A stretch of 64,000 nucleotides of DNA, taken from the NCBI GenBank assembly GCA_009746045.1, contig RPFO01000412.1, positions 408,992 through 472,991 of the forward strand, given 5' to 3'. This DNA comes from Mesostigma viride. Its lineage: Eukaryota; Streptophyta; Mesostigmatophyceae; Mesostigmatales; Mesostigmataceae. Position 1 is the stretch's first letter; each line of letters starts with the position of its first letter. A program made the position numbers and the translations under genes. Shown in pieces: positions 1 through 64,000 of this stretch. The notes beneath the pieces were generated by a model, which was not told where the DNA came from, made no database searches, and saw nothing but the letters and a program-made list of their open reading frames with translations.

Positions 1-712
1 CTGACCTGGCTAGATAGATAGAGGCTCTTGTACAGGAGCCACTGTTCTTTATCCCGTTGGATTTGGCCTACAAATGAGAAAGTTGTGGCCAGTTTTAGTA
101 ATCAGGGATTAGTACCTATGCCAAGTGGATCCTTATAGGCAGCTGACAAATCTGTCTATGTCAGCTGACCTATGACATGTCAGATGAGAATCTATGACAG
201 GACAGCTGACTGATTGACATGTACACTGTGCATGTCAGATGTGGCGCTGATATGTTCACGCCAGATTTACTTCATCATCATCAGATCACACATAGAGAGA
301 TCTTTTATTAAATAGTTAGATTACTGTGCAGCAGTTACAAGTTAAGACTGTACATCAGTTACAAGATAAGGCTGTACAGCAGTTACAAGATAAGATTTAT
401 TCTTGTCTAGATCTGATTGGTAGCCTGTACACTGACCTAACCTGATTGGTGGCCTGAGTATTACATGAGAATATTCCTAGGCACATTCCTAGCCAGCCAA
501 TCAGGTCATTCCAGTTTGCTGCCTGTGTTTTTTCCTCGAGTTAATAAAACAACTGAGGAGCCTTGCCAAAGGTACTCCTCACTATCATTCTGCCTCAAAC
601 TGAGTCTCTGTCTCTTTGCTTCCATCCTCCATAGCCTGTACCTGCAAGGACAGGCACATTTGGGTTCCAATCACAAGCATTGTAGAAGGCAAACCCATTA
701 GTTCTTTCAACA
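1..712 (+). repeat. LTR of the D-family element, lacking its first 33 bp
   Basis: This segment matches the two LTRs of element D (14458-15202 and 18701-19445) from LTR position 34 to its end at ...TTTCAACA. It is not followed by the primer-binding sequence TGGTATCGGAG that follows the 5' LTR of D, so it is either the 3' LTR of an element lying left of the window or a solo LTR. If so, GACTG at 713-717 would be its right target duplication. A small ORF at 465-701 recurs in all three LTR copies but has no coding features and is not called. Confidence 0.9.
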
Positions 713-1656
713 GACTGGTGCTTACTGGTTGACAGCCGGTCCTTCAGGGTTAGGTACACCCTCCTGGACAGGAGTTGGTGTGGAATGTCACTCCTACCAG
801 CTGAGAATCATGCCTGGCCCTCCCCATGGGGTTCAGAAGAGTCGCCAGGACTTAAGTCGACGCCTTTGGCCTCAAACAGTTAGGCCATGCAAGGGCAACC
901 CGAATGTTGGTTCTTACAGGTTGCTGTATATATGTTTTCTAGTGCTTGTATCCAACCTGTTGCTAATAAAGAGCCTGGTTGTGTGACCATGTGGAACATG
1001 GTTACCAGGGGGCCACATTCTGGGTTATATAATGCTTGAATAAAACATAATCATGTCATGTCATTCTCATGTTGTACCATGGTTGTACTGTTTCTCTTGT
1101 GTAAAGTTCCAGGTCACCTATAAACCTGGAGGTTGGGGTGGGGTTCAATTCCCCAGCAGAGCCACAGCCTGGCATGAGTGATTCCTGGGCTTAACACCCA
1201 GTGAAGACATGGGCTCCCCAAGGAGGCAGCATTTGCCTAGGTGCTACCTGTGTTCTTTGAGCAGAAGGGAAAGGTTGGCCAAGGCGGGCGCCATAAGAAC
1301 GGGCGCCTGTGATAACTGTGAAAGATCAGGAACTCACAATAGTACGTTCTTGGCATCCTGTAATCCCAGCCATTGGACTAGGTAATGTGCCTTGACTTTA
1401 CTCCAGCACCAAGTTCCCAAGGAAAGGTTGGGAGCTGACCAAGGGGTCAGGGGATAACCTGGGGTGACCTCTGATTCACTGGCCAGTACACCTAGCCTGG
1501 TCCAAGGGCAGATATGTTGTTACCCAAAGGAGGCAGGAACCTGGGCCCTCAAAGGTCTGATCAACCTCAAGGGACCAAGCGGTCTGTGGCTGAGTGGGCA
1601 CAAGCAAGGTTAGGTTTATTTCAAGCTGGTCCAGCTCCAAAAGAAGAAAGGGTTGG
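713..1656 (+). mobile_element. 3' untranslated part of copia-like element E, with T-arm-like motif and polypurine tract
   Basis: No convincing gene is present. The stretch reads as the region between pol and 3' LTR of a plus-strand copia-like element whose body lies left of the window. Evidence is the purine-rich tract AAAAGAAGAAAGGGTTGG (1639-1656) directly before an AGTT-starting LTR, as in element A. It also has a T-arm-like GGGGTTCAATTCCCC near 1139-1153, matching similar motifs in the 3' regions of A and B. A GGCGCC-containing pair near 1290 resembles one in B's 3' region near 13135. The LTR at 1-712 appears to be inserted in this element. Confidence 0.6.
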
Positions 1657-2284
1657 AGTTAGCATTTTGGGCAACCAATATGCTAAGTGGATGCAGTTTG
1701 GAAAGACCTTTCCAACGCCGTGCTGACCGCCTGAAACAGACAAGGGACAAGAAAGATATGAGGTCCCGAAGTCCTAGCCGTCCGTGGCCGACTGAGGTAC
1801 AGTCCTCTGGTGTAGTGGACAGGACACGTGGCAGGCCGTGCCTGCGCAGGCTTAGCCTGACTATCACGTGACTGTGGTCCACGTAGACCAGAAGAGCAGC
1901 AGCCTGTGACTGGTGGACTACAGGAACTGGCACAGGTCTGCAAGGATACTAGGCCTTGCAGGCTTGTGACAGGTCCTGTACTTCCTAGGTTGCAGAGTCT
2001 AGGCAAATCCAGTTCGTCCTGGCTCTGCACTGATGCCAGTGGACGTTGAGGATTTGCTTGCCTGCCTGCACGTGCCTCGTCACACCGATGGGAACGAGGA
2101 ACAACGCAAAGGATATAGCTTGGTCATGGGGGATGACCAGCTATCTTGGCAAGCACGAACCGAGGCTCACACATTGGTCGTGGCTTGGTGCACGGGTTAA
2201 AAGGTTGCTGCCTTTGCAACTTTGGCTCATCCCGTTGTGTGGCGCGAGAGACCAGGAACTCACAGTTCTGGCTGTTCGCTAACT
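1657..2284 (+). repeat. 3' LTR of copia-like element E (AGTT...AACT type)
   Basis: The 628-bp segment begins AGTTAGC right after a polypurine tract and ends GCTAACT, so its ends form the short inverted repeat AGTTAGC/GCTAACT. This follows the AGTT...AACT rule of elements A, B, C and G. Only one copy lies in the window, so the call rests on the purine tract and the terminal rule. The candidate right target duplication is TAATA (2285-2289). Confidence 0.6.
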
Positions 2285-2339
2285 TAATATAGCGAGGAGA
2301 TTTTAAACGGTCCACTGAAAAGGCGCGAATACCTCGCCG

Positions 2340-5008
2340 CTAGCGTGTACCCCGGATTTTGACCTGCAATTCGCAGGCGGGTACAGGTATGTACACCACG
2401 GCGCTACCTGAACCAAGTGGCTTGTCTACCACCAGTAGGATCTCGTAGACCCCGTCGGACTCGTCAAAACCAGGAGCGATTCGCCAGGACGGTCCGATTA
2501 TCAGCCTACCAGCCGTGCCCGGGCCATACACGAGACCGACCGCGTCCGACAAGAGTCTGTAGGGATGGCCGACGTCCAGGAGAGCCGGCGCGCCTTGCGT
2601 GAATTGGACCCGGAAATAGAAGGACGTGAGTGTTGTCGGCGACGGTATGACAGTGCCCGTTTCGTCACGGAAGCTCGCGACACCGTTCGGGCCCAGTTCC
2701 CAGAGCTCTGGCTGCATGTAGTCGTAGGCCACCGTTCGCATCCCGGTTATCGAGAATGGGATTCTATGGGCCTCGCGCTCGTCCGTGTAGACAGCCTCAT
2801 TGAGGTATGATGTCATGCCTACTTGAAACCCCCCGTCCCCATAAAACTTTGCCGTCGATGAGGACGTGGTGATGAGGGTGGAATGTGGATTAAAAGAAGC
2901 CGTTGGCATGAACGTCACAGTGAACAAGTGCGTTAGACCTCCTAGAGAAGGAGAGAATGGCGTCGGTAATTCGATGGATACAACGATCCATCTAGTCGAT
3001 CCACTTATCCAAGTTGCCGCGGAAAGCGTGCCTCCTTCCCAATCTGCGCCCTTTGTAATGGTGCTTACGGGGTTGGTATTACTTAGAGACGTTGAGTTAT
3101 AATACAAATCAACTGTGAATTTTTTTATGTGTGGGAGGTCTGGTAGTACCCCGTAGACAGCAACTGGGTACGTCGTGGGCGTATTCCCATAATTGTATGG
3201 CGGCAACTTTGCGACGGCGTGGATGATGTTATCTTTCGTTGTCAGAAGTTCTATGTAATAAAGGTTCGCCACCCCTGGAACAGGAGAGGAGAAGTAGTTA
3301 CGGCCCATGATCGAACAAATTAGCGATTGTGTGCCGCGGTGAGTGAGCCGCAGAGTGTTTCCAGATGTCGAGTAAAGGCCTGTTGAGTTCGAGTTACGTT
3401 AAATAGTGACGGAACCTTTTTGCCGCCTGAGGCAAATCGGTCCGTAACACTATTTTGCCCGGAATAACCACTTCCGAGCACCCAAGTTAATTCGGCCGAA
3501 TTAACTTGGGTGCTCGGAAGTGGTTATTCCGGGCAAAATAGTGTTCCGGCCCGATTTGCCTCAGGCGGCAAAAGGTTCCGACACTATTTAACGTAACTAA
3601 AACCCGTGCACCTTGGAGGTCAGGGGTTCGAATCCTCACTGAGGCAGCTCCGGCGCATTTAGTGGTGCGTGCTCAGCGGCCTAGGCGGATGTCTCGGGCT
3701 CTTCGTCCCCCTCCACGAGGCCAGGTTTTAGTTACGTTAAATAGTGACGGAACCTTTTTGCCGCCTGAGGCAAATCGGTCCGTAACACTATTTTGCCCGG
3801 AATAACCACTTCCGAGCACCCAAGTTAATTCGGCCGAATTAACTTGGGTGCTCGGAAGTGGTTATTCCGGGCAAAATAGTGTTACGGACCGATTTGCCTC
3901 AGGCGGCAAAAGGTTCCGGCACTATTTAACGTAACTAAAACCTGTGCACCTTGGAGGTCAGGGGTTCGAATCCTCACTGAGGCAGCTCCGGCGCATTTAG
4001 TGGTGCGTGCTCAGCGGCCTAGGCGGATGTCTCGGGCTCTTCGTCCCCCTCCACGAGGCCAGGTTTTAGTTACGTTAAATAGTGCCGGAACCTTTTGCCC
4101 ACTGAGGCGAATCGGGCCGGAACACTATTTTGCCCGGAATAACCACTTCCGAGCACCCAAGTTAATTCGGCCGAATTAACTTGGGTGCTCGGAAGTGGTT
4201 ATTCCGGGCAAAATAGTGTTCCGGCCCGATTTGCCTCAGTGGGCAAAAGGTTCCGGCACTGTTTAACCTAACTAAAGGTTCCGTCATTATTTAACGTAAC
4301 TAAAACCTGTGCACCTTGGAGGTCAGGGGTTCGAATCCTCACTGAGGCAGCTCCGGCGCATTTAGTGGTGCGTGCTCAGCGGCCTAGGCGGATGTCTCGG
4401 GCTCTTCGTCCCCCCTCCACGAGGCCAGGTTTTAGTTACGTTAAATAGTGCCGGAACCTTTTGCCCACTGAGGCAAATCAGGCCGGAACACTATTTTGCC
4501 CGGAATAACTACTTCCGAGCACCCAAGTTAATTCGGCCGAATTAACTTGGGTGCTCGGAAGTGGTTATTCCGGGCAAAATAGTGTTCCGGCCCGATTTGC
4601 CTCAGTGGGCAAAAGGTTCCGGCACTATTTAACGTAACTGTTCGTGGTCGTGAGCGAGATGAACTCGACATTGTTCGTATTGTCAATTACCTCGCACGTG
4701 TTGATAATCGTCTGTTGGGCACTGTCCAGATGAAAAACTAACCTCACCTGACCAGGCGCATACGGAGCTATGATCCCGGTCGGTGAGGCTGTGAAAATGC
4801 CTGCCGCGGAATTCACCAGCTTAGTCATACTGCTCAGACCAGTGGGAGCTGAGTAGGAGATGTATCGGTCAATTAAACCATCGGATCGTCTCCTAAACGC
4901 TATCCAGAAGATCGTCTTACTTGCCCACGTCGCGTCGAGTGTATACTCAGCGGCGATCTTCCGGTTTTGACATCCCGTTTCGTTTAAGTGGCCAGCCGGA
5001 GCGGCTGC
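2340..5008 (-). pseudogene. Virus-like beta-rich protein gene, split by a palindromic mini-element
   Basis: The longest piece (3308-2340) reads as a Ser/Thr/Gly/Tyr-rich, beta-strand-like protein with no membrane segment or enzymatic motif. Its frame is open upstream to 3386. On the other side of the inserted element it continues in frame from 4640 to 5008, once the 5-bp duplication GTTCG is counted once. The open frame is then limited by an in-frame TAA at 5009-5011. The only upstream Met is at 4828, so the true N-terminus may lie in the repeat-rich stretch beyond or be lost. Composition and orientation match the gene at 5701-7578, which suggests a structural or fibre-like protein of an integrated virus. 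This is inference; I do not recognise the family. The gene is clearly broken. Confidence 0.6.
3392..4639. mobile_element. Composite element: four palindromes separated by three tRNA-T-arm spacers, TSD GTTCG
   Basis: Four near-perfect palindromes (3392-3598, 3730-3936, 4068-4273, 4434-4639; about 207 bp each, centre TTCGGCCGAA) alternate with three copies of a ~131-bp spacer (3599-3729, 3937-4067, 4302-4433). Three palindromes start AGTTACGTTAAATAGTG and end with its reverse complement; the third ends with a diverged copy (4258-4273) followed by an extra partial terminus at 4274-4301. Spacers begin AAAACC, end GGTTTT and contain GGGGTTCGAATCCTC, like a tRNA T-arm. The whole array is flanked by one 5-bp duplication, GTTCG (3387-3391 and 4640-4644), and interrupts an otherwise continuous reading frame. 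It encodes nothing. AGTT...AACT ends and 5-bp duplications match the copia-like LTRs here, so a miniature LTR element with palindromic LTRs is the leading interpretation; a foldback DNA transposon is the alternative. Confidence 0.85.
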
Positions 5009-5090
5009 TTAGGTTTTAGCGGGCAAGTGTTCGAAGCGCGTCATTGGTGAATTACTCGGGAACTTGGGTTTCCCCGCGAAACTCCAACCG

Positions 5091-5400
5091 CACGTTCAGA
5101 TTTCCAAATCTCAAGTAAAGTTCGGCGCAACTTTCTGAACGGGGGCAGTTGACGAGCAGCATTCCTCCGGACGAATGAATTGCGTTCCATACTTGCGCAA
5201 AATTTTGAAAGGTAGCTTGCGTGCAGCCCTACTAAAATTTGCGCGCACGTTCAGATTTCCAAATCTCAAGTAAATTTCGGCGGAACATTCTGAACGGGGG
5301 TAGTTGGCGGGCAGCGTTCCTCCAGACGAATGAAATGCGTTCCATACTAGCGCAAAATTTTGAAAGGTAGCTTGCGTGCAGCCCTACTAAAATTTGCGCG
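5091..5400. repeat. Tandem duplication, two 155-bp units
   Basis: Two adjacent copies (5091-5245 and 5246-5400) begin CACGTTCAGATTTCC and end AAATTTGCGCG, differing at only a few positions. The array is non-coding and lies between two virus-like minus-strand genes, upstream of the broken one. Confidence 0.9.
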
Positions 5401-5590
5401 AAGTGTGGGACTGAAAATTCGTAACGGAAACTTTTTGGTAGTTGCCGTCACTTCCTCTTGTGCAAACGTGTGGGAGTGAAAATTCGTAACGGAAAATTTT
5501 TGGTAGTTGCCGTCACTTCATTTTGCGCGAGTGTTGGGCTGAAAATTCGTAACGGAAAATTTTTGGTAGTTGCCGTCACTTCCTTTGGTT
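5401..5590. repeat. Minisatellite, three ~64-bp units
   Basis: Three imperfect units share the core TGAAAATTCGTAACGGAAA followed by TTTTTGGTAGTTGCCGTCACTT, the last ending near 5590. They directly follow the 155-bp duplication. They are non-coding and may carry regulatory or replication signals of the virus-like island, but nothing in the sequence proves this. Confidence 0.85.
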
Positions 5591-5700
5591 CGACTGAAAA
5601 TTCGCTGAAATTCGCTGAATTCGTACCGTAGCCTAATTTTTAGTACCTCGAAGTGACGGGGCACCTAAAAATTTGCCCACAAGTACACTTGGCAGCGCGC

Positions 5701-7578
5701 TCACTGGGAAAAATTGTACAGCCGCTCCGGCGGGCCACTTGAACGAATTGTAATGTATAGCCCGATCTTCCCGTTCGTCTTGTCTATATTGATCCCACAA
5801 ACCGACCACCAGTTGTCGGCTGCTCCTTGGTTCCTCCAGCAGTTGTGACCGTCCGTGAAAGCGGGATGGTACTTTCCCGTTATGTCGTTGTGATCCGAGA
5901 GCGAGACGAACGCGGTTCCAGACGGGACGACCACTTCGAAACACAGGACAAACGGGCCGTCGATTTCCTGATCGCTAAACACCACGCACTTCTCGGGAGG
6001 CGAGGCATCGTCCGCTGCCAGCGCGTAAAAACTCGCGGGATTGGGCGTGTACTCATAACTATCGTGTGTCGGCTGCAGCGTTGTCACAGGGTCTCGCGAG
6101 AAGTGCAAGAGGCTGTGGAACGTCTCGGACGGTCCGCTTACCGTCACGGTTTCCTCGGTCAGGTTCGGAACGTCGCGAGGACACGAGAAGCGAGGTGTGA
6201 TTTGTACCGTCTCCTGCGACGACGACGGGAGGAGATAGTCCAAAAACCCCGCGCCGGTCACTGACCCAACAACGACCCCGTCCGCTACGATCTCGTAATT
6301 TGATGGCGTCTGCGTGCCGTCGCCCCATCCAGTGGTATTGTCTGCGTACATCTGCACGCCAATCCTCGCCGGTCTCGTCGTCGTGAAGTAATGGCTGGGT
6401 GTTCGAATCGCCGGGACGAGCGGGTCTGTTTTCACCATGCCGACAACTGCCATTTTTCGCTGGGTCGTCGACGTCGTCATCGTCGCGTCGTCGTATACCG
6501 TCACATCGGCCGACACAAGTTTCCCGTGATCCGCCGATGTCAACGCGCACGTAACCGCGTCCTCTCCGCGCAGTCCCCCGTCCGCGTCAAGCTGAAAACT
6601 ACCCGCAGCGTCGGTTAATGCGACATTGTCGACTTTCCATGAGATGGGCAGCTTCCGTTGGTAAGCCCATGGCGTCGTGTTCGTAATCCCAAGCGTAAGA
6701 GAAGGCACGCCACCATCGCCAACGACTACCCATGTCTGGTAAGGCGCGGTCGTTCTCCAGTAACTCGCGGTCGGCTGGTCGATCCGCCCTACGTCCCAGG
6801 CCGTTAACGGGGAGTACGTGCGCGTGATGTGGAGACTGTAGGGCATCCGCTGTATCCTATTCAGGTCTCTCGTAGTCGCGAACCCGATTTGTGAGTAGCT
6901 CATCAGTTTGCCGAAATAGGCGTAACCAGTGCTTCCAAAATGGGTGTCGTCGATGTAAGGACCGTCAACCGTCTGGCTCGCGTCGATCGGGTCGAGTGCG
7001 CCGAGAACCTGAACATTGTACACGCACTTCCCGCTGCTGCTGCCTCCGGTGACCGTGTAGGGGAGCCGAATACGGATGTCTTGGTTGTTCGAGACTGTGA
7101 AAGTGGTTCCTGGCGCGGAAAGGGTTCCGTCTTCATATTCTAACGTGAACATCGCAGTCGGATCAGGCAATGTCGTGTATCCTACGCCGTGCTGGTCAAA
7201 AAGCCAGTCGATTTGATCGCGTGTCAAAATACGATCCGCGACTATTTCAGACATGTTCGCATACTGATCCAGCAGCCATAGGGACGAAATCCGGATCCAG
7301 TCAGCAACTATTCCACCGTCGACCTCCAGCAGGCCACTCGACTCGCCCGTCGTAACCGCCGACCAATCCGAATAACTGTCGCCGAGTCGCAGTCTCGTCG
7401 GTGCGCCTGGGTACATGTATCGGACCCCGTTGATCGTCACGTGTCTGTCGAACGGATGAACCGCTAGCTGAAGAGCTTGTACGTCGCTTTCGACGTCCGT
7501 AATCCGCTCGTCTACACCATCTTCCACAATCCCAGTTGCGAGGTTAAAGCTGGACGGATTGGAGCTTACAACGACCAT
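5701..7578 (-). CDS. Virus-like beta-rich structural protein, 625 residues
   Basis: A long intact ORF starts at ATG 7576-7578. After a short N-terminal stretch with coiled-coil character (about residues 15-40) the product is Thr/Ser/Gly/Asp-rich and beta-strand-like, resembling fibre or surface proteins of large DNA viruses or polinton-like viruses in style only. There is no signal peptide, membrane segment or catalytic motif. It shares orientation and composition with the broken gene at 2340-5008, and faces the divergent gene at 7619 with only 40 bp between start codons. Such compactness contrasts with the surrounding host DNA. I do not recognise a specific family, so the viral origin is inference. 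Confidence 0.65.
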   Translation of the reverse strand: MVVVSSNPSSFNLATGIVEDGVDERITDVESDVQALQLAVHPFDRHVTINGVRYMYPGAPTRLRLGDSYSDWSAVTTGESSGLLEVDGGIVADWIRISSLWLLDQYANMSEIVADRILTRDQIDWLFDQHGVGYTTLPDPTAMFTLEYEDGTLSAPGTTFTVSNNQDIRIRLPYTVTGGSSSGKCVYNVQVLGALDPIDASQTVDGPYIDDTHFGSTGYAYFGKLMSYSQIGFATTRDLNRIQRMPYSLHITRTYSPLTAWDVGRIDQPTASYWRTTAPYQTWVVVGDGGVPSLTLGITNTTPWAYQRKLPISWKVDNVALTDAAGSFQLDADGGLRGEDAVTCALTSADHGKLVSADVTVYDDATMTTSTTQRKMAVVGMVKTDPLVPAIRTPSHYFTTTRPARIGVQMYADNTTGWGDGTQTPSNYEIVADGVVVGSVTGAGFLDYLLPSSSQETVQITPRFSCPRDVPNLTEETVTVSGPSETFHSLLHFSRDPVTTLQPTHDSYEYTPNPASFYALAADDASPPEKCVVFSDQEIDGPFVLCFEVVVPSGTAFVSLSDHNDITGKYHPAFTDGHNCWRNQGAADNWWSVCGINIDKTNGKIGLYITIRSSGPPERLYNFSQ

Positions 7579-7618
7579 CTCTTTATGAATAATATCTCAC
7601 ATTAAAACTATAGCTTCC
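7579..7618. promoter_or_regulatory. Short bidirectional promoter region between divergent virus-like genes
   Basis: Only 40 bp separate the divergent start codons at 7578 (minus) and 7619 (plus). The interval is AT-rich (ATGAATAATATCTCACATT and AAAACTATAG), unlike the GC-rich coding sequence on both sides. A shared promoter is the simplest reading. No specific viral promoter motif is claimed. Confidence 0.45.
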
Positions 7619-8131
7619 ATGGATCAGGTCCCAGACGCTCCAGATTCGCCAAAGACCCCCGTCGCGTCCGACACGGAACCTGCGCCACAGCAGGAACCAG
7701 TGAAGACTGTGGAGGTCCAAGCCCCTCCCGCGAAGGGCCGAAAGGGCCCTCGACTAACGGACGAACAGCGGGCGGCTCTCCGCGAGAAGATGCGGCCATA
7801 CCATAAAAAACGCAACGAGGAGCGCGCCAAGAAACGGCAGGAGGAGCGAGAAGCTGAAATTACTAAGCGGAAGGTGCTGGAGAAGGAACTCGAAATCCAA
7901 AGACAACGTCTGGTCGAGCTCGAGATGGAAGAAAAGCGAAATAAGTACCGCATCGAGCGACTGTTGGCCGCTGAAGAGGTGGCAATGACGCCGTCAGACA
8001 CGCCGCGCCCTCGCCGCGGTCGTAAGCCGAAATCCGAGATCGAACAAGAGGAACGCGAACGGGCCGCGAACCCAGTGCCGAGCGTGCGGACTACGACGCC
8101 TTATGAGTTAACGCCAAGCGCATTGGCGTGA
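7619..8131 (+). CDS. Charged coiled-coil protein, C-terminus replaced by LTR sequence
   Basis: The ORF has a Pro-rich acidic N-terminus (about residues 1-40) and a basic motif KGRKGPRLTDEQRAALREKM. A long Arg/Lys/Glu coiled-coil follows (about 60-125), then a basic RPRRGRKPK segment resembling a degenerate AT-hook. Nucleic-acid or scaffold binding is plausible but unproven. The LTR of element A starts at 8106, so the last residues and the stop are encoded by the LTR. The original C-terminus is therefore lost or unknown. It is the divergent partner of the 5701-7578 gene. Confidence 0.6.
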   Translation: MDQVPDAPDSPKTPVASDTEPAPQQEPVKTVEVQAPPAKGRKGPRLTDEQRAALREKMRPYHKKRNEERAKKRQEEREAEITKRKVLEKELEIQRQRLVELEMEEKRNKYRIERLLAAEEVAMTPSDTPRPRRGRKPKSEIEQEERERAANPVPSVRTTTPYELTPSALA

Positions 8132-8807
8132 TCCTAATTCGGCATATCTCTGCGATTCCAGCGGCACCGGAACGAGTTCATTCCGACAAGTATCAAGAAA
8201 GTTATGGCGTTCCGACTTCCCGGTCGCGCGCGAGCGCGAGCCGGCTGTTCTTCTAAGTCGGACGTGAATATTTGCCGACGACATATGGGGTCGACAGTAA
8301 TTCCTGGGCTGACAGGAATTAGGTGCTGTACCTACGACGGTATTGGATTAATACGTCGTACGCAGGAAATAGGAACCTTAACCTGTGGTCTGTTGGTACC
8401 GCAGGCCTAGTCCTGGACTTCTAGGTGCAGATGCAATAATCACTGTGGTGACTGTACTCTGTGGTCACTGTGCCTGTATGGAAGACCTACTGTATAGGAA
8501 CTGGGCGCTGTACAGGTAGTGAATACTGTACCGGGAGTGTTATTACTGAGCATACCTCTTAGGTTGCTCAGGACTAGCAAGCACAGTGCACAAGTATATA
8601 AGCAATAGGCCAGTGCCATTTGGGTAGATCTCTTGCGAGCCCGCCTCACGTGTTGTGCCTTGACTTGGCAAGCGCGTGTACAAGCCTCAAGTGTGTGAGC
8701 GCTGTAACATTATCCAATTTAACAAAGCTCCGTTTCCAACCATATTCACACATTGCTGCATTGCAACCATATTATCCTTCACATTGCGTTTGCTAGGAAA
8801 GTTAACT
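8106..8807 (+). repeat. 5' LTR of element A
   Basis: The 702-bp copy starts AGTTAACGCCAAGC and ends AAAGTTAACT, and matches 40341-41036. A TATATAAG box near 8596 lies about 200 bp from the end, a reasonable promoter position. The LTR truncates the coiled-coil gene on its left. Confidence 0.85.
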
Positions 8808-8898
8808 CAAATTACAATGAGTCTCAGCGGAACGGCCAGGAGGGTCGTTGCCGGTTGCGGTGTGCAGCGTTGACGACGAGGAGCTCGTCCGGTGGTGA
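8808..8898 (+). other. Leader sequence of element A between 5' LTR and leader ORF
   Basis: The interval begins CAAATTACAATGAG. Element B has a similar ATTACAAT a few bases after its 5' LTR (CGTATTACAAT, minus strand near 33510). This shared octamer could be part of the primer-binding region of the AGTT...AACT group, but no matching tRNA is recognised. Confidence 0.3.
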
Positions 8899-10610
8899 AT
8901 GGTGCAGGAAGAACAACGGCAGCAGGATTTCCGGTTTCGGCAGTCTGCTGGGGGTTCGATTTCGCCTGAATTGCGTCGTGTCGTTCGGGATCTATCTTTA
9001 TTGCTCGCAGATCGTCCGCCTGTTAATCGCAGCTTCGTGCAATTCGTCGAAGTTACGTTAAATAGTGTCGGAACCTTTTGCCGCCTGAGGCAAATCGGGC
9101 CGGAACACTATTTTGCCCGGAATAACCACTTCCGAGCACCCAAGTTAATTCGGCCGAATTAACTTGGGTGCTCGGAAGTGGTTATTCCGGGCAAAATAGT
9201 GTTCCGGCCCGATTTGCCTCAGGCGGCAAAAGGTTCCGACACTATTTAACGTAACTAAAACCTGGCCTCGTGGAGGGGGGACGAAGAGCCCGAGACATCC
9301 GCCTAGGCCGCTGAGCACGCACCACTAAATGCGCCGGAGCTGCCTCAGTGAGGATTCGAACCCCTGACCTCCAAGGTGCACAGGTTTTAGTTACGTTAAA
9401 TAGTGTCGGAACCTTTTGCTGCCTGAGGCAAATCGGGCCGGAACACTATTTTGCCCGGAATAACCACTTCCGAGCACCCAAGTTAATTCGGCCGAATTAA
9501 CTTGGCGGCACCTTGGAGGTCAGGGGTTCGAATCCTCACTGAGGCAGCTCCGGCGCATTAAGTGGTGCGTGCTCAGCGGCCTAGGCGGATGTCTCGGGCT
9601 CTTCGTCCCCCCTCCACGAGGCCAGGTTTTAGTTACGTTAAATAGTGTCGGAACCTTTTGCCGCCTGAGGCAAATCGGGCCGGAACACTATTTTGCCCGG
9701 AATAACCACTTCCGAGCACCCAAGTTAATTCGGCCGAATTAACTTGGGTGCTCGGAAGTGGTTATTCCGGGCAAAATAGTGTTCCGGCCCGATTTGCCTC
9801 AGGCGGCAAAAGGTTCCGACACTATTTAACGTAACTGTCGACGACCAGGTCGAAGATTGGGAGCGAATTCTGCGGCACGTCCAAACCATCGTCATTCCGG
9901 AGCACCGGAGCATCGACGACCTCGAGCAGGAGCTTCACGGGTTGGTCGGCATCCAGACGGTGATTACAGCAGTAGCTGAGCGAGTGCGGACGGAGTTGGC
10001 AGCAAGGCAAGGCGAGGTTGCGGAAGCAGCTGGCGCAGGGCGACACGAGTTTGTACCGACAGTAGCGGGCGCGGGAGTACCACGTGCTTTCGCAGGCGGC
10101 ATCGGCGACGAGGGTGTTGCAGCGGGGCCAGTTAGGCGTGAACGACGCGGAGCGGAGCACTACAGGCGGCTTGCAGAGGTCGGGGCGACAGCGGAAGCCA
10201 TCACCGGAGGACAGCGCGCGGCAAGAGTCGGCAGGTTTCCGGAGCGAGCAAGAGTTCCTTTTCAGGAACTGCCCCCGCCCCTTCGCGTTCGTGTGACGCG
10301 TTGGGAAGAGTTTGCACCTCTTGGGTACGATAGTGACCTTGAGGTGGGTGCAGGGGGCGTCGCTGGGCTAGGCGACGAGACACTTGGCGACCACGAGGTG
10401 CCAAGATACAATCCGCGGGGTGCCAACGACGGGTTGTCACCTGTGTACTATACCAACGGTGACGAGTCAGTCATCGCGGGCCGACAGCGGGTCGACGACG
10501 GCGCAGCAGGTAGCAGGGTGCCAGAGCTGATTGTGGTGAGCGACAGCGACGACGACAGCGACAAGGAGAACCAGGACGCGCCTGGGGCCAGCCGTGGTGG
10601 TCTTGCCTGA
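8899..10610 (+). pseudogene. Leader ORF (pre-gag) of element A, split by a palindromic composite
   Basis: The frame opens at ATG 8899, directly after an in-frame TGA, runs to 9050, is interrupted by 9051-9836, and resumes in the same frame to the stop at 10608-10610 once the duplication GTCGA is counted once. The N-terminal part is helical and charged, the middle is Arg/Gly/Ala-rich, and the C-terminus carries ELIVVSDSDDDSDKENQ. That is a hydrophobic core followed by acidic and Ser residues, typical of SUMO-interacting motifs. Element B has an ORF in the same position (33489-32704), so an extra ORF before gag is a feature of this lineage. Function is unknown. Confidence 0.6.
9051..9836. mobile_element. 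Composite palindromic element with two opposed spacers, TSD GTCGA
   Basis: The order is full palindrome (9051-9256), spacer in reverse orientation (9257-9388), truncated palindrome (9389-9505), spacer in forward orientation (9506-9630, 5' end trimmed), full palindrome (9631-9836). Ends and spacer are those of the 3392-4639 composite. GTCGA occurs at 9046-9050 and 9837-9841, and removing the composite restores the leader ORF frame of element A. Opposed spacers are what recombination between palindromic repeats could produce. Confidence 0.85.
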
Positions 10611-10712
10611 GTGGTAACACTTGGCACTTTCCTTTCTTGTTCAGTAGCTTATATTGCTTTAATTGCTGCTTGGCCACTTGGCTGGCTGTAGCAGATCTGA
10701 ACAGAGGCCATC

Positions 10713-11960
10713 ATGGATGATGGAGCTATCAACCAACAAGCGGGCTTTATGGGCTTCGCGCGGCGCGGCGCTGGGATGGATGGACGAGATGGACGCGATG
10801 GACGCGGTGGACGCGTTGGACGCGGGGACGGCCAGGCGCTGGGAGACCAGGCTGGGCTGCCAGATGATCAGAGCCAAGGATCGCAGGGCGGTCAGAACGC
10901 GCCAGCCGCAGATCAAGCGGCGCCTAAGCGACCGACCGTGGCTGAAGGGTACGCGGTGCTAGGCCAGTTTCAGTCCATCAAGGACAATTGGCAGCCCCGG
11001 GATGCTGAGAGGATGTTAGAGGACATGAACTTGTACACGGAGATATACACCGGGGACAAGCTTCGCATCCTGGCGTCTAGTGCCTACATAAGGCAGTCGG
11101 CGAGGCGGCTGTTCAAGTTTGTTCGGGAGCGACACGCGGCGGGGGACACCTGGGCGGCGTTTATGACGCGACTCAGGTCGTTCCTGAGTGACAAGAGGAC
11201 CATAGATGGGTCCCACCTGAAGCAAGAATACCTGGACTACAAGCCCATCAAGGGGCAGCTAGTGGTCCACGCCTTTGAAGACTTCGTCAAGCTGAGGGAG
11301 GACGCCATGGCCAAGGGCTTCTTCGTGGCAGATCGGATGGCCATGGGCGACTTTCTCAAGTCGCTGCAACTGGATCCGGTCACCATGGATAATGTGACCA
11401 TCCACATGCGACAGGTCCATGGCTGGGCAGCCATGACGGACCAGTTGTATGAGTGTTTCAGCGGCAAGTACGTGGGTGGTAAGCGCCCTCGTCAAGGTGA
11501 TGAGGAGGCCACTGAACCTGCGGTTAAGTCCATGAGGGGATCGGGCCACGGGGGCCCAGCGCCCTCGAGAGGGCCTGAGACCTCTTCAAGGGGTCGAGGA
11601 AGGTCCAGGAGGGGGCGTGACAGAAGGGCTGGACGGGGGACCCCGCCGAAGTCGGGACATCCACAGTCCCAGTTTGACTTCAAGAGGGTGGGTGGTCCTC
11701 CCAAGGCTGGGCCCAGCAGTGGGACCTCACGGGACATCAGTCAGGTGGAATGTTATTTCTGCCAGGGGAAGGGTCACTTCAGGAATGAGTGTCCCTCGTA
11801 CCTGAGGCAGGAAGGTCAGAGCAAGCCAGCTCAGGGTGGCAGCAAGGACAAGGCTGGTCCATCCCAGGATATAAGGGCAAGGGCAAGGCTGCTGATCATT
11901 GACTTGAGCCTGCACACATCCCTGAACCCTGGAGGGTGCCCCCAGGGGTGTGTAATGTAG
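10713..11960 (+). CDS. gag: Gag of element A, 415 residues
   Basis: This is the capsid/nucleocapsid precursor. Residues about 70-255 are helical and align by eye with the gag of element B (both contain GF-V-AD followed by a short helix motif). A basic RGRGRSRRGRDRR region follows, then a CCHC zinc knuckle CYFCQGKGHFRNEC. The first ATG is used. The reading frame after the knuckle looks shifted: the pol frame that continues at 34133 differs from the gag frame at 11960, so the gag C-terminus may have suffered an indel. Pol was separated from gag by the insertion of element B. Confidence 0.8.
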   Translation: MDDGAINQQAGFMGFARRGAGMDGRDGRDGRGGRVGRGDGQALGDQAGLPDDQSQGSQGGQNAPAADQAAPKRPTVAEGYAVLGQFQSIKDNWQPRDAERMLEDMNLYTEIYTGDKLRILASSAYIRQSARRLFKFVRERHAAGDTWAAFMTRLRSFLSDKRTIDGSHLKQEYLDYKPIKGQLVVHAFEDFVKLREDAMAKGFFVADRMAMGDFLKSLQLDPVTMDNVTIHMRQVHGWAAMTDQLYECFSGKYVGGKRPRQGDEEATEPAVKSMRGSGHGGPAPSRGPETSSRGRGRSRRGRDRRAGRGTPPKSGHPQSQFDFKRVGGPPKAGPSSGTSRDISQVECYFCQGKGHFRNECPSYLRQEGQSKPAQGGSKDKAGPSQDIRARARLLIIDLSLHTSLNPGGCPQGCVM

Positions 11961-12024
11961 CTGCTAGTGACAGCAGTGAGGGGCAGCCCCATGCTCTAGT
12001 GAAAGAGCCTATTGGACACGATGG

Positions 12025-12640
12025 AGTTGAATGAGAGTTTACCACCGAGGGAATCCATGGCTCTTGCAGGAAAGTTGCCTTTATTATAATGAGCAAACAC
12101 AGACGTAAGTCACGTCAAGTCCGAGACTGCACGTAGCACAGACGACAGGGTCGTTATGCCAAGAGAGCGTGCACGCAAGAGCTAGCGCCCCAGTGTGACC
12201 AAGTCACTCATATAGCTTGCTAGGGACGCGTCCAAGTATTCAGCTGCACTGTCACAGCTGAACTGTCAATCAATTGATTACACAGACTCTGGCACGCCTT
12301 TGGCGCGCAGATCTATCAATTGTCCATACGGCTAGTCCTGTGGACCTATCCGTACACTAGTCAGCATCAACTGTCTCATAGGTCCTGGCGCGCTACAGTG
12401 CGCCTACCTATCAATTGACCATCAAGTCCTGTACAAGTCCTGTCAACGTCCTGCGGACTATCAAAGTGACACTTGTACATCCTGTGTCCGTACGCGCCCA
12501 CAGTGGCGCGCCGGGTACTGTCGGCACAGCCTAGGAAACGTCATAACTTTTACGTTCCTTAACCAAATGAGGCGTTCAAGGTGCCGTTGGAAAGAGCGTA
12601 ACAATCTCTATCCATCTAACGTAAATCCTTTACGTTAACT
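12025..12640 (-). repeat. 3' LTR of element B
   Basis: This 616-bp copy is the same as 33517-34132 by eye. In the sense direction it begins AGTTAACGTAAAGG and ends TTCAACT. It is preceded in the sense direction by the polypurine tract AAAGAAAAGAAGGGATTGG at 12641-12660. Confidence 0.92.
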
Positions 12641-13591
12641 CCAATCCCTTCTTTTCTTTAGGGATTACATCCCCTGCCAGGGACCCTTGAAGTAGCTTGA
12701 AATGTCCTTCACTCCAGCTTGAAGCTTGAACAGATGTCTTTAATGGCCAATGCCATTCCCCCAGCCCTTTCTTTTAAGGAACTGGAAAAGAAACAGATCT
12801 GCCACAGGGAAAACCATTTCATGAGAAATGGATAAAAACCTATGGAAGTGGCATTACAGAGTACCACCAGATATTAGAAACACACAAAATTAAATACATA
12901 CAGGTTAATTCTATGAGGTCTTCTCCAGGAATTAATCCCATCACCTCGGTAGAGCCTCCAGTACAATGACCTTCTGGCGGTGAGTTACATTAATCCCAGA
13001 TACTAATCCCATAAAACCCAGTACATATCTAATATAAGCACAATAAATCCATGACAATTGAAATACCACTTGACAAAGTAAGACGTATTACAATAGTTTC
13101 CCCGTCATACTCTCAACAGGTTAGTATTGGCGCCCGTCTTATGGCGCCCGTCTACTTGTCAGATGATAAATTGCCACAGCAAACAAATGACAAAATGAAA
13201 CACATAGGCAACAATTAAATCCTGCCCTGGGGAACTAGGGAAGTCTGAACAGGTAAAACACCTGAGCAGGCCAGCTTGTAGAAACATAATACCAGGGAAT
13301 CGAACCCCGCCCTATAAACCCCAGAATAAAGGTTCCCAGACCATTGTGTGAGGTATGTACAAATATACATTTCTTTTTAAATAGAATACATGGTCTGTAA
13401 TGGACCTGTCAACCTTGTGTGGTCAACAGCATTAACCCCAGCCAAAACCTGGCTGTATCCTGATTAAAATCAGAGTGAGTGTACCATGGTCCATGAGCCT
13501 TAGTACAGACTAAAATACAGGTATTATGCCAGTCACAATGCTGACACTACCACACAATCTGCTCTCCAATGCCCTATAACCAGGCACCAGC
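12641..13591 (-). other. 3' untranslated region of element B with T-arm-like motif and polypurine tract
   Basis: There is no gene. On the minus strand the polypurine tract adjoins the 3' LTR. A T-arm-like GGGGTTCGATTCCCTGG lies at about 13291-13308 and shares flanking bases with the equivalent motif of element A (37793-37814). Confidence 0.6.
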
Positions 13592-14457
13592 TTAGACAGC
13601 TTGCTGAGATGGGTCCATCAGAGACTGAAGAACCTTGTATTGCACTGCTGCCTTCTGCACTAGCTTGGTCAAAGCATCAGCAGGATTGTCAACCCCAGGG
13701 ATATGCTCAATATTGGCCAAGGAGGACAATTCCTTAAGAAGGAGATAATCCAAGTCCCTACTTCTGGCCATCTGCCTGTGCACAAACTGCACCATCCCCA
13801 TGGAGTCTGTTTTGAGAAGAGTGGTAACCTGAAGTGGCCAAGGAGTGTTAGAAGTCATCTGATGAAGCAACTCCTTCAGATAAAGGCTTGTGTGAATGCC
13901 TTCACAAATAGCCCTGCATTCTGCCACATCACTACTGACAGCCACCCGTTTGTGCAGGCGGCTGAACCAGCTCACCAAACTCCCCAGGCCTTCCTGTCTG
14001 AGCACAAAGAGCCCTGCAGCCCTGCCCCTGACCTTGGAGACCTGCCTGCTGTCCATTGAGCTATCCACATACAGCTCCATGCAAATGGGTTGTGATAAAT
14101 CCACTGCAGACAACAGAATGCCAGACGAAGCCCTGACCTGATCAGCCACCTTGGCAGACCCTAGCTCTGTCAGCATGTCATCAGGCAACCTGGCTATGAC
14201 CATAAGGTCTGGCCTGGAAATGCCTGCCACCCAAGCAACCATGCCCCTCACCATGGGACACAGTGCCTGTGTGATGACTGGAGGAAGCTTGCTAATGAGG
14301 GTCTCTTGATAATCGTTGCCCCCCACCAGCAGCATACGCCACTCCCCCCCTTCTTCACCAGTGTGGCCTCCATGCCCACAAACAGGAGAGGCTCATTCTC
14401 CACCTGCCATTGCTCCCTACCCAGAGGAAACTTGGACTTAATGATGGAGATCAGCTC
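13592..14457 (-). pseudogene. pol: Pol of element B, fragment 4: end of reverse transcriptase and RNase H
   Basis: This fragment continues the reading frame of 20287-19446 after removal of element D. It ends the reverse transcriptase and contains a copia-type RNase H: YVDSSMDSRQ (first Asp), SSDVAECRAICEG (Glu), and KTDSMGMVQF (Asp). The DNPADALTKL tail corresponds to the ADxFTK ending of copia pol. The stop is at 13592-13594. The protein aligns closely by eye with the same part of element A pol. Confidence 0.85.
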
Positions 14458-15202
14458 TGTCAAGGACATGGTCCTTGTATTTGTACCCACCTGACCTGGC
14501 TAGATAGATAGAGGCTCTTGTACAGGAGCCACTGTTCTTTATCCCGTTGGATTTGGCCTACAAATGAGAAAGTTGTGGCCAGTTTTAGTAATCAGGGATT
14601 AGTACCTATGCCAAGTGGATCCTTATAGGCAGCTGACAAATCTGTCTATGTCAGCTGACCTATGACATGTCAGATGAGAATCTATGACAGGACAGCTGAC
14701 TGATTGACATGTACACTGTGCATGTCAGATGTGGCGCTGATATGTTCACGCCAGATTTACTTCATCATCATCAGATCACACATAGAGAGATCTTTTATTA
14801 AATAGTTAGATTACTGTGCAGCAGTTACAAGTTAAGACTGTACATCAGTTACAAGATAAGGCTGTACAGCAGTTACAAGATAAGATTTATTCTTGTCTAG
14901 ATCTGATTGGTAGCCTGTACACTGACCTAACCTGATTGGTGGCCTGAGTATTACATGAGAATATTCCTAGGCACATTCCTAGCCAGCCAATCAGGTCATT
15001 CCAGTTTGCTGCCTGTGTTTTTTCCTCGAGTTAATAAAACAACTGAGGAGCCTTGCCAAAGGTACTCCTCACTATCATTCTGCCTCAAACTGAGTCTCTG
15101 TCTCTTTGCTTCCATCCTCCATAGCCTGTACCTGCAAGGACAGGCACATTTGGGTTCCAATCACAAGCATTGTAGAAGGCAAACCCATTAGTTCTTTCAA
15201 CA
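14458..15202 (+). repeat. 5' LTR of element D
   Basis: The 745-bp LTR begins TGTCAAGGACATGG and ends TTTCAACA. It differs from the 3' LTR at one visible base (G near 15011 against A in the 3' copy), so insertion was recent. Confidence 0.95.
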
Positions 15203-15220
15203 TGGTATCGGAGGTTTGAT
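15203..15220 (+). promoter_or_regulatory. Primer-binding site of element D
   Basis: TGGTATCGGAGG starts immediately after the 5' LTR and matches the classical TGGTATCAGAGC complement of initiator methionine tRNA at most positions. Element F has the same site at 20814. Confidence 0.8.
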
Positions 15221-15293
15221 GCCTACCCTGCATTTGAGGAGCAGAGACATTCATCTGACTACCCCAGAGACAACACCCAGACCCAGATCAACC

Positions 15294-17363
15294 ATGGAGG
15301 ATCAAGACACCCAAACTGCTACCAGACAGCCTGACTACACCTCTCTTGTTTCAACAGTTGCCAAGAGCTGCAAGAAATTTGTTGGTGCAGCTGGTGATGA
15401 TTACAGCAAGTGGGAGGAGTGGAAGAATCTGTTTTTGGCTGTTGTCAGTCTTTTCAATTTGGATGCTGTCCTGCTGGGCACTGAGGAGAATGACAGGGCT
15501 GATAAGGCCCTGTGGGCAGCTTTGCTCACCTGTCTAACAGGTGAAGCTGCACGCCTCATGGCCACTGTGGCCAACAAAACTGGTAGCCAAGCATGGCAAT
15601 GTCTCATGGAGAACTATGAGCAAACCAGGCTAACCAAGAGTCACAGGTTTGAGCTGAGGAGCAAGCTGCACCGCCTACAGAAGCTTCCTAACGAGACCAT
15701 GCAACAGCTCGTGAGGAGGGCGGAGCTTCTACGTGCTGACTACCAGGCTGCAGGGGGAGTCATCCAGGACCGTGATTTTGCTGCCATTCTACTGGGAGCA
15801 CTGACAGACGAGTACCGCCCTGCGCTGGTGTCTGTAAGGTTCAACGAGGAGGACCCACTACCTGTGGTGAAGAGGGCACTCATGGAGGCGGAGGATCTGC
15901 TCAAGGGGGGACGTGCTGTGGTGAAAAAGGAGAGTGCTGGCACTGGCCAGGCCTACCACACCAACAGCAAGGGGAACGGGGGGACCAAGAAATGCAGTCA
16001 CTGTGGCCTGTCAAATCACAAGGACAAAGACTGCTGGAAGGAGCATCCTGAGAAGGCCCCACGCTGGTACCCCAACCAGCACAGGGGGGGCAAGGGCGGC
16101 AACCGAGGGAACCAGAGCAAGGGACGCAACGCACCTGCTGGATCCGCTGCCAACGCAACTCAGGAGGCGGCTGAACTGCCGCCTGGCTTCTGCATGGTCA
16201 CCATCGCCGAGGAGTCGCCGTCGACGCCGCTGGAGGCTGCTGCTCTCACGCAGTATACGGGCGACAAACTCAACTGGGTGCTGGACTCGGCTGCGAGCAG
16301 CCACATGTCCCCGTGCCGTTCTGACTTCGTGTCACTTATCCCCCACAACAGGCAGATCGTCGGATCAGGCGGCGACCTGCAAGCTGCTGGAGTTGGCACA
16401 GTTTCTGTGCATTTGCCGGGGAGCGAGCTCCGACTGGATGGAGCCCTTCTGGTCCCCGAGCTGCCCGTTCGGGTGCTCTCTGTTGGAGCGCTCGTGAAGG
16501 CTGGCCACAAGCTGGATTTCAACCAGGAAATCGCTGTGGTGGACAACAAGGCGCACAAGATGGAGCAGAGGGACAACGTCTACGTGTTACCTGCTCTCAA
16601 CAAGAAGGCGGCGCTGGCGGCCACGACCGTGCGGCCGTTGGGGTCGCTGTGGAGCGCTGGCCTGCCAGTGGCGGCCATGTCCAAGACGCTGGGCTTTCTG
16701 CCTGGCTTTTCGCGGCCTTTGGGGCTGCAGGCTTCTTCCCGAGGCGCTTTGCTGCGCCCGGTGTCGTCGCCACTGTCGTGTGGCGGCAAGGGCGGTTTTT
16801 CCGCTGACAAACCTGCAATTGTGCAGGATTTTGGCGTGGTGGGGACGGCAAGGAATGGGATCGGCTTAGTACCGGTCGTTGGGGCACACGGGGAGGACGG
16901 TTCCTGGAGTTCTGCGTCGGGCAGTACTACTTATAGCCCTCTCGTGCCAGATCAGGTGGACTCTGCTCCACCAGTTTCCCTGACCCCTCCAGCGGCGAGC
17001 TCACCTGGCTTGCCGTTGTCCATGGATGTCAACCTACGTGGCGTGCTGGGAGAGCTTCCCCAGCCTGGCATCGTTTGGCCTACTAGTGCCAACACGCAGA
17101 CGTCACCAAGCCTGCTGCGTGACGGTTTCGCTCCCTGGCCAGAATCAAGTGGGGGTTTGGCGTGGCGCGTCTCGGGCGCCAGCATTTTGGATTTTGCTGC
17201 GGGGGGAATTCCTGGTGAGGGGAGGCCACCAGATGCACCAAGTCCAAGCCCAGTCCTGGAGCCAAGTCCTGGAGCTGGAGTCGTCGGCTGCCACGTGTCC
17301 CTGTCAATTTGGGACTGTGCTGAGCCAACAAGTTGCCGGCACAAGTGCTGCCTTGAGCACTAA
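15294..17363 (+). CDS. gag: Gag-protease polyprotein of element D
   Basis: The frame is open from upstream. The ATG at 15294 (MEDQDTQ) is chosen for its ACCATGG context; an earlier ATG at 15219 is possible. It has a UBN2-type copia gag domain (roughly 40-220 of the product), a CCHC knuckle CSHCGLSNHKDKDC, then a copia protease with LDSAASSHM at the active site, where DSG is usual. The region that would normally lead into integrase is replaced by a low-complexity Pro/Ser/Gly tail of about 240 residues with no recognisable domain. The element must rely on an integrase and reverse transcriptase supplied in trans. Confidence 0.85.
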   Translation: MEDQDTQTATRQPDYTSLVSTVAKSCKKFVGAAGDDYSKWEEWKNLFLAVVSLFNLDAVLLGTEENDRADKALWAALLTCLTGEAARLMATVANKTGSQAWQCLMENYEQTRLTKSHRFELRSKLHRLQKLPNETMQQLVRRAELLRADYQAAGGVIQDRDFAAILLGALTDEYRPALVSVRFNEEDPLPVVKRALMEAEDLLKGGRAVVKKESAGTGQAYHTNSKGNGGTKKCSHCGLSNHKDKDCWKEHPEKAPRWYPNQHRGGKGGNRGNQSKGRNAPAGSAANATQEAAELPPGFCMVTIAEESPSTPLEAAALTQYTGDKLNWVLDSAASSHMSPCRSDFVSLIPHNRQIVGSGGDLQAAGVGTVSVHLPGSELRLDGALLVPELPVRVLSVGALVKAGHKLDFNQEIAVVDNKAHKMEQRDNVYVLPALNKKAALAATTVRPLGSLWSAGLPVAAMSKTLGFLPGFSRPLGLQASSRGALLRPVSSPLSCGGKGGFSADKPAIVQDFGVVGTARNGIGLVPVVGAHGEDGSWSSASGSTTYSPLVPDQVDSAPPVSLTPPAASSPGLPLSMDVNLRGVLGELPQPGIVWPTSANTQTSPSLLRDGFAPWPESSGGLAWRVSGASILDFAAGGIPGEGRPPDAPSPSPVLEPSPGAGVVGCHVSLSIWDCAEPTSCRHKCCLEH

Positions 17364-18700
17364 GGCGGTCGGTGCGGGAGCCCTGCTTCCGCTATTTTCA
17401 TGGCGATTTTTGGGGATGCGCTATGGTCACGTTCGTTGGGAATTTGATAGCTAGCTTAACTAACCCCTTATGATCTCAAGTCGCCACTGTTTTTCGTTCG
17501 TGAAAAATTGCTTTAGACACGAATATTTTGTGGTCTATTGTGCTGTTAGGTGCGGGGTCCTTCCGGCCTTATGCATCTCGCATAGTCTTGTTTTGTTTCT
17601 GCTAGACTTTTTCATAGCGCTTCGTCGGGATGCGTTATTTGAGTTCTAGACCACCTGTGTTCATCGTCCCCATGACGTTCTTCTACCAGCAATGGTATGT
17701 TTTCCAAGTTCTTTGTAATCTTGGTACGTTTGGCTAGCGCCGGTTTGCTGGCCATGTCTCCGTTCTTGCTGACCCTTTTTGTGGTCAATCTGCACGTTCA
17801 TTTCATGTCGTGTGTGTTGCCCATTCTTAGGGCATACTTTCTCGTTGCATGCTAGGTTTGTTCATGCAGTTTGCGGTTGTGTCTTTTGTACATAGCCTGC
17901 GTTTGTGCTCCTGACTTTGTCGTCGCTTCATGTCCCGTTTTTAGTCGCTTTCAACTATCGTTGGTTAATCAGAGCTGTCTTTTCAGTTCGTTCATGTTGG
18001 CTAATGCTAAGATCCATGACTATGTCGGTTTATGTTAGTTACCTGTGTGATTAAGGTGTGTCAGGACTACGTGTTCTGCTCCTTGTTCACCGTTGGTGCT
18101 CTGCCGTAGGTCGGATGCTTTATGTCGTTAATCACATGTTTTATGCGTTAATCATACATCATGTCCCCTGCATTGTCTAAGAGTTTGCCTGTGTTAGAGC
18201 ATTTTGTGTGCTTCTTCATGTTTTCAGGCGACGCTAGAGTGAGGGGGGTGTGATCCAAAGCGCATCTTCCCAACGAAGTTTTTGACTTGGCAACACATGC
18301 TAGTTGCTGGGCGATGCGGCAATCTTTCCTGCTGCTTTCGTTGGACACTCGGCGCGTCACCGGTCCGGAGTTCCAGTTTCCAGTTTCCGTGGAGATCGTC
18401 TTTTGACTACTTTGACCACGGTGTTTGCTAGCGAGGGGGGTGGATGTTTTTCGCCCACTTACCCGTGATCAGTTAGTGTTTGATCCTTACCACTGGCCTG
18501 GGTTGCATCCCATTTTTGGTTTGGTGCCATGTGGGTAAGGGGGGTGTCAAGGTTGTACCCAAATGTCACCTTGATAGTGAGTACTGAATTTAATTCTAGA
18601 GTCCTATGTTTGGTCAAGGCTTGACTGGCTGAGAGCTTTTCCTCTAAGTGTTATACTTGACAGGATAGCACTAGAGCAAGGTCATGTGTTGTAAGGGGGG
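17364..18700 (+). other. Non-coding 3' part of element D with repeated purine-tract motifs
   Basis: No ORF of note. The segment contains several GGGGGGTGT-like motifs (near 18241, 18432, 18537) besides the true polypurine tract at 18691-18700. The one at 18537 is followed by TGTCAAGG, copying the start of the LTR. Confidence 0.6.
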
Positions 18701-19445
18701 TGTCAAGGACATGGTCCTTGTATTTGTACCCACCTGACCTGGCTAGATAGATAGAGGCTCTTGTACAGGAGCCACTGTTCTTTATCCCGTTGGATTTGGC
18801 CTACAAATGAGAAAGTTGTGGCCAGTTTTAGTAATCAGGGATTAGTACCTATGCCAAGTGGATCCTTATAGGCAGCTGACAAATCTGTCTATGTCAGCTG
18901 ACCTATGACATGTCAGATGAGAATCTATGACAGGACAGCTGACTGATTGACATGTACACTGTGCATGTCAGATGTGGCGCTGATATGTTCACGCCAGATT
19001 TACTTCATCATCATCAGATCACACATAGAGAGATCTTTTATTAAATAGTTAGATTACTGTGCAGCAGTTACAAGTTAAGACTGTACATCAGTTACAAGAT
19101 AAGGCTGTACAGCAGTTACAAGATAAGATTTATTCTTGTCTAGATCTGATTGGTAGCCTGTACACTGACCTAACCTGATTGGTGGCCTGAGTATTACATG
19201 AGAATATTCCTAGGCACATTCCTAGCCAGCCAATCAGGTCATTCCAGTTTGCTACCTGTGTTTTTTCCTCGAGTTAATAAAACAACTGAGGAGCCTTGCC
19301 AAAGGTACTCCTCACTATCATTCTGCCTCAAACTGAGTCTCTGTCTCTTTGCTTCCATCCTCCATAGCCTGTACCTGCAAGGACAGGCACATTTGGGTTC
19401 CAATCACAAGCATTGTAGAAGGCAAACCCATTAGTTCTTTCAACA
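18701..19445 (+). repeat. 3' LTR of element D
   Basis: This 745-bp copy begins TGTCAAGG right after GTAAGGGGGG and is followed by the target duplication AGCTC (19446-19450). Confidence 0.95.
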
Positions 19446-20287
19446 AGCTCCTTAAGCCACGACGTGGGAGCTATCAGATGTAGGTCATCCCCGTGCAGCG
19501 AAGCATACACTGGTAGGCCTTCCCATTGCCCCAGAAACAGACAGGGGTCTACAGGAGAAACCTTCAAGTTGCAATGCTCCTTCAGGAAACGGTTGAGAGT
19601 CTCCCTCCAGATTATTGGACTTGACCTCAGGCCCTCCAGGCCCTTGAGGATTTTAAGGAACTCAGTGTGAATGTCCCTTTTCCATACAGCAGGCACCCTG
19701 ACATAGAAAGGCGTCTTGCCCTCCCACTTTTCCTGTGCCACATCTGCATCCCCCTCCAGAAATGCCCTCTTGAAGTCTACCACCACTGAGCCATAGTCCA
19801 AGCCCTTGTTGAGAAGGCCTAGAAATACACACAGCAGCAGCCTCCAAGTGTCATGCAGCATGCCAGGGGTATACAACTCCTCAGCGGTGCACTCACCAGT
19901 ACCCTTGAACTCATTCAGTACTGGCCTGACGTGTGGTACCTTGACCCCGTCCACCTCCTTCATCTTGATGACAAACTTGAGCTTGAGTAGACGTCGTGCA
20001 GGAGGCAGGTCATTGACAGGTTCCACGCATTTCTTGGAGATCCAGTCCTCCCCAGATTTAATCAGACCCAGTGTGACCTGGGGACACATAATGGGAGAGG
20101 ACATGAGCTTCACCAGGCCTTGGTAGTTTATAGGGCTGTGTCCAGCAAGTGAGTGAGGACCAATGCCCAAACTGCTTGGATGACTAGCAGCTGGCAATAT
20201 GAGGTCATCAACCAAGGGCTCCTGCCCCTGGCACACTTGCACACGCTTAACCGTCCTGGTTACTGCACGTGATAGGTGAGTGGTCCT
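19446..20287 (-). pseudogene. pol: Pol of element B, fragment 3: reverse transcriptase core
   Basis: The ORF contains LKLKFVIKMKEVDG, the ELYTPGML signature, the first catalytic Asp in VVDFKRAFLEGD and the catalytic box LHGDDLHL. It is bounded by element D on its low-coordinate side and element F on the other. Element A (34133-37606) gives the uninterrupted version of the same protein. Confidence 0.88.
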
Positions 20288-20813
20288 TGTCTGAGGTTAT
20301 GCCCACCTCTTGCCGTGTATTTATGCTAGGTAGTCTAGCCGTGTGCTATTCCAACTTATCGCATCACATTTTATATAGTGGCGAGTGAGATATTTAGTGC
20401 CGATGGTCCTATTCCGGCACTGAGCGTGCAATATGTGTGGCGATAATTAGAGTGGCCGTACCTATGTCCACGTCATGATGCGCCTGCACCTGTGCGCAGT
20501 ACTTTCTAGAATGTGCACCGTATGCATGCATTCGACACCACTAGTGATGCTGACCTGTCATTTGTGCCAGCCGTTAGATTGTCGCCAAGGGTAGTGCCGA
20601 CCCCATGCCACCGTGCATGATTTTAGGGTTGGCAACTCCACGAACTCTCCCTTTTTTTCCTTGCTAGCAAGTGACGATGTAGCAATTTAGGCTAATGGCT
20701 GCCCGATGGCAAGGGCAATGCCATAGCCGTGCTGCCAATATGCGTTAAATAATTCTAATGAATTACGTCAATTATCATGTTGACCAAGTAACGCATTATA
20801 CATATTTTAAACA
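20288..20813 (+). repeat. 5' LTR of element F
   Basis: The 526-bp LTR begins TGTCTGAGG and ends AAACA. It is followed by the primer-binding sequence TGGTATCGGAGC. Confidence 0.93.
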
Positions 20814-21772
20814 TGGTATCGGAGCTGATGGTTCATGGTCTTTCAGCCTTTGCCTGGCGAGCATTATTTTCTTCCCACCTCGAGGACGAGGTGTGCTTGC
20901 ATCGCCGGCACTTTCGTTGGAGTTTCGCCTTTGCGCGAGTCTGGCCACGGCCGTTGTAGTCCGCCAAGCCATTTACGAGGACAGCGCAGCTAGCACTTGG
21001 TGCCGCTGGCGTTGCTGCCAGCAGACCTGGATTCGGTGTGTTGCATATATTTGCGTAAAACAGATTCGTGAGCACACCCGCAGCTGCCAGTGTGCATGGT
21101 GTGCAAGCGTTGACGCTGGATGCCTGAAGTCCGTGTTTGGTTCTGGGCGGGGACAGCCAACTTTTTTATTTTTTTGACGACAGCAAATTGTTTGTTCCGG
21201 ATGCTGATTCCGCTGCTGGCACAGTGAGCCGTGAGGCTTCGAGCCCATTTTCGCAGAGTCTACGAGCTGATATCGCCTTGTATGGCAAGCGGCACTGATC
21301 CGCTAGACTTTTATACTCGACTTTTTATGTCGAGCGCCCAGTGCCTGCCCGAGAGCCACGTGCCGTGAGCCTAGTGCCGGGAGAGCCCGTAAGAGCCGCT
21401 GAGCCAGGAGCCGCCGAGCCAAGGAGCCTAGAGCCAAGAGCCAGGGGGTGTATGAGCCGAGCGCCTTTTGTCGAGATTTCGTTGATAATCAGTTCGGATT
21501 TTTTATGACCTGCCGGCCATTGTTTTTTGTCATAGTTGAGCTAGTCCTTTGTTGGCCGTTGACCTGAAAGGACCTTCTCCTTGATGGGGGGTGCCTGATT
21601 CCCCATCTTTCTTGCTGGTACTGAGTTTGAACCTCCTTATCCCCACCATGGTTAGCCGTGTAAGGGGGGTATGCCAGGGTGTTTTGTACCCGGCTATCCT
21701 ACCTAGTTATTGAGGGGGGAGAGGAAGGAGTGTCATGTTTCTTTTGAGCACGCATGAGCTGTGCAAGGGGGG

Positions 21773-22298
21773 TGTCTGAGGTTATGCCCACCTCTTGCCG
21801 TGTATTTATGCTAGGTAGTCTAGCCGTGTGCTATTCCAACTTATCGCATCACATTTTATATAGTGGCGAGTGAGATATTTAGTGCCGATGGTCCTATTCC
21901 GGCACTGAGCGTGCAATATGTGTGGCGATAATTAGAGTGGCCGTACCTATGTCCACGTCATGATGCGCCTGCACCTGTGCGCAGTACTTTCTAGAATGTG
22001 CACCGTATGCATGCATTCGACACCACTAGTGATGCTGACCTGTCATTTGTGCCAGCCGTTAGATTGTCGCCAAGGGTAGTGCCGACCCCATGCCACCGTG
22101 CATGATTTTAGGGTTGGCAACTCCACGAACTCTCCCTTTTTTTCCTTGCTAGCAAGTGACGATGTAGCAATTTAGGCTAATGGCTGCCCGATGGCAAGGG
22201 CAATGCCATAGCCGTGCTGCCAATATGCGTTAAATAATTCTAATGAATTACGTCAATTATCATGTTGACCAAGTAACGCATTATACATATTTTAAACA
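21773..22298 (+). repeat. 3' LTR of element F
   Basis: This 526-bp copy matches the 5' LTR. It is preceded by the purine tract and followed by the duplication GTCCT. Confidence 0.93.
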
Positions 22299-23092
22299 GT
22301 CCTGAAATTAATCAGTGGGACCTGACCAGCCCCTTCCTTAGTCAGGAGAGAGGACGTGATCACTACCCCATCCTGGCATAGGAAATTCTGCCCCAGAAGA
22401 GCAGGTCCCTGATAGCCCTCCAAGACACAAAAAGCAGTGTCCTGTCCAAGGATAGGAATGGATACCTCACCCAGTACCTTCACGTGTACCCCGCCACTGA
22501 AGTCAGACACAAACTGATAGCTGGGTTCAGTCATGCTGTACCCTGCTGCAGCTCTGGTCCCAATGATGGAAACCTGAGAATTAGTGTCTACCTCTAAGGC
22601 AGTGTCCAGCCCCAGATTGCCATGCCACCTGAGCTTGGCTACCTTGGGCTGCTTCTTGGCCCTTTGCAGAGCCCCAATTAATCCAGCCAAACTTGTCCCC
22701 CTGGGCTTGGTTAGAGCCTTGGGCTTGACAGTTGACTCCCCAGCTGTTGACCTTGCAGCCTGTTCAACAGGTACCTCTGCAACCTGGCCAGGGCTGACAG
22801 ATTCCCCTGCAACAGATGTGGTCGTTGCATCAGTGATGTCACTTGGGACCTGAAAATCCTGCAGGTCCTGTGAGCCTTGTGCCTGACTGCCCTCATTCAT
22901 CAGGTTAGGCTTGACATATGACCAACTCAGCCGGTGCACATGCTTTGGTTCGTCCTCTATGCTGACCAAGCATGCGTGGCTAGCTTCATCAACCTGGGTA
23001 ACCACCCCAGGACTCCAGCTACCACGTTTGCCATAAAGGCTAGGTTCCTTCCAAGCTAGGACCTTCTGACCCACTTGTGGCTCCAGCATCTT
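22299..23092 (-). pseudogene. pol: Pol of element B, fragment 2: integrase C-terminus and protease
   Basis: The fragment opens with the integrase C-terminal module (GKRGSWSPGVVTQV). A Pro/Ala linker follows, then a retropepsin-like domain with EVDTNSQVSII (catalytic Asp; the usual Gly is Asn) and ALLGQNFL (the hydrophobic-hydrophobic-Gly element). The protease thus lies after integrase and before reverse transcriptase. Element G separates this piece from the integrase core, and element F from the reverse transcriptase. Confidence 0.85.
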
Positions 23093-23097
23093 CCAAC

Positions 23098-23213
23098 AGT
23101 TACGTTAAATAGTGCCGGAACCTTTTGCCGCCTGAGGCAAATCGGTCCGTAACACTATTTTGCCCGGAATAACCACTTCCGGGCACCCAAGTTAATTCGG
23201 CCGAATTAACTTG
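23098..23213. repeat. Half of the 207-bp palindromic repeat at the left end of element G
   Basis: The segment starts AGTTACGTTAAATAGTG exactly at the target duplication and runs through the palindrome centre GGCCGAATTAACTT before breaking off. It is the same family as the palindromes at 3392-4639 and 9051-9836. Confidence 0.9.
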
Positions 23214-23340
23214 CATAGGGCACGCAGATGTATGAAAAACAGACTCCAACCAACCCCCCTGGCTGGAAGCCACAACCGACCCCTTGGACCTGCCCAAGGG
23301 GTACTGGGTGACCTAGGCGGCCCTGGTGAACAGGACCCTG

Positions 23341-25222
23341 CTAGGCGTCCCCCCTATGGGGCAGGGTTGCCTGCTTGCCATAGGGGTTCATCAAGTGGTA
23401 CAACAGCTGATATTGTTCAGCTGCCTGCTGAGGCACTTTAGTGAGTGCATCAGCAGCGTTGTGTTTGTCCTCCACGTGACGGGTGGACTCCCAGTAGGTG
23501 GACTCCTGTTTCAGGACCACCCAGTCAAGATCAGTGTGGACAGCATAGGGGTTAGCAAGGAAACTGAGGACTGACTGACTGTCAGTGAGCAAGTGTGCCA
23601 CCACCCCAGCATTGCTGCCTGCTTGCATCTGCAACCAAACCAGCACATGATTCAAGTACCTGGCATGAAGCACTGCTGACACCACTGCCCTGCACTCAGC
23701 AGCATTGCTGCTGACAGCCTTGCGTCTATGCAACCGGCTGTACCATGAAATGAGAGACAAGGGTGCATCATCATTCTGCACAAAATACAAGCCTGACTCC
23801 CTTGCCTGCATCTTGGTAATCTGCCTGGACTCCATGGAACTATCCATCATAGCTTGGATGTGAATGGTTTTGTGGAGATCCAAGGAGTGCAAGATAAGGG
23901 GAGGGCCTCCTGGAGAGTTTTGGTGATGGCTTTGTGACCTACTTGCATCAAGACATCATCATCAACTCTGCTAACCACAGCCAGGTGAGGTGCACACGTT
24001 GAGCACAACCACCCCAGCTTGCCTCTAATGGTAGGACAGGCTCCAGGTTTGATTTTTGTTTGCAAAACCTCCAAGCAGCTGTGCATGTAATCATTGGGAG
24101 AGTAGAGTGCACACACCCACTGGTTTTGATGCTGCTGGAGTTGTAACATTGTGCCACAAAATTTTATGGCAGTGGTGCCCAGCTCTACTTGCTTGCCAAT
24201 CTCAAAATGCTGTGACACTTGTTGAATAAAATCATCCACAGCACGCCTTGGCCCAGCAATCAGCTGATCATCCCCATGCCACACAAAGGTGAGAATGCCA
24301 TGAGGGTGTGGGACCACAAAGAAGCAAGGGTCTATGTCATCATATCTAGCCCCTAACTTTTCAAACACAGCCTGAGCTGACATCCTGAAAATGCGAGGAG
24401 CTGATTGCAGCCCTTCAACACCTATGTTAGCTTTCAGGTACTGCTGAGGGATGTGTTTTGCCCAAACTCTGGGAGTGGAGACTACGTACACCTGACCATG
24501 CCACACTTGTTGTGCTATCTCAGGTGAGCCTTTCAGGAAAGCCCTTTTAATGTCTGTAGCCTTACAGATATAGTCATCCCCATCATTGAGATGACCCACA
24601 AAGACAGACAGCAAGATTTTTAGGGATGTTTGCTGAATGCCTGGCGTGTACAACTCTGCCTCTGTCAGATCAGTGGTGCCCTTGAACTCTGTCACACAAG
24701 GTCTAGCATGAAAGATGACTGACCCATCTGCTGCTGGCTTATGTTTACACACAAACTTCAGGCGCAAGTGCTTGCACCCTGCAGGCTTTTTGTCAATAGG
24801 TGTGACAGGGGAGTATGAGAAGGACTAAGAGGATCTGGCACTACCCATTCTTCCCTGGCCTTGTTAAAGGCCTCCACCCATTTTAGGAATCCTATGTGTG
24901 TGCGACAGTCTTGCTCTATCTGTTCATAAGAAAGAGGAGACATTTTAGCCACATCATGCTTGCCCAATCCAAATGAGTTGGGATGAAGTTTTTGGTTGTG
25001 AACCAGGTCTGCCACACAGGGTTCTTGCCCTGGGGCATACTTGGGTGTAGCAAATTTTACAGAAGCAATGTTGGTGTTAAGAAGTTTTTCAAGAGAAATT
25101 TTGAAATGATTCAGATCAACACCACCCATGTCCTGGATGGATAGTCTATCACTGGATATGAGGACACCAGGGTAACAGAGAAAAGGATCCCCCAATAAAG
25201 CATTCCCTTTATAACCTTCCAA
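23341..25222 (-). pseudogene. pol: Element G pol, reverse transcriptase and RNase H with frameshifts
   Basis: Three overlapping frames are needed. 25222-24758 is the protease end (ALLGDPFL) and the start of RT. 24767-23847 holds the RT core with ATDIKRAFLKGS and WHGDDQLI. 23892-23341 is RNase H with MMDSSMESRQ, SSNAAECRAV, LTDSQSVLSF and HNAADALTKV. The shifts near 24770 and 23870 make it non-functional as it stands. Confidence 0.82.
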
Positions 25223-27082
25223 GACCTGAAAAGGAGTGGGGATACCAGTATAGTCAACATGACCTGACCTAATACCTTGAGGGATGACTGCCCTGAGAAA
25301 TCAGCCACATGGTGCCAGGGTGAAGGTTCCAAAGGCAAATGGGGCACAGCCAGGGCACTGATAATGCTGACCTGGGCTTGTGTGTCCACTGCAACCATAA
25401 ATGGGCTATTGTCATTCTGCCCAACCTTCCCCACCTTAGCTGATCCTGCAGCAGTTTGAGCTTTGGCTCTATGAGCTGCTTGTAAAATGCGAACAGCGTC
25501 TGCTAGGCTGCGTTTGGAAGGTGCAGCTAGTGGCTGAGCTATGTTCACACTTGTAGAGGTGATAGGTTGCTGATCACCTGTTTTGCCAATGTGACCCTCT
25601 GCTGCAGGGGGCCAATCCTGCAGTGACTGCCTGCAATCATCAAGGGTGACCTGGGTGTCACAGTGGGTGTGGCTCTCACACTCACCAGTGGGTGTTCCAA
25701 ACAACCACTCACTGGGCAACGCTGGGATGCCAGGCAACTGTACAGGGCTGTCGGCCAACAGCTCTTCCTCCTCTGCCACGTCTGACACAGTTGGAAAATA
25801 CAATTTCATCCTGTGAGGTGAACACCTGTGAATTTTTCCCGTGTCATTGTGTTTAACTAACACTGTCCTGCCAGTGGTGTTAAACTTTAGGATGGTGGCT
25901 GGCCCATGCCAGGTACCCACCTTGCCTAGTCCCGACTCCTTGTAGAATAGGACCTGATCCCCTTCTCTGAAGGTGGGACGTGGATGCTTTGCATCCTTGA
26001 CAGCTAACCTGCTAGCTGTCTGTGCTCGCTGTGCGTTGTAGAGGGCTAGTACCTCAGGTGGATAAATGCCTGCATGCAATCCATCTGGTGTAATGACCAC
26101 CCCTTGTGGGGTTTTCATGAGTGGCCTCCTGTTGAGGACTTGGCACAACCTGGTGGACCACAGAGCTCTGTCAGCATAGGACCCACTGTCAGCCAGCAGA
26201 TTGCCATCTTCTTTGGCTACAAGGGTTTTAATGGACCTGATGGCCCTTTCAATAATGCCTTGCCTCTCATGATCTTCTAGCCCAGCCAGATCAATAGCCT
26301 CACACCCTGGTTCATTGGCAAGACATGTGAACTGCTGATCCAGTAACAATGCCTCCACAGGGTAGTACCTGGCCTGAGCAATCAAGAGAGCCCTGAGCAA
26401 CTGTGTCTTGTCCATTCCAGGTAATGGTTCAATGGTTGTGTACCTTGACCATGCATCTTTAAGTGCCAAGTAAGATTGTCCTTTGATATGAAAGACATCT
26501 CCTACCACCCTGCCCTTGCTCTTAGGTGGGGTAGCTACATGCCACTTAGGGGGTTTGGGTGCATTGAACTGACAATGCTGGCAGTGGGATCTGACCACCT
26601 GGCATGCACGTCTGAGTGCTGCCCCCCCTATTGCTGCTGCCACCACCTCTGCACTCACTTCATGCCCATAAAGGAAATGCAACTGCAAAGCAAGCTCCTG
26701 AAAACTGATCTGAGCATCCTCTGCTGGGGACACTCTGCACACCTTGGGAACCATAGATGTGAAGGTTGGTTTAGAGACATAATCTTCTGAAACCAGCTGT
26801 AGCACCTTTCCAGAACTGCTCACTGCTCTGACAGTGGGGCATGCAGAAGAAGAAGGTGAAGCAGGCACACTCAAGCCAGCATGAGAGGGAGACTCACACT
26901 TCTTGCCGTAAGGAGGCCGCTTGCAGTCCTTGGGGTCACCGTGGGGCGGCCCGTGGCACTTGTGGCACAGGACGTCCAAATGCCCCAGCTCGTCCACGTT
27001 CTTGCGGCAGGTGGGCCGCAGGTGGTACTTCATGCCACAGCGGGTGCACCGCTGAGAAGACTTGTCCTCCTTGTCCTGCTTC

Positions 27083-27159
<77 letters not shown>

Positions 27160-27501
27160 ACTGTTGTTGTTGTTGTTGCTGGAGCTGCCCCCCTTGGAGG
27201 GAGACTGCCCCTTACCCTTGCCCTTGCCCCAGCCCCTGCCCTTGCCCTTGCCCTTGCCCTTGCCCTTGCCCTTGCCCTTGCCCTTAAACATTTGTCCCAG
27301 CAGGGACTTGACTTCTGCCATAGTGACAGGTCTCTTGCTCCTGTCTTCCCTCTCCCTATCCTCCTCCTCCCTCTCTTCCCCCCTGACCCTCTTTACAGAG
27401 GTGCCCATGGCCCCCTGGCTAAGGGGAGCCAAGGCCAGCTTGATATAATCCAATGCCTCCTTCATGTCCTCCCAGTACTTTGCCATTCCTGTGGCAAGCA
27501 T
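25111..27501 (-). pseudogene. Element G gag C-terminus, integrase and protease
   Basis: In order the product shows a Lys-Gly repeat, a long poly-Asn run, and two cysteine knuckles (CTRCGMKYHLRPTC and CHKCHGPPHGDPKDC). The integrase follows: HFLYGH...CQHC zinc part, GDVFHIKG first Asp, LLDQQFTC second Asp, GIIERAIRSIK Glu. Its C-terminal module (GDQVLFYKE...GTWHGP) comes next, then protease with VAVDTQAQVSII. Gag and integrase are in one frame with no protease between them. The frame is lost near 25230, inside the protease. Confidence 0.82.
27083..27177. repeat. (GTT)n microsatellite encoding poly-Asn in element G gag
   Basis: About thirty GTT/TTG triplets with single interruptions encode poly-Asn on the minus strand. 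A (CCCTTG)n run at about 27235-27288 encodes Lys-Gly repeats next to it. Confidence 0.9.
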
Positions 27502-29832
27502 AGCGTAGGTGTTTTTGTCAAGTTTGAGTTTCTCAAGGAAGAACGCAGCAAGAACTTGTGATCTAGCTGCTGGACATCAGGACGTGCTTTGATGGCTAGC
27601 TCATATTTCTTTGTCTCAGCCACATAGTCCACTGATGTGACCCTGTATTCCTCTACCCACCTGAATGCCCCATATATGTCCACAGATGAGGGGGTGGAGA
27701 GGAGGTCAGTTAGCTCCTTCATGAAAGCCTCCCAAACTGCCCTAGCCTGCGTGTCCTGCCACTTGGGATACCTACGCTGGAAGACAAGAATGAGATTCTG
27801 AATCTGAGAAGAGGACTGATGGTAGAAATCCCCCTGCATGAGAGATCCAAACCAATTCTTGACATTCAGTTCCTCCCTAGCCAGCTGCAGAGAGAGAAGT
27901 GCATGATTCCCCTGCTCCCTAGTATACCCCTCAGGCAGCCCCCTGACATTAATCCTATCCACAGGACGGTTTTCATTGTAAGTGGGCAACCTAGAGGGGG
28001 ATGCAGGGGGAGAGGGAGAAGATGGTGTTGCTGCTGCAGCATTCACAGGAGAGACCTGCTGAGAGGGAAGTGCTACTTGAGTGAGCTGAGCAGGATGGGC
28101 AAACATGGGCTGTGTAGGAGGGTTAGACAACATAGGGGTGGGCTGGTTGGGGGTGTGAGTGTGTGTCACTTCCCGCCTCCTGCTGCGGGCCTCCTCCCAA
28201 TCATGGAAGGTGGGAGAGAGGGACACTTCATCGTCAGTAGGGTTAGTAAGATTGTGATGCAACCAGGTAGGCAGAGTTAGCCACCTACCCGCCCCTCTCA
28301 GGATGGCGTTGTGTAGGAGCTCCAGCAAACGCACCAGACGCACCCTGCTGCCCTGCACCCTCCTCCCTGAGAGGAGAGCCTGCAGGGCAGGCAGCAGGTC
28401 GTCGCACACCCTACGTGTGCCCTCTTGGAGGTTGGGCAGGCCCAGGATGTGCGTGATGATTGCACACACCAGGCTGCCCGCCTCCGCGACGTGCATCTGC
28501 TGGCTCCTGTCGGCCAGCCCACGGAAGGAGGCTGTGGCTGTCTGTATGGCACGCCACACGGCCTCATCACCAGGGTGATGAAGTCGCGACCTTGCAGGTC
28601 GCCCTCCAGCAGTGCTGGTTGCTGCCCAGCTGCGGTGGGACCCTGAGGCCCCTCCGGCCCTGCCAGGGCCTTGTCCTTGTTGCGGCTAGAGGGGGCCTGC
28701 CCCCCAGAGCCGCTGGAGGTGCCCGTGACACCCTCCATGGGGGCTGCATCCCCCGCCAGCGCCGGAGGCGCCGGCGTCGCTGCCGGGGTCCCTGCGACCC
28801 CGGGCGCTTGTGTCGCCGCCGGGGTCCCTGCGACCCCGGTGGCCTCCTCAGCCACCTGGCCCCCCACGCGGGGCGGGGGAGCCTGCGGCTGAGGTTGGAC
28901 CCTCTGACCTGCCAGAGGGTCCTGGGTGGCTTCACCACCCATGGGCGTGTTGGGGGCGTCTGCCGCCCCGCGCCCCGTCGCAGGCGGCATCGCAGCCGCC
29001 TCACGCCTATCCGGGCCCCAGCCAACTGGCGTGACTTGGGGCCACGCTGGCAACGGAGTCAGCGCGATCTCTGGTCTGGAGACCACGCGCAGCGCCTCTC
29101 TCTGGCGCTGCCTGGACGCCCACTGATCAACAGTGCCGGGGTTGTGCCTCGGCCGATTGGCGAAACAGTACAGCCAAACCGCCACCTGAACCAGTGGGAG
29201 CTGCATCCTAAGACGCCCCTCGATCAGCGAGTGCACCCGATGAACCTCTATCGCGTGTATCTCCTCATCTGGAAGCAACTGAAAACGTTGAGCATGATCC
29301 GGCCGTTCACCGCAATGAACGCCGGGATGTCGTCCTCCCCAAGGGGGAGAAAATGGGGTGGGCGCCCGAACATGACCGGGGGCGGAACATGTTCCCCATA
29401 CCGGTCAATGTCCATGGTGGCCATCTGTCGGCCCACGGAAAGGTTGCCAGACGTCGCAGGTGTCTGCGACGAAAGCTCAAGCGAAGGCCGAGGCCTCGCA
29501 GGCGGCACCTCGCCATCCTCCTCGGAGGAATCACTCCGCTCACGACCCCCGTCACCTGCGACGGGGGAACGTCGTGCCCGGGGGACCTGCCCCCCAGGTG
29601 CCATGGCGGACGAACTGCCAGTGGCAAACGGCCGCCCGCTCGCCATCCCCCGGGCGCCGGGCCCCACCTGCGGGCCCCGACGCCTGGGTTGGTCAGCGAC
29701 CACCGTGCGGAAGGGGACGTTGGGCGTCACCCTCGCATCGGTGGTGGAGGGCGTGCCCTCCGGCGAAAGGCGGGGTGAGGTGCGCCTGGCAGGCGCCTTC
29801 CCCTTGTTGTTGTTGCCGTTGTTGGAAGCCAT
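27462..29832 (-). pseudogene. gag: Element G gag N-terminal part, frameshifted
   Basis: The start is ATG at 29830-29832 (MASNNGNNNKGK), close to the 5' LTR. The product continues over three frames: 29832 to about 29270, 29278 to about 28570, and 28560-27462. It is Pro/Ala/Gly-rich, then helical. The final frame overlaps the ORF starting at 27501. Shifts near 29270 and 28570 indicate decay. A long antisense ORF here is a composition artefact. Confidence 0.65.
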
Positions 29833-29880
29833 ATCTTTTTTTTTTTGCTTAAAAAAAAAAATATCGAACTTTTCAGTCCA

Positions 29881-30337
29881 AGTTGGATGGAGACTAGGGA
29901 CGACGAACAACTGCGAAAGCTGAGAGCGAATGATGATTGTATTACAATAATACAATGAGAGAGAGCGATGAAAGCTGAGGGCTCAGAATGGAACTGGGCA
30001 GACTCGGGTGCTGTGGCACTCCCCAGTGCTACGCCTATATGCCTATGGCGGTGCTACCTGCAGCACACGACCAGTGGACAAGTGTACACTGCAATGCCAT
30101 GCGACCACGTCACTAGCAACCAGCTAAGACTCGGCCCGTCAGGCCCGGCTACACCGGACCTGGCGGGTCGAGCTAGCACCTAGGAACAGTCTGGCACTAA
30201 CCGCACATCGGTCCACATGACACCTCAGGACCGTACACCCTGCCGTACTGTACTGAGGTGTCCCGCTCAGCCGCGGTAGGCAATACGCGGCGCGCAGGCC
30301 GGAAATCCGTGTGTCAGCCTAAGCATCTCATCTAACT
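29881..30337 (-). repeat. 5' LTR of element G
   Basis: The 457-bp LTR in the sense direction begins AGTTAGATGAGATGC next to the duplication CCAAC and ends CATCCAACT just before the gag leader. No second copy is present at the other end of G, so its limits rest on the AGTT...AACT rule and the target duplication. Confidence 0.6.
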
Positions 30338-30342
30338 CCAAC

Positions 30343-31471
30343 CCCGGTCCTTCTCCCTCAGCTTGGCAAAGGTGACATGTGCAGCATGTTTCCAGCCCTC
30401 CAGCACATGTGGTGGGCACAGGCCATGATATAGACCCATTGGGCTGACAGCAACTCCATCATAGTAGAAGTTAACCCTGCTGTTCAGCTGCTGCTCCACG
30501 TTCCTCAGCCATGCACTCCTGACAAGTGCAGGTGCAGATAAGGGTACCCAGTCTTCAGAGATAATCAATTTCTTGACCTCCTGGATTGCCCTCTCTATAG
30601 CACCCTGCTGCCCATGAGCCTCCCTAGGTGTAACCAGCAACTCAGGAAGGGTGGGATCACCCTTGAGATGCTGAAACTGCATGTCCACCTGGATCCTTGT
30701 GGTAGGAAACTTGGCTCTTACATTCTGCAGGGCAGCCAGCAAGTACCTGTTCTTCATAGAAGGTAAATGCTCCAGCACCTTGTATTTTGTGTACCTGTCC
30801 ACGCACACCAACAGTTGCATGCCCCTGATGTGTTGGATATCACACTGCAGATCACCAATGCTCTGAGGTATAGCTTTGGCATGTGATTTCCTGGGCTTGT
30901 TGGAGGACAACTGGCACTTACACCGTGAGGCAGCTTGCTGACACGCCTTAAGAAGGGGTGCCCTGCCCATACGGAAGGCAAAGTTGTTTGACAGAGAAGT
31001 GGCATGCCCAAACATGTTGTGGATTCGGGCACCCAACTCCTGGTACACAGAGGAAGCAGTCCCTGGCACAGTCAGGACTGTGCTGTCAGGTTGTCCAGCA
31101 TCACCATGCTGTCTTCCATCCTGTTCTGACTCAGAGTCTGAGTCACCCTGCTCATGCCCAACACCTGGACCGCCAGCAGGGACCACATGCATACCACCAG
31201 AGGCCTTCACACCCCTCTGTGGTTGTACATTGGTTTCTCTCAAAATGAGAGGTCCACCCTCGTGCCCAGCACAAGGATGCATGGGGTCAGACATTCTTAC
31301 AGCTGCACCAGCTGTCAAGGACGTCTTCATAGGAACCTGTACCTCTCCAGGTGACCTGGGGCCACCATGAACCTGGAGATCACCCTCTTGTTGCCCAGAT
31401 ATAAAATCTGCATTGGAGCACCTGGCCTCCCCCTTGGGTGAATTAAGGTGTGTAGGGGTTGCCTCAGACAG
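30343..31471 (-). pseudogene. pol: Pol of element B, fragment 1: integrase N-terminal zinc part and catalytic core
   Basis: The frame opens directly after the gag stop. A Ser/Gly/Asp-rich linker (to about 31030) is followed by the zinc part (HNMFGH...CKCQ). The core has LQCDIQHIRG (first Asp), QVDMQFQHL (second Asp), and HGQQGAIERAIQEVK (Glu). The D-x-Q-F motif replaces the copia DNGxEF. The piece ends in KLREKDRGW where element G is inserted. Confidence 0.85.
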
Positions 31472-31474
31472 TCA
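31472..31474 (-). promoter_or_regulatory. Candidate readthrough stop codon between gag and pol of element B
   Basis: CAG TGA CTG TCT is read in one frame across the gag/pol boundary. TGA followed by CTN is the context known for efficient stop readthrough (UGA-CUN). No second stop occurs until the break caused by element G. Confidence 0.6.
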
Positions 31475-32581
31475 CTGCTCCTTGTTGTCTTCTTGCTGAC
31501 TGCCCTTTGAAGGCTGGCCTGCCTGGGACTTGTTGTTGTTCTTGTTGTTGTTTTTCTTGTTGCTGCCCTGGCCCTGGGTCTTCTTGAAGCTGGGACACTC
31601 CTTCTTGATGTGCCCCCACCCCTTGCACAGGTAGCACTGGATCTTTGACTTGCCCTGGCCTCCTCCCCCGTTGTCAGGCGCGTTACCCTGCCTGGGCTTA
31701 CCACCCACCCTCCTGAACACCGACTTGGCATGTGATTGCCCGTCAGGGTCGGGTGAATGGTTGGCCTTCCGCTTGTTGTGGTTGCCCCCACGTCCTCCTT
31801 GGCTTCTGTCAGCCTCAGACGTCTTGGAGCCCCCCTGGGCACGCCCACCTGCGTGGGTAGCCTTCACAGCTGGCATTCCACCCTCAAACAGCTCCTCTGC
31901 CTCGAGTGCTTGTTTGATTATGACCTTGTAGGCCTTGAGGGTAGAGTGTGGGGCACACATGACCTTTAAAGAGCCACGTGTTGCCTTGTCCAGCCCAGAA
32001 ACCTTGAGCCAGTTTGTCAGGGCTATGCTGTCAGCGACATTGAAGCCGTGAGCCCTGCCCTCCTCAACCATTTTACAATAATTGAGGAAGTTCTGGATAA
32101 GGTCTCCCTTAACCTCCCACCCTTGGTATTTATCCTGCCAATGGATCCCCACTTTCTTCCGTTGATCCTCTAGCAGCTCCCTCAGCTCTGCCACGTAGAC
32201 TGCCCAGGCCTTGTTGGCCTTCTTGCACTCTCTAGTGAGGTCTTTAATCTGATCTGTGCACTTGCCAAAAGTCTGGCTGCCTATCCAGATCTGATAATAG
32301 TTTGTACCACCGTACAAGCTTGGAAACCCCTCTAGTCCTTCCACAAACTCCTCTGCCTGCTTTGGCTTTGAGTCTGAAGTGACAGGTTGCAGCTGATTAA
32401 CAATAAGGAGACCCTGGGTGGTGAGATCATATCCAGAGACAGCATGTGTAGTATTATTATTCAAAGGGATATTAGTGATTTCTCCGGTGACCCCCACGTC
32501 ATCTACGTGAGCGGTCCCGCTACCAGCACCCCCATTATTATTCCCACTGGCTAGGCCCTTGCTACGGCGTCCCTCAGCCAT
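31472..32581 (-). CDS. gag: Gag of element B, 369 residues
   Basis: The start is ATG 32579-32581. It has a helical capsid-like part (about 75-245), a basic Gly/Asn/Lys-rich stretch, and the CCHC knuckle CYLCKGWGHIKKEC. An Asn/Lys/Gln-rich tail ends at a TGA (31472-31474). The codon after the TGA continues in the same frame into integrase, so pol is probably made by stop-codon readthrough. It is homologous by eye to the gag of element A. Confidence 0.85.
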   Translation of the reverse strand: MAEGRRSKGLASGNNNGGAGSGTAHVDDVGVTGEITNIPLNNNTTHAVSGYDLTTQGLLIVNQLQPVTSDSKPKQAEEFVEGLEGFPSLYGGTNYYQIWIGSQTFGKCTDQIKDLTRECKKANKAWAVYVAELRELLEDQRKKVGIHWQDKYQGWEVKGDLIQNFLNYCKMVEEGRAHGFNVADSIALTNWLKVSGLDKATRGSLKVMCAPHSTLKAYKVIIKQALEAEELFEGGMPAVKATHAGGRAQGGSKTSEADRSQGGRGGNHNKRKANHSPDPDGQSHAKSVFRRVGGKPRQGNAPDNGGGGQGKSKIQCYLCKGWGHIKKECPSFKKTQGQGSNKKNNNKNNNKSQAGQPSKGSQQEDNKEQ

Positions 32582-32703
32582 GGTAAACTACACTAGCTGT
32601 GTATGGCCCTGAGCTAAGCAGCTGGAAAACAAAAGATAGGTAGATATGTACAATCTGTCAAAAAGCCGCCTGCCCCGGTGCCGACCGCGCCACCATGCCG
32701 AAT

Positions 32704-33489
32704 TCAGTCGAGACCACGAAAATCGCAGTAGTCGTAGTCGTAAATTGGATCGTTGGCGACAGGCGCAGGCGCCTCCTGGCCTTGCCCAACCTCAATCGTC
32801 ACCGGAGTTTCGATGACGATGGGGTCCAACCGACGTCCCGTCACCGGATCAATGCGGCGACGACGGCGGCGGGTGACGATGCGGAGCGGGTTGGTAAGAA
32901 TCGTTAGAAAATCCCACCCGTCCGGCGCCCACTCTCGCAATGCAGACAAGAACGCGACAAGATTGAGCAGCAATTGCCGCTCACGCGTCCGGAAGCCTCG
33001 CGACAGCAACTGCAGAATCGCAAGGTCTTGAAACAGGTTGGTCGTAATCGTCGGAATGACGCCCGAACGAACCGACAGCCAGTTAGCGAGATTGCGCTGG
33101 TAACCTGTAAGCGATGAAACCGCGTTGTCGATCTCCTCAGAGACCTCGGCAACCGCGCTGGGCGCTTGCAACCCCGCCCGGGTATGGACCTCGAAGTCCG
33201 CGAGCAAAGCTCGAATGGAATCAAGGTAATCGCGAAACCCCGAAACAATCGAAGGTTGCGGAGGCGGGGGCGGCAGTCGTAGGTTTTGCAGCAGTGCCTG
33301 CTGCTGAGCGCGTAGCTCCGCACTGGACGCTACCGCCTGGTCAACAACACGCTGCCACGCCGGGTTAAGAACCGGACGATCTTCACGAACAGGAGTCGTC
33401 GAAGGACCAGCCGGAGATTCGGCGATGTCCGCTGGACTGCCCAAAATTTCAGAATCCCTCGGAATGCGGAACTCCATCGAGTCCGGCAT
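32704..33489 (-). CDS. Leader ORF (pre-gag) of element B, about 260 residues
   Basis: The start is ATG 33487-33489, shortly after the 5' LTR. The upstream in-frame codons lie in the LTR and are not counted. The product is mostly helical with a Pro-run (LPPPPPQP) near residue 75, a basic RRRRRR patch near 220 and an acidic/Tyr-rich end. No known domain is recognised. Element A has an ORF in the same place, so this is a shared extra gene ahead of gag. Confidence 0.65.
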   Translation of the reverse strand: MPDSMEFRIPRDSEILGSPADIAESPAGPSTTPVREDRPVLNPAWQRVVDQAVASSAELRAQQQALLQNLRLPPPPPQPSIVSGFRDYLDSIRALLADFEVHTRAGLQAPSAVAEVSEEIDNAVSSLTGYQRNLANWLSVRSGVIPTITTNLFQDLAILQLLSRGFRTRERQLLLNLVAFLSALREWAPDGWDFLTILTNPLRIVTRRRRRRIDPVTGRRLDPIVIETPVTIEVGQGQEAPAPVANDPIYDYDYCDFRGLD

Positions 33490-33516
33490 TTTTCTTGGTA
33501 CGAATATTGTAATACG

Positions 33517-34132
33517 AGTTGAATGAGAGTTTACCACCGAGGGAATCCATGGCTCTTGCAGGAAAGTTGCCTTTATTATAATGAGCAAACACAGACGTAA
33601 GTCACGTCAAGTCCGAGACTGCACGTAGCACAGACGACAGGGTCGTTATGCCAAGAGAGCGTGCACGCAAGAGCTAGCGCCCCAGTGTGACCAAGTCACT
33701 CATATAGCTTGCTAGGGACGCGTCCAAGTATTCAGCTGCACTGTCACAGCTGAACTGTCAATCAATTGATTACACAGACTCTGGCACGCCTTTGGCGCGC
33801 AGATCTATCAATTGTCCATACGGCTAGTCCTGTGGACCTATCCGTACACTAGTCAGCATCAACTGTCTCATAGGTCCTGGCGCGCTACAGTGCGCCTACC
33901 TATCAATTGACCATCAAGTCCTGTACAAGTCCTGTCAACGTCCTGCGGACTATCAAAGTGACACTTGTACATCCTGTGTCCGTACGCGCCCACAGTGGCG
34001 CGCCGGGTACTGTCGGCACAGCCTAGGAAACGTCATAACTTTTACGTTCCTTAACCAAATGAGGCGTTCAAGGTGCCGTTGGAAAGAGCGTAACAATCTC
34101 TATCCATCTAACGTAAATCCTTTACGTTAACT
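33517..34132 (-). repeat. 5' LTR of element B
   Basis: The 616-bp LTR matches 12025-12640. The duplication GATGG follows at 34133-34137, where pol of element A resumes. Confidence 0.92.
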
Positions 34133-37100
34133 GATGGGGCAAGCTTGGTTACCACAGAGAGTATGCCAGCTGTAGCTGCAGTGGTTACTCGCCAACGTGC
34201 CCGCCATGGCGGTGCTGAGCCTGAGGTAGGACCTGGTGATGTGGACCCAGGTGGATCTCAGAAGCATTCTGACCGTGCAGGACTGGCACAGGATGGTCAG
34301 GATGAGGATAGGGCTGGAGACAGTCTGACAGGCACGACCCTGGTGCCTCCTGTACATAAGGGATCTGTACATACCTTGAGTGCTAATAATGACAATAAAA
34401 GATTTTCTCTCTTATATGACATTGCCTCAAGGTTGCATACCATGTTTGGCCATGCAGCTCAGTCTTTGCAAGTTGCTAGACGGCTGGGAGGAAGTGAGTT
34501 GTACTCCATCTGCCAACAGGTTGCTCAAGCTTGCAAGTGCAGGCTAGTTGCTAGAAAGCCCAAGCAGTCTCATGCCAGGACTCCTATTTTGCAGCCAGGC
34601 CATGTGCAGGTAGATATTCAGAGAATCAGGGGTTTGAAGCTGCTGGTGGCAGTGGACAGATATACCAAGTACAAGACCCTAGAGATCCTGCCTGACATGG
34701 AGAAGCCTACATTAATTGCTGCTCTGAAGTTGACAAGGAGCAGGTACCCTGGGTTGGAGTTGTTGCAGTGTGACATTCAGTTTGAGTGCTGTGAGAACCT
34801 GCCAGAGTTTCCAGAGTTGCTGATTACACCCAGGGAGAGCCACGGCCAGCAAGGGGTGGTGGAGAGAGCCATCCAAGAGATCAAGACTGTGCTGCTGGTG
34901 GAGAGGATTCCAAGGACGTCATCTGCCATTGTGACATCTGCATGGCTACGTTCTGTGGAGGACAGGCTGAACCTGAGGACTCCCATGTTCTTTGGTGACA
35001 TTGCCATCAATCCTCTTATGCTGCATACCAGGATGCTGCCAGCTGATGCTGAACAGGCATGGAAGGAGAAGCTAGAGGCCAAGTTCCTCAAGCTGAGGCA
35101 GAAAGACAAGGGCTGGAGTGTCCTAGAACCTAACGTTGGACAACAGGTTGTTGTGTGGAAGGAACCAAGCTTTCCAGGGAAACGTGGCAGCTGGCATGAT
35201 GGGGTGGTGACCCGAGTAGAAGCCGCTGGCCATAAGTGCTGGGTGGCCATTGATGGCTCCCAAGCAGTGCACCGTCTGTCCTGGTCAAAGATCCGTCCCC
35301 GGGGAGGTAATCAAGGAGACCTCTTCCAGGTGCCCGTTGGTGTACAAGGCGGGGGTGACGTGGAGCTTCCTGATCAGGGTGCTACAGCTGTATCGAGCCC
35401 TCAGGGTGACCCTGGCCCGGCCCCTGGGGTACCTTCACATACGGTGGTTGGGCAAGCAGGCGGACAGGCTGCACCTCCGGAACGGCCCGACACCAGGCCT
35501 AGGGGTGTGCGTCTATCAGATATTGTACAGGCTTTGCAAAGAGCCAAGAAGGAGCCTAAGGTGTCCAAGCTTGTCCAGTTGGATGAACCTGAGGTAGCTG
35601 CCATGGAGATAGATACCAATGCACAGGTTTCTGTCATGGGACCTCAGCATACAGGAGAACTGCTGGTCGGAGAACCAAGTTGCCCCTGGGTGTCTGATTT
35701 CAGTGGTAGGACGCATCTAAGGGTGTTGGGAGAGGTTACTGCCCCTGTCATGGGTGTGGATGTGACCTTCCTTGTCCTAGAGGACTATGATGGCCCTGTG
35801 ATTTTGGGTCAGAATTTTCTGGGCAATCCTGGGATTTCTATCAGAGCTACAGCTCTGAGAAGAGATGGCTGGGGGATGATTCCCCTAGAAAATTTCAGGA
35901 CAACATTTCCAGTCAGGTGCAGGGCCAAGCCGGTCAAGGGTGTAAAATGGGATGAAGGGGAGGTGCCCCCAGCGGCCAGTTTGGTGATTCCAGCTGTGTT
36001 GCACCCCAGCAGTATTGGCATAACTCACAGGAGCCTTGCTGCACACTCTCCTTTGACATATGACCAGCTGGTCCAAGAGATGAGCTCGCCTACTTTGTTT
36101 GAGGCTTGGAAGCTCGCCTTCTCCAAGGCATTGGAGGAGTGGTTGCAGTTTGAGTGTGCTGCACCAACAGACAGACGTCCCCCAGCATCAAGGAAGCTTG
36201 CTTTGAGATTTGTGCTGAAGAGGAAGGTTGTGGATGAGGTATCAGTGCCCCATGTCAGGCCTGTCCTGAATGAGTATCACGGCACGGGGAGTCTGCCAGG
36301 AGAGGAGCTATACACGCCAGGGATGCTACACGACACATGGAGAATTTTGCTATGTCTCTACGTGGGGTTGCTGAACAGGGGAGCAGCTATGTCATCAGTG
36401 CTGCTGGACTTCAAGAGGGCATTTTTAAAATCTGATCCAGAAGTGGCCAGGAGGGTGTGGAAGCAGGATGAGCCTTACTGTGTTGAGGTGCCTGCCATCT
36501 GGAAGCTGGAGCTGCATCAACAATTCCTGGTTATTCTGAAGGGCCTGGAAGGACTCAGGTCGAGCCCAATCATCTGGAGACTCACGCTGCAGGAAGCTCT
36601 GATCAGTGAGTGTGGCTTGAGAGTGTCTTCAGTTGATCCCTGTTTGCTGCTGGCCCAATGGGAGGGTCTGCCAGTGTATGCTAGTTTGCATGGAGATGAT
36701 CTGCATTTGCTAGCCCCCACGACCTGGCTGAAGAAGTTTATTCCTGTCATCAGTGGCAAGTTTTCACTGGGCAAGGAGCTGTGGCAGGAGCCCAACAAGC
36801 CTGTAGTGTTCTGTGGAATGCAGGCTACCCTGTTCAGGAGGGACGGGGAGTGGAGTATCAGGCTTCAGGCTGGAGGAGATTATAAACAGACCATTGTGAA
36901 GGCCTTGCCAGAGAAGATCACCCAGGCTGCAGGACCTGAGTTGAGAGGCATGTGGGCCTGGTTTGCCAGCATCTGTGGTCCGTCTTTGATGGTCCATAGC
37001 AGAATGCCTGATGAGGTGCTTGAGGATGAGAAGCCTCGAGTCATAGCCCGGTTGGTGGAGAGTACCCCTGATCTGATCTTGTCTGGGATTGACTTTGCCC

Positions 37101-37606
37101 AGCCTATCACCTTGGAGATCTTTGTTGACAGTTCCATGGATGCTCGCCAGGTTACCAAGGTCAGGGGGAGATCTGCTGCTCTGTTTGCTTTTTATCAGAG
37201 CAGGGCAAGTTTGTTCAGCTGGTACAGCAGACTGCAGAAGAGGGTCTGTATCAGTTCAGATGTGGCAGAATGCAGGGCCATATGCGAGGGGATCCAGTCC
37301 AGCCTGTACATAAAGGAGTTAATGCTGGAGCTGGCTTCAGTTACCCCTTGGACCTTGCAGATGGAGACGTTGTTGCTAACAGACAGCATGGGTATGGTCC
37401 AGTTTGTTCACAAGCAGCTGGCCAGGAGCCGGGACCTGGATTATTTGTTGCTGAAGGAGTTGGCCAGTTTGGTTGACTTGAAGCATATCCCTGGCGAGGA
37501 GAACCCTGCTGATGCATTGACAAAGCTGCCACACAAGGCCCCAGCCCAGTACAATGTACTGAGGAAGCTCATGAATGCTGACTGTCAAGTCGGTCTATCT
37601 GTCTAA
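34133..37606 (+). CDS. pol: Pol of element A: integrase-protease-reverse transcriptase-RNase H
   Basis: The frame is open from the end of element B and would continue from gag before that insertion. Counting residues from 34145: integrase zinc part about 98-132 (HTMFGH...CKC), catalytic Asp 157, Asp 210 in CDIQF, Glu 240 in GVVERAIQ, C-terminal module about 325-385. The retropepsin-like domain is about 485-590 with EIDTNAQVSVM and VILGQNFL. Reverse transcriptase is about 650-870 with LLDFKRAF and LHGDDLHL (849-852). RNase H is about 985-1120 with FVDSSMDARQ, SSDVAECRA, LLTDSMGMV. The tail is NPADALTKLP. RT and RNase H are copia-like; the order INT-PR-RT-RH is not. No internal stop is present, although the element is old and split. 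Confidence 0.92.
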   Translation, partial: DGASLVTTESMPAVAAVVTRQRARHGGAEPEVGPGDVDPGGSQKHSDRAGLAQDGQDEDRAGDSLTGTTLVPPVHKGSVHTLSANNDNKRFSLLYDIASRLHTMFGHAAQSLQVARRLGGSELYSICQQVAQACKCRLVARKPKQSHARTPILQPGHVQVDIQRIRGLKLLVAVDRYTKYKTLEILPDMEKPTLIAALKLTRSRYPGLELLQCDIQFECCENLPEFPELLITPRESHGQQGVVERAIQEIKTVLLVERIPRTSSAIVTSAWLRSVEDRLNLRTPMFFGDIAINPLMLHTRMLPADAEQAWKEKLEAKFLKLRQKDKGWSVLEPNVGQQVVVWKEPSFPGKRGSWHDGVVTRVEAAGHKCWVAIDGSQAVHRLSWSKIRPRGGNQGDLFQVPVGVQGGGDVELPDQGATAVSSPQGDPGPAPGVPSHTVVGQAGGQAAPPERPDTRPRGVRLSDIVQALQRAKKEPKVSKLVQLDEPEVAAMEIDTNAQVSVMGPQHTGELLVGEPSCPWVSDFSGRTHLRVLGEVTAPVMGVDVTFLVLEDYDGPVILGQNFLGNPGISIRATALRRDGWGMIPLENFRTTFPVRCRAKPVKGVKWDEGEVPPAASLVIPAVLHPSSIGITHRSLAAHSPLTYDQLVQEMSSPTLFEAWKLAFSKALEEWLQFECAAPTDRRPPASRKLALRFVLKRKVVDEVSVPHVRPVLNEYHGTGSLPGEELYTPGMLHDTWRILLCLYVGLLNRGAAMSSVLLDFKRAFLKSDPEVARRVWKQDEPYCVEVPAIWKLELHQQFLVILKGLEGLRSSPIIWRLTLQEALISECGLRVSSVDPCLLLAQWEGLPVYASLHGDDLHLLAPTTWLKKFIPVISGKFSLGKELWQEPNKPVVFCGMQATLFRRDGEWSIRLQAGGDYKQTIVKALPEKITQAAGPELRGMWAWFASICGPSLMVHSRMPDEVLEDEKPRVIARLVESTPDLILSGIDFAQPITLEIFVDSSMDARQVTKVRGRSAALFAFYQSRASLFSWYSRLQKRVCISSDVAECRAICEGIQSSLYIKELMLELASVTPWTLQMETLLLTDSMGMVQFVHKQLARSRDLDYLLLKELASLVDLKHIPGEENPADALTKLPHKAPAQYNVLRKLMNADCQVGLSV

Positions 37607-38203
37607 AAGCTGAGAGCTGGGTGCTTAAGTCTCTGGATATCAGGCTGGGAGCTTGATTGTACATAATCCTGAGCACACCTTGAGGGGTGAGACATGTCTC
37701 TGGTGTGGGAATGTCTGACATTGTCTCTGATGGAGAGATGTCTATCTGGGGTTTTCATCTCAGTCTGAGGTTTCCCCAGATCTGTGGTTTGTGGGCGGGG
37801 TTCGATTCCCTGGTGCCGTCTTAAGGCGGAGTTTCACGGACTGGCTGACCCATCCACCATGCTGGTGAGGTGGCGACAGGTCCCCTGATTTTCCACGGTT
37901 GGAACGAGTATGGGAGCTTGTGTTTTGCATGTGCTTCGCGTAGATGTTGTGTCTGGTTCGATAAGGGGCAGCAGACCGGCGCCGACTCCCGTCTGGGGGT
38001 CAGCAATGTTTTCTGATGAGCTGTTGTGGGTGATCTGTGGGGTTTCGCCTAAGGTCCTGAAGGTTGTACATACTTCTCAAGTTCTTAGCTGAACACCTAT
38101 GGGCTGCCACAGTTGGCCAACCTCTTGTACATGGGTAACACAACGAGCCTCCCGTGAAGGGATAGGGACTCATTGTAATTTGTTTGTGCTCCTGAGCCAG
38201 TAT
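37607..38203 (+). other. 3' untranslated region of element A, first part, with T-arm-like motif
   Basis: No gene. A conserved T-arm-like GGGGTTCGATTCCCTGG lies at about 37797-37813, with counterparts in B and E. The region is interrupted by a LINE-like insertion and resumes at 40179. Confidence 0.6.
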
Positions 38204-40178
38204 TAATTAATTAATTAAACTCGTGCTCCCGTTGGGGAGTCACGGAGCACCGAAGTGCTTTTAATCCCTGTGTGTGCACAACAGGAGAAAGGGCAGAGAC
38301 CCCCAGTCTCCTTCATGCCAAAGGCATGCCACAGCTGCATTCGGGCGCGCTAGCTAAAAAAGACATGCTAACGATCCGGCAAACTGTGGGTGCAATAAGA
38401 CCCATGTGAGCATATCATAGCAAGGAGCGTGGGCAAGTAATCTGATCGAGGCCATGACGTAGCATGGCTGTACAAAGACTAAGCTAAGGCTGTGGCTGGT
38501 TGTGTACCGTGCGTGAGCGGTGCACGTGGCTATACGTATGGTGGCACAGCTAGGCATGCAAACATTCTAAGCATGGCTGCCATGGCAACAGTGACTACCA
38601 ATGAAGTCAAGCTAGGGCTATTCTAGTCTAGCCCGCTGGGGGCGTCCACATCTTGTGGTTGATCATCAGGTCCCCGCCCCGCCAGTACACCTTGGGCTTC
38701 TGGGGGTCCTGCTTGTGGCGGAGGTATTCAGGCCACAGGTCACGTCGCTGCTGCTGCTGAGCGGGGGTCAGGTCGTCGTCCAGCGTCCAGGTGAGGTCGT
38801 GCAACCGCTTGCGACGAGAGAGGAACCGCTGCTTGTCCTCACGGGAGGGGAAGGTGAGAAGGACTGGTGGGGGAGCCGCCTTGTCCCGTGAGTGGGGAAG
38901 GCGGTGGCACCCACGCAGTTCTACCTCACCTACCAGGCCCATGAGGGTAAGGAGCTGGTCCTTAAGCTCGTCGGCAAGGGAGGTTGACGTCTCACCTGGC
39001 TTCTGGGGGAAGCGACGCAGCACCACCCGGCAGTCGCGGCGGGCGCGGTCGGTGGCCTCCCGTTGTTGAGCCTGGCGAAGGTCTTCAAGCTCCTGGAGCT
39101 TCGTAGCGATGGCGTCGGTGGTGGATGCGGTCGCTGTCCGCAGCAGGTCCGCATAGGAGAGGGGCGGGAGGTCACCAGCTTCCAGCCGGGGTGGCTGGGA
39201 TGCGATGGTGGCCGTCTGCTCCGCTATCTTGGGGACCTGTGAGGCCAGGGCCTCGGTGTGGGCGGTGATGGCTTCAAGCTTCTTCATGAGCACGCCGCAC
39301 TTGCCCTCCACCTGGTTAAGGCGAGAGACAAGTGCAGCGTGCGTTTCCGATGCCTGTGCCGCGGTGTGCAGCGTCGTGAACTGGGGCTGGAGCTTGTGGA
39401 CGACCTTGGTTTCCACATTGGAGACCCGGGCCTCCACCGTGTTGAGCGTCGTGTTCAGCGAGGTCAGCTTCTCGGCCAACGGCCAGGTCACGTGCTCCTC
39501 CAGCACTGCTCGGATGTCATCCTTGCAGAGGGAGGAAGCCGATGTGGCTGTCGGCCGCGCAGGCTGGGCTGGGGTGCGGAGCTTGGCGGCGATTCTGTCG
39601 AGAGGTAGCTGGAAGAAGCTGCACAGGATGCCGAGGCGGAGGTCGTATTCTGGCAGGGCGAGGAACCTCTCCACGTTCTCGGCGTGGATGGGCCCACCGG
39701 GCCCATGGAGCTTGCGTTCCTGTGCCAAGAAACGCACTATTTCGACGCATTCTGCTTTGGACAGTTGCATCCATTTGTCGAAGGAAAAGCGGTCGTAATC
39801 TGGTAGGTACTGTCGCCATTTGTGTTCGTGGCAGGGTTTCTTGGGCTCGGGCGAGGCGCTTGGCGATGGGTTTGCTGGCGGTGGGTTGGCGGGCCCAGAA
39901 GGCTGGGCCAGGACGATGGCGAGTGGGTTCGGTTCGGAGCCGGCAAGCTCCTTTTCCAAACCTCGTTTTGCTTTTGGGGCCGTCATAGCTGCTTGTCACG
40001 TGCGTAACTTTGGCAATACTGCGTTTCAGCCGTAACCGATTATACTGGCATGTGCGTCTCAAAAAAGCGCATCGAATGCAAGTGGTCTGACCGAATTTGG
40101 GGCTCAGACGCAAAAGATCTGAACTCCGCCGTCAGCCATGCCGCCGTCAGCCATTCCCCCACCGTCATCATGTGTCTT
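38204..40178 (-). mobile_element. LINE-like element with ORF1 only, TSD TGAGCCAGTAT
   Basis: An 11-bp duplication TGAGCCAGTAT occurs at 38193-38203 and 40179-40189. On the minus strand the insert runs from 40178 through an ORF1-like gene to a 3' region. It ends with a GTGCTCC...GGAGCAC hairpin and a TTAATTAATTAA tail at 38204-38218. A 5'-truncated relative of its 3' region occurs at 52142-53250. No endonuclease or reverse transcriptase is encoded, so it is non-autonomous. Confidence 0.85.
38628..39986 (-). CDS. LINE ORF1-like RNA-binding protein, 452 residues
   Basis: The start is ATG 39984-39986. A Pro/Ser-rich N-terminus is followed by a long helical/coiled-coil part (about residues 150-300). 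The C-terminal third resembles the ORF1p RNA-binding module, with RRDCRVVLRRFPQK, a Leu-rich helix, GCHRLP and LLTFPSREDKQRFL, as in Transposase_22-type proteins. ORF1p proteins bind element RNA as coiled-coil multimers. The frame is intact although the element lacks ORF2. Confidence 0.72.
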   Translation of the reverse strand: MTAPKAKRGLEKELAGSEPNPLAIVLAQPSGPANPPPANPSPSASPEPKKPCHEHKWRQYLPDYDRFSFDKWMQLSKAECVEIVRFLAQERKLHGPGGPIHAENVERFLALPEYDLRLGILCSFFQLPLDRIAAKLRTPAQPARPTATSASSLCKDDIRAVLEEHVTWPLAEKLTSLNTTLNTVEARVSNVETKVVHKLQPQFTTLHTAAQASETHAALVSRLNQVEGKCGVLMKKLEAITAHTEALASQVPKIAEQTATIASQPPRLEAGDLPPLSYADLLRTATASTTDAIATKLQELEDLRQAQQREATDRARRDCRVVLRRFPQKPGETSTSLADELKDQLLTLMGLVGEVELRGCHRLPHSRDKAAPPPVLLTFPSREDKQRFLSRRKRLHDLTWTLDDDLTPAQQQQRRDLWPEYLRHKQDPQKPKVYWRGGDLMINHKMWTPPAG

Positions 40179-40340
40179 TGAGCCAGTATGGGTGCTATGT
40201 ACATATAATAAGGAATCCAAGCTGACTGTCATGCCCAGCGGGTTGTGACTTGTAGTCTGGGGAGGATATCCAGTACCCATTGTGTGTGTTTGTATGTAGA
40301 CTTGTGTGAGCTGCTACAGCTCAAGAAAAGAAAGGATTGG
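40179..40340 (+). other. 3' untranslated region of element A, second part, ending in a polypurine tract
   Basis: It resumes after the LINE-like insertion. AAGAAAAGAAAGGATTGG at 40323-40340 directly precedes the 3' LTR and is the presumed plus-strand primer. Elements B, C and E have the same kind of tract ending GG. Confidence 0.75.
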
Positions 40341-41036
40341 AGTTAACGCCAAGCGCATTGGCGTGATCCTGATTCAGCATTTCTCTGCGATTCCAGCGTC
40401 ACCGGAACGAGTTCATTCCGACAAGTATCAAGAAAGTTATGGCGTTCCGACTTCCCGGTCGCGCGCGAGCGCGAGCCGGCTGTTCGTCTAAGTCGGACGT
40501 GAATATTTGCCGACGACATATGGGGTCGACAGTAATTCCTGGGCTGACAGGAATTAGGTGCTGTACCTACGACGGTATTGGATTAATACGTCATACGCAG
40601 GAAATAGGAACCTAACCTGTGGTCTGTTGGTACCGCAGGCTTAGTCCTGGACTTCTGGGTGCAGATGCAATAGTCACTGTGGACTGTGCTCTGTGGTCAC
40701 TGTGCCTGTATGGCAGACCTACTGTATAGGAGTTGGGCGCTGTACAGGTAGTGAATACTGTACCGGGGGTGTTATTACTGAGCAGGCCTCCTAGGCTGCT
40801 CAGGACTAGCAAGCACAGTGCACAAGTATATAAACAATAGGCCAGTGCCAAATGGAGATCTCTTGCGAGCCCGCCTCACGTGTTGTGCCTTGACTTGGCA
40901 AGCGCGTGTACAAGCCTCAAGTGTGTGAGCGCTGTAACATTATCCAATTTTAACAAAGCTCCGTTTCCAACCATATTCACACATTGCTGCATTGCAACCA
41001 TATCCTTCACATTGCGTTTGCTAGGAACGTTTAACT
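40341..41036 (+). repeat. 3' LTR of element A
   Basis: The 696-bp LTR begins AGTTAACGCC and ends CGTTTAACT. It differs from the 5' LTR by several substitutions and small indels. What follows (GCGGGTCACC) is gypsy sequence, with no target duplication. Confidence 0.85.
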
Positions 41037-41707
41037 GCGGGTCACCATGCCAGTTATGCCGGCAACCCCGGCAGACGTCCCAGCACCAACCATGCCCCGG
41101 GAAGCAACCCGCGAGGAGCGGATGTCACGGGTGCCGAGGACAGTCACGGTGGCAAAGCACCCTGATGGGTCCCCGGCTATCGCTTTCCAGGCAATCAGCG
41201 AGGACGGCACTTGTTGGGGCCCTATGGTCAGTGCCCCAGCGCAAAGTCCGTCACCAAGCTGGATGGCGGAGCCGGGCCGCTCGTGATCACCATGGAGCTG
41301 GCCAAGATGTGTGGTGCGACCCGTGAGAACGGCGGGCTCATAGACAGCACCGTTCTCGTGGAGGGATGGAAAGGGCCAGCGGCGCGACCCGATGCAATGA
41401 CTTCCATGCTGATCAACGTCATCCTCAACCCCACGGACCCAAAGCGGATGGCCTGCGTGGCTGTGCCGGCCTTGGTGGTCGACAGGTGTGGGTATGCAGC
41501 CCTTATCGGGATGGACGTCATGTATCGCCTCGGGCTCATAATTGACCCTTGGCTGGAGGTTGCGACCTACCGCCGTGATTGGCAGGGGGAGGGGAAGCAA
41601 AAGGCGCTTCTTCCCATTCAGTGCAGCAGTGACCCGGAGCCTAACCCGCAGGGGGTGGTGTCGCTAGACGCGTGTGTGGCTGCAGTGGTGTCGCCGCCAG
41701 CATAGAG
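41037..41707 (+). pseudogene. Ty3/gypsy protease region, left part of the methyltransferase-carrying element
   Basis: The frame 41211-41705 contains LDGGAGPLVI (a retropepsin active-site variant) and ALIGMDVMYRLGLIID, the hydrophobic-Gly-x-Asp element of gypsy proteases. The preceding frame (41047-41286) appears to continue upstream through a shift near 41205. The gag part is missing, cut off by the LTR of element A. The target duplication TAGAG (41703-41707) marks the insertion of element C; the gypsy sequence resumes at 48163. Confidence 0.65.
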
Positions 41708-42189
41708 AGTTGCAAATAAATGGAATGCGATGTAAATCAGAAAGCATGAAATGAACGTTGTGTTTATTGTTCTCATACGTTATTGTCGTTCCTGCATAAT
41801 TCGTCTTCGTTGCGCATATATTCTATTGCGCTTGGCACCTTCATCAGTCTTGCTGAATATCCTACGTGGACATGCATTCCGTGTAGTTCAGTGCATGCCG
41901 CGTGTTAGATACTTCTAGAATCCTCTAGGAGGTACCAAGGCAGATGCGCATACATAATAGGCCGATAGTCGGCTCAGTCCTATTGACAGTACTACACCGG
42001 CCCTTGACCAGCCGGTGACGTGGAGGCCTGGGAGACGCCCACATATTCTACGTGGCGTTATCCCATTGGCGAGTACTAGTGAAGTACAGCCATTGGCCCA
42101 ATACTACAATAAAGTATATTGTAGTAATCTGTACAAGATCCTCTATCTCTGAGGACCCATGTGGACCCTAGATGGGTCTCCAACCAACT
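41708..42189 (-). repeat. 3' LTR of element C
   Basis: The LTR in the sense direction begins AGTTGGTTGG and ends TTTGCAACT. In the sense direction it is preceded by the purine-rich AAGGGAAAGAATGGCTGG at 42190-42207. Confidence 0.94.
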
Positions 42190-42457
42190 CCAGCCATTCT
42201 TTCCCTTGTGAAAGTGATAAGGCTTAGATGTATTCATTGATGTTCGGCCGCACCTGGCCAGTTCACTTTCACATATGTGGGCAATGGGGACTCACTTGGG
42301 TCTTATGGAGTTTGCATCTCATCATTGCATGGTTGGTGTAACCTGCTGTAGGGAAAACCCAAATCTGAAGGAAAACCTCTTCTCCAGAGAGGACAAAACC
42401 TCCAGGGGGATAAAAACCTACAGGAGGAGCATTAGGCTCAGGCTCCCAGATTACTCC
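42190..42457 (-). other. 3' untranslated region and polypurine tract of element C
   Basis: There is no gene. The purine tract adjoins the LTR. Unlike A, B and E, no T-arm-like GGTTCGATTCC is seen here. Confidence 0.6.
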
Positions 42458-45400
42458 TCATGACAAGGGTTTCCCAGCCATCATGGACCGCAGCAACTGG
42501 TACCCATTAAGGGCCAGTCGTGGAAGCTTGGTCATAGCATCAGCAGGATTTGAGTGTCCTGGCAGATGTATGGTTATACAGTGGCTGGACAACTCCTTTG
42601 CCACAAGGTAGTCCAAGTCAGTAGTAGTGGCCCTCTCATTCTTGATAAAAGAGACCACGGGCTTATTATCACAATAAACCCTGACATCAATCACGGGTTG
42701 AGGTCTTATCTGACTCAGACACCATAAGAGTAGCTCTCTTATGTATATGGCATCGCGAATGCACATGGCGTATGCCCTGCACTCAGCGGTGTCAATGCCA
42801 GCAAACCGCCTCCTCTGAAGGTTACTGGACCAGTATACCAACGAGGGCTGTTTGCCTTCATTCCTGATGGTGATCAGGCATCCGGCTCTGGCACCAATCT
42901 TGTTGGCAGATCTAGACTCTTGGCTAGCATCTGTGTAGGCGTCTATGATGATGCGCCCATGCCAGTCTACACCGGACAACACCAAGTCAGGAGATTCATT
43001 GAGGCAGCTCTCCAGGCGCCTCCTTCCTTCTCCTACAACAACAGAGTCTGGCATCCTACTCTGTACTGCCAGGTCAGGGTTAGTTGTGGCAGCCAGCCAA
43101 CCCAGTTGACCTTTAACCGTAGGGGCATTCTCCTCAGTTACTCTCTTGGGCAACTGAGTTATTACTTTTTCTTTATACCCCTTCGCCGATTGCAGCTTAA
43201 GATGCCATCCTTTGTCATCCTGGAAAAGGGTACAGCCAATGCCACAGTAAGGTACCTGGCTGTTTTTACTAAACCATGCTCTGGTACCAATAGGGGACTT
43301 GTCATTGAGCCTTTTATAGGTCTCATTCAACCATCCCTTGGGACCAATGCGTTGCATATCATCTCCATGTAAGGTAGCCCAGGTGGGTTGTCCTTTGGAT
43401 TGCCCCACAAAGAGACAATAAGCAAGATGAGATTGTTGCATCTGACATCTCTCCTGGATGGCAGGAGCAATGGTTTCATACCAGATGACTGGACTGCTGA
43501 CCAGTCCTTCCCAGCCCACTTTAGGCTGCATGTAGGGATGACCTACTTCAGCTATCCAGCATGCTGGGGTCTTAACACAACAGGGTCTTTGAGCTTGCCA
43601 AGTGGCTCTGGCCACCTGAGGATCACCATGCAAAAAGGCCCTGGTGAAGTCATCAATTTCTGCTCCATAATCCAAGCCATAGTCCAAAGCACCAAGGTAC
43701 AGACTAAGAATAAGCCTGAGAACAGGATGTGACAGGCCAGGAGTGTACAGCTCCTCCTTATCAAAGTCTGTAGTACCATGGAACTGGGTCACGACTGGAC
43801 GTGCGTTTGGTATGGGAGGCTCACCAAGCTTGCTCTTCATCTTGCATACAAAACGCAACTGAAGCATTTGAGCATTGGGTGGAGGTTCTGAAATGCCTTC
43901 AAAAACATCCAGCGTTTGCCACTCCTGGAGCGCACGCGCCAATGCTACTCGCCAGGCCTCAAGGCCAGCGAAAGTGTGACAATCCAGGTCTACATCATCA
44001 AAGGACATGGGGCTATGAGCAGCAAATGACCTTTTTGTGAGACCAAGAGAAGTCACACTGAGCTGGGCGGGTTCTACCAGCTCAGAAGCTGGGGGTATAT
44101 CCCTTCCCCATTCTGCTCCTTTTATTGAACCGACACAGGCGGTCTTCCAATTTGCCTTCTGGAACATTTCAAGAGGCAAGAGACATCTGAATGATTCCAG
44201 AGGAATTGGGTCACAATGGGTTTTTAGGAGACTCTTTGTGTTATTGGGGCCATCAACAATGGTAACACCGGGAGTCACCAAGAATGGCTGGCCAATGAGA
44301 GTGGGTCCCTTATAGCCATCAACAACACAAAGTGTCAAAGACTCACCCAAGAATGGGATAGTGATATTCCCAAGAACTTGATGATCAGTGTTACCCGCAA
44401 AGTCTTGGACAATAGTCCATGGACTGGGTTCAAGGGAATACTTATCCAGCAAAGCATTAAAGGGCGAGGTGACAGAGACCTCTGCTTTGGTATCCACATC
44501 AAAGCCATCAAGGTCCATGCCCTTCTCTAGAAGAGAAGTTATTTTGGCAATCTTTAGTGAGGGCTTGAGCTTCTTTACAATATCCCGAAGCTCTTGAGGA
44601 TTGCCTCTCTTGCCGAGCTGAGTGTTCAACCTGGACAACCCCTCCTCAGCTTGTCTTCCTTGGGCTGGAATCCCATCAGTCTCCAAGGGCAATGGCTTAT
44701 TACCAGGGTAATTGGATCCAAGCTTTGGCTGTTCAGACTGAAATATGTTATCCACCTGCCCAGGGGTCTCAAGCCCATGTTCCAACGGCCGGAGCTTCCG
44801 GTGCTGATCAGACACCCTATTATCCAACAAGTCAGCTTCATCCATATCATCCTGTGATATCCCAGTCAATGTCTTAGGCTGAGCTTGCTGAGTAGTAGGC
44901 TCCAGTTGATGGGAGGCCGCCCTTTCTGGTAGTTGGAGTCCAGCCTGTTCACTGGCCAAAGGTGGACAGGAAAGATTGGGAGATCCAAGTGCCTCTTCAG
45001 GGGCCATAATTTCCAGGGGATTTTCTTGAACGTTCATTGGATCTCTCTTCAATCTATTCCAAGCCAGATGATAAGTGGTCCCATTCCAGACCACATCAGC
45101 AGTTTTCATCTCCAGGTCAACTGAGGTTATGGTCCCTGGACCCTGCCAATAACCACGTTTACCAGGAGCATTTTCTTTGTGGAAGATCACCTGGTCTCCC
45201 ACCTCAAATTTTAATGATTCTCCTCTCTGTTTATCCTTTTCACAGAGATGAGCATACTGTGCCCACCTCTGCTTACTCCATGCCTGCATGATGTCATCAG
45301 GGTAGAGGCCACCTGCTAGTCCACGAGGTGAGACCAGCCGTGGAACACCACGCACCTTGATAGTATGAAAACGGTTGTTCATGGTGTTTTCCACTTTTGC

Positions 45401-46387
45401 AGCACCCAAACACCTGACAGCAAAAGTTGGTTTAAACATCTCAGGATAGTCCCCGGATATTACCAACTTCTTAAGCTCCTGTATATATCTGTCAACCTTG
45501 CCTTGGGCTTGGTGATCTTCACGACCCACAATCCTTAGGAAAGGCAGATCAGAGTATTTGGTCAGGCAGTTAAACTGCAAGTCCATCTGCAGCTTATGAA
45601 TAACTGCAAACTTCTGCAGAATAACAAGAACTGCGGCATGGAGAGTATTCTCATCCCCTGCTGCCATAGGTTCAATTCCAATGTAGCCTGACCATTCATC
45701 CACAGCCACCAAGTAAGGCAATTGCCTGTAATTGGTGAAGTAGAGGATATCAGCTTGTAGATTACCCCTACCATCTGCAGGATGCTTTGCATGACGTTTG
45801 GAAGGCTTGTTAGCACACAATTGGCACACACAATGTTCTCTGACATCTTGATAAGCCTGCCAGAGAGCCTTGTTATTAATGGCTTGAACAAGCCTAATGG
45901 CATTGTTTCCATGGCCACAGGCATCATGCAAACTCTTAGCCAGAGTCCTAAGATTAATACAATCATTAGGCTCAGGCTCTTCAGGACATGGACGGGCATC
46001 CACGTTCCTGGCAGAGCAAGAGTCCAAGTTTTTATTATCAATATAACAAGGATTATTGCTCTGAGGAGCTTGACTGTTAACAATATCAATGGGTGCTTGG
46101 CTACAAACAGGAGCTGCACCACATGTATTGTTCACAGATACGTTGCTCACCTGGGCAACACCATGTGGCATCTGTCTACAACCAGGAGCAGATCCACATG
46201 TATTATTTACAGGAAGAGTTCCCTCTGGGGTACTCTTTTTATTCCAGGCATGGATAGGAATGCCACAAACAGGGGCACTTTTACTGCTGCTCACTGGGGC
46301 AGCTTTACGGTCAGTAGGGGTTACTGCTGGAGCCCCTACCACCTGGCAGGCCTCATCTGCCATGAGTCCACTCTCATCAGCATCCAT
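42458..46387 (-). CDS. pol: Pol of element C, 1309 residues: integrase-protease-reverse transcriptase-RNase H
   Basis: The ORF is uninterrupted. A Ser/Asn/Cys-rich N-terminal linker (about 1-140) precedes the integrase zinc part (HDACGH...HCVCQLC). The core has LQADILYF, KLQMDLQFNC and QGKVDRYIQELK near residue 297, where the third acidic residue is Asp, not Glu. The integrase C-terminal module (GDQVIFHKE...GYWQGPGTI) follows, then a long linker. The protease has FDVDTKAEVSVT near residue 632 and LIGQPFL. Reverse transcriptase has EIDDFTRAFLHGD and LHGDDMQRI near residue 1006. RNase H has AYTDASQESR, IDTAECRAYA, YCDNKPVVSF and ends NPADAMTKLP. Expression probably needs a -1 shift from gag, because the frame extends past the gag stop. 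Confidence 0.93.
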   Translation of the reverse strand: MDADESGLMADEACQVVGAPAVTPTDRKAAPVSSSKSAPVCGIPIHAWNKKSTPEGTLPVNNTCGSAPGCRQMPHGVAQVSNVSVNNTCGAAPVCSQAPIDIVNSQAPQSNNPCYIDNKNLDSCSARNVDARPCPEEPEPNDCINLRTLAKSLHDACGHGNNAIRLVQAINNKALWQAYQDVREHCVCQLCANKPSKRHAKHPADGRGNLQADILYFTNYRQLPYLVAVDEWSGYIGIEPMAAGDENTLHAAVLVILQKFAVIHKLQMDLQFNCLTKYSDLPFLRIVGREDHQAQGKVDRYIQELKKLVISGDYPEMFKPTFAVRCLGAAKVENTMNNRFHTIKVRGVPRLVSPRGLAGGLYPDDIMQAWSKQRWAQYAHLCEKDKQRGESLKFEVGDQVIFHKENAPGKRGYWQGPGTITSVDLEMKTADVVWNGTTYHLAWNRLKRDPMNVQENPLEIMAPEEALGSPNLSCPPLASEQAGLQLPERAASHQLEPTTQQAQPKTLTGISQDDMDEADLLDNRVSDQHRKLRPLEHGLETPGQVDNIFQSEQPKLGSNYPGNKPLPLETDGIPAQGRQAEEGLSRLNTQLGKRGNPQELRDIVKKLKPSLKIAKITSLLEKGMDLDGFDVDTKAEVSVTSPFNALLDKYSLEPSPWTIVQDFAGNTDHQVLGNITIPFLGESLTLCVVDGYKGPTLIGQPFLVTPGVTIVDGPNNTKSLLKTHCDPIPLESFRCLLPLEMFQKANWKTACVGSIKGAEWGRDIPPASELVEPAQLSVTSLGLTKRSFAAHSPMSFDDVDLDCHTFAGLEAWRVALARALQEWQTLDVFEGISEPPPNAQMLQLRFVCKMKSKLGEPPIPNARPVVTQFHGTTDFDKEELYTPGLSHPVLRLILSLYLGALDYGLDYGAEIDDFTRAFLHGDPQVARATWQAQRPCCVKTPACWIAEVGHPYMQPKVGWEGLVSSPVIWYETIAPAIQERCQMQQSHLAYCLFVGQSKGQPTWATLHGDDMQRIGPKGWLNETYKRLNDKSPIGTRAWFSKNSQVPYCGIGCTLFQDDKGWHLKLQSAKGYKEKVITQLPKRVTEENAPTVKGQLGWLAATTNPDLAVQSRMPDSVVVGEGRRRLESCLNESPDLVLSGVDWHGRIIIDAYTDASQESRSANKIGARAGCLITIRNEGKQPSLVYWSSNLQRRRFAGIDTAECRAYAMCIRDAIYIRELLLWCLSQIRPQPVIDVRVYCDNKPVVSFIKNERATTTDLDYLVAKELSSHCITIHLPGHSNPADAMTKLPRLALNGYQLLRSMMAGKPLS

Positions 46388-46425
46388 AAGGACGCTGTAG
46401 GGGTTATATAAACAGAGAGGATCAT

Positions 46426-47667
46426 CTAGTTTTTCTGCTGCTGCTTCCTCTTGCGGCCACGAGAGGTATTGCCACCCCGCGGCTGAGAAGCATCACCACC
46501 ACGCGGCTGGGAAGCGTCACCACCACGCGGCTGAGAAGCGTCGCCACCACGAAGGGCACCGCTCTTGACGGCTTGGGAGATCTGCTGCAGCAGCTTGAGG
46601 ACCTCCATCTGGGTATCCTTGGGTCCAGCGCCCGCCTTGCTCCTGCAGGCAGACGCATCATGTCCAGAATTGCCACAAGACTTGCACTTGCGAAAGTAGC
46701 AATCCTTAGCCAGATGGTTAGTCCTATTACAGAAAGTGCAGGGAGGGAAGGACTCAGAATTAGCGACAACCTTACCCTTACATGCGCGGCGTGTGTGCCC
46801 GGGCTGCCCGCAGTTGTAGCAGAAGATTTCCCGTTGCTGCTCCATCACCATGGCGACACGAGGCACCTCCGCGGCACCTCCTTCTCTGGAAACACGGGTT
46901 TGATTCGTCAGGAGCTCCTTGAGGTGAGCTCTGCATCGGTGAGTGTCGCACAGGTAACCGCGGCAGTTGGCGACCAAATTCCGCTTCTCGGATTCGGACA
47001 GAGCACAGTTTTGGATCCATCGGAGATTCACCGCCTCGTCAGGCCACCGGAGCCCCTGCTTCTCCAGCATGTCGTAGTAAGAGTTGAGGTGCTCGATGAT
47101 GGTCTGCCCGGGCTTCGGCTTTGCATCTACAAATTCCTCGATCTCGTCGCAGGTTTTGGCAGTGATAGAACGAAGAAAAGTCTCCCTCGCTCGGCGCAGA
47201 AACTCGAACGGCGACCACCGCAGACGCTGTGCTCTATCCAGCAGCGAAATCCACTCTGGGTGGTTTTTCTCGCGGTCTCCCAGCGGGGTTCCACGAAGAA
47301 ACTCCAGCCAGTCCGGAATGATGTCTCGGTTGCCCGCGAGCCTGCGGAAAAACGGCCCAAGAGAGCTTACAAAGCGATCCCGGTCTGCTTGAATAGCACC
47401 AGGCACCAGCGGGGCTGGAACCCATTTCTTGATTGCCGACAGCAGCTTCGCCTCTTGAAGCAAGGTCTCCCGCCGAAGCACTTTATCACGCGCACGCTGG
47501 TTGTCACTACTAGTACTTCCCTGCCCGCAGCCCTCCTCCCGGGGCTGGTCGGACATATTCTTATTGTCATCCCTGTGCTCGCCTGGGCCAGGGTCGACAG
47601 AAAATTGAGCCGGTCCGTGCTCACCAGGGCCAGACCTCTGCTCTGAAAGATTGTCGTCCGAAGACAT
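46426..47667 (-). CDS. gag: Gag of element C, 413 residues, three zinc knuckles
   Basis: ATG 47665-47667 (MSSDDN) lies 14 bases after the 5' LTR; an upstream in-frame Met inside the LTR is less likely. It has a helical retrotransposon-gag domain (about 90-260) with WLEFLRGTPLGD and the SYYDMLEKQG helix. Three CCHC knuckles follow (CYNCGQPGHTRRAC, CTFCNRTNHLAKDC, CKSCGNSGHDASAC), then three GGDASQPR repeats and a basic tail. No leader ORF precedes it, unlike A and B. Confidence 0.88.
   Translation of the reverse strand: MSSDDNLSEQRSGPGEHGPAQFSVDPGPGEHRDDNKNMSDQPREEGCGQGSTSSDNQRARDKVLRRETLLQEAKLLSAIKKWVPAPLVPGAIQADRDRFVSSLGPFFRRLAGNRDIIPDWLEFLRGTPLGDREKNHPEWISLLDRAQRLRWSPFEFLRRARETFLRSITAKTCDEIEEFVDAKPKPGQTIIEHLNSYYDMLEKQGLRWPDEAVNLRWIQNCALSESEKRNLVANCRGYLCDTHRCRAHLKELLTNQTRVSREGGAAEVPRVAMVMEQQREIFCYNCGQPGHTRRACKGKVVANSESFPPCTFCNRTNHLAKDCYFRKCKSCGNSGHDASACRSKAGAGPKDTQMEVLKLLQQISQAVKSGALRGGDASQPRGGDASQPRGGDASQPRGGNTSRGRKRKQQQKN
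46429..46435 (-). promoter_or_regulatory. Candidate -1 frameshift heptamer at the gag/pol boundary of element C
   Basis: The last gag codons read CAG AAA AAC TAG. The pol frame is -1 and open across this point (GAA AAA CTA GAT). The heptamer G AAA AAC resembles the A AAA AAC class of slippery sites but has G in the first position. Confidence 0.5.
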
Positions 47668-47680
47668 TGCAATGAATACA

Positions 47681-48162
47681 AGTTGCAAATAAATGGAATG
47701 CGATGTAAATCAGAAAGCATGAAATGAACGTTGTGTTTATTGTTCTCATACGTTATTGTCGTTGCTGCATAATTCGTCTTCGTTGCGCATATATTCTATT
47801 GCGCTTGGCACCTTCATCAGTCTTGCTGAATATCCTACGTGGACATGCATTCCGTGTAGTTCAGTGCATGCCGCGTGTTAGATACTTCTAGAATCCTCTA
47901 GGAGGTACCAAGGCAGATGCGCATACATAATAGGCCGATAGTCGGCTCAGTCCTATTGACAGTACTACACCGGCCCTTGACCAGCCGGTGACGTGGAGGC
48001 CTGGGAGACGCCCACATATTCTACGTGGCGTTATCCCATTGGCGAGTACTAGTGAAGTACAGCCATTGGCCCAATACTACAATAAAGTATATTGTAGTAA
48101 TCTGTACAAGATCCTCTATCTCTGAGGACCCATGTGGACCCTAGATGGGTCTCCAACCAACT
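47681..48162 (-). repeat. 5' LTR of element C
   Basis: This 482-bp copy matches 41708-42189 except for one visible base (G near 47763 against C near 41821). The duplication TAGAG follows at 48163. Confidence 0.94.
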
Positions 48163-48459
48163 TAGAGGTGGAGCCAGGGGATGCGGCTGAGAACTGGGGG
48201 GGGGGCGTGTGGCCGGACGCGCAAGCGGTGCACATGGCGCAAGCGGCTAGCGACAAGCGCGCGCGCGATAGGCACCGGTGTGTGCTGCCTGCGGCGTTGC
48301 CAGCGCGGGATGCGCAGAGGCGAAGTTGGCTTGCCCAGGTTGCGCCCCTGCCACGCCTGCGCGATGTGCGTGCACGGGTGATGGCGGCATGTCAGGCACT
48401 GCCCAAGGGTGCTGGGGGGAAGCGGCGCCAGCCGGGTGCCATCACGCCGTACCCCGCCG

Positions 48460-49475
48460 GGCTTTAGCGCAGAGGTGCTGGAACGCATCCCGGACTTCGG
48501 GCGTGCCACCGTCGTGCTGGAGCTGTTCGCAGGTATGGGTGGCGGCATAGCCGGTTTCCTGAGCAGCGGGGGGGTATGCAGCAAGCTCATTGCGGTGGAG
48601 GCATCGCTCACAGCCAGGGCGGCATATTTGCACCACTGCGCTATCTTGTCGCAAGCATACCCAGCACAATTTCCTCCATCCGCCTGGGCTGATGTCTTCG
48701 GCGAGGGCACTCATGACGTGCGCTTCCTTGGGCAGCAGCAGCTACGCCGCCTCATCTCACAACATGGCGAGGTAGGGTTGGTCATTGCTGGCTGGGAGTG
48801 CCAAGGCATGAGCCAGGCTGGGCATGGCCGGGGCCTTGCCGACAGCAGGAGCGGCCTATTCTGGGACATGCTGCGCATTGTGGGCGAGCTCCAGCAGCTG
48901 CAGCAGGTGCCACCCGCCTACTTATTTGAAAATGTAGTGGCGGTGGACAGTCCCAGCCCCACTGTTCGGGAGGATTGGGGCACCATTGTGGGTATTTTGG
49001 GGGAACCCGTGGTGTCGGACAATGCCGGGCTGGGAGCTAGGGAATACCCATCGGCTGCGCGCGTTCTGGACCAACATCGCTGGCCAAGGTTCTACGCAGG
49101 CGGTGATGCAGCATATCGCTAGCCACATTGAGCTGCCACCGGTCGATGTCGTGTTGCCCAGTCAACTCACGGCGCAGTATGTGGAGCACGATGATCAGGC
49201 ACCCTACGCGCCCGTCAACAAGGCAGGCGCCCCCATGCGAGCACTGCCCACCCTTGTCAGTTACCAAGGGTCCCAGGCTTATCGTGACCGGGGCAAGGGG
49301 CTTGTGTGGGAGCGTGCCACAGGTCTCTTGGTTCAGCCACCCGCGGGGTTTCGTGAACTAAGCATGGGCTTTGCCGAAGGTGCATCCGCCGCCCCAGGGC
49401 TCCTGGAGGTGGAGCGATGGTCGCTCATTGGCCAGGCCATGTCAGCCTGGCAGGTGGGGTACACCTTGCTAGCAG
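48460..49475 (+). pseudogene. DNA (cytosine-5) methyltransferase domain in the gypsy element, one frameshift
   Basis: Motif I VLELFAGMGGG (Phe-Ala-Gly-x-Gly, AdoMet binding) is at about 48514-48546. Motif IV WECQGMSQAG has the catalytic Cys at 48799-48801 and Glu in the position usually held by Pro. LADSRSGLFWDMLRI follows, then motif VI FENV at about 48925. The frame then changes near 49025-49055. In the next frame come RLRAFWTN (motif VIII-like, 49052-49075), a target-recognition-like stretch, RELSMGFAEG (motif IX-like) and LIGQAMSAW (motif X-like, near 49430). Together these make a full-length C5 methyltransferase fold of about 330 residues. The single shift could be a mutation or a sequencing error. 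No ATG is available at its start, as expected for part of a polyprotein. Confidence 0.85.
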
Positions 49476-51478
49476 CGCAAGGTGTGCGGAGGGTGCAGCG
49501 GGTTGCACTTCCCGTCCATGCTGCGACTGCACAGGCGCAGAGTGACACTTCTCCACCCACCGGTGCTGCGCCGGCTGGTGTGCCTAAGGCGGAGCGTGCA
49601 GGCGGCAGGGGCCAAGGGTGGTCCTACACCTGGCGCCAGGTATGGTCAGTCATCCTCATGACTGCGCTCCTCACCAGCTGTGTGTTCTCGGCGGCTCCGG
49701 CCTTTCAGTTCCTCGTGGCGAAGGCACAACGGCAGGTGGGAGAGCGAGGCATTACGCCGGGAGCGGCGGCATACATGCTGTTTCAGTCGGCGGCCGTGCG
49801 CGGTCCCACGGTGGCTGTGCACAATGTCTCGAGCGCAAGCGACCCGGCAGCAAACCATCAATGGAGCGTCTGTGAGCACCTCACAGCTGAGCAACGTGCG
49901 AGGCTGCTCAAGTGGCTGGAAGGTGCGCGCAACGCGTTTGCATTCAGCAGTCAAGAGCTGGGATGCTACAATGGTGGGCAGATGCGGGTCCCGCTGGACA
50001 CCGATCAGCCACTGTTTCGCCGACAACACCGGCTGAGTCAAGCTGAGCTGGAGTTTGTGCAGCAACAATGCGAGGAGCTGGAGGCTGCTGGCATCATTCG
50101 GTCATCCACATCCAACTATGCGGCCGCGACCGTCGTGGCGCCCAAGAAGGATGCGGTGACAGGTGAATGGACTGGGATGCGCATGGCGACGGACCTGCGG
50201 CAACTCAACGCACACACCCCGATGGACAGGTACCCCATGCCGCGAGTGGACGATGTGCTTGACCGGATATCGCCACGCGTGCAGTTCATCTCATCCCTAG
50301 ACCTCCGCAGTGGGTTTCACCAAATCCAAGTGGCGGAGGGTGACCAACGCAAGCTCGCGTTCTGGGGGGGCCACCGACTCTATGAGTGGGTCAGGATGCC
50401 TTTCGGGCATAGGAATGCGAGTGCCATCTTTCAGCGTGCCATGGATCAAGTGTTGAATGGCATGCCATTCGCTGCGTGTTACATTGATGATGTGATCATC
50501 TTCAGTGAGACATTTGAGCAACACCTCCAGCACCTTGAGCAGGTGCGCATGGCACTGGCGCGAGCCAACCTAAAGCTGCATCCCGAGAAGTGTCGATTTG
50601 CGCAGCGGAGCCTCGACTTCCTCGGACACCAGATCATTCCTGGCGGCAGAACTCCACAAGCGGCCAAGGTGGAAGCGATCGTCAACGCGGCAACGCCCAC
50701 GGATGTGGCGGGTGTGCGGGCTTACCTGGGACTGGCGGGGTATTACCGAGGTTACATCCCCAACTTCAGCACCAAGGTTAAGCCACTGACGGAGCTGTTG
50801 AAGAAAGGTGCAGTCTGGGCATGGGGTCCGGCGCAGCAACGCGCCATTGAGACCATCAAGGCAGAGCTCACCTCAGCGCCAATACTCCGTCAGCCCGACT
50901 ATGCCCAGCCATTTGTGCTATACACAGATTGGTCCAGGGTTGGACTTGGTGCTGTGTTGGCACAGAAGGACGTGCATGGCAAGGAACATGTGGTGGCGTA
51001 TGCCAGCAGGAGCAACAACACGGCTGAGGCCAAGTACTCATCGTATGAGGGCGAGGCTCTGGCCGTGGTGTGGGCCATCAAACATTTTCGGCCATACTTG
51101 TTCGGGCGTCAGTTCACGCTGGTCACCGACCATCAGCCACTGCAGTGGTTGATGACAAGTGCCACTCTGACTGGCAAGCTGGCGCGCTGGGCCATGATTA
51201 TTCAAGAATATAACATGACCATTGTACACCGCGCTGGGGTGGACCATTCCAATGCCGATGTCTTATCACGCTATGCTTTGGCAACGTCAGAGGACCGGAC
51301 GGGGGCGCGAGCGCAGGGCGCGGAGAGACCACAGGGCTCAGTCGTCTTTGTCAACGCAGCCGGGCCATGCGATTCCGAGTCGCGATGGCTTTCCTGCAGT
51401 GATGCCGTGGCGGAGTTTGCGTGCTACTATACGCCAATCCCGTACGGCCAGCGGCTTTCACGCCATCCCAGGGCGTGA
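49476..51478 (+). CDS. pol: Gypsy reverse transcriptase and RNase H
   Basis: This is the downstream part of the ORF that opens near 48986. The reverse transcriptase has DLRQLNAHTPMDRYPMP, SLDLRSGFHQI (catalytic Asp at about 50300), and YIDDVIIFS (50480-50506), followed by the KCRFAQRSLDFLGH thumb motif. RNase H includes LYTDWSRVGLGAVL, YEGEALAVVWA and TDHQPLQWL, and ends with NADVLSRYA. All are typical of Ty3/gypsy. The upstream linker (49490-49850) is poorly conserved. Integrase is absent downstream. Confidence 0.9.
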
Positions 51479-51840
51479 TATTTCTTCCTTTGGCTGAAGA
51501 CACGCTTGCGCAGCCGGTGGATCCGGCGAGCATGGGCTGTGTGGTGCTGCATGCTGCCGCCAGTCACGCCATTGCGGTGGAGTGCTGCGCTGGGGACGTG
51601 TGGTTGGATGGGAGGGTTCTCGAGCGGGTGCAGGGTTTGCCTGCCTCTCCAGCCCCTGCTGACTGGACACCGACGCAGAGGCAAGCCGAGAGAAAAGTGG
51701 GCAGCACTAGTGGGGTAAGGCTAGCATGTTGGCCCATCGATCACTCATGCAGCCATACCTCAACGAGGTCAAATGGGCCAACGAGGTCGTGGGCTACTGT
51801 CAGTGCAGGGAGTTTGGCACGAGTACGCGACACTCCGTAA

Positions 51841-52141
51841 CCAGCCCAGTACCTAATATTGGGGCAGCTATGGCGCCGTACCCACTACCTGACCCGTCCC
51901 GTATACCCCAACGTAACCTGAACCGAATCCGTTCACGCCCCCGTAAACATAACCGGCCCAGTTACTGGGCCATACCGGATCTCGGGGCCAGTATTCCGAA
52001 TGGTACCACGTAACCGGTCCGGTAACCCAAACCGCCAACGGCTACGGACCCGTAACCTGGCCCGTCGAAGTTACCGGGCAGGCTACGGGGGCGTCGAGGT
52101 TACCGGACAGGTTACGGGGGCTTCAAATTAACTCCTAGTGA
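51841..52141. repeat. Degenerate GTAACC/CGGTAAC-rich repeat stretch
   Basis: There is no gene. The region is dominated by variants of CCGGTAACC and CCCGTAACC (for example CACGTAACCGGTCCGGTAACC near 52007), without a regular period. It may be a decayed tandem array between the gypsy remnant and a truncated LINE copy. Confidence 0.5.
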
Positions 52142-53250
52142 TGCCTAGAATGTTTGCCTAGCTGTGCCACCATACCTAGTCACGTGCACGTCGCTAAGGC
52201 ACGGCACACAACCAGCCATATAGCCTTAGCTTAGCCCTTGAGTTGTACAAGCTAATGCTTATACTTTTATGCGCAAACCTTTATGCTAAGGTTAACGCAT
52301 ATTCTTACATACCTGCGCAAGATGTAAGAATATGCGTTAACCTTAGCTAAAAGGTTTGCGCATAAAAAGTATAAGCTTAGCTTGTACAACTTAAAACCTT
52401 TGCGCGTTGGGGCAGAATATTAAGCGGCTCCCTAACTAGGGTTTACTTCCGCATCGAATTACTAATTCGATATCGAATTACTGATTCGATATTGATCCCG
52501 GGAAGGTCCGATGTCTACCTCGCTAGGCGATTAATTATAGGTCAAAAAGGTTTGCGCATAAAAAGTATAAGCGTGAGCTTGTACAACTTAGAACCGGCGC
52601 GGCGCGGAAGTCACGGGTTCGAAACCTCGTGGGGACAGTGCCGAGCAGGGATTATTTGGGAGGATCCGCCGGGGCACCGGTCGGACCTAATTAATCGCCT
52701 AGCGAGGTAGATATCGGACCTACCCGGGATTAATATCGAATCAGTAATTCGATATCGAATCAGTAATTCGATGCGGAAGTAAACCCTAGTTAGGGAGCCG
52801 CTTAATATTCCGCCCCAACGCGCAAAGGTTTTAAGTTGTACAAGCTCACGCTTATACTTTTTATGCGCAAACCTTTTTGACCAAGGTTAACGCATATTCT
52901 TACATCTTGCGCAGGTATGTAAGAATATGCGTTAACCTTAGCTACAAGGTTTGCGCATAAAAAGTATAAGCACTAGCTTGTACAACTCCTTGTACAGCCA
53001 TGCTACGTCCTGGCTATGATCAGATTACTTGCCCACGCTCCTTGTTATGATATGCTCACATGGGTCTTATTTCACCCACAGAACTTGCCGGATCCTCTAC
53101 TAGCGTGTCCGATTGCTGCTGTGGCATGCCTCTGGTATGAAGGAGAAAGAGGGTCTCTGCCCTTTCGTCCTGTTGTGCACATACAGGGATTTTATAAGTG
53201 ACTCCGGTGCTCCGTGCCTCCCCAACGGGAGCACAAGTTAAATTAATTGA
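52142..53250 (+). mobile_element. 5'-truncated copy of the LINE-like 3' region, split by a palindromic composite
   Basis: 52142-52240 and 52988-53250 match, in reverse complement, the stretch between about 38210 and 38590 of the LINE-like element. They include the CCCAACGGGAGCAC hairpin near the end and a TTAAATTAATT tail. Lack of ORF1 and a preserved 3' end are typical of target-primed retrotransposition with 5' truncation. The middle is interrupted by 52241-52987. Confidence 0.75.
52241..52987. mobile_element. Second palindromic composite family, TSD CCTTG
   Basis: Two ~150-bp palindromes (52241-52391 and about 52835-52987) start AGTTGTACAAGCT and end with its reverse complement. Between them is a spacer that starts TAAAACCT and ends AGGTTTTA and is itself largely an inverted repeat. 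At its centre lies another element terminus (AGCTTGTACAACT near 52588) and a T-arm-like CACGGGTTCGAAACCTCGTG near 52612-52631. CCTTG flanks the composite (52236-52240, 52988-52992). The sequence is unrelated to the 207-bp family, but the architecture is the same. Confidence 0.8.
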
Positions 53251-55165
53251 TGGGGGGCTGTTGAAAATACATGCATGGCCGGTCGACGTCAAAGGTGGAA
53301 AATATTAACCTGTCGACGTCAAAGTCGTTATCGGACCAGCTAGGTTCGTCAAGGCGACTGTGCTTGGGTTCAGGCGATATCCCGAGGGCAAGCCCGGGAG
53401 GGACCTGGGCGACCACCAGTGCTCGATCGACTAGTGTCACCGCTGCCTTCCGAGCCTGAGGACGAAGCTGCAGCCGGAGCTGCGGACGTATTTTCAGGGA
53501 GGTGGCGTCTCTTGTAACTTGCAATACAACGAAGCTGGTGAAACGCTCCGTAACTTGCGCTCGGTGCATGCTCGTAAGTGTCAATTACACAAAAACAACG
53601 GATCATTCCGCAGAAATCTTACTAACACGGCACATGGCACATGATGTGTGCCCCCCCCGCACATTTTTATAGGAAAGCAAGGCTGCACATGCAGGCATGC
53701 AACGTACGCATGTATTCTACAAAAGGAATGCAGAAACCAAGTGTCTAAGGCTCGGGCAGTATGCGTAGCAGCCATCAATTGATTTAATTTCCATATTACT
53801 TGCCTGCAACTAATAAGCAGGGCACAGTCTGCTTCGCTAAAAAATGCCGGAGGTAAACTAGAAAAGACCAAAGGTCGACATTTGACATCAATGGACAATT
53901 GAGAGGCGTTCTTATTGCATATTAATTAGCTCTACACGAACCTTAATGCTTAACCATAGCCACGCCAGCTAGCCTACGTCTTATAGGCTGGCCACGGAGG
54001 GGTAGTACGAAAATTCGAGCAAGAGGAAACTTTGTGGGGCAGGCAGCAAGGGGGGGCCGACCCTTCGAAATAACAACAACAACGTTCCAGCTCATATACC
54101 GGCACCTAGTCGGCACTCGATGCAAACAAAGCAGTACGGGGGTATTGCTGCACCCATACATAATGACCTGCCATGGTCGAAACTTGTAATACAATATATG
54201 TGCATACGCGGGCTTTTGGTTCCCGCCGCACATTTGAAAGTGCTGTCCTCCGGCTTTTTGCCTTTGCACCGTGTGCAGTTCTTGGACGTTTGGAATCATG
54301 GCATGGCTATTAAACGTGATGACTGACTAGCTAGACCTTTTCAGTGGTTTTCCATTTGCGGGTATTTCCTCGTAAATGGTGGGAGAGCGATCGCAGCAAT
54401 GGTGCTCGATCACCACTAGATGTACACTCCCGGCCAGTTAGGCTCGAAACACACGCCCTGATCAAGCATGCTGTTTCCGGCCCCACCGTCTAGGTCATCT
54501 AGTCGCTCTACACGTAAGCCAGCCATAATTTCAATGCACAAGGATACACATTTCCATCACCATTCATCTTCATCATCCTGAACGACTCGAACACGCGGAC
54601 AAGATAACGGCAGGCTCGAGCTACCATGGTCCGGATTCTCCCGATTTCTGGCCTGCGCTGGTTGTCTCCTTGATATATATACATATACCCGGCCTTGATC
54701 AAATATACCCGGCCTCACGTATCCGTCCAACGAGGTACGATGAGAATGCAGCTCATTCTCGCGACTTTCCAACCATCATGTCATGACCCGAATAAAGCCT
54801 TTTGTAAACGTGGGAATTCCCGACGCGTCCAGGCATGCAGTAGCGTACTGAGCGTTCATTAGGGTACTGATGCATTATGCTAAGGCATGAACTCGCTCTC
54901 CTCCTAAGTTGCACTGACAAATTTTGCGTCCGTGACCTCCCAGCCTCATACTGGCTATATGGCACGTGAACTTGATTTGATTCCTAGAATCACATTAATA
55001 ATATATTCAAAATTATAATAACTTACATCAGAGTGAAAGCACCCAATCAAGCATGAACCAATATATTAAATAAATATATATATATTGAGGCCTTTTTCCC
55101 ATGCCTTTTTCACATATATCTCGCCGCGTGGATAGTAAGGATATATTTTATTTATTATTTATTCA
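53251..55165. other. Intergenic DNA without a recognised gene
   Basis: Only short random-looking ORFs are present. Minor features are a TCGACGTCAAAG repeat at 53282 and 53316 and a repeated ATACCCGGCCT near 54685-54712. No conserved domain, RNA gene or mobile element is recognised. Confidence 0.5.
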
Positions 55166-55225
55166 ATTCGTCGATTCGTCGATTCGTCGATTCGTCGATT
55201 CGTCGATTCGTCGATTCGTCGATTC
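55166..55225. repeat. (CGTCGATT)n microsatellite
   Basis: About seven perfect 8-bp units (TTCGTCGA register) follow an AT-rich stretch. They are non-coding. Confidence 0.9.
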
Positions 55226-57004
55226 ATGATTCATCTTAGATCTGCTGACGTCTGCACCACCCGAACCGAGCCCGAAAACGGTCCTCGCGTCGCTTGACAG
55301 TGCGCTAGGCAAGGAGGGGTGACATCTCCAGGCAAAATTTCCTGGGTAATAGGGGCCCGTCCCAGGGCCTGACTGCTGCGGAACGCGCCGGCCCCTATTT
55401 GGATATAGGGGCTGGCGAGCAAAACGAAGGTCGGCGGCGGTGGCCCCTGATTACTGGCCCCCAATAGCGCGGCGCTACGTGGCAAGATGCGGCGCCACGT
55501 GGCATGATGCGCATGCCTCCCCGGTGACAAGGGCCAGGCAACTGGGCAAGTCTGCTGCTGTACACTGTGTACAATAGCGCGGCGTGAGGATGCCAGCACG
55601 TTTTTTTTTGTTATGTGTGCAGGCTGCCTAAATAAATGGTGCTTAAAATGGTGGCATCTTGTTGGCTGCGCACCTGCTGAGCTTTTGACAGATCTGTAAA
55701 GTTAGGGCCCGAAAAATACAGATGGCTAGGCGTATATGCAGATCTGTTTTTTTATTACAGATCTGTACGTAAACTCCGACGTAATGCCCTTACGTCTTCG
55801 AGACTCGTCCATGCATGCGGGCGGTGCGGCCAGTGGTACAAATACCTGTAAATTAGCTAAAATTAGTCAGCCATGGTTAAGTAAGCTAATGGAATTTGAA
55901 GGCACGGTAAAACCAGTACTGAAAAGCTATCAGCCCAGTTCTCTCGCGTGTAGATTGTTTGCTTTCTCGACATTTTGTTCGGACGCGGAGTGCATTATCA
56001 CGGGAAGCATAGCGATTGGTAGCCAACGATGGCGACGTACGTGAAGCCTCTGCTCTATGACGGGAAGGCATCTGGCGTTGCTGCAACTGGAATCAGGCCA
56101 GTGCCATGTTCGGCACCGTGCACGCGGAAATAAGGCGCCGTCACGTTAGATAGCACTGCTGAGGACGAGCTGCGCCTGCCTGCCCATATTTACCGAGTTT
56201 GTCTCGCATCGCACTGCATTATTGCTGGCCAGACTTTGCTGTCTTTATGCCCGACAATCTGGTTCACGAACCGTTTTAATTTGCTGCGTGCGTGGCTCCT
56301 GCCCTTCCATGGCAATGTTTGCAATTTCGCACGTTTTCGTTGTGATTGTTGGCACATACTACATAGCCATGCACATGACATACTGCATGAAGGTCGCAAA
56401 GTTAGGTATAGTTTCTGTTTGTAAATCCTGAGTTATTGCTTCACACACGGTTCCTTGAAATGAAGGCCCTGGCCGAAGCTCGTTGCTTGCCAAAGCCTTC
56501 TTGTGTCGAAGAACAGCGGTTCTCAGTGGGCACATGAAAGAGACGTCGCCAGGCATTGTAAGATTTCCAACCACACGCTTGTCCTGTAACCATGCAATTC
56601 ATTCCATGTGCGTTATGAATCTGGCAGCTTGTGAGCCTGCAACCATTAATTGCAGTTTGGCACATGTTACAAGAAGTAGGCTCCTTGAATTTAGGCTGCT
56701 TTCTCGCTTATTTTTGTTGATGCTATAGGCAACATTGGACTTAACACTAACTTGAGTCCCACCCGCATCCAACCCCCCCAATCATCCATCCACTCCGTCC
56801 CTACCCACCCAATTATACCACCGTCTTCCCGCCCACTCTTGAACTAATCAGCCCAACGCCCCAGCCTAAGACACAGGCAAATGCCCATGTAGCCACCCAT
56901 GTGCGCGTGCCTAGAGACACTCAACTAGCTAGGCTGCATGTATGTGCCATGGGGGCATAATAGGTGCATGGGCGCAGGTGCACATGCAGGCCCGCAGGCA
57001 TGCA

Positions 57005-57100
57005 CACAAGCAGGCAGGCAGGCAGGTTGACAGATGGGTGGGCAGATAGGCGGGTGGCAGACTTGTAGGCGGGCAGGCGGGAGGATGGGCAGAACATTGG
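57005..57100. repeat. GGCAG-rich low-complexity tract
   Basis: Short runs of GGCAG and GGCGGG variants make a G-rich strand just before the GT-rich array. They are non-coding. Confidence 0.6.
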
Positions 57101-57149
57101 GTGGACAGGCGAGTAAGAAGGTCGTTGGGTCCAAGCAACCCGTTTATTG

Positions 57150-57850
57150 GTGATGGATTGATGTGTGTGGCGCATGTGTGCAAGTCGGCCTGTGTTTGTG
57201 TGCGTTTGTATGCATGTGCACGTGTGCTCGTGGGTGTGTGCACATGTTTGTGTGCATGCATGTGTTAGCGTGCATGTGCGCACGTGGGTGTGTGCATGTG
57301 TGTGATATTGTGTGCATACATGTGTATGTCACAGTGTGCATGTGTGTGCGTGTATGCGTGTGTGCGTGTGTGCGTGCGTGTGTGCGTGTGTGCGAGTGTG
57401 CGAGTGTGCGTGTGTGCGTGTGTGCGTGTGTGCGTGTGTGCGTGTGTGCGTGTGTGCGTGTGTGCGTGTGTGCGTGTGTGCGTGTGTGCGTGTGTGCGTG
57501 TGTGCGTGTGTGCGTGTGTGCATGTGTGCGTGTGTGCATGTGTGTATGTGTGCATGTGTGTATGCGTGCGTGTGTGCATGTGTGTATGTGTGCATGTGTG
57601 TATGCGTGCGTGTGTGCATGTGTGCATGTGTGCATGTGTGCGTGTGTGCATGTGTGTATGTGTGCATGTGTGCATGTGTGTATGTGTGCATGTGTGTATG
57701 TGTGTATGTGTGCGTGTGTGCGTGTGTGCATGTGTGCATGTGTGCGTGTGTGCATGTGTGTATGTGTGCATGTGTGTATGCGTGCGTGTGTGCATGTGTG
57801 TGTGAACATTTATGTGCATGTGTATGTATGTGGGCGTGTGTGTGTGCTGG
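57150..57850. repeat. GT-rich array built from GTGTGC, GTGTAT and GCGTGT units
   Basis: About 700 bp of alternating purine-pyrimidine sequence, mostly (GTGTGCGTGTGC)n and (GTGTGCATGTGT)n. It produces long overlapping ORFs in several frames rich in Cys/Val or His/Thr. These are artefacts of the repeat. Confidence 0.95.
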
Positions 57851-59609
57851 GGGGTAGGATGGATAGGGAAAAGAAAGAGTGAAAAATGCAAGGTGTGGGG
57901 GAGTTAAATGTTTCACCTCGCGGCAAAAGTCGTTGTGCCTGCCGCGTGTATTGACAAGCAGCTGTGGGCACGGTTGCAGCAAGTGAGTACACGCCAAGGG
58001 CCTACACGGTTCATGCAATAGCACACAGCCAGTGGGACGAAACATCTGCACATATTACTTGGGTTCATCTATTTTGCACATTACCTGCTTGGGTTCATCA
58101 ACTGAATTCTGCACCTTACACTTGCATGGCTCATGGTTTCAATCGCTGCTCAATTGACGGAAAATGAACAGGCAATCAACATTCAGATATGTTAATCCTG
58201 AAAAGTGACCTTCCACACCAGGAGAATGAAGGTCGATGCTGCTTTGACGCATGAGCCTAATCCACGTGCTCTCGGAGGTCTCCACTCTCCACCTCGGCAG
58301 GAGCACCTGCAGGCGTCGTGGCTCGCTTACCTCAAGCAATATGCGCGTGCTGAAAGCTACCGGGATCTAGGCAGAGTTAAATTATCTGCCCGGAAAAAGC
58401 ACCTCTTAAACCTTTCTCGACAACGAAGCTCTGAGCAGCGCTATACTGTCGTGGCCGGACTTCATTGTCGCCATTAAAATGTCAAAAGCTGTTTGATTCA
58501 TCCAAGGAAAATGCGTGCATGGTAGACAGATCATGAGATGCCCGGGCGTATAGACATGACAAGCAACTGCTTAGATGGCGCTCCTCGCGTTTTCCCTCGA
58601 CTGAGTTCGTTAAGGCGCCTAATCCAATGTAGCCAATGCATCTGGGTGTGACCAGAATACAGAGCCTAGTGCACGCGGCGATATTGTTTGGTCTGTCGCA
58701 CAATTGCTGTTGTGTTTGCAATTATTCTGCTCGCTCAGATGTAGGATTAACTTCGGCTTGATTTCTTAATTACCCTCGTGTGCAGGTCATACGGCTGACA
58801 TTCCTCTATTAGCTTTCGTAGCCATGGCTGAATTTTGCTTCCAGGTACTGAGCACGGCCTGCACTTCGACACCCGAAGACGTAAAGGCATTACGTCGGAG
58901 TTTACGTACAGATCTGTATTAAAAAAACAGATCTGCATATACGCCTAGCCATCTGTATTTTTCGGGCCCTAACTTTACAGATCTGTCAAAAGCGCTTGTC
59001 ATGACCGCATGCTATGCATTTCACCGATAGACCATCCTCACCCAGAATTAAATAAGAATATTCTGCAGTGGCTCGGCGGTTGTCTTGGTCATAATACAAG
59101 TCTGGCCAGCCGCGTTGCAGACCAGGCCCTTCCTCCGGTCCAATGTCCGGCGGTTCAGACATGCTACTATGAGCGGCTCCCTCCTCGGTAACGATCTGAC
59201 AATACGCTAATATATAGGCAGCCTGAAACTAAAATCCCAAGGAATTGTTCGCAACAAAACACTAAATATGCGGTGCGGGCAGACTCGGCCGCCTTGCTTG
59301 CAAATTCCGCCATGCTGTAGCATTTGGGGGCCAGACTCTATGGGCTGACGGCTGCATGAAAGTCGGCCCCCCGCTCCCCTATAGGGGCCGAAAACATGGG
59401 GGCCAGCTCCAGTTGGTGCCGGTTGCTGCACTGGCCCCTAATATGGAAATAGGGGCCAGATATTCTGGACCGGCGGCTGCAGGATCCGGCCCCTATTTAG
59501 CTTGGCTCAATGTCACCCCTCCTGCTAGGCAGTTGTCACAATCAAATTTGGAACCACTGCAACTCGGAAGTAGTGGTGGCTAAACGGCTTCTTCACGGGC
59601 TTCGATACA

Positions 59610-59850
59610 ATTTAAGATCTCGGTGCGATTCATTTAGGATTCGCTGATACTTATGTCCCCTCTCACCTCTTTGGTCCATAATTGGCTAATAAAAAATATA
59701 CCCATTTCCCCGAAAGATCTCGGTGCGATACTCAGGTACAAGTTAAGATCTCGGTGCTGATACTCAGTTCCCATTTCACCTGTTTGGTATGTAGGGATAT
59801 AAAAAAAATATACCCATTTCCCCGAAAGATCTCGGTGCGAGGGAGATCGG
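59610..59850. repeat. Two imperfect ~120-bp tandem units
   Basis: AAGATCTCGGTGC...GATACT and AAAATATACCCATTTCCCCGAAAGATCTCGGTGCGA occur twice (about 59610-59730 and 59735-59850). They are AT-rich and non-coding. Confidence 0.75.
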
Positions 59851-60733
59851 CGCGGCGCCGTGGTTTCGCGGGTATGTCAGCTACGCTGACGTACGTCGTT
59901 ATTAGTTAGTAAGTTGTATACCACGCCGCACATGGGCAGCAGAGAGTCTATGGTGGCCACGTACGTCGAACAGTGGTGCTACTGATATCAGAATCGTAAT
60001 ATAACGACGGAAAAGCATGCGCCGTCGACGTAGCCCGACTGATCAATGCTGTCCGTGGTGTAACCGAAATGACAATGTAACTGAGATGTCAGGAAATCAG
60101 TCCGTATATTTGGACGCCGGTTACTGAGATGTGGAGTTTCCAGATTTCGCAAAGATGCTCACCTGATATTTTTCAGCGCGCAGGGAGATGTCGTCGCAAT
60201 CGAAGAGCCCTCGCTTGCAGTTTGGCAGTGCGATAACTGTCTCTACTTGGCGCAATCTTTTTTGCCAGGATTTGAGTCAGATCTGACAGGGCGATCAGGC
60301 ACTTCCTCCCACACGATGAGTCAGTCAGTCATTCAGTTGGATTCCCACACGAGGAGTAAAAAGATTCTCTAAACCGGCGGACGGCAGCAGTCTGTGCCTA
60401 CTGTGCAAGGGCGAGGTTGGAACCTGGACGCGCGCAGCCGTACTGGCCCGATGCGCGATGGAACTCGAGAATATGCCCGTACCCTCGCCTGGCATGACGA
60501 ACGCATGCCTGCCAGGAATGATGCAACCTTTCAGGCAGAGCGCGCATCAGGAAATTTGTGCCAGTGCTTTGCCACGGTTTTTTTCACCAAGCGTCGGAAC
60601 CGTGGCCCCGTGACGTTGCAGCCGAGTATTTGGCAATTCACCAGACGGGCAATTGTCTGCAAAACAATTACAGCCGGCATTGCCCGCAAAGCAAATACAG
60701 CTTTGAGGTGATTGCCTAAATAAATCGGGGCTC
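59851..60733 (+). other. Non-coding region upstream of the RWP-RK gene
   Basis: There is no convincing gene. It presumably contains the promoter of the RWP-RK gene, but no clear TATA box or conserved motif can be named. The last bases before the ATG read AATAAATCGGGGCTC. Confidence 0.4.
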
Positions 60734-62038
60734 ATGAAACAGCATCTTGGTTCCACGGATTGCCCCGGCATTGCCGATTTGCAGGCCTGGCTGGATTGTC
60801 CATCTCACGACCCTGCAGCTCTCTTAGAGCGGCTCGTATGGAAAGACATGGCGTGCGACATCCCGGACATTGACCGCATTGCCAAAATCGCTAGGGCGGA
60901 CCCCGACGCACAATGCTCTTCGGAAGGATCAACCTGCGGTTTCGATCCGTTTTTCGACATTGGCTTTGACGTGGAATCGCCAAACCGGCCGGGTAGTGAC
61001 GTCGCCGGCGAGAACAGCCTAAATTTTAATTCGACAGACGTGGGAGGACCCGTTACTTCCGCGCAGCTCTGCGAAGTTAACTTTCGCGAATTTGCCCACA
61101 TCTGGCAGCCGCAGCATCCTCAGCACCGGCCGCAGCAAGCGCAGCAGCAGCAGTTTTCATATTGCTTGCCATCTACGACGTCGATGGCATCCAGCTTGCA
61201 CCAGCCTGCGTCGAATTGCCAGCAAGTGCCGGCACCTGAGGTGTCCGTGAACTGCGCAGACCTCTCTGAGCCCGAGACTTCCGCTGAACTTACGAGTCTC
61301 CAGGGCAAAGACCTATGCACGATTTCGAGCTTGGCCGCGTTCTTCAAGGAAGCACGGTCTGGCTTCGACCTGAACGACGCCGTAATGCCGCATCTGGACA
61401 AGCGAATGCGGGTTGGCGGCTTTAGCGGCACCGTCGTCCAAGACGACATTTTTCAGCACAGGCGCCGGGAAACGAAAATCAGCTCGGCCCTCACGACGAA
61501 CACGCTAGATAACTCGTTTCTGAACGGCCCTGCACGGCCCGTTGTGCCGGCGCTAGCGTCCAGCGGGGCCTGCCAGCTCAGCGACCGGACATCCGTGAGC
61601 TCCGCCAACACCTACTCCTCCAACTTCTCGCTCCCCAACAGGGGAAGCACCAGCTGCCTGGCTTCCCTCAACACCCACGATTCCCTCCACACCCACCTGT
61701 CTTTCAACAACCCCAACCACGAGGCCGCGCGCTCATGCAACACCCCCCACCACGAGGCCAGTAACCGCGACCCACAAGCAGCCGACAGCAGCCAGCAGGA
61801 GGTGGCGCCCAGCATCAAGCCCGTACGCCAGAAGCGGAAACTGGCCGTGGAGGACATCTCGGGCCACTTCCACCTGCCGATCATCGCAGCTGCCCAGAGC
61901 CTGGGCGTGTGCACAACCGTGCTCAAGAGGGCGTGCCGGCGGTTCGGCATCCAGCGGTGGCCCTACCGCAAGTTTGTGGCGCGCAAGGAGTTGCCACAGG
62001 GGCTGGGCGCCTGCTCTCTGGGGCCACCGGCCGTCTGA
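60734..62038 (+). CDS. RWP-RK domain transcription factor, 434 residues
   Basis: A single uninterrupted ORF starts at the first ATG. The N-terminal 360 residues are Ser/Gln/His/Asn-rich and disordered (Gln run near 135). The RWP-RK domain is at about residues 367-414 (61832-61975), with LAVEDISGHFHLPIIAAAQ, LGVCTTVLKRACRRFGI and the name-giving RWPYRK at 408-413. All hallmark residues are kept. RWP-RK proteins are nuclear DNA-binding regulators of nitrogen response (NIN/NLP) or of gamete and egg fate (RKD, MID). The lack of an N-terminal GAF-like or C-terminal PB1 domain points to the RKD-like side. It is not part of any mobile element and is the only clear host gene. Introns cannot be excluded but are not needed. 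Confidence 0.9.
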   Translation: MKQHLGSTDCPGIADLQAWLDCPSHDPAALLERLVWKDMACDIPDIDRIAKIARADPDAQCSSEGSTCGFDPFFDIGFDVESPNRPGSDVAGENSLNFNSTDVGGPVTSAQLCEVNFREFAHIWQPQHPQHRPQQAQQQQFSYCLPSTTSMASSLHQPASNCQQVPAPEVSVNCADLSEPETSAELTSLQGKDLCTISSLAAFFKEARSGFDLNDAVMPHLDKRMRVGGFSGTVVQDDIFQHRRRETKISSALTTNTLDNSFLNGPARPVVPALASSGACQLSDRTSVSSANTYSSNFSLPNRGSTSCLASLNTHDSLHTHLSFNNPNHEAARSCNTPHHEASNRDPQAADSSQQEVAPSIKPVRQKRKLAVEDISGHFHLPIIAAAQSLGVCTTVLKRACRRFGIQRWPYRKFVARKELPQGLGACSLGPPAV

Positions 62039-62519
62039 GTCACGCGGTGGGGGCATCAGCGGAGCAGCTGCCAGTCGTCTGAGCCTGGACGGCTGCTTGC
62101 TGAGCTGCTGGGCAGCCGGTTGTATGAGCGGCGTTACCACTAGGCTTCGCAAGGGCAACCCCTTCCCGCGAAAGGTTCCGCTTTGCCCAGGTCTATTGCG
62201 GTTTGAGGCATCATGGGGCAGCCAGCCACCTGAGCCGCAGTACTGCTTGAGGTGCCGCTGGTGGCAAGTTACAGGCCGCCGGAGCGCCCAGTGTTATGCA
62301 ACACGATTGCATCACACAACATGAATATGCTTCCATAGCAAAGGGGGGGGGCGATTCCGGGATGCATGAAATGGCCAGATGTCCACTTTTTGTCCCCTGG
62401 GGTCCTCGGTTACGTATCCTCCCGGCCTGCATCCATGGCTCTGCTGCTCCGATGGGCGATCGAGCAGTTGCGAGCCACAGATCTCTTCCTCATCGTGAGC
62501 AGCGGGGGCCAGTGTACCA

Positions 62520-62789
62520 TGAAGCCGCTGTAGGTTATCAAGGGCATGAAGCCCCTGTACGTTATCAAGGGCATGAAGCCGCTGTGCATTATCAAGGGCA
62601 TGAAGCCGCTGTATGTTATCAAGGGCATGAAGCCGCTGTGCATTATCAAGGGCACGAAGCCGCTGTGCATTATCAAGGGCATGAAGCCGCTGTACGTTAT
62701 CAAGGGCATGAAGCCGCTGTACGTTATCAAGGGCATGAAGCCGCTGTACGTTATCAAGGGCATGAAGCCGCTGTACGTTATCAAGGGCT
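62520..62789 (+). repeat. 27-bp minisatellite, ten units
   Basis: Ten units of GAAGCCGCTGTACGTTATCA plus AGGGCAT vary at a few positions. The unit is a multiple of three, so frames stay open through the array on both strands, giving repetitive ORFs (9-residue period). These lie about 480 bp past the RWP-RK stop and have no independent support as genes. Confidence 0.93.
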
Positions 62790-63870
62790 GAGCCCGGCCT
62801 GTCGAGAATTCGAGAGTCCAACCCTCGCGTGTGAGCAGTGCGTCTTGAGTTATTTAGTTCTGGCAGCTGATTGGCGGCATGGCTACTCCTTCTGCCTTTC
62901 TTATTTATTGCAGTGCTCTCTACGGCCCCATTTACGCTGCCCCCTGTCCGCGATCTTCGTTGGCAGTTCTTTTTAGTTCTTGTTATTCCACCCTGGCTGC
63001 GCAGGCTTCTTGTATCTGCCTTGCCAGCTTGTTTCTGAGTCAGCGTTTCCTCACGCAGCAGCGGCCTTGGTTGCCTTGGTCGCCTAAATTAAGGCCGCTT
63101 CTCCACTGGCATTCCTTAAATGTGCTCCGGGATGGATGGCGGGAGACTTGATGAAATTGTCCACGTGGTTTTTATAGTTACCGTAGGCGTAAGTACTTTT
63201 TACATTGCAAATAGGTCTGAATGGGTTATCCTGTGTCCTAATTAAAAGCGGTGAGCAAGGGTTGCTGTGCAACTCTCAGAACCGGATCTCTCGAGTGGGG
63301 CTGCTCACTTCTCTCTGTGCTGATCTCAGGGCTTGCTTGGAATTGATTATGTGATCAGCCTCATGTGCTTGCGATGGTAGTTGATGCTAGACCCTTCTGT
63401 ACAATGGAATTGTCAAACGGCAACCCCTGAGCATTTCCAGCAGATGCAGGGGGGCTGGGTTGCATGGTTTACTAGCATTTCTTATCTGCCCATAATAAGT
63501 GAGACATATACTATTTATTTAAAAGCATGGTTGGTCTGAACTCTGAAAGCATTAAGTGAGACAACTATTCCGGGATGCATGGCGATCCAATGCCGTGGAA
63601 GGACTAGGGTAGTTGTCTGAGAGGAAAGACGCAAAGACCACGGGAGCCTCGTGGCTGTCTGTCGGAAGACCGGCATGGAGGGAGACAGATGGTAACAAAC
63701 CAAAAAGGGGGGGGGGAAGAGGCAAAAAGAGAAACACATACACACATACACGAAGGGTTATAAACAAAAAAAGTAAGAAAGTATACATTATAAGGGAAAA
63801 TGGAACAAAGAAATAGAAAGAAAGAAAGAAAAGAAAATGTAAATAATAATAATTAATAAATAATATATAT
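62790..63870. other. Non-coding sequence with simple repeats
   Basis: No recognised gene. It includes a poly-G run near 63705 and an AT/GAAA-rich low-complexity stretch at 63810-63870. Confidence 0.5.
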
Positions 63871-64000
63871 ACCCGCGAGGAGGCCTTTTCTGCCGAGGAA
63901 GCTGCCGCATTTTTACCTGGCAAATGGCCAGGCCTTAACGCCATCATGCGCCTGTCCCGAGCTGCCGCCCTCACCATCCTGCACCTGGCTGCCGAGAAAA
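63871..64000 (+). other. Possible start of a coding exon running off the window
   Basis: After an AT-rich stretch the composition switches to GC-rich. The plus strand is open in one frame with an Ala/Leu/Glu-rich product (EEAFSAEEAAAFLPGKWPG). The antisense is also open for part of it, and no splice acceptor can be defended. Too short to judge. Confidence 0.2.

Follow-up and report, generated by a model that had tools for sequence, protein, structure and literature searches.

Domain order in four elements

Textbooks sort LTR retrotransposons by the order of their domains, and the pol frame at 34145-37606 of the stretch analysed here (the window, 64,000 nucleotides of Mesostigma viride DNA) raises the question of whether a copia-like element can carry its protease between integrase and reverse transcriptase. 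The first-pass annotation had proposed the order integrase, protease, reverse transcriptase, RNase H (INT-PR-RT-RH) for four elements, A, B, C and G. When ENA protein P0011 and the C pol are compared with the window by tblastn, the INT, PR, RT and RH pieces are collinear in this order in 4/4 elements, and P0011 likewise reads INT-PR-RT-RH; the Ty1/copia order PR-INT-RT-RH is found in neither the four elements nor P0011. INT lies upstream of RT in A, B, C and G, which is a copia feature, and in none of them downstream of RNase H, which would be a Ty3/gypsy feature. The proposed order thus stands, and to it we add three facts that had gone unmentioned: B is inserted in A, G lies inside B, and the PR of G is split over two frames.

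The A pol is one open frame (34145-37606, plus strand, 1153 aa), and it begins just to the right of an LTR because B (12025-34132) sits between the gag and pol of A. The integrase core residues Asp157, Asp210 and Glu240 are where the annotation had placed them, ahead of the EIDTNAQVSVM / VILGQNFL segment, in which MEIDTNAQ begins at residue 487 and VILGQNFL follows from residue 552. The RT box HGDD (849) and the RNase H follow further downstream. No target duplication is seen around A (8105-41036), which has these features:

8105-8807, plus strand: 5' LTR (AGTTAAC...GTTAACT), 95.5% identical to its partner at 40340-41036
10701-11957, plus strand: gag with CCHC knuckle, severed from its own pol by B
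34403-35314, plus strand: integrase, with HHCC zinc-binding region, D157-D210-E240 core and C-terminal domain
35498-35932, plus strand: retropepsin-like domain, pol residues 452-596 (DTNA ... VILGQNFL)
35942-37603, plus strand: reverse transcriptase and RNase H (HGDD)
40340-41036, plus strand: 3' LTR, paired with 8105-8807

Element B has identical LTRs (100%) and GATGG on both flanks. Nested within it are G and two further elements, D10 (20288-22298) and D8 (14458-19445). The pieces of B are:

33516-34132, minus strand: 5' LTR
31472-32587, minus strand: gag, with INT next in the same frame past one UGA
30332-31471, minus strand: integrase, N-terminal part and core
22295-23104, minus strand: C-terminal part of integrase, then the retropepsin-like domain (22705-22295, DTNS ... 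LLGQNFL)
19331-20296, minus strand: reverse transcriptase (RVT_2, below cut-off)
13595-14392, minus strand: end of RT and RNase H (tblastn)
12025-12640, minus strand: 3' LTR, 100% identical to its partner, with the GATGG duplication

For G, no LTRs were found in the flanks searched, and its coding pieces are:

25255-26709, minus strand: integrase and first part of PR (DTQA), in the same frame as the gag knuckles
25091-25270, minus strand: second part of PR (LLGDPFL), in another frame
23389-24821, minus strand: reverse transcriptase and RNase H in broken frames (RVT_2, E 7.4e-9)

Element C (41708-48162) is intact, with LTRs 99.8% identical, TAGAG on both sides and the ends AGTTG...CAACT:

47681-48162, minus strand: 5' LTR (AGTTGG...GCAACT)
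46426-47709, minus strand: gag frame with CCHC knuckles, overlapping the pol frame by about 66 nt
45038-45958, minus strand: integrase
44126-44608, minus strand: retropepsin-like domain, pol residues 629-789 (DTKA ... LIGQPFL)
42461-44095, minus strand: reverse transcriptase and RNase H
41708-42189, minus strand: 3' LTR; the element is flanked by the TAGAG duplication

Elsewhere in the window, RVT_1 and RNase H of gypsy or similar type share one frame (48938-51478), and another frame has an RWP-RK domain (60707-62038).

The domain between integrase and reverse transcriptase

All four proteins tested (A, C, P0011 and the PR piece of B; G, split over two frames, was left out) carry in the PR segment the motif pair D[TS]x[AS]x[VIL]S...[IL][IL]GxxFL, which appears 0 times when each of them is composition-shuffled 20,000 times. 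That this segment folds as a retropepsin, as the annotation had claimed, is borne out at the level of prediction. The predicted structure is a retropepsin fold of modest confidence (core pLDDT 80-89), and in a Foldseek search with this model the best 50 of the 341 PDB chains at E <= 10 are all retropepsins, none of them at E <= 0.001. A first model, covering A residues 323-805, had a mean pLDDT of 41 and was set aside. In searches with HMMs, the retropepsin model PF13975 matches three of the five members at E <= 1, all below cut-off (best E 0.0032, 18.4 bits against a cut-off of 28.2), and the C and B segments have no match at that level. A profile of the PR segments finds no protease among the PDB sequences. 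Support for PR as a retropepsin is weak at the sequence level.

In 5/5 segments the active site reads D-T-[NKQ]-[AS] instead of D-[ST]-G: every segment keeps the catalytic Asp and the Thr after it, and in every segment Asn, Lys or Gln takes the place of the Gly. The predicted fold and the position of Asp-Thr are shared with retropepsins and with the RVP domain of DDI1, in which D[ST]GA is usual where PR has DT[NKQ][AS]. Since the Gly is missing, catalytic activity of the predicted PR is not assured. PR could accordingly be read as a pseudoprotease that serves for dimerisation or as a spacer between INT and RT, with processing either left to a host protease or unneeded. Both the lost Gly and scores below the curated protease cut-offs fit such a reading. 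We hold it to be rather unlikely, because Asp and Thr are invariant across five segments, four of which are 33-59% identical to that of A, because A and C copies with open frames are numerous (see below), and because no other protease domain was found.

The region between gag and integrase

The annotation had also stated that no protease motif lies between gag and integrase in any of the elements, and our scans agree. Pfam retropepsin models match nothing there in A, B, C and G, as scanned in the gag of A, B and C and in the linkers from gag to INT of B and G; the same scan is negative for the 178 N-terminal residues of the C pol and for an uninterrupted A copy (L031) over the first 130 aa of its match. 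D[ST]G is absent from the gag of A, B and C, from the pol of A and C and from the INT piece of B, and inspection by eye of the N-terminal sequence of A copies that are uninterrupted turned up none. In D8, which served as a positive control in the same window, gag is followed by the copia protease model in canonical order:

15192-17363, plus strand: canonical copia gag and then protease of D8 (Pol_BBD, Pfam match, E 1.6e-12)

This D8 reading frame has gag and protease without an INT model, and its protease reads DSAAS, in which the Gly is likewise missing.

A very divergent canonical protease hidden between gag and integrase, with the domain between INT and RT as an extra retropepsin, would find room in A, B and C, where the linkers from knuckle to HHCC region run to roughly 175-240 aa (by eye). 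In G, by contrast, only about 80 aa in a single frame separate the last gag knuckle from the HHCC region. Against a hidden protease there is also the lack of any retropepsin model match upstream of INT and, in A, B and C, of D[ST]G. The low-complexity gag tails do give weak matches to peptidase-named and other models, in C to Peptidase_M74 (E 0.05) and in G to Presenilin (E 0.79) as well as PFF1_TM (E 0.92). All of these are far under cut-off and are taken as chance. We consider a hidden protease very improbable.

Copies in the genome and relatives

In the 440-Mb genome, all 35 scored places contain a stop-free pol identical to that of C in the window over 1344 aa. With P0011 as query, all 38 scored places have an A-family pol open over 1196 aa without stops, and the 30 loci that were read among these 38 all have the PR motif and the N-terminal sequence of A. 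The candidates numbered 9437 for C and 10019 for P0011, and the two counts are lower bounds. So many copies of C and of the A family with open pol mean that the INT-PR-RT-RH layout is not a product of decay. The layout has multiplied recently, and the many unbroken copies suggest that it is functional. Nested elements account for most of the breaks and interruptions in A, B and G, but the idea that the order merely results from nesting, from a chimeric assembly or from decay of the copies can be rejected as next to impossible given the intact C with its near-identical LTRs and TAGAG duplication, the 35 further identical C pols across many contigs, and the same order in P0011.

C shares 33% identity with P0011 and 31-37% with A. 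Among the EukProt relatives, P0012, P0014 and P0016 bear the label Prorocentrum lima and P0015 the label Mesostigma viride. P0016 agrees with G at 203 of 205 residues, and P0017 agrees with A at 402 of 405, a near-identity which means either that the datasets contain one genome or two very close ones, or that one dataset contaminates the other. The dinoflagellate spliced leader has 0 matches in the window with up to 3 mismatches allowed, and scans of viral contigs with A, C and P0011 found no relatives.

Integrase, reverse transcriptase and RNase H

The Pfam rve model matches B at E 0.0077 and G at E 0.016, both below cut-off, and a profile made from the integrase alignment finds the cores of retroviral integrases in the PDB, with a best E of 0.0012. 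The acidic columns D, D and E align in A, B, G and P0011. The triad that the annotation had given for A is present in A, B and G and differs in C, where the third acid (QGKVDR, residue 334 of C pol P0002) is Asp in place of the Glu of A, B, G and P0011. This Asp-for-Glu triad stands in a C pol that has at least 35 further identical copies.

The copia-type reverse transcriptase model RVT_2 (PF07727) is above its cut-off of 31.6 bits in G (36 bits) and below it in P0013 (30.7), B (28.4), P0014 (21.5), P0015 (21.3) and P0011 (15.5); A and C have no match at E <= 1. RVT_1 is matched at E <= 1 by none of the six proteins scanned with Pfam. The usual copia RT box is YVDD. Here the box is HGDD, at residue 849 in A, 1042 in C and 183 in G (P0005), and it is found in the relatives as well. 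The RNase H ends in NPADA[LM]TK in A, C and P0011.

LTR ends, target duplications and priming

The LTRs of A, B and C have the ends AGTT...AACT, not TG...CA. For ten C copies, drawn from the 35, the ends were retrieved: all ten begin with AGTTGG and finish with AACT, and two have small changes inside the 3' end. All ten are flanked by 5-bp target duplications (8 flagged by script; the 2 with the changed 3' end read by eye). Two of the ten have the same flanks and could represent a single site. In the window the 5-bp duplications are TAGAG for C and GATGG for B. In ten more A copies no LTR ends were found at the predicted positions (0/10), so the ends of A are known from the window copy alone.

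No TGG-type tRNA primer site lies just inside the 5' LTR of A (8808), B (33515) or C (47680), whereas D8 and D10 in the same window carry TGGTATCGGAG after the LTR (tRNA-type sites). In C, the gag ATG is about 13 bases past the LTR. When the first 30 bases past the LTR are compared with the element's own LTR, A, B and C show no complementary stretch that reaches 8 bases. Such a self-priming complement is also lacking in D8 and D10 despite their tRNA-type sites, so it is only this one route that is not seen.

Relation to known lineages

With Ty1/copia (Pseudoviridae) the elements share an INT upstream of RT, a duplication of about 5 bp (C and B) and, in A, C and P0011, the RNase H ending NPADA[LM]TK. 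The RVT_2 type of RT is above cut-off in G and sub-threshold in B, P0011, P0013, P0014 and P0015, with no match in A and C at E <= 1. They differ from it in having PR after and not ahead of INT, in having LTR ends AG...CT and not TG...CA, and in the lack of a TGG primer site in A, B and C. With Ty3/gypsy (Metaviridae) they have LTRs, gag, retropepsin, RT, RNase H and integrase in common, but the gypsy order is GAG-PROT-RT-RH-INT (PMC6317226) and here INT is upstream of RT. In the excerpted text of Neumann et al. 2019 (PMC6317226), a plant-centred set has GAG-PROT-INT-RT-RH in 5410 copia elements and GAG-PROT-RT-RH-INT in 8453 gypsy elements, and sequences of unexpected order were removed as likely mispredictions. 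Non-canonical LTR ends are known in other elements (PMC5659011). As excerpted, Kojima 2025 (PMC12440569) separates off the lineage Troyka by marks that include CG...CG ends together with 3-bp duplications. Troyka is thus also set apart partly by ends other than TG...CA; its ends, its duplications and its order RP-RT-RH-IN are unlike those of A, B and C. Excerpts of two papers (PMC5890265, PMC11453091) mention dinoflagellate copia elements without domain order. Among the titles and abstract openings found in an open-access library, none describes the order INT-PR-RT-RH, though it may still have been published.

The elements are likely a separate lineage, judging by the identities of C, the weak or absent Pfam matches, the AG...CT ends and the HGDD box. 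Because these elements are copia-like by function but by definition fail the order PR-INT-RT-RH, we name them a copia-type lineage and not ordinary members. More tentatively, they may form a distinct lineage beside the Pseudoviridae, marked by INT-PR-RT-RH, an active site without the Gly, LTR ends AG...CT and the lack of a TGG-type primer site, perhaps in more than one algal or protist group, and with its own rules of processing, priming and end recognition.

A proposed scheme of polyprotein processing

The junction of gag and pol differs among the elements. In C, the two frames are different and overlap by about 66 nt (46426-46492), with GAAAAAC just ahead of the gag stop; the simplest inference is that pol is entered by a -1 frameshift. 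In B, gag and pol are in one frame, parted at 31472 by a single UGA (CAG UGA CUG), which suggests entry by readthrough. A copies that are uninterrupted have, as read by eye, gag and pol in different frames, with pol overlapping the gag end.

We think it probable that these elements are a copia-type LTR lineage whose pol is ordered INT-PR-RT-RH and whose internal protease releases itself, by processing steps that we infer to be as follows. Gag would be translated first, and some of the ribosomes would reach pol by the frameshift (C) or through the one UGA (B), giving a Gag-INT-PR-RT-RH product. Within the particle, the internal protease would dimerise and free itself by cutting the linkers that flank it on both sides. 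INT and RT/RH would then be parted through the protease's own release, where Ty1/copia makes a single cut between INT and RT. The integrase would finally insert the cDNA with AG...CT ends and 5-bp duplications. Such a scheme would amount to the changed processing of the polyprotein that the annotation had proposed.

If this is true, a protease sits inside the INT-RT junction of a recently multiplied lineage, and the order of domains in LTR elements is not fixed. The lineage would provide a natural experiment in which to see how maturation depends on the layout of the polyprotein, and pipelines that rely on domain order may overlook or mislabel INT-PR-RT-RH elements.
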